37,040 bases of DNA, taken from positions 1-37,040 of the forward strand of contig CACZCD010000011.1 in assembly GCA_902779565.1 (NCBI GenBank). The letters run 5' to 3'. Of this stretch, positions 1-37,040 are shown piece after piece. Origin of the DNA: an uncultured bacterium (GTDB taxonomy: Bacteria > Verrucomicrobiota > Kiritimatiellia > RFP12 > UBA1067). How positions within the stretch are numbered: position 1 is the stretch's first letter; each line of letters opens with the position of its first letter. A program made the position numbers and the translations under genes. A model generated the notes under the pieces. That model made no database searches. It was not told the DNA's origin and worked only from the letters and a program-made list of their open reading frames with translations.

Positions 1-1
1 C

Positions 2-1630
2 AATACATTCACCTGCGTAGGCAATGCCAACATTCTGCCGGTCTTCGAGGTGGCCACCAACGCCAAGGCGATCGTGCAGACGCCTGATCCATTGTACATC
101 AAATCGTCGCATGCCCCATCCAGCTATGCAGGAAATGACTATGGCTTCAGGATCAAGAACGTGTCATTGAAATGGTACGGCGATATCCAGACGTACTACA
201 GCGATACGAAAGTCTACAGCACGCTCTTTTGCCGACTTCTGCTCGGATGGGCGGAAGCGGGGGAGACGAGCTACATCGCTATAGATTGCCGAGGTGGACG
301 CTACATCGCGGCGGGGGAGGCGAATTGCGTGTCGAGAAACAGGACGCCGCTTGTGATTGCCGTTCCGCAGCCTGGCGGTACGGTTGTGCCGCTGGGAACG
401 CTTTATTTCCATGATTACGCATGCGTGCAGCGCACTTCGACGGAGGCGAATCCCGAGATACATACGTCAGGCCTCTGCGTTGGAAGGTGGAACGAATACG
501 ACGGCAATACGGCAGTGGCCGGTAATCCTGCTTCTGTGGCATTCAATGTGTTGTTCGAAGGGTCTGTGGATCTGCTGATGATCGGCTATTGCCGCATCGG
601 CGGCGGAGCGCACGTCACCCTGCGCGGTCCGGACGTGCAATGGAGATATGTGCGCAGGGCCTGGAACGATGAATCGCTTCCCCGAACATTGGTCCTCTCC
701 GATTCGGGTTCCATCGCTGTTGAAGATGGCGCGTATCTCGATATCTGTGCCAGTGAGGATAGTAGGGGACTCAACGCAAAGGGAACAGTAGAGGATCAGA
801 ATGCGCTGACCGTAAGGGATTCCCGGCTGTCGCTTCTCAACTGGGCCGGTTCCGGGAAGAACGTCGCAGAGGTGGCTGGCTCACTGCTTGAGATAGGGTA
901 CCTTCGTTCTGCCGACACTCTGGCCAACATTACCGGTGTCTTCGCCGGACTGCGGTCTGTTGCGATTTCCAACACCTTCACCATCGCGGCGGCGGATGTG
1001 GATAGGGGCAATCCATCGAAACCCGTGGTCACCGGCGTGGAGAACTGGAACCGGCGCGTGCACATCGCGCCGCCGCTTACCGGCACTGGCTCGCTGGCGG
1101 TCTCGAACGAGCTTTCGGGCGCGCATGCCGTCTATTCGATGACCGTCACCGTGACGAACGGCGCGAACACGGCGACGGGCCGGGCGTTCGTCGCCGATAC
1201 CGCAAGCGGCGCGCCGGCCGCGCTCGTGTTCGCAGACGGCGCGAACTGGGCGGGCGAGGTCGTGGCCGACGGCAGGGTGTCCCTCACCAATCTCGTGGAT
1301 GAGAGCGCCGCCGCGAACGTCTCGTTCGGCGGCATCAGGCTTGACGCCGACTTCCCGCTCCGCGTCTGGAAGACCGGCGGCGAGATCGTGTCGAACGACA
1401 AGGTGAACCTTGCGTCGGCGCCGATGGGTGCGCGCACGTTCACGTTCGTCGACATGGACGAGCCGCTGGAGAACGGGGACCGGTTCGAGATAGGGCTTTA
1501 TCCCGAAAGTGCCGCCTTGCCGCACGACACCAAGACAATCCGCTATTCGGCGGAGCCTTCGGAGACCGAGGGGTGCGTAAGGCTGATGGCGACATACCAG
1601 AAGCGTGGCTTTGTGATCGTGTTGGAGTAG
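2..1630 (+). CDS. Secreted repeat / beta-helix-like surface protein, 3' part only
   Basis: The frame is open from base 2 to the TAG at 1628-1630, so the true start lies left of the window and about 542 residues are visible. An internal GTG at 50 is not a convincing start because the frame continues upstream in the same style. The protein is rich in Gly, Ala, Val, Thr and Asn with alternating hydrophobic residues. Segments such as GTGSLAVSNE and VFADGANWAGEVVADG resemble autotransporter-type beta-strand passengers. No catalytic motif is seen. It ends in a short hydrophobic strand (GFVIVLE) with no outer-membrane beta-barrel. The DUF4838 gene starts 4 bp after its stop, so the two are almost certainly co-transcribed. 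The function is unknown; a cell-surface or substrate-binding role is inference. The 5' kilobase looks less GC-rich than the 3' part. Confidence 0.75.
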   Translation, partial: NTFTCVGNANILPVFEVATNAKAIVQTPDPLYIKSSHAPSSYAGNDYGFRIKNVSLKWYGDIQTYYSDTKVYSTLFCRLLLGWAEAGETSYIAIDCRGGRYIAAGEANCVSRNRTPLVIAVPQPGGTVVPLGTLYFHDYACVQRTSTEANPEIHTSGLCVGRWNEYDGNTAVAGNPASVAFNVLFEGSVDLLMIGYCRIGGGAHVTLRGPDVQWRYVRRAWNDESLPRTLVLSDSGSIAVEDGAYLDICASEDSRGLNAKGTVEDQNALTVRDSRLSLLNWAGSGKNVAEVAGSLLEIGYLRSADTLANITGVFAGLRSVAISNTFTIAAADVDRGNPSKPVVTGVENWNRRVHIAPPLTGTGSLAVSNELSGAHAVYSMTVTVTNGANTATGRAFVADTASGAPAALVFADGANWAGEVVADGRVSLTNLVDESAAANVSFGGIRLDADFPLRVWKTGGEIVSNDKVNLASAPMGARTFTFVDMDEPLENGDRFEIGLYPESAALPHDTKTIRYSAEPSETEGCVRLMATYQKRGFVIVLE

Positions 1631-1634
1631 TGTC

Positions 1635-3968
1635 ATGGATAGATCCGGCAAACATCTTGCGGCGGCGTTTGTTTCGGCGCTGGTGGCGGTATCATGCGGA
1701 ACCGCGCTTTCGGCGACGTTCACGGGCGGCAATGTGGAGATCGTGGTCGCTGCAGACGCCGCGCCCTCCGTGAAGTTCGCGGCTGAAGAGGCCAAGACGT
1801 TCCTTTCGCAGACGCTCGGCGCGGATGTTCCCGTGGTCGCCAGCCCTGGCGGCGGCAAGTCGCATCTTTTCCTCGGCGTAAACCAATGGTCAGCGGAGGC
1901 TGGCGTTTCCATCGACGGCCTCGCGTTCGACGGCTTTGTCACGTTTGCGAAGGGGCCTGACGTGTTCATCGCCGGCGCGGACGACCCCAAGGTCGATACC
2001 GTCGACCGCATCAAGAGGCCATCTTGGGGCTCGCACCGTTACGACCACAGCACGCTTAACGGTGTCTATGGTTTCCTTGAACGGTTCGCCGGCGTGAGGT
2101 TCTATTTTCCGGGAGAGCTCGGCACGTGCATCGTCAGGAAGAAGTCTCTGACCATACCGGATGGGCGGATCGTGACGGAGCCGGCCCTCTCCATCCGCCA
2201 ATGGTCGTTCTATTCCGACGGCGAATGGCCGGAGGGTGCGGACGCGAAGCGCGCGATCCATCCGTCGAAGGCGCTCAACATTCTCCGCAACAGGGCGTCG
2301 ACCAGAGACCTCGGATGCTGCCACGGTCTTAACGGGTTCTGCTATGTGGACCGTTTCGGCAAGACGCACCCGGAGTACTTCGCGCTGGATTCCAAGGGCA
2401 AAAGGATGATCGACGGCCAAGGTTGGGCGCGCGGTCATCTCTGTTTGAGTAGCGGCATACGCGACGAGATATTCAAGGACTGCCTTTCCTACCTGAAGGG
2501 CGAGGCCGCATCCGTGAGGGGCGTACCGAACAGGAGCCGGAGCAGATGGAATCCGGCTGAGTTCGCCTGGAACTACAACACGACACGCCATTACATCGAT
2601 CTGATGCCGCAGGACGGACATGCAGCCTGCCACTGCGAGAGATGCAAGGCGCAGATGCGCAAGGATGGCCGCAAGTATCCTGCCACAGAGCTCGTGTGGG
2701 GCCTTTTGGCGGAAGTCGCCGCCCGACTCAAGAAGGAAGGATTCGAGCCGACGCTCACGATGATGTCCTACGCCGACTACGCAGACCTCCCTGATTGTCC
2801 GCTGCCGCCGAACATCAAGGTGATGGTGGCGAAGACCGGCCCGTGGAAGAACACGATGCCGGGCAACATCGAGGCAGACGCGGCGTTCTACGATTCGTGG
2901 GCGCGCCGTCTGGGCGGCAAGACGTGGATATGGACGTATCCCAGACGGGGCGAGACTCTCAACTTCGACATTCCCGGCTGGGCGCCCCGGGCGTGGGGGC
3001 GGTACTACAAGGGTGTGGCACCGCATGTGTTCGGCATGTTCGCCGAATGTGAGACGGACCGCGGCATCGACAACCTCATGGGCTATTACCTGCTCTCAAA
3101 GATAGGCTGGGACCCGAACACGGACGTGGATGCCGTGATGGAAGAGTTCTACCAGCGTATGTTCGGCGCGGCCGCGGCGGAGATGAAAGCTGCCCTCGAT
3201 GCGGCCGAGGAGAAGTTCATGAACAACATCGTGGGCCGGTTCCGCATGACGGCGCTTGGCCCCGTTTCGGAGCGGCCGGGCGACCACTGCCTGTGGACGG
3301 AGGTGTATTCGGCGGCGGAGACCGCGCGCATCGCGCGGCATTACGAGGCGGCGGCGCGCCTTGTGCCGACAGGTTCGCTCGAAGCGAAGCGCATCGCGCT
3401 CTTCAGAAAATGGATGCTCGATCTGCCGCTCAAGCGCGGCGAGGAGTACCGCCGCGCGACCGATCCGAAGGCGGGCGTGGCGCATTTCAGGGCGCACGAA
3501 AAGGAGAACCTGCTCGGTGACGACTGGTGGGTCTCCGCCACCGAGGGCGCGACGCGCGACAAGGGCATGGTCCTTGTCGGGAGCGAATCCAAGAAGCTGA
3601 CGGTCACCGAGTCGCACAATTCGGCATGGGCGCTGCTCAACAGGATGAAGAAGGGACTTGCCGTCCAGCCGGGGGCTAAATACAGGCTTTCATGGTTCGT
3701 GAAGGTGGATCTCGAACCTCGGCAGATCGGCGGCGGCGCGGCGGTGGCGATCAACCTCGACGGCCCCGACAAGAAGTGGAAGAAGAGCTGGATCGTCCCG
3801 AAGCGGCTCGCCTATCACTCCGGCAAGGTGGACTGGATCCTCCAATCGACGGAGTTCACCGTCCCCGAGGATGCGCCGGAGGGCACCCGCTGTTCCGTGA
3901 TGCCGTTCGTCCGCTATTGCGTGGGGAACGCATGGTTCGATGGACTGCTTCTCGAGCGGATTCCGTGA
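1635..3968 (+). CDS. DUF4838-domain secreted protein
   Basis: This is a 777-residue protein. The N-terminus has a signal peptide (residues 1-26, cleavage likely near ALSA). An alpha-glucuronidase-N-like region follows at about 27-170, ending in GVYGFLERFAGVRFYFPGE, a hallmark of DUF4838 proteins. The DUF4838 core spans about 180-530 and contains a Cys cluster in DGHAACHCERCK near residues 328-338. About 620-777 looks like a beta-sandwich carbohydrate-binding-type domain. DUF4838 proteins are abundant in glycan-degrading PVC bacteria and Bacteroidota and are presumed glycoside-active, but I know of no defined reaction for this one. The ATG at 1635 is preceded by GGAG inside the end of the upstream gene, indicating translational coupling. 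It is more divergent than the two DUF4838 paralogues at the right end of the window. Family assignment is confident; substrate is unknown. Confidence 0.85.
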   Translation: MDRSGKHLAAAFVSALVAVSCGTALSATFTGGNVEIVVAADAAPSVKFAAEEAKTFLSQTLGADVPVVASPGGGKSHLFLGVNQWSAEAGVSIDGLAFDGFVTFAKGPDVFIAGADDPKVDTVDRIKRPSWGSHRYDHSTLNGVYGFLERFAGVRFYFPGELGTCIVRKKSLTIPDGRIVTEPALSIRQWSFYSDGEWPEGADAKRAIHPSKALNILRNRASTRDLGCCHGLNGFCYVDRFGKTHPEYFALDSKGKRMIDGQGWARGHLCLSSGIRDEIFKDCLSYLKGEAASVRGVPNRSRSRWNPAEFAWNYNTTRHYIDLMPQDGHAACHCERCKAQMRKDGRKYPATELVWGLLAEVAARLKKEGFEPTLTMMSYADYADLPDCPLPPNIKVMVAKTGPWKNTMPGNIEADAAFYDSWARRLGGKTWIWTYPRRGETLNFDIPGWAPRAWGRYYKGVAPHVFGMFAECETDRGIDNLMGYYLLSKIGWDPNTDVDAVMEEFYQRMFGAAAAEMKAALDAAEEKFMNNIVGRFRMTALGPVSERPGDHCLWTEVYSAAETARIARHYEAAARLVPTGSLEAKRIALFRKWMLDLPLKRGEEYRRATDPKAGVAHFRAHEKENLLGDDWWVSATEGATRDKGMVLVGSESKKLTVTESHNSAWALLNRMKKGLAVQPGAKYRLSWFVKVDLEPRQIGGGAAVAINLDGPDKKWKKSWIVPKRLAYHSGKVDWILQSTEFTVPEDAPEGTRCSVMPFVRYCVGNAWFDGLLLERIP

Positions 3969-4012
3969 ATCGGTGAAGACTGTCCGCTGTCGGATGGATG
4001 CGAAAGGTCTGA

Positions 4013-5284
4013 TCAGCGTCCGACCTGGAAGCGCGGGTTAAGTTTGCCCCAGAGCACCTGGAGTTCGTAGAAGGGCATGCCGGAGGTCTTCTCGATTTCC
4101 TTGTCGGTGATTTCGTCGCTGCCCTGTGCGCCGAACAGCACCACCTCATCGCCCGGCTTCACGTCCGGGAAATCTGTGACGTCCACCATGAACGTGTTCA
4201 TGGTGATGACGCCCATGATCTTTGCGGAGTGTCCGTTCACGAGCACGCGCCCCTTGTTCCCGAACGCGCGCAGGTAGCCGTCAGAGTAACCCACCGGGAG
4301 GTTGGCAAGGCGCGAATCGCGCGTGAGGGTGCAGGTGCGGTCATAGCAGATCGTCGAGCCCTTCGGGTAGGCATTGACGGAGGCGACGCGCGTCTTGAAC
4401 GAGAACACGGTCTTGAACTGCGGGAAGCCGTCGTAGCATCCGCCCTGGTACAGCACGGAGCCCGGACGCACCATGTCAAGGCGGGCTTCGGGTACGTTGA
4501 GGGCGGCGAAGGAGTTCGCGGTGTGGAGCGTGAGCGAACGGCGGTCGAGCTTGGCGGCGCCGATGATGGCGGCGGTCTGTGCGTTGAAGCGCGCAAGCCC
4601 CGGACGCACATCGGTGCATTCCTCCATCGGGTAGTGCGTCATCATGCCGGTTATCTTCAGGTGAGGCAGGCGGATGATGGCGATGGCTTCGTCAAGACTG
4701 CCGGGGAGTGTCATGTCGAGGCCGTTACGGTCCATGCCGCCGGCGTTGAGGGCGAGGTGGAACTTCAGCAGCCGGCCGGCCTCGGCGGCAATGGCGTCGG
4801 CCGCGCGGGCATGCAAGAGCGCACCGATCAGCTCCTCGATGTCGTACGGGAGACCGGTGCGGATCTCACCCGCCGTTGCGGTGCGCACGCGCACGATCCG
4901 GCCCGTGTAGCCGCACGCACGTATCTTTGCCGCTTCCTCGTTGGAGGCAATGCCGATGGCCGGGATCTTCTCCGCGATGGCGACCGGCACCAGCATCTCG
5001 AGACCGCACCCATAGCCGTCGGCCTTCATGATGGCGCATATCCCGGTTTGGTCGCCGATGACCTTCTTGAACTCGCGTACGTTGTCTGCATAGGCGCCTG
5101 TGTCCACATCAAGCCAGGCGTGGCTAGACTCGCGCGCGGGTGCGGCGAAGAGCGAGGCGGCGGCGAAGACGACAAGGAGCGCCGCGGCGGCGAGGCGCCG
5201 ATACGGTGTGCCTGATCTGTCATTCTGCGCCGAAACGGAATGTGTCGGCGCATTGATAGCGTGCGGTTGGTTAGGGGCTGTCAT
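4013..5284 (-). CDS. bsr: Periplasmic broad-specificity amino-acid racemase (Bsr family, PLP-dependent)
   Basis: This is a fold-type III PLP racemase of 423 residues from the ATG at 5284. The N-terminus has a basic region and a hydrophobic stretch (about 29-48) ending FAAPA, so export to the periplasm is likely. The PLP lysine lies in CAIMKADGYG (K87). The catalytic tyrosine candidate is in STICYDRT (Y314). The blocks HTANSFAALNVPEARLDMVR, VASVNAYPKG, LPVGYSDGY and TMNTFMVDVTDFP match the broad-specificity racemases of Pseudomonas and Vibrio rather than cytosolic Alr. The Asn in TMNT, where Alr has Asp, is usual for this group. Bsr enzymes make non-canonical D-amino acids that modify peptidoglycan or are released. 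An in-frame ATG at 5347 lies upstream of a TATAAT box and is rejected as the start. No clear Shine-Dalgarno is seen. The gene converges with the DUF4838 gene and lies downstream of the response regulator. Confidence 0.9.
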   Translation of the reverse strand: MTAPNQPHAINAPTHSVSAQNDRSGTPYRRLAAAALLVVFAAASLFAAPARESSHAWLDVDTGAYADNVREFKKVIGDQTGICAIMKADGYGCGLEMLVPVAIAEKIPAIGIASNEEAAKIRACGYTGRIVRVRTATAGEIRTGLPYDIEELIGALLHARAADAIAAEAGRLLKFHLALNAGGMDRNGLDMTLPGSLDEAIAIIRLPHLKITGMMTHYPMEECTDVRPGLARFNAQTAAIIGAAKLDRRSLTLHTANSFAALNVPEARLDMVRPGSVLYQGGCYDGFPQFKTVFSFKTRVASVNAYPKGSTICYDRTCTLTRDSRLANLPVGYSDGYLRAFGNKGRVLVNGHSAKIMGVITMNTFMVDVTDFPDVKPGDEVVLFGAQGSDEITDKEIEKTSGMPFYELQVLWGKLNPRFQVGR

Positions 5285-5303
5285 GATCGTTTGATCGTTT
5301 GAT
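5285..5303. repeat. Short tandem repeat (GATCGTTT) in the racemase leader
   Basis: GATCGTTT occurs twice head to tail (5285-5292 and 5293-5300) followed by a third partial copy (GAT). On the coding strand it abuts the racemase ATG, occupying the place where a ribosome-binding site would be expected. It could affect translation initiation, but this is only a position-based guess. Confidence 0.6.
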
Positions 5304-5320
5304 TTTTTCGAATGGAGCGC

Positions 5321-5329
5321 ATTATACCA
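5321..5329 (-). promoter_or_regulatory. Extended -10 promoter of the racemase gene
   Basis: On the minus strand the sequence reads TGGTATAAT followed by GCGC. It is a consensus -10 (5326 to 5321) with the TGn extension. No good -35 is visible. The predicted transcription start is near 5314, giving a leader of about 30 nt before the ATG at 5284. The element lies inside the longer open frame, which argues for the 5284 start. Confidence 0.65.
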
Positions 5330-5369
5330 TATCGGCAGCCGAGTCATCCCATCCGGCAGATGTCAGCAG

Positions 5370-5996
5370 TTAGATGAGCTCGAGGGAAAGGGCCAGCGAC
5401 GCGGCCTCTGTGCGTGACGAGGCTCCGAGCCGCTCGAAGGCGATTGCGAGATGTGCCTTCACCCCGTGCCGCGTGATACCGATGCGTTCCGCTATCTCCT
5501 CGTTGTTGAACCCCTTGGAGACTAGCCGGAGGATCTCTTTCTGCCTTGCGGACAGCGTTGGCGTAAGCCTCTTCTCGGCTATGGTGTCAGCGATTTCCTG
5601 CGACAGGAACTTTTCGCCGCGCGCTGTCGTGCGGATGGCTTCAATCAGCGTTTCGCTGGAGCAGTCTTTCACGACTGCACCCAGAACGCCAGCGTCTATC
5701 GCGACCTTGATGTCTGCTGCCGTTGCGTACGAGGTGAGCAGCAGAATTTTCGCCGCAGGGTTGGTGCCGAGAATCGCCGCTGCGGCCGCTGCGCCATCCA
5801 TCAACGGCATCCGGAGGTCGAGAATGACAAGGTCTGGATTCAGTTCCCGTGCCAGACGGACGGCCTCCTGCCCATTTTCGGCCTCCGCGACGATCTTTAG
5901 CCCCTCTTCGCGGTCAATGAGACGCATGAGGCCCTCACGGACGATCTGATGGTCATCTGCGAAGAGTATTCTGGTGGTATTGCTGTTCGTCTTCAT
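5370..5996 (-). CDS. NarL/FixJ-type response regulator (REC + LuxR HTH)
   Basis: This is a 208-residue response regulator. The receiver domain (about 8-125) has the acidic pair DD at 14-15, the phosphoacceptor D60 in LVILDLRMP, a Thr/Ser in LLLTS, and the conserved Lys in VVKD. The C-terminal LuxR-type HTH (about 145-205) carries LSARQKEILRLVSKG and NNEEIAERIGITRHGVKAH. Regulators of this family bind inverted repeats as dimers after phosphorylation. The ATG at 5996 overlaps the kinase stop (ATGA at 5993-5996), so the pair is translationally coupled and co-transcribed from the promoter at 8050-8079. The perfect palindrome at 8077-8098 is the obvious candidate binding site. There is no other regulator in the window. 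The specific regulon is inferred from position only. Confidence 0.95.
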   Translation of the reverse strand: MKTNSNTTRILFADDHQIVREGLMRLIDREEGLKIVAEAENGQEAVRLARELNPDLVILDLRMPLMDGAAAAAAILGTNPAAKILLLTSYATAADIKVAIDAGVLGAVVKDCSSETLIEAIRTTARGEKFLSQEIADTIAEKRLTPTLSARQKEILRLVSKGFNNEEIAERIGITRHGVKAHLAIAFERLGASSRTEAASLALSLELI

Positions 5997-8029
5997 TTCG
6001 TTTCTTTCTCTTCCAGAACGACGCTTACTTTCGTTCCATTCCCGGGTTTGCTGGCGATCTTAACGGAGCCATTGAACGCCTTGGCTCTTTCGCGCATGCC
6101 GAGGATGCCGAAGTGTCCGTCTGCCGAGCCATGGCAGTTCGCGGGGTCGAAACCCTTGCCGTCGTCCGTTACCGTGAACACAAGCCGCCGTTCGCTGAGT
6201 TCGCCTGCGATCTCTATCGTCTCGGCGCGTCCGTGCCGGATGGCGTTGACCGTTGCCTCTCGGATTATGCACAGCGCGGCATGGCGAAACGCCTCGGACA
6301 TTTTGTCGGACGGGAAGTTGAGGTCGATCACGACGGCACGCCCCCGAAGGTGTGGGGCGATTGTTTCGCGTACTGCGTCCGCGAAGTTCTCCGCGTCAAG
6401 CGCATGGTTGCGCAGATCCCACAGGCATGCGCGCAGCTCCCGCCTGCACGATGCGAGGATGCGCTTGGCGGCATTCGTCTCGCCGGCGTCGAGCTGCATG
6501 GCCGCGCCAGTCAGTATCTGTGAAATGGAATCGTGGATGTCGGCCGCAAGACGCGTCCGCTCCGTGGTCTTGAGCTCGGCGAGCGCACTTGCCGAACGTT
6601 CGCGGAAAAGTTCGCGTCCTCGCTTTTCGGAGAGGTTCCTCAAAGATCTGTTCCAGATGAGAATCGCCGCGATTATGAAGACAAGGATCGCCACGACCCC
6701 CGTGAGGCGCGTGAGGTTCCACCAAGGCGGGCGTGCGAGTATCTCAACGTCGTTTGGACGGTCCACGACGAGCCGGATGCCGATCAACTGCGTCCCGGAA
6801 GAAAGCGAGGACCAGTTTTCCGTGGCGAGGACGCAGGTTCCCGCTACACGCACGCGACATCCCGGAACAATCTTCTCGCAAGATTGCGGCACGGAGGAGA
6901 AATCGATGTCGAGAAGCCGGCCGGCAATGCCGAGAGGAAGTGTTTTGCTCTCGCGCTGTCCTTCGCCGAAGTCGGCAACTGTGCCACACAGCTGTACGCG
7001 TTTCCCTTGAAGGGTGATTTTTGTCAGGGATTCAGCCGAAAGATGGTTCTTGAAGTCGCTTTCGGAAAATGGGATTGTCGGTGGCTCCGTGAACGGCGTA
7101 CATTCGCCAAGACGCGCAATTGCGCGGGAGAGGCGCAGCATGAAACCGTCCGTGGAGGGATAGCCGATGACCTCCACAGACTGTCCGCGCGGGATGCCGA
7201 CAGGACCGATGAACGAGACGATGGCGCACCGCTCGTCCTTCATCATCAGAAGCGCGTTGCGAGACTGCCAGATTGTAATGAGGCGGCCCTCGGCCTTGTG
7301 GCGCCCGAGGCGCGGCATCATCTCCGGTGAGAGTCGGCGCAGCGCGGCAACAGGAGGGGCTTTTTCAAAAGGATCGTCCGGAGGACGTGAGAGAATCTCG
7401 ATTTTATTCAGGTCCGCTACGAGAAAGCGTCGCTCGTCAATGAACTTGAAGGAGCAGTTGTGCGAGTCGGGGAATCCATCCAGTTTCACGGTGGATCCTA
7501 TGAGCGCCTCGAGTTCCGTGATCGTCGCGCCCCGCGAAGGTATGGGCGCATAGTACTGGCAGGCGTCGCTGATGATGGAGAGGTAGTTCCAGCAAGGGTT
7601 TGTTCCGCTTGGCTCCACATCGCGCAGCTCGCCGACAAGGTAGGCACGGTGGAAATCGTGGCGTCCGCTCATGATTTCGTATGCTGGTCCATCCACTGGC
7701 TTCGGCGATTCTCCGTGGCTAAGTATCTCCAGCGTTCTGAACACAGGAACGATGCTCCCCGCCGCGCTTGGCACGATGGCGCCGTCGAACCTTACGCGGT
7801 CGCCGGGGATGGGAGCGGGGCCCGGATCGATTGTCCCCATGATGTCAACGCCTATGCCGCCGTCTTCGACAAGGATGTGGCAGAACTTCTCCTGAAAGTT
7901 GAGGACATACGTCACCGTGCCCGTCACACAGAATTCTGCGCAGTGGTCGTATGTGTCCGCTTCGACGGCCGTGGCGAGGTCGCCGAGATGCACAAGGGAT
8001 GCGGCAAGAAGTGTTATGGCTGATAACAT
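5993..8029 (-). CDS. Membrane sensor histidine kinase (HisKA_3/HATPase_c) with OB-fold-like periplasmic repeats
   Basis: The protein has 678 residues from ATG 8029. A signal sequence (about 1-24) is followed by a periplasmic region of about 410 residues and a transmembrane helix (about 441-459, GVVAILVFIIAAILIW). A NarX/DesK-type kinase core follows. The H-box is RLAADIHDSISQ with His near residue 499, the N-box IIREATVNAIRHG, and the G-boxes DDGKGFD and GHFGILGMRERA. The periplasmic region appears to hold four diverged OB-fold-like units. Each runs 'xGxV-strand-strand-GxxVxxxG' and ends near phrases such as EILSHGE, EILSRPPDD and EILARPPWW. OB-fold sensors of this sort are known from PVC kinases, with ligand unknown. 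A TTG at 8041 could also start translation; ATG 8029 gives a better signal peptide. The gene forms an operon with the response regulator (4-bp overlap). Confidence 0.93.
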   Translation of the reverse strand: MLSAITLLAASLVHLGDLATAVEADTYDHCAEFCVTGTVTYVLNFQEKFCHILVEDGGIGVDIMGTIDPGPAPIPGDRVRFDGAIVPSAAGSIVPVFRTLEILSHGESPKPVDGPAYEIMSGRHDFHRAYLVGELRDVEPSGTNPCWNYLSIISDACQYYAPIPSRGATITELEALIGSTVKLDGFPDSHNCSFKFIDERRFLVADLNKIEILSRPPDDPFEKAPPVAALRRLSPEMMPRLGRHKAEGRLITIWQSRNALLMMKDERCAIVSFIGPVGIPRGQSVEVIGYPSTDGFMLRLSRAIARLGECTPFTEPPTIPFSESDFKNHLSAESLTKITLQGKRVQLCGTVADFGEGQRESKTLPLGIAGRLLDIDFSSVPQSCEKIVPGCRVRVAGTCVLATENWSSLSSGTQLIGIRLVVDRPNDVEILARPPWWNLTRLTGVVAILVFIIAAILIWNRSLRNLSEKRGRELFRERSASALAELKTTERTRLAADIHDSISQILTGAAMQLDAGETNAAKRILASCRRELRACLWDLRNHALDAENFADAVRETIAPHLRGRAVVIDLNFPSDKMSEAFRHAALCIIREATVNAIRHGRAETIEIAGELSERRLVFTVTDDGKGFDPANCHGSADGHFGILGMRERAKAFNGSVKIASKPGNGTKVSVVLEEKETK

Positions 8030-8049
8030 GGCTTGAATCAATGGTCAAG

Positions 8050-8079
8050 ATTATACTAAAAGACCTTTTCGTACGGCAA
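8050..8079 (-). promoter_or_regulatory. Promoter of the kinase-regulator operon
   Basis: On the minus strand, -35 TTGCCG (8079 to 8074) is followed after 18 bp by -10 TATAAT (8055 to 8050). The predicted start is near 8042, only about 13 nt before the ATG at 8029. The -35 overlaps the left arm of the palindrome at 8077-8098, so regulator binding would directly affect it. Confidence 0.7.
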
Positions 8080-8098
8080 GTAGCCAGTTGGCTACTTG
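8077..8098. promoter_or_regulatory. Perfect palindromic operator between divergent promoters
   Basis: The arms CAAGTAGCCA (8077-8086) and TGGCTACTTG (8089-8098) are exact reverse complements separated by GT. The inner part has the 7-2-7 inverted-repeat geometry used by NarL-type regulators. The dyad axis is at 8087.5. Both -35 boxes begin 8.5 bp from the axis and both -10 boxes 32.5 bp from it, so the divergent promoter is geometrically symmetric. The adjacent response regulator is the likeliest ligand. Confidence 0.75.
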
Positions 8099-8125
8099 TG
8101 CGCGGATATGTCAATGTGATATAAA
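8096..8125 (+). promoter_or_regulatory. Promoter of the beta-strand repeat protein operon
   Basis: -35 TTGTGC (8096-8101), an 18-bp spacer, and -10 TATAAA (8120-8125) put the start near 8132. A strong Shine-Dalgarno (AAAAAGGAG, 8141-8149) precedes the ATG at 8158. The -35 overlaps the right arm of the palindrome, mirroring the minus-strand promoter. Confidence 0.65.
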
Positions 8126-8157
8126 TCGCATCCGTGCGGCAAAAAGGAGTTCAGAAA

Positions 8158-11136
8158 ATGAAAAGACAACGTACAATAACAGTTGCAATGGTGTTTGCAC
8201 TTGTGGCGATGGTCGCTACCGATGCCATAGGAGGGACGATTACAACGACAACTGAGGACATGACAGCCCAAGGTGATTGGGAGGTGACGGTAGCCACCGG
8301 CGACTCAAATGTGGTTTCGGTTGCGCAGACCGGAGCAGGCAAGATCATCAAGAAGGGGGCAGGCACCCTCGTCCTCACGCAGGCGAGCACCTTCACGGGC
8401 GGTCTCACGATCTCCGCCGGCAAGGTGATGGCAGAGGCGGAGGGATGTCTCGGTAACGGCAAGGTGCTGTTCGATACGTCTTCAAGCCGCCAGCTGGTCT
8501 TTAACGCGCCAAACGCAACATTCCCCAACGACATCGAGCAGGCGGTCTATTACGGTGTAGCTTGGAACGTCAGTCATATCCAGTTTGCCGCCGCCACTAC
8601 GCTTTCTGGCAACATCACGTCTCCCGGCGGCGACCTGACGCTGGATCTTACCACGGCAGGCGCTCACGCGACATTTACCGGCTCAATCGATATGGGTAAT
8701 CATGCGTTGATGCTTGACCAGGTGGCGAATGTTTATCTGTCCTGCCCTGTTCATTGTTCAGAGCTCAGGGTTTCGCGCAACGGGTGGGGCAGAACGGGGA
8801 AGGTGTATTTCTCAAGCACGGCCAATTCCATACGTCGGATATGGATCAGAAGCGGCGATACCATTCCGACCGTTGTGGATGCCTTTGGCGGTGCGGAACT
8901 CTATCACTATTGGCGCTGGGGAGAAGAGAATCGTGCCCGTTTTGATCTCGGTGGCTTGAGTCAGACAATATCCGCAATTGATTCATACCTTCCAGAAGAT
9001 GGAGGCAATTCATTCGGACAAAACCCCAATGGCGGTACGATCTGGTCCACCTCCGCCGCAACATTGACGATCACCGGCGGTGTGACGTACGCAGGATCGC
9101 AGGTCGCCGTCTCGCGTTTCCGTATAAACAACGCAATTTCGCTTGTTCTGGATGCGCCCGGTTTCACGCAGGCGTTCATGGAGCGGGCGAACCTTACGTC
9201 CGGCTCGATAACAGTCTCGAACGGCACGTTCCGCGCGACGGATTCGGTGAACTTCAAGAACGTGCCAACGCTGACGGTTGCCGCAGGTGGAGCGCTTGAG
9301 ACGGCTGTCACGAATGGGACGGTGTTCTCGGGCTGCACGACTTGCACGGTCGATGGCAAGTTGACGGTCGCAACCGGTTCAAATCGTCCGTTTACGCAGG
9401 ATGCGGTTGCGTTCGCGATCGGTGCCAATGCGGAGGTGACGTTGCCGTCCGGCATGGTGATCTACGCCGCTTCGCTTTCGATCGGAGGCGTCGCCAAGGG
9501 GCCTGGCTCCTACACCGCCGACAACACGCCGCAGATCAAGAGCGGCGCAATCGTGATCTCCGGCGGCAGTGCTACTTGGACGGGTGGCGGCGGAGCCGAT
9601 ACAGGTTTTGAGACGCCTGACAACTGGGGCGGCACCTTGCCGGATGTCCTCTTCGGCTCGACGGCTGCGCAGTTTGCATCGGGCGGGGCGGAAGCTTCCA
9701 TCGGCAAGGCTTATTTCCTGAATTCCATCCTGCTTTCGGCAACGGACGGCTTCACTTTCCGGAAGACTTCCGATGCGGGTGCGCTGAAGGTCACGGAGGG
9801 TGTGACATCCGAAAAGGCGACAGCGGACGAGGATGACGTGCGCCAGTATGTATTCGAACCGACTGTAACCATCGATACGACGGTTGCGCGGACGATCACC
9901 GTCGCGACGAACGACACGGTCTCGTTCGCCGGTGGCCTGATTTCGCCGTCCACCACGATCAACCTTACGAAGGATGGTCCAGGCACCCTGGAGCTTGGCG
10001 ACGGTACGACGATTGGGCGCGGGGTGTACTTCAATGAAGGAACCGTCGTGCTGAAGGGGTTGATCGCTTCGCCCGGCCACGTCGATCAGGGAGGAGCCGG
10101 AGATCCCAGATGGGGCTCATCCCTCTACATGGATGGCGGCAAGAAAGTCTCGCTCGTGCTGGATGGTGCGACGATCGAGAAGCCCTTTGCTGGGTATCGC
10201 GATTCCCCTCTGCTCACGACGGTCAGCAATACGGTGAATACCTTCAAGGGGCAGGTGACGGTTGGAACGCCCGCGACGGAATTGAGGGTGCGAGGGACCA
10301 ATGGCCTTCTGCGGTTCGAGGGAGGCATCGCCTCGACGTGGTCAATGACGTTCGCCGGCGGCGGCAAGGTGGAGATCTGCGACCATTCGACGCGGACGAA
10401 CTCATGGAGAAGCTTTTCGCTCGGTGCCTTGACGCGCGTTTCCATCGAGGGGACGAGGAACAAGATTCAGGAGCTTCATTTTCCATGGAATACCGGATTC
10501 CTCGAGCTGAAGAAGGACCATGCGACCCTCGAGCCGATCGGTCTCCTTTATTTCGGGTATCAGTACGGAAATGCAGTCTATACGAACACATTGAGCTTGA
10601 ACATGACGACGCAGCGGGTGGTGAATATCTATTGCAAGGGGGCAAATGCCCATCCCGGCGTGATCATCGGCGAACCGGGTTCGCAGCTGGAGATCTCGGG
10701 TTACGGCACGAACACGGTGAACTGGGCGGGCGGCGTTTCGCTGCTGAAGACGGGCGAGGGGTTGCTGCGCATGTCAAAGAAGGCGTTCAGCTCCAGCGGA
10801 AATGTGGCGGTTGACAGCGGCGTGCTGGAGTTCGCCGATGGCGGAAGCTGGACGAACGGTCACAGCGTTTCCGTGAGCGGCACGGGAACGCTCATCGTCT
10901 CCCAGCCGGCCACCTTCCAGAAGGAAATCGAGCTTTCGCTTGACGACGAAGGCATAATCTCCATTGCCGATGACGTGTCGGTGAAGGTGGAGGCGCTGTA
11001 CGTCGGCGGCAACAGGATGCAGCCTGGCCGCTACACCTACGCCAATGCGCCGGAGCCGATCAAGAGCCATCTCGATCCGCTTACCGGCGGTGCTATCGTC
11101 GTGAAACGGGGCGGCTCGGCTTTCATCATCCGTTGA
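8158..11136 (+). CDS. Autotransporter-associated beta-strand repeat protein, no barrel
   Basis: A 992-residue secreted protein with a signal peptide (1-27, ending near DAIGG). It contains repeats of the autotransporter-associated beta-strand type (TIGR02601/PATR-like). Examples are IIKKGAGTLVLTQ...FTGGLTISAGKV at about 62, LTKDGPGTLELGDG at about 603, and LLKTGEGLLRMSKK at about 861. A linker of the form 'GxYTxxNxPxxIKSxxGAIVxxGG' recurs near 445 and at the C-terminus. No C-terminal outer-membrane beta-barrel follows; the protein ends GGSAFIIR. Start ATG 8158 is chosen over an upstream in-frame ATG/GTG because of the AAGGAG at the right spacing. It is the first gene of a plus-strand operon, 26 bp before the LamG/transglutaminase-like gene, and is divergently transcribed from the two-component system. 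A surface adhesin or glycan-binding scaffold role is inferred. Confidence 0.85.
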   Translation: MKRQRTITVAMVFALVAMVATDAIGGTITTTTEDMTAQGDWEVTVATGDSNVVSVAQTGAGKIIKKGAGTLVLTQASTFTGGLTISAGKVMAEAEGCLGNGKVLFDTSSSRQLVFNAPNATFPNDIEQAVYYGVAWNVSHIQFAAATTLSGNITSPGGDLTLDLTTAGAHATFTGSIDMGNHALMLDQVANVYLSCPVHCSELRVSRNGWGRTGKVYFSSTANSIRRIWIRSGDTIPTVVDAFGGAELYHYWRWGEENRARFDLGGLSQTISAIDSYLPEDGGNSFGQNPNGGTIWSTSAATLTITGGVTYAGSQVAVSRFRINNAISLVLDAPGFTQAFMERANLTSGSITVSNGTFRATDSVNFKNVPTLTVAAGGALETAVTNGTVFSGCTTCTVDGKLTVATGSNRPFTQDAVAFAIGANAEVTLPSGMVIYAASLSIGGVAKGPGSYTADNTPQIKSGAIVISGGSATWTGGGGADTGFETPDNWGGTLPDVLFGSTAAQFASGGAEASIGKAYFLNSILLSATDGFTFRKTSDAGALKVTEGVTSEKATADEDDVRQYVFEPTVTIDTTVARTITVATNDTVSFAGGLISPSTTINLTKDGPGTLELGDGTTIGRGVYFNEGTVVLKGLIASPGHVDQGGAGDPRWGSSLYMDGGKKVSLVLDGATIEKPFAGYRDSPLLTTVSNTVNTFKGQVTVGTPATELRVRGTNGLLRFEGGIASTWSMTFAGGGKVEICDHSTRTNSWRSFSLGALTRVSIEGTRNKIQELHFPWNTGFLELKKDHATLEPIGLLYFGYQYGNAVYTNTLSLNMTTQRVVNIYCKGANAHPGVIIGEPGSQLEISGYGTNTVNWAGGVSLLKTGEGLLRMSKKAFSSSGNVAVDSGVLEFADGGSWTNGHSVSVSGTGTLIVSQPATFQKEIELSLDDEGIISIADDVSVKVEALYVGGNRMQPGRYTYANAPEPIKSHLDPLTGGAIVVKRGGSAFIIR

Positions 11137-11162
11137 TATCCACAACAACATAGAGGGGCATC

Positions 11163-14100
11163 ATGTCCATTACTCCAATTCTTGCGGCGGCAGTCGCGTT
11201 TTCTCTCGAATGGAACCCCACGTACCGGACGGATGTTCCCTACGAAACGGAAATCCTCCCGGACCGGGTGGGCGCGAAATCCTTCCGCGTGTTTGCGGAC
11301 GGCAAGGAGCTCGACTCGTTGATGTACAGCGGCAAGGCCCCAGGCTCCGTCGGTCTCCGGTTCCGTGTGCCGAAGGGGACGAAGAGTCTCACCTGCCGGG
11401 GCGGCGATGGCGCTCCGGTGCTTGCCGACACGTCCCTTGTGGACAATCTCTTCGCCGGTGCGTTCGATGCGGCGAACCGTGGAAAGTGGCAGCTGCCGAA
11501 GGGCGTGAAGGTGGAGACGTTCGGCAAGGGCATCATGTTCCGTGCAGACGCGACGGCACCGGCAACCGCTTACGTATCTTATGACGTGGACATTCCGGAG
11601 ACGCTTGCGGGAATGCCGGTTTGGCAGGAGATCGACGTGGCGAGCCACTCGCATCTCGTGTGGGGAGGTCAGACGTGCATCGTGCAGCTTGATGCCAACG
11701 GTAAGGCGCTCCCCGAGACGTTGTGTGACCGTCGCTGGACCACCCACATGCGTCCGCCGGAGAAACCATGCCGTTACCGTGACGAGGGCCATGTGCATCC
11801 AAAGGCCCGCAAGCTACGGTTTGTCGCCGAGCTTCGGCGCGTGCTGTCCGAGTATGACGAATACGGTCTGCCGGTGAAGGACCGGTCGATACTTCTTCCG
11901 TCGCTTTCCCTCACGCATCTTGCGGTGCGCGTGGCGGAGCGGCTGCCGTTCCCGAAGTGGAAAGACGACTTTTTCGGTGTTGGCGTTTCTGGCAAGCCGG
12001 GCGACTGCTCGTTCAGGATGGGCGGCGCAAACGGGCGCTCGATGTTCTATCAGCTCCGCTCGCGTGCGGCATGGACGCAGCACCATCAGTTCCGGCGCGA
12101 AGAGGATCTGCTGTTCCCGTCCGGGGCGGGAACAGTGGAGGCGTGGCTCAAGCCCGACTGGAAGGCGTTCGTGGCGGCCAGAAAGGCCAACAAGGCGTCG
12201 AGGAAGGCCCCGGCCACGATCTTTGAGGCTTATCAGGCCTACATCGCGGCGCAGTGCAAGAAGGGGATGGGGCCGATGCTGAGGCTTGACTATAGGCCGA
12301 ACGATCCGTCGCTTTCACTGCTGATGCGCGACCATCGTGGCACGCTCTATACGAACACGTTCGCGGATGTATCGATTCCGGATGGCCGGTGGACGCATCT
12401 TGCCATGCAGTGGACACCGGGCGGTAGCGCGGAGGTGTTTGTGGACGGGAAGCGCGTCGCGGAGATGCCGATATCGGATTTTCAGGCCACGCCGATAGCT
12501 GACAAGTCCATTGGAAACCCGAACGACAGCTGGGCCATGGAATTCTACTTTGGCGCGGACAACATCTCGGCGCGGAATTCCGTGGGCATTCCGGAAGGCC
12601 CTGGCGGCGTATTCTTCGAGGGCGAGGGAGACTGCCTGCGCATCTCATCCGGCTGCCGGTACAAGGACGGCTTCGCGCCGGCGCGCACCTTCGCATGCGA
12701 CGGCGATACGCGGGCGCTGTTCACGTTCGACCGCTGGTTCGACGGCGTGTCAGGCGGTGGGTTCGGTTTCATTCCGGCGTGCGTGCGCGCGCTTGACGAC
12801 CGCGTGGACCATGAACTGCATCTCAAAGGTGGTGCGGCGGTGCAGTATTATCCAGCGTCGATCCTCCCCGAGAACGATCCAATGACCGTGCTCGACCATG
12901 ACAACTATCCCGTGCTCCCGTCCGACGCCGAGTACCGCGAGGCGCGCACGTCAAAGGTGCGTACGTTCTCGGTAAAGCCCGGCGATCGCGTACGCTTCAC
13001 GGCGGCCGATCGCGCCTACCCCGACTTCGTGGAGTACGAGAACGTCTCCGAGACCGAGCCTCTCAGGTATCCGATCCTTGTGCGCAAGGGCTGTCTCGAC
13101 CCGCGCAGCTTTGGGGATCTCTCGGATTCGCTTCTGGATGCGGGCAAGACGGACCGGGACCGCGTAAACCGTCTGTTCCAGTACGTGATGCACGCGAGCG
13201 ACTACTACGCCAATTATCAGGCGTGCTTCACCCCCGGATGCGACGAGCCGCACATGGCCTGCTACGAGGCGATGATCATGCTCAACAGCTATTGCGGCTT
13301 CGAGTGCGGTCCGCTCAACAACATGACTGCGAACATGTTTGCGACGGTCGCCAAGTGCCCGTCCGGCCAGACGGCCGGCTACGGCCATGAGTTCGAGCAG
13401 GTGTTCTACGACGGCAAGAACCACATCTACGACCTTTCGGCCAGGAGATTCTTCCCGGCGATGGATAACGAGACATCGGCGTATCTGAAGGAGGTAGGGG
13501 ACCAACCGATCATCAACAGGCGGGTTGGCGGAAACGTCGATCACTTCATACGGCGCGGCACGCGCGGAAGCTGGGTGCAGAACCCGTCGTATGGCGAGAA
13601 GTTCGGCGCGATACTGAATCCCGGCGAACGGCTGCGCGTGTGGTACGCCAACAATGCGCAGATGAACAACGTACACACCAAGTCGAAGTCCGGCGTGTAC
13701 GGCATGAAGAAGCTGGGGCCGGACACCTACGACTACGCGGATGTGCTCGGCTCAGACCAGACAAAGTGCTGGACGATGCGGCGCGACAGGATCTTCCCGC
13801 AATACTCGACTTCGGTCATCACATTTGATGGTGCCCCCAAAAGGAAGAACCCCGCCTTCGGGAACTTCACGGATCGGTCGTTCACCTACCATGTGAGATC
13901 ACCGTATCCGATCGTCTGGACCGAATATGCGGCGTATCTCAAAGGCGGCAAAACCGCACCCCTTTCCGTATCGACGGATTTCGGAAAGACGTACCATGCA
14001 CTTCCTTCGGGGAAAGACGGCAAAACGGCGCTCGAATATCGGCTGAAGGCGCGGCACGACTTCCTGATTCGCGTGGATGCCTCGATCAGTGCGGTGACGC

Positions 14101-15038
14101 GCTTCTTCGCCCGTACCGAGGGCGAGGTGAACCCGCGCACCTATCCGGGATGGGTGAAGGGCGGTGAGAACGAGTTTACGTTCAAGGCCGAGCCGGGCGG
14201 CAAGGCGACCGTGAGAGTTGGCTGGCGTGAGCCGGCCAAGGAGATTGTCGTATCGGGAGTGGCCAATTCAGGGGCAATCCCGGGTCTTGAACGCGCGCTT
14301 GTGGTGGTCGATCCCTCTGAACCGCTCAAGCTTGCCGTGACGGGCGCATCGGCATCGGCGACCGTAAGAACGTACGGTCGGCTTCGCGCCTCGATCTCGA
14401 ACGGACTGCTGACGCTCTCCTACGACGGCTCGAAGCCGCCTGCAATCAAGCATGGCATCGACAGACCGGTCGCGCAGCGTGAATTCCCCGCCTTCGCGTG
14501 CGTGGACATCGTCGATGGCGATGCGGTGAAGAGCGTCACCGCCGTCATCTCGCCGAACGCGCGGCTTCTCCTGCCGGACAGCCAGAAGATGGAATGGACG
14601 AAGGAGTTTCGCTTCAAGAAGATCCCCGCCGGCAATTACCTGGTGTTCGTGCTGGGTCGGTGCGCAAGCCGTCCGTCTGCCTGCGCCATCTACTTTGCGG
14701 ATCCCCTGGACGGGAAAAAGAGCTATTCGGTCTGGAGGCACATCAACGAGTTCATCGACTATCGCGGGATGGTGTTCTTCGGCCGGGAGGGTGGAAGGTC
14801 TCGCTGGAAATGGGATACCGTCGTTCGCTCCGACCTTCAGCACTCGTCGGGCGGGCACATTCTGGGCGTAGTGCAATTCCCCGAGACTGATTCGCTGAAG
14901 TTCGTGCAGAGGTGGCTCAGCAAGGAGACTCTTGAGTTCGGTGCCGCGCTCATCGTTCCGGAGGGTGACGGCGAGAGCCTGCTTGAGTTCCGGAAGATGC
15001 TGTTCGGCCTGAACTGCGACCCGTTCCATGTGAAGTGA
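11163..15038 (+). CDS. Large secreted LamG protein with putative transglutaminase-like domain
   Basis: This is a 1291-residue protein with a short, weakly charged export signal (1-14). About 320-500 is a LamG/concanavalin-like fold: AGTVEAWLKPDW, then DGRWTHLAMQWTPGGSAEVFVDGKRV. About 655-780 looks like a transglutaminase/protease-like core. It has KTDRDRVNRLFQYVMHAS, Cys at 711 and 715 in YCGFECGPLNNMT, His742 in GYGHEFEQVFYDG and Asp757 in HIYDLSARRF. This is the order and spacing of a Cys-His-Asp triad. The remaining C-terminal ~500 residues look like beta-sandwich modules (for example FTFKAEPGGKATVRVGW). The reaction is unknown; it could be a cysteine hydrolase, a cross-linking enzyme or an inactive scaffold. 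The ATG at 11163 follows AGAGGGG. It is probably co-transcribed with the upstream repeat protein. LamG is confident; the transglutaminase-like call is my motif reading. Confidence 0.8.
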   Translation: MSITPILAAAVAFSLEWNPTYRTDVPYETEILPDRVGAKSFRVFADGKELDSLMYSGKAPGSVGLRFRVPKGTKSLTCRGGDGAPVLADTSLVDNLFAGAFDAANRGKWQLPKGVKVETFGKGIMFRADATAPATAYVSYDVDIPETLAGMPVWQEIDVASHSHLVWGGQTCIVQLDANGKALPETLCDRRWTTHMRPPEKPCRYRDEGHVHPKARKLRFVAELRRVLSEYDEYGLPVKDRSILLPSLSLTHLAVRVAERLPFPKWKDDFFGVGVSGKPGDCSFRMGGANGRSMFYQLRSRAAWTQHHQFRREEDLLFPSGAGTVEAWLKPDWKAFVAARKANKASRKAPATIFEAYQAYIAAQCKKGMGPMLRLDYRPNDPSLSLLMRDHRGTLYTNTFADVSIPDGRWTHLAMQWTPGGSAEVFVDGKRVAEMPISDFQATPIADKSIGNPNDSWAMEFYFGADNISARNSVGIPEGPGGVFFEGEGDCLRISSGCRYKDGFAPARTFACDGDTRALFTFDRWFDGVSGGGFGFIPACVRALDDRVDHELHLKGGAAVQYYPASILPENDPMTVLDHDNYPVLPSDAEYREARTSKVRTFSVKPGDRVRFTAADRAYPDFVEYENVSETEPLRYPILVRKGCLDPRSFGDLSDSLLDAGKTDRDRVNRLFQYVMHASDYYANYQACFTPGCDEPHMACYEAMIMLNSYCGFECGPLNNMTANMFATVAKCPSGQTAGYGHEFEQVFYDGKNHIYDLSARRFFPAMDNETSAYLKEVGDQPIINRRVGGNVDHFIRRGTRGSWVQNPSYGEKFGAILNPGERLRVWYANNAQMNNVHTKSKSGVYGMKKLGPDTYDYADVLGSDQTKCWTMRRDRIFPQYSTSVITFDGAPKRKNPAFGNFTDRSFTYHVRSPYPIVWTEYAAYLKGGKTAPLSVSTDFGKTYHALPSGKDGKTALEYRLKARHDFLIRVDASISAVTRFFARTEGEVNPRTYPGWVKGGENEFTFKAEPGGKATVRVGWREPAKEIVVSGVANSGAIPGLERALVVVDPSEPLKLAVTGASASATVRTYGRLRASISNGLLTLSYDGSKPPAIKHGIDRPVAQREFPAFACVDIVDGDAVKSVTAVISPNARLLLPDSQKMEWTKEFRFKKIPAGNYLVFVLGRCASRPSACAIYFADPLDGKKSYSVWRHINEFIDYRGMVFFGREGGRSRWKWDTVVRSDLQHSSGGHILGVVQFPETDSLKFVQRWLSKETLEFGAALIVPEGDGESLLEFRKMLFGLNCDPFHVK

Positions 15039-15040
15039 AT

Positions 15041-15096
15041 GTTAGTGGTTAGTGGCTAGTGGTTAGTGGCTAGTGGTTAGTGGGTAGTTGTTAGTT
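15041..15096. repeat. Heptanucleotide tandem repeat, unit GTTAGTG (8 copies)
   Basis: Eight consecutive 7-mers starting at 15041 read GTTAGTG, GTTAGTG, GCTAGTG, GTTAGTG, GCTAGTG, GTTAGTG, GGTAGTT, GTTAGTT. Changes are limited to a few positions. The tract begins 2 bp after the upstream stop and ends 6 bp before a TATAAT box, so it occupies the -35 region of the next gene. Slippage could alter promoter strength. Confidence 0.9.
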
Positions 15097-15102
15097 AAGA
15101 GT

Positions 15103-15108
15103 TATAAT
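15103..15108 (+). promoter_or_regulatory. -10 box of the beta-helix gene
   Basis: TATAAT lies 17 nt before the ATG at 15126, with TTAGGAG as the Shine-Dalgarno (15114-15120). The -35 region falls within the GTTAGTG repeats and has no good hexamer. The transcript leader would be about 11 nt. Confidence 0.55.
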
Positions 15109-15125
15109 AAGAGTTAGGAGTCGTG

Positions 15126-17294
15126 ATGAAGAAAATGGTTGCGTTGGTTTTTGCCGTTGCCGGCATGCTTGCCGCTCCTGCGGCATGGGAGAATCCGCCG
15201 CCCGGGTTCAAGCTGAAGATGGAGCCTGCTCCGATGGCGAAGCGGCTCAAGCAGATCAATCCAGCAGCCCAAGGCGAGTTCAGGCTTGTGCCCACCTACG
15301 TCTCTTGCTCGATGTGCTGGGGTGTCGCCGCGCCGGTGGAAGGGCTTTCCCTCGAATTCCGGAAGACGGGAAGCGGAAAATGGCGGAAGGGCGAGACGCC
15401 GATGTTCTTCGACGACGCCGCCAATTACCGCGCCTCAATCCTGTACCTGGACGAGGACACCGCATACGAGGCGCGTCTCGTGGCGAACGGGAAGACGCTT
15501 GCGAAAGGGACGTTTCGCACATGGAAGTCCGTCGTGCCGGTCGCGAAGACCATCGTGATCGACCCCGCGAAGGCGACCTACCCCCTCGTGATCTCGGATA
15601 AGGGCCGTCCGGACGGATGGATCCGCTACACCGCGCCGAAGGGAAAGGTTGTCGGCGGTCCTTGCGTTACGAACACGAGCGTCATCTCAGTGAAGGGTGC
15701 GGAGTATGTGCTGCTTGACGACATGACGATCGAGGGTGGCGCCGGCGATACGGAAAGCTGCGTGTTCATCGGGGAGTCCCGCGGCGTGCGGGTTCGCAAC
15801 TGCGACATCTACGGCTTCGGGCAGGTCGGTTCCCAGGTGTTCTCCGCCAAGGGCTACGGGCGCTTCTTCCTGAACAGCCCGATTTCGGATCCGGAACCCG
15901 GCCGCTGCATCGACTGGCACGCTGGCGTGATGATCTATCCGGGATCTTCCGAGATCACCGTGGAGCGCTGCTACATCCATGATCCGCGCGGTCGTTCGAT
16001 CGCGTGGTACTACTCCCACCCGGCTGGCAAGCAGGGAATCTTCGTGTTCCGCGCCGCTGGCTCCGTGGTCCTGCGCTGGAACGACATCGTCGCCTCCGAC
16101 CTCCATCGCTGGAACGACGCGATCGAGGGTTGCGACAACTTCGCCGCCCGCGGCGGATTCAACCGCGACAGCGACATCTACGGCAACTTCTGCATCTACG
16201 CGAACGACGACTGCATCGAGCTTGATGGCGGCCAGCAGAACGTGCGCTGCTTCCAGAACCGCTTCGAGGCCGGCTATTCGGACGTGTCGATCCAGGGCTG
16301 CATGGTCTCGCCGGTCTATCTTTTCGACAACCTGCTTGCGCCTTGCTGCGACGAGTTCGGCGTGGCGAACCCCACGATCAAGACATACGGATTCGACATG
16401 TTCTGGTACGCGCCGTATGCGATGATAAAGGGGAACTGCTTAGGGGAGGCGTCGTACAAGCCGGTGCTCGGACCGACGTCACGATGGGACTGGAGAGACG
16501 ATAACATTTTCGTGACCAACGACGTGCCGACCTCGTGGGCGTGCGGATATCCTGTCCGCGCCCTGCCGTTCATCCTTGATCGCGGCATCATCAAGGACGT
16601 CAAGGTTTCGGGGCTCATCGCTACGCCGCAGACCGTCCGCTTCTCCGCACGGTCGAAGGAACCGGTGCGCTACCGCGTAAGGAAGAACTTCGACGCGGAC
16701 TGGTTCTCCGTGTCGCCATCCGAGGGTACACTCAAGAAGGGCGACAACGCCTTCACCGTCACCTTCTTCCCGGAGCGCATGAAGGACAGGCGGCAATGGC
16801 GCTCTGCGTTTCTGCTCCGGACAGAGGAAGGACTTTCGCGCTGCATGTCCGTCTATGCCGAGCGGACGGATTTCGAGCAGCCGGCGCAGCCTATACCCGC
16901 CGCCGCGCGTACAATCTATGTCCCGCTCAAGGATCCGATACGTTTCCCGTCCTCCAAGATCGGCAAGGAAGGGGTCGAGGTTGCATTCGATGTCTCGGAG
17001 GAGGCCGAATACTGGCTGTTCCTTCGCGGCAAGGCCGATTGGGGGGCATCCGTCGCGGAGGTTTCGGTGGACGGTTCGGAATTCAAGTCTGTTTACTTCA
17101 AGTTATGGAAGACTCACGCCGCATGGAACATGATACGACCCGGTACCTCAAGCTACAACTCTGCGGGCGGCTTTGTCCCGTTCAGGTTCAAGCCCGGCCG
17201 GCACACGCTCCGGCTGCGTCCATTGAGGGGCCGGCCGCTCACGGTCCTCGACGTGGCGGTCTCGGATCAGCCGCTTGCGTTTGAGCCGCGCTAA
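15126..17294 (+). CDS. Secreted right-handed parallel beta-helix protein
   Basis: A 722-residue protein with a signal peptide (about 1-20, ending LAAPAAW). About 40-140 resembles a fibronectin/purple-phosphatase-like strand domain (EDTAYEARLVANGKTLAKGTFRTW). About 180-430 is a pectate-lyase-like right-handed beta-helix with stacked turns such as VLLDDMTIEGG, VRVRNCDIYGFG, ITVERCYIHD, VVLRWNDIVASD and VRCFQNRFEAGYSDV. About 500-600 is a beta domain (VSPSEGTLKKGDNAFTVTF). A C-terminal CBM-like domain follows (VEVAFDVSEEAEYWLFLRGKAD). It is probably polysaccharide-binding or a lyase/hydrolase, but no catalytic set is identifiable. ATG 15126 is preferred over GTG 15123 because of the TTAGGAG spacing. 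It may be separately expressed, downstream of the heptamer tract. Confidence 0.82.
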   Translation: MKKMVALVFAVAGMLAAPAAWENPPPGFKLKMEPAPMAKRLKQINPAAQGEFRLVPTYVSCSMCWGVAAPVEGLSLEFRKTGSGKWRKGETPMFFDDAANYRASILYLDEDTAYEARLVANGKTLAKGTFRTWKSVVPVAKTIVIDPAKATYPLVISDKGRPDGWIRYTAPKGKVVGGPCVTNTSVISVKGAEYVLLDDMTIEGGAGDTESCVFIGESRGVRVRNCDIYGFGQVGSQVFSAKGYGRFFLNSPISDPEPGRCIDWHAGVMIYPGSSEITVERCYIHDPRGRSIAWYYSHPAGKQGIFVFRAAGSVVLRWNDIVASDLHRWNDAIEGCDNFAARGGFNRDSDIYGNFCIYANDDCIELDGGQQNVRCFQNRFEAGYSDVSIQGCMVSPVYLFDNLLAPCCDEFGVANPTIKTYGFDMFWYAPYAMIKGNCLGEASYKPVLGPTSRWDWRDDNIFVTNDVPTSWACGYPVRALPFILDRGIIKDVKVSGLIATPQTVRFSARSKEPVRYRVRKNFDADWFSVSPSEGTLKKGDNAFTVTFFPERMKDRRQWRSAFLLRTEEGLSRCMSVYAERTDFEQPAQPIPAAARTIYVPLKDPIRFPSSKIGKEGVEVAFDVSEEAEYWLFLRGKADWGASVAEVSVDGSEFKSVYFKLWKTHAAWNMIRPGTSSYNSAGGFVPFRFKPGRHTLRLRPLRGRPLTVLDVAVSDQPLAFEPR

Positions 17295-17312
17295 GGTCGT
17301 GTAACCGCATGG

Positions 17313-17331
17313 GGACAGACCCTTTGTCCCG
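17313..17331. other. Small hairpin (GGGACA/TGTCCC), REP-like fragment
   Basis: GGGACA (17313-17318) and TGTCCC (17326-17331) form a 6-bp stem with a 7-nt loop just after the beta-helix gene. The core TGGGGACAGACCC resembles a motif seen in REP-type intergenic palindromes linked to Y1 transposases in many bacteria. It has no U-tract, so it is a poor intrinsic terminator. The rest of 17295-17401 shows nothing else apart from the promoter at its end. Confidence 0.4.
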
Positions 17332-17385
17332 CCAACTTGTCCGCCACCGCGCCCGACATGGTGAGTCGCATGCTGGAAGCAGAAG

Positions 17386-17394
17386 TGCTATAAT
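17386..17394 (+). promoter_or_regulatory. Extended -10 promoter; probable leaderless start of the alpha-galactosidase gene
   Basis: TGCTATAAT (17386-17394) is a TGn-extended consensus -10. Only 7 bp separate it from the ATG at 17402, so transcription should start at or next to the A of the start codon. No Shine-Dalgarno is present in those 7 bp. This implies a leaderless mRNA. Confidence 0.65.
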
Positions 17395-17401
17395 TCACGC
17401 C

Positions 17402-19336
17402 ATGAATAGATCTGTGTTGCCCATTTCTGTCCTTGCCTTTCTCGTCGCTGCGGCGGCATCGCCTGTTGTCGCAGATGCGGCCACGCTTGCGAAGGGCGTC
17501 AAGCTGGATTGCCCAGCGCCGGGAAGCTGGCGGTTCCACGTTTCGACGGGTACGATTGCGCCCGGCGTCGAAACGGTGCGCGTGACGCTGAAGAGCGACG
17601 AGGAGTCGCCGCCTCCCCGATTCTCGCTCAGGTGGTTTGTGCCGCAGACCGATATCCATCACCTTTGGACAAGCGAATCGACGCACTACGGCATACCGTG
17701 GAGCGAGCCGATGAACAGTGAACTTGCCGCATGGATGCCGCTCTATGACTTTCTCGACGCCAACGACCGCAGCCGTTTCGCGTTCGCCTGTTCGGAGGCG
17801 CGCCGCAAGGTGGTGTTCAAGGCGCCCGTCAGCGAAACGCAGATGGGCTTCAACTGTTCATTTACGTTCTTCACCGTGCCGGAGGCCCCGATGAAGGAGT
17901 ACACGGCGGAGATCCGGCTTGATTCCCGTTCCGTGTTCTACGGCGAGGCCATCGTCGAGGCGGCGGACTGGATCTGCCGCGCGGCGGGCATCGCGCCGAT
18001 GGAATCGCCGGCCGCCGCGTTCGACGCCGTGTATTCCACATGGTACGACTTCCATCAGGATGTCTGCGCGGAGGGCGTGGAGCGTGAATGTGCCCTTGCC
18101 GCCGCGCTCGGCATGAAGACCGTGATTGTCGATGACGGATGGCAGATCGATCTGCCCCTCGGCAACCGTCCCTGGAACGGTTACCGCTTCTGCGGCGACT
18201 GGAAGCCGGGGCGGCACTTCCCCGACATGGCCGCGCACGTGAAACGCGTGCACGCTTTGGGGCTCAAGTACATGATGTGGTATTCCGTTCCGTTTGTGGG
18301 GAAGGACAGCGCCAACTTCTCGCGGTTCAAGGGAAAATTCCTGCCCGTGGAGTGCGCGGGCGGGCATGTCCTCGACCCGCGGTTCCCGGAGGTGCGCGAG
18401 TTTGTCGTCCAAACCTACGAGGATGCCGTGAAGGACTGGGGCATAGATGGCGTAAAGTTGGATTTCATCGGGCGCTTTGCGCTCAAGGACGGCGTGGTTG
18501 ACCCTGCCATCGCCGAGAACTATGCCGGGCGCGACATGAAGTCGATACCGCTTGCTGTCGATACGATGCTTGCCGAGGCCATGCGGCGGCTCAAGGCGCT
18601 CAAGCCGGACATCCTCATTGAGTTCCGGCAGCCGTATGTGGGACCGGCCATCCGGCGCTTCGGCAACATGCTCCGCGCCACGGACTGTCCGCTTTCCATG
18701 GTGGAGAACCGGACGCGTATCGCACGCCTCCGCCTCACCTCCGGGCGAACAGCGGTCCATTCCGACATGTTGGAGTGGCGCGCGGACGAGACGCCTGAAA
18801 GCGCGGCAAGGTGCATCCTCAATTCGCTTTTTGGCGTGGTGCAGTATTCCATGCATCTGGGCGACCTTCCGGAAAGCCACCGTCGCATGGCGGCGCACTG
18901 GATCCGTTTCGCCGAGACGCACAAGGAGGCGCTTGTGAAGGGCGCGTTCCGTCCGCACTATCCCGCGAACGACTATCCGCTTCTTGTGGGTGAAAGCAAA
19001 TCCGAACGGGTGATAGGCGTGTATCAGGAAAATCTCGTGGTCGATGCGGGCGAGGCGGACAAGACCGTCTATGTCCTTAACGGTGCGAACACGGCTTCTT
19101 TCATGCTCAACCTTCCGTGTGCCCCTGCGCGGATCGAGGTTTATGACACCTTTGGTACGCGCGTGGATTCGCCTGCCTGTAAAGCGGGACTTCAGCGGCT
19201 TGCTGTCCCCGTTTCAGGCTATGCGAGGATCTCATGGGGGGCGGCGGCAAACAAAGATGTTGCACTCTCGACCATCCCTGGCGGTCATATCGGTGGCGGC
19301 ATCTCTGCGGATATGGTATCATACCGTCCTCTATAA
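17402..19336 (+). CDS. Secreted alpha-galactosidase-like glycoside hydrolase (GH36/clan GH-D)
   Basis: A 644-residue enzyme with a signal peptide (about 1-25, ending SPVVADA). The N-terminal ~200 residues form the beta-sandwich typical of GH36, followed by a (beta/alpha)8 barrel. Motifs are TVIVDDGWQID (about 240-250), the nucleophile aspartate in WGIDGVKLDF (D354), and an acid/base candidate in RATDCPLS (D428) followed by SGRTAVHSDML. The C-terminal ~100 residues form a beta domain. Family members release terminal alpha-galactose from oligosaccharides and mucin-type glycans. The start at 17402 is supported by the signal peptide and the -10 box; the frame extends 31 codons upstream, but those encode no sensible sequence. 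It sits beside the FAD oxidoreductase and sialidase, which fits a host-glycan role. Substrate specificity is inferred. Confidence 0.88.
   Translation: MNRSVLPISVLAFLVAAAASPVVADAATLAKGVKLDCPAPGSWRFHVSTGTIAPGVETVRVTLKSDEESPPPRFSLRWFVPQTDIHHLWTSESTHYGIPWSEPMNSELAAWMPLYDFLDANDRSRFAFACSEARRKVVFKAPVSETQMGFNCSFTFFTVPEAPMKEYTAEIRLDSRSVFYGEAIVEAADWICRAAGIAPMESPAAAFDAVYSTWYDFHQDVCAEGVERECALAAALGMKTVIVDDGWQIDLPLGNRPWNGYRFCGDWKPGRHFPDMAAHVKRVHALGLKYMMWYSVPFVGKDSANFSRFKGKFLPVECAGGHVLDPRFPEVREFVVQTYEDAVKDWGIDGVKLDFIGRFALKDGVVDPAIAENYAGRDMKSIPLAVDTMLAEAMRRLKALKPDILIEFRQPYVGPAIRRFGNMLRATDCPLSMVENRTRIARLRLTSGRTAVHSDMLEWRADETPESAARCILNSLFGVVQYSMHLGDLPESHRRMAAHWIRFAETHKEALVKGAFRPHYPANDYPLLVGESKSERVIGVYQENLVVDAGEADKTVYVLNGANTASFMLNLPCAPARIEVYDTFGTRVDSPACKAGLQRLAVPVSGYARISWGAAANKDVALSTIPGGHIGGGISADMVSYRPL
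19315..19323 (+). promoter_or_regulatory. Extended -10 promoter of the FAD oxidoreductase gene
   Basis: TGGTATCAT (19315-19323) gives a predicted start near 19330. The element lies inside the last codons of the alpha-galactosidase gene. A strong Shine-Dalgarno (AAAAAAGGAG, 19335-19344) precedes ATG 19352. There is no clear -35. Confidence 0.45.
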
Positions 19337-19351
19337 AAAAGGAGATGTCTT

Positions 19352-21532
19352 ATGGTTGGCAGAAAACGTCTAATGGGCTGCATGATGAATAACACCTATA
19401 GTCGGTTGACTTTCGTTCTCGTCGGTATGTCTGTCCTGACATCCTTTGCCCGGATCGATGTATTTCCCCAGTCGTTCGATAAGGGGGGATGGGCGCTTGA
19501 CTGTCAGTTTATGGATGTCATGGGGTCGCCCTATCTGCTGGCCCACGGCTTGGGGCGGCCGGTTCTGGATGCGCGTGCCGCGGTCGCTCTTCCGGCGCCC
19601 GGCGACTATCGCGTTTGGGTGAGAAGCCGCAACTGGACGGACGGTGCGCCGGGACGGTTCTCCGTGATCGTGGGCGGCAAGTCCCTTGCGGTCGAGTTCG
19701 GCGCAGCGCAGCGCGAGTGGGGTTGGGAGGATGGTGGGGTCGTCTCCGTCGCGCAGCGCGACGTGGAGGTGCGGCTTCACGATCTCACGGGGTTTGAGGG
19801 ACGCTGCGCGGGGCTCGTCTTTGCCCGACCGGACGAACCGGCACCGACGGGTGCCCTGAAGCTTGACGCGGCCCGCGTGGCGGAGACGGTGTCCGCCGAG
19901 TTCGTCGTGGTCGGTGGCGGTCTGCCGGGCTGCTGCGCCGCCGTCGCCGCGGCGCGGAGCGGCGTGAAGACGGTCCTGATTCAGGATCGACCCGTGCTGG
20001 GCGGCAACGCCAGCTCCGAGATCCGCGTCTGGAGCGCCGGGGAGGGCTTTACGCAGCCGATCATCGCCGAACTGCGCGGGCGGTTCCACAACATGGAGGC
20101 CAATTCCGCCATCTTCGACCAAGTGCGGCGGCGCGTTCTTGAGGATGAACCGAACATCGATCTGCGCCTGTGCTGCCGCGCCTTCGGCGTGACGAAAAAC
20201 GCCGACGGTTCGATCCGTTCCGTCAAGGCGCTGGACTGGCGGCGGAATCGTGTGATCGAGGTAAGCGCACCGCTCTTCGTGGATGCGACCGGCGACGGTT
20301 GGGTTGGATTCTGGGCGGGAGCCGACTACCGGATGGGGCGTGAGGCGGCTTCGGAGTACGGCGAGATGTATGCCCCCGAAAAGGCCGACGGCGATACGCT
20401 CGGCGCTTCGCTCATGTGGACGAGCGCGTTGGCCAACGACGACGTCCCGTTCTCGGCGCCCTGGGCGGAGCCCAGCGCGCAGGGGCATTCGGCCGTAAAC
20501 GGAGAATGGAACTGGGAGTACGGAATCCATCACGACATGATTGCGGATGGGGAGTTCATCCGGGACCGGCTTCTGAAGGCGATCTACGGGGCATTCTCGC
20601 TCGCCAAGCGCAACCCGGACAATTCGCGCCGCATTCTCGACTTCGTGCCGTTCCTGCTCGGGAAGCGCGAGTCGCGCCGGCTCCTTGGTGACTGGGTGTT
20701 CAGCTTCAACGACGTCACAAACCATGTGGAGCATGCGGACGCGATCGCGAAATGTTCGTGGAGCGTCGATCTTCATTATGACAAGACGGAAACGACCGGC
20801 GTTGACTACCTCACGTACTGCGTCCAGCCGCACTTCGGTCGCACATACGTTCCGTTCCGCTCCATCTATTCCCGGAACATCCCGAACCTCCTGATGGCGG
20901 GCCGCTGCTTCAGCACGACGCATGTCGGTCTCGGGTCGCCGCGCGTCATCAACACGCTTTCCCAGATGGGGGTCGCGGCGGGATATGCCGCTGCGATCTG
21001 CCGCCGTGAAGGCATCCGTCCGCGAGAGGTCTTTGCGCGGGGGCTGGTGCGCGAGATTCAGCGCAAGATGGGGGGCGACTGGCCGGGGAACCCGGATCCG
21101 GCACATGCCACCTGGCGCATTGTGGACGATGAGTCCGAGGGCGTGACCTTCGGAAAGGGATGGCGGCTCGGCTGGAACTGTAACGGTGAGCAGGTGGGGC
21201 ATGTCTCGCACCGGTGTGGTGCGCTGTCCACCGCGGAAGACGCGGTCTATCCGCTGCCGGTCGCGGCGGCGGGACGCTATCGCATCCATGTCAAGACGCC
21301 GTTCGCACCTTGGCCGCGGGAGAAGATGAGTGGCCGGGCCGCGTACCGCGTCGAAACCGCGGAAGGCGACCGGACGGTTCTGATGGACCACTATCTCCAG
21401 CAGGGGCGCTGGCGCGCGCTTGGAGAATTCACGCTGAAGCCGGGTGCTCGGCTGAGGATCGTTCCGCGCGAGTCCACTGTGGCGGGGACGCTCTATGCCG
21501 ATGGCGTCGCCCTTGAGCCGCTGGATCGATAG
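19352..21532 (+). CDS. Secreted FAD-dependent oxidoreductase with carbohydrate-binding-like flanks
   Basis: A 726-residue protein. The first ~30 residues include a hydrophobic export signal (FVLVGMSVLTSFARI). About 35-170 is a beta-sandwich (PAPGDYRVWVRSRNW). The FAD domain (PF12831 type) starts near 185 with the dinucleotide fold FVVVGGGLPGCCAAVAAARSG, followed by LGGNASSEIRVW, FVDATGDGWVGFWAGADYRMG and a late FAD-binding block RCFSTTHVGLGSPRVINTLSQMG. About 605-726 matches a golvesin/Xly CBD-like domain (AGRYRIHVKTPFAP, then GRWRALGEFTLKPG). The substrate is unknown; such proteins cluster with secreted glycosidases in PVC bacteria, possibly oxidising sugars. ATG 19352 is chosen over later ATGs (19373, 19382, 19385) by its Shine-Dalgarno. 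An exported FAD protein usually needs a Tat signal, but no twin-arginine is visible. Confidence 0.85.
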   Translation: MVGRKRLMGCMMNNTYSRLTFVLVGMSVLTSFARIDVFPQSFDKGGWALDCQFMDVMGSPYLLAHGLGRPVLDARAAVALPAPGDYRVWVRSRNWTDGAPGRFSVIVGGKSLAVEFGAAQREWGWEDGGVVSVAQRDVEVRLHDLTGFEGRCAGLVFARPDEPAPTGALKLDAARVAETVSAEFVVVGGGLPGCCAAVAAARSGVKTVLIQDRPVLGGNASSEIRVWSAGEGFTQPIIAELRGRFHNMEANSAIFDQVRRRVLEDEPNIDLRLCCRAFGVTKNADGSIRSVKALDWRRNRVIEVSAPLFVDATGDGWVGFWAGADYRMGREAASEYGEMYAPEKADGDTLGASLMWTSALANDDVPFSAPWAEPSAQGHSAVNGEWNWEYGIHHDMIADGEFIRDRLLKAIYGAFSLAKRNPDNSRRILDFVPFLLGKRESRRLLGDWVFSFNDVTNHVEHADAIAKCSWSVDLHYDKTETTGVDYLTYCVQPHFGRTYVPFRSIYSRNIPNLLMAGRCFSTTHVGLGSPRVINTLSQMGVAAGYAAAICRREGIRPREVFARGLVREIQRKMGGDWPGNPDPAHATWRIVDDESEGVTFGKGWRLGWNCNGEQVGHVSHRCGALSTAEDAVYPLPVAAAGRYRIHVKTPFAPWPREKMSGRAAYRVETAEGDRTVLMDHYLQQGRWRALGEFTLKPGARLRIVPRESTVAGTLYADGVALEPLDR

Positions 21533-21575
21533 CGACCCAGCCAACCGCGGGACGCGCACGGGTGACGTGCATTGG

Positions 21576-21605
21576 TTGCTTTTGCCGTGTGCTTTATAGT
21601 ATAAT
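21576..21605 (+). promoter_or_regulatory. Promoter of the sialidase-symporter operon
   Basis: -35 TTGCTT (21576-21581), an 18-bp spacer, and -10 TATAAT (21600-21605), followed by GCGC. The predicted start is near 21612. AAGGAGG (21623-21629) precedes ATG 21633. This is one of the best-formed promoters in the window. Confidence 0.7.
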
Positions 21606-21632
21606 GCGCAACCATTCCAACAAGGAGGATTC

Positions 21633-23555
21633 ATGAAACACCCCCATACGCATCTTTTGAAGTTGATGGGCGGCGCTTGTGCGCTTACCCTCTCTCTGCT
21701 CGGCGCGACGGCCTTCGCCGAAGAGTCCCACTGGCACCGGGGCGCGCGCTCCGTGCATGTCTGGCATCCGGGGCCGGGCGCGGAATGGGTCTATGGCGAA
21801 GTGAAGGTGGAGGCCTCCGTCCCTGGCAGCTATTTCTCGGTGATCGGCTTCAACTGCGGCTACTTCGGCATCCAGGAGCTCTATGACGGCTCGCGCGTCG
21901 CCATCTTCTCGGTGTGGGATCCGGGCGATCCGTTCAACTTCAGCGTGAAGGCCGACAACGTGGAGGAGCGTCTGCGCACCAAGAACCTGTACGCGGGCAA
22001 GGGCGTGACTGTCGGACGCTTCGGCGGCGAGGGCACGGGCGGGAAGTCGATGATGCCGTTCAGCTGGAAGATTGGCGACACGTGCCGCTTCGCCGTGTAC
22101 GCGCGGCGGGATGGCGACCATCGGGCCGCCTACACGGGCTACCTCTGGCGCGACGGGGCGTGGTTCAAGATGGCGACCTTCAGCACGCTCCAGTCCAAGG
22201 GCGATCCGGCGATCAAGGGCGTGTACAGTTTCGTGGAGGACTTCCGTCGTCAGCCCGAGTCGAAGCAGCAGATCCGTCGCGCGTCCTTTCTCAACTTCTT
22301 CTTCAAGCCGGCGGGCGGCGAGTGGGTGGCGGCGGCGGACGGACGCTTCACGGCCGACAACAATCCGTCTCCCGCCATTGATGCCGAGATCGTTGAGAAC
22401 GGTTTCACGCTCACGACGGGCGGCGCCACGACGAACAGCCACGTCAAGCTCAAGGAGTCGATGAAGACGCAGGTCGGGCCGCGTCCGGAGGCCTGCCTCA
22501 AGGTCGATGCTCTCACGCCCCATCCGCAGGTTCTCTTCAAGAACGGCGACGTGGTGGAGGGCGTGAAGACGGCGGTCTTCCGCATCCCCGCGCTCTGCAC
22601 CGCGCCGAACGGCGACTTGGTCCTCGCCTGCGACGCGCGGATCGAGAATGGCGGGGACCTCAACTGCGCCAAGCCGATCAACATCGCCATCCGCCGCTCG
22701 TTCGATTGCGGCAAGACATGGACGGCGCCCGTTTTCTCCTGGAAGTGGCCCTGGAACCAGAACCGGCATTGGGCCGGTTCCGATCCTTCGTTCGTGGTCG
22801 ATGCGCAGGCGAAGAAGATCTTTCTCTTCTACAACGTGTGGGAGAGCGCGAAGGGCGCCGGCATCTTCCGGTTCTGCGTGCAGGAATCCGCCGACAACGG
22901 CGCGACCTGGTCGAAGCCGCGCGAGATCTCGAAGGACATCGCGTTCAAGGGATGGCCGTTCGGCAAGCCGCAGAGCGAGGGCGGATTCATCTTCATCACG
23001 TCCGGCTCCGGCATCCAGACGAGCGACGGCACGCTCCTTCATACGCTCGTTCACGTGAACGACGGCAACGCGCTTTTCGGCTCGACCGACCACGGCCAGA
23101 CGTGGAAGGCCATCGGCACCCCCGTGAAGGATGGCGACGAGTGCAAGGTCGTGGAGCTCCCCGACGGCTCGTGGATGATCAATTCGCGTTGGAAGGGCGG
23201 CGGTCGTCAGATCCATGTGACGAAGGATCGCGGCAAGACGTGGGAGTCCCGCTACGACCGGAAGCTTGAAGACCCCCAGTGCAACGCGCAGATCATGCGC
23301 GTGGGCGATGTCCTTCTCTTCTCCAACTGCAAGAGCCCGGCGCGCCGCCACAGTCTGCACATCCGCGCGTCAACCGATGCCGGCGCCACATGGAACGAAG
23401 GTCTGTGCGTGCAGCCGCTTGGCGCCGCCTACTCCGACATGTGCGTCGTGCCCGGGCGTGAGATCGGTATTGCCTATGAAGGCGCCGGATACGCCACGAT
23501 CAATTTCACGACGATACCCTACGCGGAAATCTCCGAAGCGCTCGGCGGAAAGTGA
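21633..23555 (+). CDS. Secreted exo-alpha-sialidase (GH33) with N-terminal DUF3472 domain
   Basis: A 640-residue protein with a signal peptide ending TAFAE (about 1-29). About 30-275 matches DUF3472: WVYGEVKVEASVPGSYFSVIGF, GYFGIQE, FSVWDPGD, VGRFGGEGTGGKS. About 300-640 is a six-bladed sialidase propeller with VFRIPAL (FRIP arginine near 315) and five Asp boxes (SFDCGKTW, SADNGATW, STDHGQTW, TKDRGKTW, STDAGATW). The catalytic glutamate candidate is in VELPDGSW. The nucleophile-tyrosine region is AYSDM, followed by GIAYEGAGY. GH33 enzymes release terminal sialic acids from mucins and glycoproteins. The stop lies 17 bp before the next start, so the gene is in an operon with the Kelch-symporter. 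The DUF3472 role is unknown and probably glycan binding. Confidence 0.93.
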   Translation: MKHPHTHLLKLMGGACALTLSLLGATAFAEESHWHRGARSVHVWHPGPGAEWVYGEVKVEASVPGSYFSVIGFNCGYFGIQELYDGSRVAIFSVWDPGDPFNFSVKADNVEERLRTKNLYAGKGVTVGRFGGEGTGGKSMMPFSWKIGDTCRFAVYARRDGDHRAAYTGYLWRDGAWFKMATFSTLQSKGDPAIKGVYSFVEDFRRQPESKQQIRRASFLNFFFKPAGGEWVAAADGRFTADNNPSPAIDAEIVENGFTLTTGGATTNSHVKLKESMKTQVGPRPEACLKVDALTPHPQVLFKNGDVVEGVKTAVFRIPALCTAPNGDLVLACDARIENGGDLNCAKPINIAIRRSFDCGKTWTAPVFSWKWPWNQNRHWAGSDPSFVVDAQAKKIFLFYNVWESAKGAGIFRFCVQESADNGATWSKPREISKDIAFKGWPFGKPQSEGGFIFITSGSGIQTSDGTLLHTLVHVNDGNALFGSTDHGQTWKAIGTPVKDGDECKVVELPDGSWMINSRWKGGGRQIHVTKDRGKTWESRYDRKLEDPQCNAQIMRVGDVLLFSNCKSPARRHSLHIRASTDAGATWNEGLCVQPLGAAYSDMCVVPGREIGIAYEGAGYATINFTTIPYAEISEALGGK

Positions 23556-23572
23556 TCAGGATACCTAAGCAA

Positions 23573-26191
23573 ATGAAAACCATCATCACTTCTTTTCTTG
23601 TCCTCTTCACCGTTGCCGCCACCGCAAAATCCCCCGTCGCCGTCGAGTGGCGCGGCGCGGGCGAGACGATGCCGGCTGCCGTGGCGCGTCCGTTCGGGGG
23701 CTTTCTGCCCGACGGACGTTTCCTCGTCGCGGGCGGCAGCTACTTTGACGAAGGCGTAAAGAAATTCTCCGACAATGTCTACGTCCGTTCGACGGAGGGC
23801 AAGTGGTCGAAGGTCGGCGAGCTGCCGCACGACGTTGCGGAGGGCGTGACGTGCGAGATTCCAACGGGAATATTCTGCGCAGGCGGTACTGACGGCGAGA
23901 AAAAGTTTACTGATGCGTTCGTGTTGTCGGTGGACAACGGAAAACCAGTCGTGTCGGAACTGCCGCCGCTGCCAGAACCCGTGGTCATGGGCGCGGCTGC
24001 CGCCGACGGCACGAAGGTCTACGTTGTCGCCTCGCTGAAGATCTATGTGCTTGACACGGCGGATCCGAAGGAGTGGAAGTACGTCGGCCTGAGCTTGTCG
24101 CCCGCGCGCGAGCAACATGTCGCCGCGATCCAGAACGGCGACCAGAAGGAGAAGGTGCTCGTCGTCTACGGCGGATACGACATTAAGACCAAACAGCCGA
24201 TTGACAGCGGGATGGCCGTTGTCCTTTCTAGCGTAAATCCAACTCGCGTAACTCCAGCAATCCCACCGTCAAGCGACAAAGTCGTCAGCGAGGGGATCAG
24301 CACGGCCAAGGTCATCTCCCGCCTCCCTGAGAACACGACGACGATTGGCGCGGCGTTTTTGCCGAGCGGCCACCAGCACATCCTGCTTGTCGGTGGCTTC
24401 GGCAAGGAGGGGTGGATCGACCGTGCGCTCAAGGGCTCGGAGGAGATCGATCCGGTTAAGCTCGGCTGGCAGAGGAAGATTCTCGCCTACAACTGCGTGA
24501 CGGATGCGTGGTGCGAATACGGGGAGATCGCGAAAACCGACAGACCGCGCTGCGGCGCCGCCGCCGGCATAAGGTCCGGCAAGACGCCGGAGCAGTACAC
24601 GATTATCCTCGCAGGCGGCGAGGTCGCTCCCCGGACGCGCACGTCGGAGGTCTCCGTCGCCTCGTTCCGCAAGACCGGCAAGTTCGGCGCGATGGCGTGG
24701 GCCGTCGTTGGCGTGTATGCGCTTCTCATGGTCGGCATGGCCTGCATCTTCATCTTCAAGAAGAAGGACGAGAACGACTACTTCCGCGGCGGCAACCGCA
24801 TCCCGTGGTACGTCGCGGGCATGTCCATCTTTGCGACGATGCTCTCCTCCATCACCTTCATCGCGATTCCGACGCAGGCGTATCTCCAGGACTGGCGCTA
24901 CTTCGTGATGGCGTTCTTCATCATCGGCATGGCGCCCGTCGCGATCTACTACTATCTGCCGTTCTTCTGCCGGCTCGGCATCACTTCGGCGTACGAATAC
25001 CTCGAGAAGCGGTTCAATCTCGGCGTGCGTCTCTTCGGTTCGGCGGCGTTCGTCGTGTTCATGGTCTGCCGCGTGGCGGTGGTGACGCTTCTGCCGGCGA
25101 TCGCGCTCAACGCCGTCACGGGGATCTCCATCGACGCGTGCATCCTCATCTGCGGCATCCTGACGATGATCTACTGCTCGCTCGGCGGACTGGAGGCCGT
25201 GATCTGGAGCGACTTCGTGCAGGGCATCGTCCTCATGGGCGGCGCGGTGTCGGTGCTGGTGCTCCTCATCCTCAAGACGGGGCCGGACGGTGCGCACTTC
25301 TCGACGTTCTGGCAGGTGGCGGACCATTACGGCAAGAACCAGATGTGGGATTTCCGTCTCCTCTTCACGCAGCCCGTCTTCTGGGTGGTCGCGGTGCAGG
25401 GGCTGATCTCCAACCTCTCCAGCTACACGTCGGATCAGTGCGTCATCCAGCGCTACATCGCGACGCCGGACGAGAACGCCACGAAGCGTTCGCTCTGGTT
25501 CAACGGCTGCATGAGCGTCTTCGCGCAAGTCGTCTTCTACGGGATCGGCATGGCGCTCTTCGCGTTCTACCACACGCATCCGGAGGCGATGGATGTGACG
25601 ATGCCGAAGGGCGACTCGGTGCTGCCGATCTTCATGGCGACGGAGATGCCGCCGTGGCTCGCGGGTTTGGTGATCGCGGCCGTCTTCGCGGCGACGATCT
25701 CGACGCTTTCGGCGAACCTCAGCTCCGCCTCGACGGCGGTCGTGACGGATTTCGTCAAGCGCTTTAACCCCGGAATCTCCGGCAAGATGCAGATTCGCTG
25801 CGGGCAGGTCTGCACGTATGTCGTCGGCATCATCGGCATCCTCGCGGCGCTCACGCTCGCCCGGATGGAGTCCAGCGCGCTCTTCGACAACTTCAACAAA
25901 TACATCGCAATGCTGACGGCGGGGCTGACGGGCCTCTTCTTCATGGGCGTGTTCATGCCGCGCATCAAAGGCCTCGCGGCGGTGCTCGGTCTGGCGGCCA
26001 ACTATTTCGTCTGCTTCAGCTGCGAGATTCTCCACTGTGACGTGTTCGGCCTCAAGTTCCATCCGTTCCTCCTGGGCGGCATCGGGCTGGTCGTCTGCGT
26101 CGCCGTCGCGTACGCCGCCTCGTTCGTCTTGCGCGAGAAGGGCCGGGACCTCACAGGTCTCACGCTCAAGACGCTGAAGGCGAGACCGTAA
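23573..26191 (+). CDS. Kelch mutarotase-like domain fused to a sodium:solute symporter (probable sialic-acid transporter)
   Basis: An 872-residue fusion. A signal peptide (1-18, ending ATAK) precedes a six-bladed Kelch propeller (about 20-365) of the NanM/cyclically permuted mutarotase type. Typical blades read GGFLPDGRFLVAGGSYF and ILLVGGFGKEGW. From about 375 to 872 lies an SSS-family (PF00474) permease with about 12-13 hydrophobic helices, including SSITFIAIPTQAYL, GGLEAVIWSDFVQ and STLSANLSSASTAV. NanM-type propellers interconvert sialic-acid anomers, and SSS symporters of this branch import sialic acid with sodium. The upstream sialidase makes that assignment likely; another sugar acid is possible. 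ATG 23573 is preferred over an in-frame GTG at 23552 that overlaps the sialidase stop. No nanA or nanE lies in this window. Confidence 0.88.
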   Translation: MKTIITSFLVLFTVAATAKSPVAVEWRGAGETMPAAVARPFGGFLPDGRFLVAGGSYFDEGVKKFSDNVYVRSTEGKWSKVGELPHDVAEGVTCEIPTGIFCAGGTDGEKKFTDAFVLSVDNGKPVVSELPPLPEPVVMGAAAADGTKVYVVASLKIYVLDTADPKEWKYVGLSLSPAREQHVAAIQNGDQKEKVLVVYGGYDIKTKQPIDSGMAVVLSSVNPTRVTPAIPPSSDKVVSEGISTAKVISRLPENTTTIGAAFLPSGHQHILLVGGFGKEGWIDRALKGSEEIDPVKLGWQRKILAYNCVTDAWCEYGEIAKTDRPRCGAAAGIRSGKTPEQYTIILAGGEVAPRTRTSEVSVASFRKTGKFGAMAWAVVGVYALLMVGMACIFIFKKKDENDYFRGGNRIPWYVAGMSIFATMLSSITFIAIPTQAYLQDWRYFVMAFFIIGMAPVAIYYYLPFFCRLGITSAYEYLEKRFNLGVRLFGSAAFVVFMVCRVAVVTLLPAIALNAVTGISIDACILICGILTMIYCSLGGLEAVIWSDFVQGIVLMGGAVSVLVLLILKTGPDGAHFSTFWQVADHYGKNQMWDFRLLFTQPVFWVVAVQGLISNLSSYTSDQCVIQRYIATPDENATKRSLWFNGCMSVFAQVVFYGIGMALFAFYHTHPEAMDVTMPKGDSVLPIFMATEMPPWLAGLVIAAVFAATISTLSANLSSASTAVVTDFVKRFNPGISGKMQIRCGQVCTYVVGIIGILAALTLARMESSALFDNFNKYIAMLTAGLTGLFFMGVFMPRIKGLAAVLGLAANYFVCFSCEILHCDVFGLKFHPFLLGGIGLVVCVAVAYAASFVLREKGRDLTGLTLKTLKARP

Positions 26192-26211
26192 CGGAAGACG
26201 CCCCGCCCCCG

Positions 26212-26253
26212 TTCTCCGCGAAAAATCGTGAGGCGGCGGGTGCTTGCGGAGAA
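26212..26253. other. Inverted repeat TTCTCCGC/GCGGAGAA upstream of the zinc-ribbon gene
   Basis: TTCTCCGC (26212-26219) and GCGGAGAA (26246-26253) are exact reverse complements 26 bp apart. The right arm overlaps the -35 box (TTGCGG) of the downstream promoter. It could be a terminator-type stem for the symporter transcript or an operator. No U-run follows, which slightly favours an operator. Confidence 0.45.
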
Positions 26254-26272
26254 AGACGGTTTGTTATATACT
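26244..26272 (+). promoter_or_regulatory. Promoter of the zinc-ribbon / phosphatidyltransferase operon
   Basis: -35 TTGCGG (26244-26249), a 17-bp spacer, and -10 TATACT (26267-26272). The predicted start is near 26279. AAGGAG (26280-26285) is the Shine-Dalgarno before ATG 26293, leaving a leader of only about 14 nt. Confidence 0.65.
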
Positions 26273-26292
26273 ATGCGCCAAGGAGAAGAACC

Positions 26293-26658
26293 ATGCCCGA
26301 GACAGAAATGACGGAAGAAGAGGAGATTGTCGCCACCGATGGCGGTGATGCGCAGATCAATGATACCGATATCGTGTTCGATTGTCCGCACTGCGGACAC
26401 AACCTTTGCATCGACTATCGCGGTGCCGGGCTGCAGATTACCTGCTCCGAGTGCGGCGAAGCGGTGCTGGTGCCGATTCCGGACGGCATGAAGATCGACG
26501 ATCTTGATCTCGATCCGGGTGAGATCCTGAAGCAGCTTTTCGCGACGCGGCGCAACCTTCAGCGGGCCGAGGCCCGCGCGGAGGCGCTCGAGGCGAAGCT
26601 GGCGAACGTCGCCGAGAAGCTTTCGGCGGCTCAGGACGCCCTGCACGCCGACACATGA
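26293..26658 (+). CDS. Small zinc-ribbon protein with C-terminal coiled coil
   Basis: A 121-residue soluble protein. The N-terminus is acidic (MTEEEEIV). A four-cysteine zinc ribbon follows, with C31/C34 (FDCPHCGHNL) and C51/C54 (ITCSECGEAV). After a short linker, about 75-118 is a predicted coiled coil (RRNLQRAEARAEALEAKLANV). No enzymatic domain is present. The role is unknown; a protein-protein or nucleic-acid contact is possible. It overlaps the next gene by ATGA at 26655-26658, so translation is coupled. The start has a proper Shine-Dalgarno and promoter. Similar zinc-ribbon plus coiled-coil proteins occur in PVC genomes, but I do not recognise a named family. Confidence 0.8.
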   Translation: MPETEMTEEEEIVATDGGDAQINDTDIVFDCPHCGHNLCIDYRGAGLQITCSECGEAVLVPIPDGMKIDDLDLDPGEILKQLFATRRNLQRAEARAEALEAKLANVAEKLSAAQDALHADT

Positions 26659-27290
26659 CACCGCTGTCGACCAAGTCGCTCATCGTGAATGCGCTGACTC
26701 TGTCGCGCGTTCCGTTGATTTTTGTGTACCTCGTGTTCGCCATTCTGGGGAACTTCAGCGAGTCGTACGTCTATCCGCTGGCGGCGATTCTTGCCGGGGC
26801 GGCGGCCGGGATCTCGGACTTCTTTGACGGGATGCTCGCGCGCCGCTGGTGTGTGGTCTCGGACTTCGGCAAGATGGCCGACCCGCTGATGGACAAGGTG
26901 TACTTCATCGTCGCGTTCCCGTCCCTCACATGGCTGGCGGCCATGCAGGGGGAGTCCCGCGCCCATGCGGTCGTGCTGCTTGTGTTCACGATCCTGTGGA
27001 TCCTGCGCGACCAGTGGGTGACGTTCCTTCGCGCCGTCGCGTCGCTCTACCATGCGAACGTGGCGGCGATGTGGCTTGGGAAGGTGCGCACCGCGCTTTC
27101 GTTCCCGTGCGCGGGGATCATCTACGTGTATCTCGCGTTCCATCGGTTTTGGCCGTCGTCGGCGGCGGAGACCGGGCTGCAGGTCTGTTTCGTGGTTGAG
27201 GGGTTCCTGATCCTGCTCAACCTCTACTCTTTCATCGTCTACACGCGTTCGTACTTCCCGTATGTGCGGCGCGCCATGGGACGCGAATGA
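26655..27290 (+). CDS. pgsA: CDP-alcohol phosphatidyltransferase (PgsA-like)
   Basis: A 211-residue membrane enzyme. It carries the full CDP-alcohol phosphotransferase signature D-x2-D-G-x2-A-R-x8-G-x3-D-x3-D at residues 55-80 (DFFDGMLARRW, then GKMADPLMD). The N-terminal VNALTLSRVPLIFVYL resembles the 'NxLTxxR' start of PgsA. About six hydrophobic segments follow. PgsA transfers the phosphatidyl group from CDP-diacylglycerol to glycerol-3-phosphate in phosphatidylglycerol synthesis. A related CDP-alcohol transferase with another acceptor is possible, so the symbol is provisional. It overlaps the zinc-ribbon gene (ATGA) and is followed after 25 bp by a membrane protein gene. It belongs to the housekeeping-like block rather than the glycan region. 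Confidence 0.85.
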   Translation: MTPLSTKSLIVNALTLSRVPLIFVYLVFAILGNFSESYVYPLAAILAGAAAGISDFFDGMLARRWCVVSDFGKMADPLMDKVYFIVAFPSLTWLAAMQGESRAHAVVLLVFTILWILRDQWVTFLRAVASLYHANVAAMWLGKVRTALSFPCAGIIYVYLAFHRFWPSSAAETGLQVCFVVEGFLILLNLYSFIVYTRSYFPYVRRAMGRE

Positions 27291-27315
27291 CCAGTTGATG
27301 GGAGGAGAATGAAGA

Positions 27316-27957
27316 ATGGCTAAGGACTTCAAGATCGTCGAGCCCGAGTTTGTGACGAAGGCGAAGCAGTCCGCCGTGGCTGCGGTGGAGGCCCGGTTCA
27401 AGCACGAGGAGGAGATTCGCCGGAAGATGGAGCGGCGCGCGCGCGCCAAGGGGTGCCTCGCCTGGGTCATCCTGCTGGCGATGGCGGCGGCGGGCGGCGT
27501 CTATTGGGCGTGCCGGCACTACGGCATCGACATCAGCGAGGTGCGCTTGCGCGTGCAGGAGGAGCTGCAGACGCGCCGGTACGAGCGCATCGAGGAGGTG
27601 TTCCGCATTTCGCCGATTGCCGATTGGCGTACCGCGCCGGAGGATTTGCGGCCCGGCAAGGCGGCCACAAATACCATCTATTACGCGATGCTGCCGGCGG
27701 ACGAGGGGCGGATGCTGCTGGAGCTGACCGTCGCGCCGGGCGGCTCGATGTCGGTGCGCCGGCTCTCGGCGATCGCCGAACCGGTTGCTCTGGAGCCGGA
27801 CGCGTTCCAGCGGCTCACCGCGAAGACGCCCTATCTCATCCAGGCCGGCGGAAACGTCTATTTCTGCTCGGGGAAGAAGGTTTCCGCGGATAAGGAAACT
27901 TTCCGGAGCCGGCTTTTCAGTCCGGTCGCCGCGCCGGATCAAAAGAAAGGGCGATAA
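27316..27957 (+). CDS. Single-pass membrane protein of unknown function
   Basis: A 213-residue protein. A charged N-terminal segment (1-45, with a helical run KHEEEIRRKMERRARAK) precedes one transmembrane helix (about 47-63, CLAWVILLAMAAAGGVYWA). The remaining ~150 residues are probably periplasmic. They contain ISPIADWRTAPEDLRPGK and end with a lysine-rich tail (APDQKKGR). No known domain is recognised. ATG 27316 is preceded by GGGAGGAG at good spacing. It follows the phosphatidyltransferase by 25 bp and is probably in the same operon. The next gene has its own promoter. A cell-envelope assembly role is conceivable from location only. Confidence 0.75.
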   Translation: MAKDFKIVEPEFVTKAKQSAVAAVEARFKHEEEIRRKMERRARAKGCLAWVILLAMAAAGGVYWACRHYGIDISEVRLRVQEELQTRRYERIEEVFRISPIADWRTAPEDLRPGKAATNTIYYAMLPADEGRMLLELTVAPGGSMSVRRLSAIAEPVALEPDAFQRLTAKTPYLIQAGGNVYFCSGKKVSADKETFRSRLFSPVAAPDQKKGR

Positions 27958-27966
27958 ATTTTTCTC

Positions 27967-27995
27967 TTGAAGTTCTCGCCGTTTTAGGGTATCTT
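27967..27995 (+). promoter_or_regulatory. Promoter of the coiled-coil membrane protein gene
   Basis: -35 TTGAAG (27967-27972), a 17-bp spacer, and -10 TATCTT (27990-27995). The start is expected near 28002. TTGGAG at 28005-28010 is the Shine-Dalgarno before ATG 28018. Confidence 0.55.
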
Positions 27996-28017
27996 ACGCA
28001 CCTGTTGGAGAAATCAG

Positions 28018-29181
28018 ATGAACAAACTACTGCATGCGATAGTGTATTTGATCCTCATCGTGGCTGTGGCCGCGTTGGTGTTTGAGAAGAGCTTGTTTGA
28101 CAAGCGTTCGCTTCTCGGCGATCGCAACCGGGCGATGGAGGACTACATCGTGCGGCTTGCCCGCACGATCGAAAAGGCGGATGCGCCGCGCCCGATGACG
28201 GTGCCGGAGGCGAAGAAGGACATCTCGCCGATCGAGGCGCGTCAGGTGGATACGCCCGAGATGGAGAATGTGCTTGAGGAGTATCCGGCCCAGCTTGAGA
28301 CGCAGAATCTCGAGACGTTCAACTGGGATACGTCGGCGGTGCGCCTCCAGCTGCGGCAGCTCTACATGTTGGGCCCCGACGGACAGCCGGTGCCGGATGC
28401 GGCGAACTACAACAAGCCGATGACGAAGGGCAAGGGCACGATGGCCGAGCTTATGGATCAGCTCTTTGAACGCGCGAAGGCCCAGCAGTCCACGCTGAAC
28501 AGCACGCGTGCCGCGCTCGCCGAGATCCGCGGCAAACTGGAGTCCGCCATCAGCGAATACAACAAGCTCAAGCCGGACGCCCGCCTGCTGAAGATGACCG
28601 AGGAGGAGCTGAAGCAGAAGATCACGCAGCTCGGGCAGGAGAAGGAGACGCTTGAGGAGCAGGTCACGAAGCTCAAGTCGCGCGTCGAAGAGCAGACGGG
28701 CGAGATCACGAGCTTGAAGGACGAGGTCTCGACCGCCAAGGACGAAACCGAGGCCGCGAAGGAGGAGAACGCCGCGCTCGAGAAGAAGATCAAGCAGCTC
28801 CAGAAGCTCATGCAGCAGATGGCGCAGCAGCAGAACCAGGCCTCCGGCGCCGCTTCGGGCGGTCAGGGCGGCACGGCCGTCACGTCGCTGCCGGCCGGTG
28901 AGAAGGGCAAGATTTCCGCCGTGGACAACAAGCTCATGTTCTGCGTCATCGAGTTTACGGATGAGGCCATGAAGGAAATGCTCGGGCCGGAACGTCAGGG
29001 TGCGTTGCCGGCGCTTAAGCTCGGTATCCGCCGCAAGGGCTTCAAGGGCCCCGCCGGCGAATTCGTCGGAAAGGTGGCGCTTCGCCAGTCCGTCTCCGGC
29101 AAGAACTTCGTGATTGCCGACATCTTGGGCGACTGGAGCCAGGCGCCGGTCGAAAAGGGCGATGTCATCTTCTCCGAGTAA
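28018..29181 (+). CDS. Membrane-anchored coiled-coil protein with C-terminal beta domain
   Basis: A 387-residue protein. The N-terminus is a signal anchor (about 4-22, LHAIVYLILIVAVAALVF). About 145-275 is a long coiled coil rich in Glu, Lys and Gln (EELKQKITQLGQEKETLEEQ, then QKLMQQMAQQQNQ). A Ser/Gly/Ala linker follows. The last ~95 residues are a small beta domain of the form 'GKxxxVxxxxxFxVIEF...LxLGIRRKG...FVGKVALR...NFVIADI...PVEKGDVI'. This layout is common in PVC envelope proteins that carry a 'GKV...VIxDI...GDxV' domain, which I recognise as a pattern without a named family. The start is supported by promoter and Shine-Dalgarno. The end overlaps the small lipoprotein gene by 20 bp. 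A scaffold role in the cell envelope is inferred. Confidence 0.82.
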   Translation: MNKLLHAIVYLILIVAVAALVFEKSLFDKRSLLGDRNRAMEDYIVRLARTIEKADAPRPMTVPEAKKDISPIEARQVDTPEMENVLEEYPAQLETQNLETFNWDTSAVRLQLRQLYMLGPDGQPVPDAANYNKPMTKGKGTMAELMDQLFERAKAQQSTLNSTRAALAEIRGKLESAISEYNKLKPDARLLKMTEEELKQKITQLGQEKETLEEQVTKLKSRVEEQTGEITSLKDEVSTAKDETEAAKEENAALEKKIKQLQKLMQQMAQQQNQASGAASGGQGGTAVTSLPAGEKGKISAVDNKLMFCVIEFTDEAMKEMLGPERQGALPALKLGIRRKGFKGPAGEFVGKVALRQSVSGKNFVIADILGDWSQAPVEKGDVIFSE

Positions 29182-29323
29182 ATGGCTGCTGCTGGCGGCG
29201 TTGGCGCTGCTGGCGGGCTGCATCGCCGATACGGCGGAGGATTCCGATCTTCCGTGGTCGCGCGATCAGGGTTGGGAAGGGCAGATTCCGATTCCCGGCA
29301 ATGCGGCGGGAAGATATGATTGA
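29162..29323 (+). CDS. Small lipoprotein (53 aa) with DLPW-type motif
   Basis: This ATG-initiated frame overlaps the end of the coiled-coil gene by 20 bp and the start of the RluA gene by 8 bp. The protein has a lipoprotein signal SKWLLLAALALLAGC with lipobox LAGC (Cys20). The 33-residue mature part after it contains DSDLPWSRDQGWEGQIPIPG. The Pro/Trp-rich 'DxPW...WEG..PxPG' pattern resembles very short lipoproteins I recall from PVC genomes. Small size and overlap mean it would be easy to miss. A longer frame starts at 29114, but its first residues are not export-like. Function is unknown. Confidence 0.72.
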   Translation: MSSSPSKWLLLAALALLAGCIADTAEDSDLPWSRDQGWEGQIPIPGNAAGRYD

Positions 29324-30269
29324 GCATGAGACATTCATTGCTGAAACAGGCGGCATCCGTTTGGATGCCGCTTTGCTTATGCGCTTTCCCTCCGTCCCGC
29401 GCTCTTTTGTGCGGGAGGCCTGCGATGCGGGCGAGGTGAGGGTGAACGGACGCCCCGCGCCGAAGGGGATGAAGCTGAAGGGCGGCGAGACGGTGGAGGT
29501 GGCGCGTCTCGATGAGGCGGACGACAACCATCCGGCACCCGATCGGACGGTGCGCCCGGCGTGCATTTTCGAGGATGGCGCGCTGCTGGCGTTCGACAAG
29601 CCGGCCGGCATGCCCGTCCAGCCGCTGACGCGCCATGAGACGGGGACGCTCATGAACGGCGTCGTCGCGCGGTGGCCGGAATGCGTTGGCGTGGGAGACA
29701 GCCCGCTCATGGCGGGCGCGCTGCACCGCATCGACGCCGATACGTCGGGTCTTGTCCTGGTCGCGCGGACGGCGGCGGCGTTCGGGGACCTTCGGGCGCA
29801 GTTCGCCGCCCAGACGGTGAAGAAGACGTATCTGGCGCTCGTGGAGGGCGCGGTGGCCGTGGGCGGCACGCTCGAGAATGATCTTGTCCACATGCCGGGG
29901 CTTGGCTACTGCAAGATGGTGGAGATTTCCCGCGCACGGCTTTCCGGCGCGGAGCGCGAAGCCCTCGCCGCCAAGGCGCTCCATGCCGTCACGTCATACC
30001 GGCCGATGGGCTTTGCGCGCGCAGGGAATGAGGAGCGCACGCTTCTGGAGGTGACGATCTACACGGGTGTGACGCATCAGATCCGTGCGCAGCTCGCACT
30101 TGCTGGACTTCACATCGTGAACGATCGGCTCTACGGGGCGTTCGCGGTCGAGGGTCAGACGGGGCATTGTCTGCATGCGTGGGCGGCCTCGTTCCGCCAC
30201 CCGGTTTCGGGGGCGTCCTGCGAGATCCGCACCCGCCTCCCCGACTGGGCCAACATCCCAACTTCCTGA
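29316..30269 (+). CDS. RluA-family 23S rRNA pseudouridine synthase
   Basis: A 317-residue enzyme with an N-terminal S4 RNA-binding domain (about 12-62, SVPRSFVREACDAGEVRVNG). The catalytic domain has the RluA motif LHRIDADTSGLVLVAR with catalytic D140. Nearby are LLAFDKPAGMPVQP, VKKTYLALVEG and THQIRAQLALAG. Enzymes of this family convert specific uridines in 23S rRNA or tRNA to pseudouridine; which uridine is modified here cannot be told. ATG 29316 overlaps the lipoprotein stop (8 bp); ATG 29301 is an alternative that adds five residues. The gene is the last of the housekeeping-like block. Confidence 0.92.
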   Translation: MIEHETFIAETGGIRLDAALLMRFPSVPRSFVREACDAGEVRVNGRPAPKGMKLKGGETVEVARLDEADDNHPAPDRTVRPACIFEDGALLAFDKPAGMPVQPLTRHETGTLMNGVVARWPECVGVGDSPLMAGALHRIDADTSGLVLVARTAAAFGDLRAQFAAQTVKKTYLALVEGAVAVGGTLENDLVHMPGLGYCKMVEISRARLSGAEREALAAKALHAVTSYRPMGFARAGNEERTLLEVTIYTGVTHQIRAQLALAGLHIVNDRLYGAFAVEGQTGHCLHAWAASFRHPVSGASCEIRTRLPDWANIPTS

Positions 30270-30319
30270 CGGCCTTTGGGTCGGTGGGTTTCGTACGGGT
30301 GACGCGTTTCTCGTTTCCC

Positions 30320-30348
30320 TTGTGCGGCGGATGGCCGTTTGGTATAAT
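30320..30348 (+). promoter_or_regulatory. Promoter of the beta-helix / DUF4838 operon
   Basis: -35 TTGTGC (30320-30325), a 17-bp spacer, and -10 TATAAT (30343-30348) with a TGn extension (TGG). The start is expected near 30355. TGAGGAG (30381-30387) precedes ATG 30394. The longer open frame upstream of ATG 30394 is rejected because this promoter lies inside it. Confidence 0.7.
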
Positions 30349-30393
30349 GGGCAGCGTTGTATTTCTTGGGAACTCTCATTTGAGGAGAAAATC

Positions 30394-32496
30394 ATGAAAA
30401 AAGGAATTGGAATTGCCGTGGTGGCCGCGCTCGCCCTTTCGGCGCAAATATTCGCGGCAAATGAGACGGTGACGGTGTCGAACGTGGAACAGTTCGCCAC
30501 CGCGCTTCTCCACATGAACACGAACCATAACGCGACTGATACCATAATCCTGAAACGCGGCTCCTACGACGTCTCCGACCTGGATTTGCCGTACTACTGG
30601 ACCACATCGAACATGTGGGACAGCTCCTCCGCCAACTTCGGCATATCCTACTTCACGATTCGCGGCGAGACGGATGATCCGCGGGACGTGGTGATCTACC
30701 GGCGGGAGCCTGACTCCAAGTCCCTGATGTACAACTATGTTGGGTTGGTGGCCAACCTTACGTTCTCGAATGCCGTCATCAATACGGCCGGGTACTATCC
30801 GATCCGTTGTGTGAACACCAACTCAAAGTTCAAGAACGTGATCGTGACGTGCTGCTCGTCGCCGAAACATGGCGGCGCGTCGAGGAGCGGGACATGGACG
30901 GACTGCAAGTTCATCGGAAACACGGCAGCCCGATACGGCGGTGCCCTGTATGACGGATCGAAAGCCTATGGATGCCTGTTTGAAAACAATAAGGCTGGCG
31001 AAAAAGGCGGGGCGGCCTATTGGTCGACCCTTTCGAACTGTGTTGTACGATACAACACCGCGGAGAGCTACGGCGGTGGGCTCGGCGACAGTTGCTTTGC
31101 CACCGACTGCCTGATCGCGTGCAATGTCGCTGCGACCTACGGCGGCGGCGCTTACAGTGCCACACTTTCCGGTTGCGTGGTGAGCAACAACACGGCGGGC
31201 ACCCATGGCGGCGGCCTGTATTCGGCAACCGCCGACGGCTGCACCATCGAGGAGAACGGGTGCGCGACGCAGGGCGGCGGCGCGCACAGGAGCACGCTCA
31301 CCGACTGCATCGTGAAGCGCAACGGCACGGCTGGCAGCGGCGGCGGTCTCGGCGAGCGTTGCTTTGCCACCAACTGCCTGATTGCATGCAACGTTGCAAC
31401 AAACTACGGTGGTGGCACCTACAGCGCCACGATTTACGGTTGTGTGGTGAGCAACAACGTGGCGGGAATCAGCGGGGGCGGGTGCTACGACGCGAAGGCG
31501 TACCGTTCGCGTATCTGCATGAACATCGCGGAGGGGAAGTCTGCATCCTCCTATTCACAGGGCGGCGGCATGCGGAGCGGCGTGGCGGTGGACTGCGAGA
31601 TCGATGGAAACGCGGCGTTCGACAACGAAAAGGGAACGCAGGGCGGCGGGGCCTTCATCGCGACGCTCACGAACTGCCTTGTGCGCAACAACTACGCCGC
31701 ACGCCTTGGCGGTGGTCTGTGCACGTGCGTGGCATACCGGTGCGTGGTGTCGAACAACGTTTCCGGGTCAACAAGCGCAGCCGGGAACCTGCGTACGATG
31801 ACGAGCGTGGAGAATTGCGACATATACGAGGGTGCGATCGACGCGCAGTGCGCGCTGGTGAACTGCCGCCTGATGAACTACACCAACGGAAACGTCATTG
31901 CGGAGGGGGCGAACGTGCATACGAGCGGATGGGTCAATGGGACGCCTACGCTCATAAAATCGTACTGTCGGCTGACGGACTGCCTGATCGTCAGCAACGT
32001 GGTCACTACGCTCATCACCGGTTCGGACAACAATCTGACGGCATTGACCGGATGCACGATTGCCGACAACCAGTACGACAACGTGACATCGGGATTCAAG
32101 ACCGAGGTTGGCAGGCTTGTGCTTGTGAACGACATCATTGCGCGCAACAGAAACAAGAACGGCACGCAATCGCGCAACGTCAACTGCTCATTTGACTACG
32201 TGGCGGTCACAAACTGCCTGTTCGGGTCATACGACCGATCCGGCACCTTTGTCTATCCGATGGTGAACGTGATCACGAACAACAATCCGCGTTTTGTGGA
32301 TGACGGTTCGCGGGATTCCTATGCGCTCAAGCGCAGCTCGCCCGCGCGCGAAAAAGGTCTGGTGCAGGATTGGATGGCCGACGCGCTCGACGTCCGAAAC
32401 GACGAAAACTATCCGCGTCTGCGGGACGGCAAGGTGGATATCGGCTGCTACGAATGCTGGCTCGATCCGGCCGGCACCCAGATGATCATCCGCTGA
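30394..32496 (+). CDS. Secreted beta-helix repeat protein (Pmp-like GGG/NN repeats)
   Basis: A 700-residue protein with a signal peptide (about 1-21, ending AQIFAAN). From about 150 to 470 it consists of short right-handed beta-helix coils with a GG(G/A)xY...C.(V/I)xxN pattern. Examples are NTAARYGGALYDG, FENNKAGEKGGAAYW, NTAESYGGGLGDS and NNVAGISGGGCYD. This resembles the chlamydial polymorphic membrane protein repeats (GGA/FxxN). About 470-640 is more irregular. The C-terminus ends in a short strand (DPAGTQMIIR) and there is no outer-membrane barrel. Two coils are repeated almost exactly at DNA level (see repeat 31078-31467). It is followed after 19 bp by a DUF4838 gene and is probably the first gene of that operon. 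An adhesive or glycan-contact function is inferred. Confidence 0.83.
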   Translation: MKKGIGIAVVAALALSAQIFAANETVTVSNVEQFATALLHMNTNHNATDTIILKRGSYDVSDLDLPYYWTTSNMWDSSSANFGISYFTIRGETDDPRDVVIYRREPDSKSLMYNYVGLVANLTFSNAVINTAGYYPIRCVNTNSKFKNVIVTCCSSPKHGGASRSGTWTDCKFIGNTAARYGGALYDGSKAYGCLFENNKAGEKGGAAYWSTLSNCVVRYNTAESYGGGLGDSCFATDCLIACNVAATYGGGAYSATLSGCVVSNNTAGTHGGGLYSATADGCTIEENGCATQGGGAHRSTLTDCIVKRNGTAGSGGGLGERCFATNCLIACNVATNYGGGTYSATIYGCVVSNNVAGISGGGCYDAKAYRSRICMNIAEGKSASSYSQGGGMRSGVAVDCEIDGNAAFDNEKGTQGGGAFIATLTNCLVRNNYAARLGGGLCTCVAYRCVVSNNVSGSTSAAGNLRTMTSVENCDIYEGAIDAQCALVNCRLMNYTNGNVIAEGANVHTSGWVNGTPTLIKSYCRLTDCLIVSNVVTTLITGSDNNLTALTGCTIADNQYDNVTSGFKTEVGRLVLVNDIIARNRNKNGTQSRNVNCSFDYVAVTNCLFGSYDRSGTFVYPMVNVITNNNPRFVDDGSRDSYALKRSSPAREKGLVQDWMADALDVRNDENYPRLRDGKVDIGCYECWLDPAGTQMIIR
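31078..31467 (+). repeat. Internal direct repeat in the beta-helix gene (period 267 bp)
   Basis: The segment at about 31078-31200 (coding GLGDSCFATDCLIACNVAAT and the next coil) recurs at about 31345-31467 (coding GLGERCFATNCLIACNVATN). The offset is 267 bp, i.e. 89 residues. The copies are nearly identical for about 120 bp, with mostly synonymous or conservative changes. This indicates duplication of beta-helix coils. Confidence 0.8.
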
Positions 32497-32515
32497 GCGG
32501 GACGCGAGGACTGAT

Positions 32516-35062
32516 ATGCGTAAGATTCTTCTCCTGACCTCCTGTTGCGTTGCCGCCGTCTGTTCGGCGGTGACGATCGACGGTTCCTATCGGGTGGTGG
32601 TGCCGAGCAAGGAGCCGAGCGGCATCGCCACCGCGCTCACCGAGGCGGCGGGGGCGCTGACGAACGCGTTGAAGGTGGGCGCGGGGCTGAATCTGAAAGT
32701 CGTGCAGGCCCGCTATTTCAAGGGCGGACACGCCATCTACATCGGCGAGGAGCCGGCAAAGAAGGCCGGACTTGTGCCGTCCGACCTGAAGGACTTCTCG
32801 AGCGTAATCGCCGAGAAGGGCGGCGACATCTACCTGTTCGGGCGCGACCGTGCGCTTCACAGGCGCAATCAGTGGTACAATGCGCCGATGCCGTCGATTC
32901 GGGCTGTCACGCGGTTCATGGAGGAGTTCCTGGACGTGCGCTTTCTCATGCCGGGCGACATGGGTACCGACATCCCGAAGATCGAGAAGGTGGAGGTGCC
33001 GGACGGGACGTTCAGCCGGAATGATCCGCGGCTTGAGTTCGACCGCTATTCAAGCGCACATTTCGGGTTCCCGATCCACGACTACGCGTCCGGCTGTTTC
33101 GGCAGCGGGCGATACTATGTGGGCGGCGGGCATACGTATCCGAAGGCGTGTCCGCCCTCGAAATACTTCAAGGATCATCCTGAGTATTTCGGGCTTGTGG
33201 GCGGGCGGCGTCTTGGCTCGAACGAGAAGAACCCCACGCTCTGCATCTCCAATCCCGAGGTGCAGGAGCTCATCGTGGATGCGCTGAAGCAGCGGCTGGA
33301 CGAGGGGTATGAGGTCGTAGAACTCGGCCAGAACGACGGGTGGCAGTTCTGTGAATGCGAGAAGTGCAAGGCGATGGGCGGACCGGGCGCGGAGTACATC
33401 GGTGAGAAGATCTGGCGCCTCCACCGCGATATCGCCGAGCGGCTCCTCAAGGAGCGCCCCGGAAAGTCCGTGCTGATCATCTGCTATTCGGCGACGCTCA
33501 AGCCGCCGCAGACGTTCCGGAAGTTCCCGGCGAACGTGATGATCGAGCTGTGCCACGTAAGCCCGGAGCAGCTGGAGGAATGGAAGGGCTACGAGGTGCC
33601 GCTTGGATTCACGGCGTACATCTACCTCTGGGGCGGCTACCAGGCGCTCGGCTACACGCCTAAGCGCAGCTGGATGCGCTGCCGCGACTTCGCGAAGCTG
33701 ATGGTTGACAACGGCATCCGCGGTCTGTTCCGCTGCGGCTACGGCGAGCTGTTCGGCTTGGAGGGGCCTACGTACTGGGTGTTCAACCATGCGATCGAGA
33801 ACCCCGACCTTGATGTCGATAAGACCGTGGACGAATACTGCTTGCGGGCGTTCGGTCCGGTCGCCGGGCCGAAGATGCGCAAGTTCTACGAGACGCTCGA
33901 TCGGCGGCTCCGCGGCATCAACCTCATGGAGGGTTCGATGGACTGCGGGGCGATCCGGCCGACGAACGCCATTGACGACGCGCAGATCTCCAGCTCGATC
34001 GAACTGATGTCGTTCGTGTACGCGCCGGACGTGCTCAAGAAGATGGAGTCGCAGCTTGCGTACGCCGAGCGGCATGTCGATACGCCCAAGCGCAAGAAGC
34101 GGCTTGAACTCGTGCGCACGGAGTTTGAGTACGTGAAGAGCCTTGGCCAGATCGCCACGCTTTACGCGGCGTTCCTCACGTCGCCTGCGAAGGGCACGCT
34201 TGAGCCGCTTTTGGAGAAGATCGAAGCGCGCAGCCGATACTTCGATGGCCTCTGCACCGAGAAGGACGGCGGCGCGCGCGCGCTGGACGGGTGGCCGGAG
34301 CTGCGGCTGTTCCGCGGAAACAAGCGTGACCTTCTGGAGACCAACGGGCGTCTGCTGGCGACGCTCGGCGCGCCGGTCTGCTGGGATCCCCAGGTGATCC
34401 GGGCGAGCGGTACGCTGCCGGGCGAACGGATCGCCAACTACAAGGTGCCGCGCACGGCGGCGGTGCCGTCCGCCACCGATTTCGAGGGCGGCGAATGGGC
34501 GGCGGCGGCCTGGGCGGATCTCGCTGGCGTCCAGATGGAGCGGATGCCGTTCAAGGCGCGGTTCAAGGCGCTGGCCGGGACGGACGCCCTCTATGTGGCG
34601 ATGGAGAGCGACCTGCCGGACGGGGCGACGGTCGACAAGTTCAGCCGCGACGGACTCATCTCGAAGACCGAGAACTGCGACATCCTCATCGCGGCCTCCG
34701 ACCTGCCCGACAAGCGTTGCCACTACATTTTCAGTCCGATCGAGGATTCGTTCTATGATGCGCGCTGCGGGTTCATCCGGGATCCGCTCGATCCGTACTT
34801 CCGCCGGGAGGACGCGCGCTGGAGCGGCGCCGCAACGACGAAGAGCACGCGGGGCGGCGGAAAATGGCGGATGTTGGCGCGCATCCCGTATGCGGATCTC
34901 GGCGCCTCGGCGCCGAAGCCTGGCGACGTATGGCGGTTCAACATCGGGCGCGACACGAACAAGAACGTGGTGCCGTCGAAGCCGGCGCTTCTCCTGTGGA
35001 GCCCGAACCTGGAGACGCGTACGTTCACGTCGCCGTACGCGATGGGACGGTTGACGTTTTGA
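32516..35062 (+). CDS. DUF4838 secreted protein with C-terminal CBM9-like domain (paralogue A)
   Basis: An 848-residue protein with a signal peptide (1-18, ending AVCSAV). The alpha-glucuronidase-N-like domain (about 20-165) contains FKGGHAIYIGEEPAKKAGL and MEEFLDVRFLMPGD. The DUF4838 core (about 170-480) has the Cys motif NDGWQFCECEKCKAMGG (near 275-290), then GEKIWRLHRDIAERL and YIYLWGGYQALGYTPKRSW. A helical segment (about 480-640) precedes a CBM9-like beta-sandwich (about 655-848; ALYVAMESDLPD, YADLGASAPKPGDVWRFNIGR). It is presumed to act on glycans outside the cytoplasm; the reaction is unknown. ATG 32516 follows GAGGA 19 bp after the beta-helix stop. It is followed 29 bp later by a close paralogue, so this is a tandem duplication. 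Confidence 0.87.
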   Translation: MRKILLLTSCCVAAVCSAVTIDGSYRVVVPSKEPSGIATALTEAAGALTNALKVGAGLNLKVVQARYFKGGHAIYIGEEPAKKAGLVPSDLKDFSSVIAEKGGDIYLFGRDRALHRRNQWYNAPMPSIRAVTRFMEEFLDVRFLMPGDMGTDIPKIEKVEVPDGTFSRNDPRLEFDRYSSAHFGFPIHDYASGCFGSGRYYVGGGHTYPKACPPSKYFKDHPEYFGLVGGRRLGSNEKNPTLCISNPEVQELIVDALKQRLDEGYEVVELGQNDGWQFCECEKCKAMGGPGAEYIGEKIWRLHRDIAERLLKERPGKSVLIICYSATLKPPQTFRKFPANVMIELCHVSPEQLEEWKGYEVPLGFTAYIYLWGGYQALGYTPKRSWMRCRDFAKLMVDNGIRGLFRCGYGELFGLEGPTYWVFNHAIENPDLDVDKTVDEYCLRAFGPVAGPKMRKFYETLDRRLRGINLMEGSMDCGAIRPTNAIDDAQISSSIELMSFVYAPDVLKKMESQLAYAERHVDTPKRKKRLELVRTEFEYVKSLGQIATLYAAFLTSPAKGTLEPLLEKIEARSRYFDGLCTEKDGGARALDGWPELRLFRGNKRDLLETNGRLLATLGAPVCWDPQVIRASGTLPGERIANYKVPRTAAVPSATDFEGGEWAAAAWADLAGVQMERMPFKARFKALAGTDALYVAMESDLPDGATVDKFSRDGLISKTENCDILIAASDLPDKRCHYIFSPIEDSFYDARCGFIRDPLDPYFRREDARWSGAATTKSTRGGGKWRMLARIPYADLGASAPKPGDVWRFNIGRDTNKNVVPSKPALLLWSPNLETRTFTSPYAMGRLTF

Positions 35063-35091
35063 ATGAACAATCAAGGAAAGGAGCGGTTGAG

Positions 35092-37040
35092 ATGAAAGGA
35101 AGAATTGCGGTCGCGGTGGCGCTGTGCGCGGCCTCGTTCACGGCGGCGGCGGTCGTGGTGGACTCTTCGTACACGATCGTGCTGCCGGACTACGAGCGGA
35201 GCGGCATCGGCGCCGAACTGTGCCGTGCGGCCGATACGCTCAAGGCGGCGCTCAAGGAGGGGGCCGGTCTGGAGCTGCAGATCCAGACGACCAAGAAGTT
35301 CAAGGGCGGACGCGCGATCTACATCGGCGAGGCGGCGGCGAAGCGCGCCGGGCTTGTGCCGTCCGACATGAAGGACTTCTCGAGCGTGATCGCCGAGAAG
35401 GGCGGCGACATCTATGTGTTCGGCTGCGATAGGGCGATCCATCCTGGGATCGGGGCGAACCCGCGTCACATGGCGCCCGTCCCGACCCTGAGGGCGATCG
35501 CGCGCTTCATGGAGGAGTACATGGACGTGCGCTTCCTCGCGCCGGGTGACGTGGGCACCGACATCCCGAAGATCGAAAAGGTGGAGGTGCCGGACGGGAC
35601 GTTCAACCGGAACGATCCGCGGCTTGAATACTCCGTGGCGCCGCACGGCACCGCGCTCTACGACTATGCGAACGGGATCTTCGGCCGCGGCCGGTACTAC
35701 AGCTATGGCGGCCATACCTATCCGAAAGCGTGTCCGCCCTCCAAGTACTTCAAGGACCATCCCGAGTATTTCGGTCTCATCGGCGGGAAGCGGATCGGGT
35801 CCGACGAGCGGAACCCCACGCTCTGCATCTCCAACCCGGAGGTGCAGGAGCTGCTCGTCGAGGAGCTGAAGCGGAAGTTCGATGCCGGCTCCGATGTGGT
35901 GCAGCTGGCGCAGCAGGACGGCTGGCAGTACTGCGAATGCGAGAAGTGCAAGGCGTTCGGCGGACCGGGCGCGGAGTACATCGGCGAGAAGATCTGGCGT
36001 CTCCACCGCGACATCGCCGAGCGGTTGCTGAAGGAGCGCCCCGGAAAGATCGTGCACATCCTCTGCTACTCGGCCACGCTCAAACCGCCGCAGACGTTCC
36101 GGAAGTTTCCGGCGAACGTGATGATCGAGCTGTGCCACGTAAGCCCGGAGCAGCTGGAAGAGTGGAAGAACTACGAGGTGCCGAAGGGCTTCACCGCCTA
36201 CATCTACCTCTGGGGCGGCTACCAGCCGCTCGGCTACACGCCCAAGCGTAGCTGGCTGCGCTGCCGCGACTTCGCGAAGATGATGGTCGACTACGGCATC
36301 CACGGCGTGTACCGCTGCGGATACGGGGAGCTGTTCGGCTTGGAGGGACCGACGTACTGGGTGTTCAACCACGCGATCGAGAACCCGGATCTGGACGTGA
36401 GCCAGACCGTGGACGAATACTGCCTGCGCGCGTTCGGTCCCGCCGCCGCGCCGCAGATGCGCAAATTCTACGAGACGCTTGATCGGCGACTGCGCGGCAT
36501 CAACCTCATGGAGGGCGGGCTTGACGGCGGCGCGCTCCGTCAGACCGACAGCTACCGCGACGCGCAGATTCAGGCACCGATGGAGCTGCTCGCCTTCGTG
36601 TACACGCCGACGGTGGTGAAGACGATGGAAGCGTCGCTTGCGGCGGCCGAACGTCTCGCCGACACGCCCAAGCGCAAGAAACGTCTTGAGCTTGTGCGCA
36701 CGGAGTTCAACTATGCGAAGAACCTTGGGCAGATCGCCACGCTCTACGCGGGGTTCCTCACGTCGCCCACCAAGGGCACTCTCGCACCGCTCCTGGACAA
36801 GATCGATGAGCGCAACGCTCTTCTCGACGACATCTGCTCCGAGAAGGACGGTCGTGCGCGCGTAATGGACGGGTGGCCCGAAATCAAGCTCTTCCGGGGC
36901 ATACCGCGTCCGTTCCTCCATTCGAACGGACGGCTTCTCGCGACGCTCGGCTCGCCGATCGGCTGGGATACGAAAGTGCTCCGCGAAAGCGGCGTGCTGC
37001 CAGGCGCGTACATCAAGTCCTACAAGGTGGCGCGCACGGC
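35092..37040 (+). CDS. DUF4838 secreted protein, tandem paralogue B (cut by window end)
   Basis: The gene begins at ATG 35092 after GGAAAGGAG and is open to the last base, so only ~649 residues are visible. It has a signal peptide (about 1-20, RIAVAVALCAASFTAAAV), then the same architecture as the upstream gene. Shared blocks include FKGGRAIYIGEAAAKRAGL, MEEYMDVRFLAPGDVGTD, ACPPSKYFKDHPEYFGL, the Cys motif DGWQYCECEKCK and YIYLWGGYQPLGYTPKRSW. The last visible part, YIKSYKVARTA, aligns with the point just before the CBM9-like domain of paralogue A, so such a domain probably follows outside the window. Long stretches of nucleotide sequence match the upstream gene at an offset of about 2582 bp. 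Differences lie mainly in the signal peptide and the region after VFG, suggesting altered substrate loops. Confidence 0.88.
   Translation, partial: MKGRIAVAVALCAASFTAAAVVVDSSYTIVLPDYERSGIGAELCRAADTLKAALKEGAGLELQIQTTKKFKGGRAIYIGEAAAKRAGLVPSDMKDFSSVIAEKGGDIYVFGCDRAIHPGIGANPRHMAPVPTLRAIARFMEEYMDVRFLAPGDVGTDIPKIEKVEVPDGTFNRNDPRLEYSVAPHGTALYDYANGIFGRGRYYSYGGHTYPKACPPSKYFKDHPEYFGLIGGKRIGSDERNPTLCISNPEVQELLVEELKRKFDAGSDVVQLAQQDGWQYCECEKCKAFGGPGAEYIGEKIWRLHRDIAERLLKERPGKIVHILCYSATLKPPQTFRKFPANVMIELCHVSPEQLEEWKNYEVPKGFTAYIYLWGGYQPLGYTPKRSWLRCRDFAKMMVDYGIHGVYRCGYGELFGLEGPTYWVFNHAIENPDLDVSQTVDEYCLRAFGPAAAPQMRKFYETLDRRLRGINLMEGGLDGGALRQTDSYRDAQIQAPMELLAFVYTPTVVKTMEASLAAAERLADTPKRKKRLELVRTEFNYAKNLGQIATLYAGFLTSPTKGTLAPLLDKIDERNALLDDICSEKDGRARVMDGWPEIKLFRGIPRPFLHSNGRLLATLGSPIGWDTKVLRESGVLPGAYIKSYKVART

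Follow-up and report, generated by a model that had tools for sequence, protein, structure and literature searches.

A conserved palindrome between divergent promoters as the probable private operator of a kinase-regulator pair in an uncultured Kiritimatiellia bacterium

Within a 37,040-nucleotide stretch of DNA from an uncultured Kiritimatiellia bacterium (hereafter the window), a histidine kinase-response regulator operon and a divergently transcribed operon headed by a secreted repeat protein are separated by a perfect inverted repeat, CAAGTAGCCA-GT-TGGCTACTTG (8077-8098, no strand assigned), with the conserved core TAGCCA-NN-TGGCTA. Comparison of related loci makes it likely (we put the probability at roughly 0.8) that this palindrome is the operator of the neighbouring regulator, which would be an autoregulating activator of both operons acting from a private, class II-type site. 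The left arm (8077-8086) and the right arm (8089-8098) are exact complements flanking the GT, as the original prediction had stated, and the axis lies at 8087.5. The inner part of the repeat, GTAGCCA-GT-TGGCTAC, has a 7-2-7 layout that is also seen in orthologs and paralogs. The heptamer consensus of Escherichia coli NarL is TACYYMT, and GTAGCCA does not fit it; the site thus shares the layout but is not a NarL site proper.

The kinase gene (5993-8041, minus strand) encodes HisKA_3 and HATPase_c domains together with a predicted tandem OB-fold extracytoplasmic sensor, and an ATG at 8029 is its more likely start. In the structure model of the kinase (pLDDT 83.7), tandem OB-like barrels lie outside the membrane and the core resembles that of DesK; the predicted tandem OB-fold would be an unusual type of periplasmic sensor; the best Foldseek matches are to tandem OB proteins (p204 HIN, RPA) and to DesK cores. 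The regulator gene (5370-5996, minus strand), whose product is the proposed ligand of the palindrome and has the recognition helix TRHGVKAHLAIAF, belongs to the NarL/FixJ type, with Pfam matches to the receiver domain (PF00072, 3.9e-26) and the GerE/LuxR HTH (PF00196, 3e-14), and a match at 2.3e-28 to the NarL structure 1a04. Downstream of it is a gene for an alanine-racemase-like protein (4013-5347, minus strand), inside which there is a second perfect 10-2-10 palindrome (4184-4205) that is probably a chance occurrence.

The first gene of the divergent operon encodes a secreted PATR-repeat protein (8158-11136, plus strand) and is preceded by AAGGAG at 8144-8149. The co-directional genes that follow (11163-26191, plus strand) encode LamG, beta-helix, melibiase-like, FAD oxidoreductase/Golvesin, DUF3472 plus BNR sialidase-like, and NanM epimerase-SSF symporter proteins. 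The last two adjoin each other at 21633-26191 (plus strand), the NanM epimerase being fused to the SSF symporter; because of this combination, use of sialic acid is likely, and the gene content suggests that the divergent operon resembles a sialoglycan utilisation set. The window also encodes two DUF4838 proteins, at 1635-3968 and 32516-35062.

The bare inverted repeat is not beyond chance, as chance alone would give 1.0 repeats per window with perfect arms of at least 10 bp and gaps of 0-8 (0.125 with a gap of 2); its position and its conservation are beyond chance. A fortuitous repeat, or an RNA element such as a terminator or attenuator, would accord with an expectation of about one repeat of this size per window, but the palindrome lies upstream of both predicted transcription starts and so would be transcribed from neither, and the conservation among orthologs and the positioning across the family described below are far beyond chance; we regard this explanation as very unlikely indeed. 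The palindrome occurs only once in the 4.09-Mb genome. Allowing up to two mismatches, a search for further genomic copies of the 16-bp core gave four forward matches, against 14 for the reversed control, and operator matching revealed no regulon above control within the genome of the window.

Three orthologous kinase-regulator loci are available for comparison, with kinases 60-73% and regulators 73-82% identical to those of the window; the relative Verrucomicrobia bacterium UBA3624 carries an ortholog (L169). TAGCCA-NN-TGGCTA is retained 31-32 bp from the kinase TATAAT in all three (L075, L076, and L077), while the flanks and the sequence at the "-35" position differ. Absence of the palindrome from orthologous loci had been named at the outset as the result that would speak against the original prediction, and it is instead present in three of three; judged from this comparison, the inverted repeat is genuine and conserved. 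A copy of the operator likewise lies at 31-32 bp on the side of each ortholog's divergent gene, even where two copies of the site, or an inserted gene, come between the promoters. For example, in L075 each -10 has an operator copy of its own at a distance of 32 bp, two in all, and in L076 there is a TATCAT 31 bp from the site on its divergent side. In the third genome, G090, an ATPase gene lies between the kinase and the divergent gene, and a stretch of about 32 bp containing the site is duplicated, with one copy for each promoter; a further copy, the third, lies in front of a related secreted gene on a different contig, and both of the secreted-gene promoters have a TAGAAT 31 bp from the site. 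The inserted gene is of the ATPase_2 type (loci L077, L163, and L156). No tblastn matches were found between the divergent genes of the orthologs and that of the window, those of L075 and G090 being cut by contig ends. Since the orthologs share the site while their divergent genes are not detectably homologous, the module and its operator have been kept and the cargo exchanged. The exact operator pattern had no match among 59 relatives, which is explained by the location of the true orthologs in genomes outside that sample; they were found by protein search.

The kinase-regulator pair belongs to an expanded paralogous family that is represented by several loci each in many genomes and is distributed over the taxonomic family of the source bacterium and a second family of the same order (f4). 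We profiled spacing in 122 non-redundant loci by scoring 7-2-7 palindromy at every offset from the predicted -10, with no operator preselected, with a background of arms paired across different loci, and counting a locus as palindromic when at least six of seven pairs matched. Anchored on the -10 of the secreted gene, 21 of 76 loci are palindromic at 32 bp, eight at 31 bp, and four at 33 bp (33/76 in total), compared with 0.29 loci per offset elsewhere, and the peak at 32 bp has a z of 10.0. Anchored on the kinase -10, 17 of 102 loci are palindromic at 31-33 bp and 15 at 42-43 bp, with more at 52-54 bp, against 0.26 elsewhere. These kinase-side distances advance in steps of about 10.5 bp, a periodicity that leaves the site on the same helical face. 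The exact symmetry seen in the window is not the rule in the family: the distance is constant at 31-33 bp for the secreted gene but takes values of 31-33, 42-43, or 52-54 bp for the kinase. A control set of unrelated promoters also gave matches at 32 and 53 bp; few remained under a stricter control, L143 among them, and these were mostly copies of the locus's own operator, located ahead of either the divergent gene or another target gene (L250, L100, and L115). At L100:4418 and L115:1174, a second secreted gene has its -10 at a distance of 53 bp from a copy of the cognate GTATAC palindrome, and operators may thus mark further target genes. An operator could be called confidently in 54 of the 122 loci; these 54 were chosen partly by geometry, whereas the spacing profiles were not.

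The promoters themselves (the transcription starts and -10 boxes being predictions throughout) conform less well to what had been proposed. In the window, the kinase-regulator promoter has a -10 TATAAT (8050-8055, minus strand) and the divergent promoter an extended -10, TGA-TATAAA (8117-8125, plus strand; TATAAA at 8120-8125), each 32 bp from the axis, and the distances originally given from the axis, 8.5 bp to the -35 and 32.5 bp to the -10, are correct. The putative -35 sequences, each 18 bp from its -10, are TTGCCG for the kinase promoter (8074-8079, minus strand) and a weak TTGTGC for the divergent promoter (8096-8101, plus strand). The claim that these are two -35 boxes fares poorly: the kinase-side sequence is not conserved, being CTCGGA and GTCCGC in orthologs, and is probably non-functional as a -35, and no -35 is seen in 45 kinase promoters of the family, 36 of which have the TGn of an extended -10, as do 23 of 35 secreted-gene promoters. 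The only visible trace of a family -35 is a TT with a 17-bp spacer on the secreted-gene side (19/35), which recurs near the place of the weak sequence of the window. The divergent promoters of L075, L076, and L163 have TGG followed by TAGAAT or TATCAT at 31-32 bp. The kinase promoters of the window and of the orthologs L076 and L077 are without the TG of an extended -10. Kinase promoters with an extended -10 and no -35 point to activator-dependent promoters rather than to two complete sigma-70 promoters.

With the -10 at -12 to -7, a distance of 32 bp places the axis at -44.5. The layout is of the class II type, in that the site abuts the -35 region, the distance is constant, and the peaks (32, 42-43, and 52 bp from the -10) keep helical phase. 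A site that adjoins the -35 region of both promoters, or overlaps it, could also serve a repressor, with the regulator blocking RNA polymerase at both until a signal arrives, and NarL does repress some promoters, such as frdA (PMC4549865). A repressor would require no helical phase, however, whereas the fixed -44.5 position and the steps of about 10.5 bp are typical of activation, and promoters on the kinase side have no -35 that would let them work unaided; we therefore consider repression unlikely. The phasing fits an activator, as does the presence in kinase promoters of an extended -10 but no -35, and we infer that the kinase would sense an extracytoplasmic signal and phosphorylate the regulator, a dimer of which would bind the 7-2-7 site with its axis at about -44.5 of both promoters. 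The bound dimer would aid RNA polymerase at the kinase-regulator promoter, giving positive feedback, and at the divergent operon with its secreted repeat protein and apparent sialoglycan-utilisation set. Such co-activation is likelier than the evenly acting two-way switch first envisaged. What stands of that interpretation is a NarL-type 7-2-7 site common to the divergent promoters and tied by comparative evidence to the neighbouring regulator; support is lacking for full -35 boxes and for exact symmetry as a rule.

Operators differ between the loci of a single genome, those of G005, for example, being CCCCTAATATTAGGGG, CTAACCAAACGGTTAG, CCCCTCACATGAGGGG, and CTACCCTAAAGGACAG; operators of other pairs include CCCCTAATATTAGGGG and CTGTCCTAAAGGACAG. 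This privacy is not absolute, since in four of 52 within-genome operator pairs the half-sites are a single base apart. Operator similarity correlates with similarity of the recognition helix (Mantel r = 0.41), and the association persists when the receiver and the HTH scaffold are controlled for (partial r = 0.26, p = 0.0005). The strongest associations with operator positions 3-5 are in the columns of residues A181 and H177 of the window regulator. An acidic residue in the A181 column accompanies CC at operator positions 3-4 (19/22 versus 1/26; Fisher 2.4e-9, a value that overstates independence, as there are about four switches on the tree and too few independent pairs for a test), and with non-acidic residues these positions are mostly TA or TG. 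By our own reading of the alignment this column corresponds to V189 of NarL, a residue that contacts a base there. The rule is a strong lead, although not proof. These data also bear on whether the palindrome might belong to some other, perhaps global, regulator and lie beside this pair by accident. A site of that kind would not be expected as a single genomic copy, to vary between loci of one genome, to follow the recognition helix of the adjacent regulator, or to be conserved only with the orthologous pair, and we find this account improbable.

A NarL-type activator at -44.5 is a known principle, an example being the activation of E. coli ogt by NarL from a 7-2-7 site there (PMC7419079). The ogt and yeaR sites resemble that of the window in their inverted heptamers with a 2-bp centre, NarL-type HTH, and location near -44.5 (PMC7419079), but NarL is global with one consensus, whereas here the sequence is pair-specific, the target set local, and the promoter divergent, with no link to nitrate. 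The best structural match for the kinase core and the regulator is with the HisKA_3-NarL pairs DesK-DesR and VraS-VraR, from which the window pair differs in its predicted tandem OB-fold sensor and in its cargo. The hybrid two-component systems (HTCS) and SusR-like regulators of Bacteroides polysaccharide utilisation loci (PULs) are likewise expanded paralogs, each beside its own glycan genes and with its own predicted motif (PMC3878776). HTCS are single hybrid proteins with an AraC-type HTH and direct-repeat motifs, and the present pair is not one of them, having a separate kinase and NarL-type regulator, a compact palindrome, and a divergent promoter of fixed spacing. In another PVC bacterium, Pontiella agarivorans, genes for PF07730 kinases and for regulators lie near glycoside hydrolase and sulfatase genes, and we found no operator or promoter analysis in the parts of that study consulted (PMC10880615). 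Nor did we find in open-access papers a description of such operators in PVC bacteria, or of a radiation of divergent modules that have private operators and exchange their secreted cargo.

Across the family, nearly all of the divergent genes have a signal-peptide-like start, which was also a criterion in choosing divergent genes for the spacing profiles, and Pfam matches of the cargo include PATR, beta-helix, LamG, SASA, GH35, GH88, GH31, chondroitinase B, and FGE-sulfatase. We lean towards the view that in this uncultured lineage a kinase-regulator-operator module has given rise to many copies in each genome, every one of which has a co-evolving palindrome of its own and secreted cargo that can be exchanged. 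This would be a PUL-like form of control that differs from the Bacteroides HTCS, and a natural data set for the code relating NarL/LuxR helices to DNA. With tens of paralogs whose cognate site identifies itself by a fixed promoter position, the sequence alone suffices to match each regulator with its site; such data bear on how paralogous two-component systems are insulated at the level of DNA and on the way in which NarL/LuxR recognition helices specify bases, for both of which natural data sets are few. For uncultured PVC bacteria the module would provide a scheme for the control of glycan and surface-protein genes, in which the operator predicts members of the regulon, as in G090.
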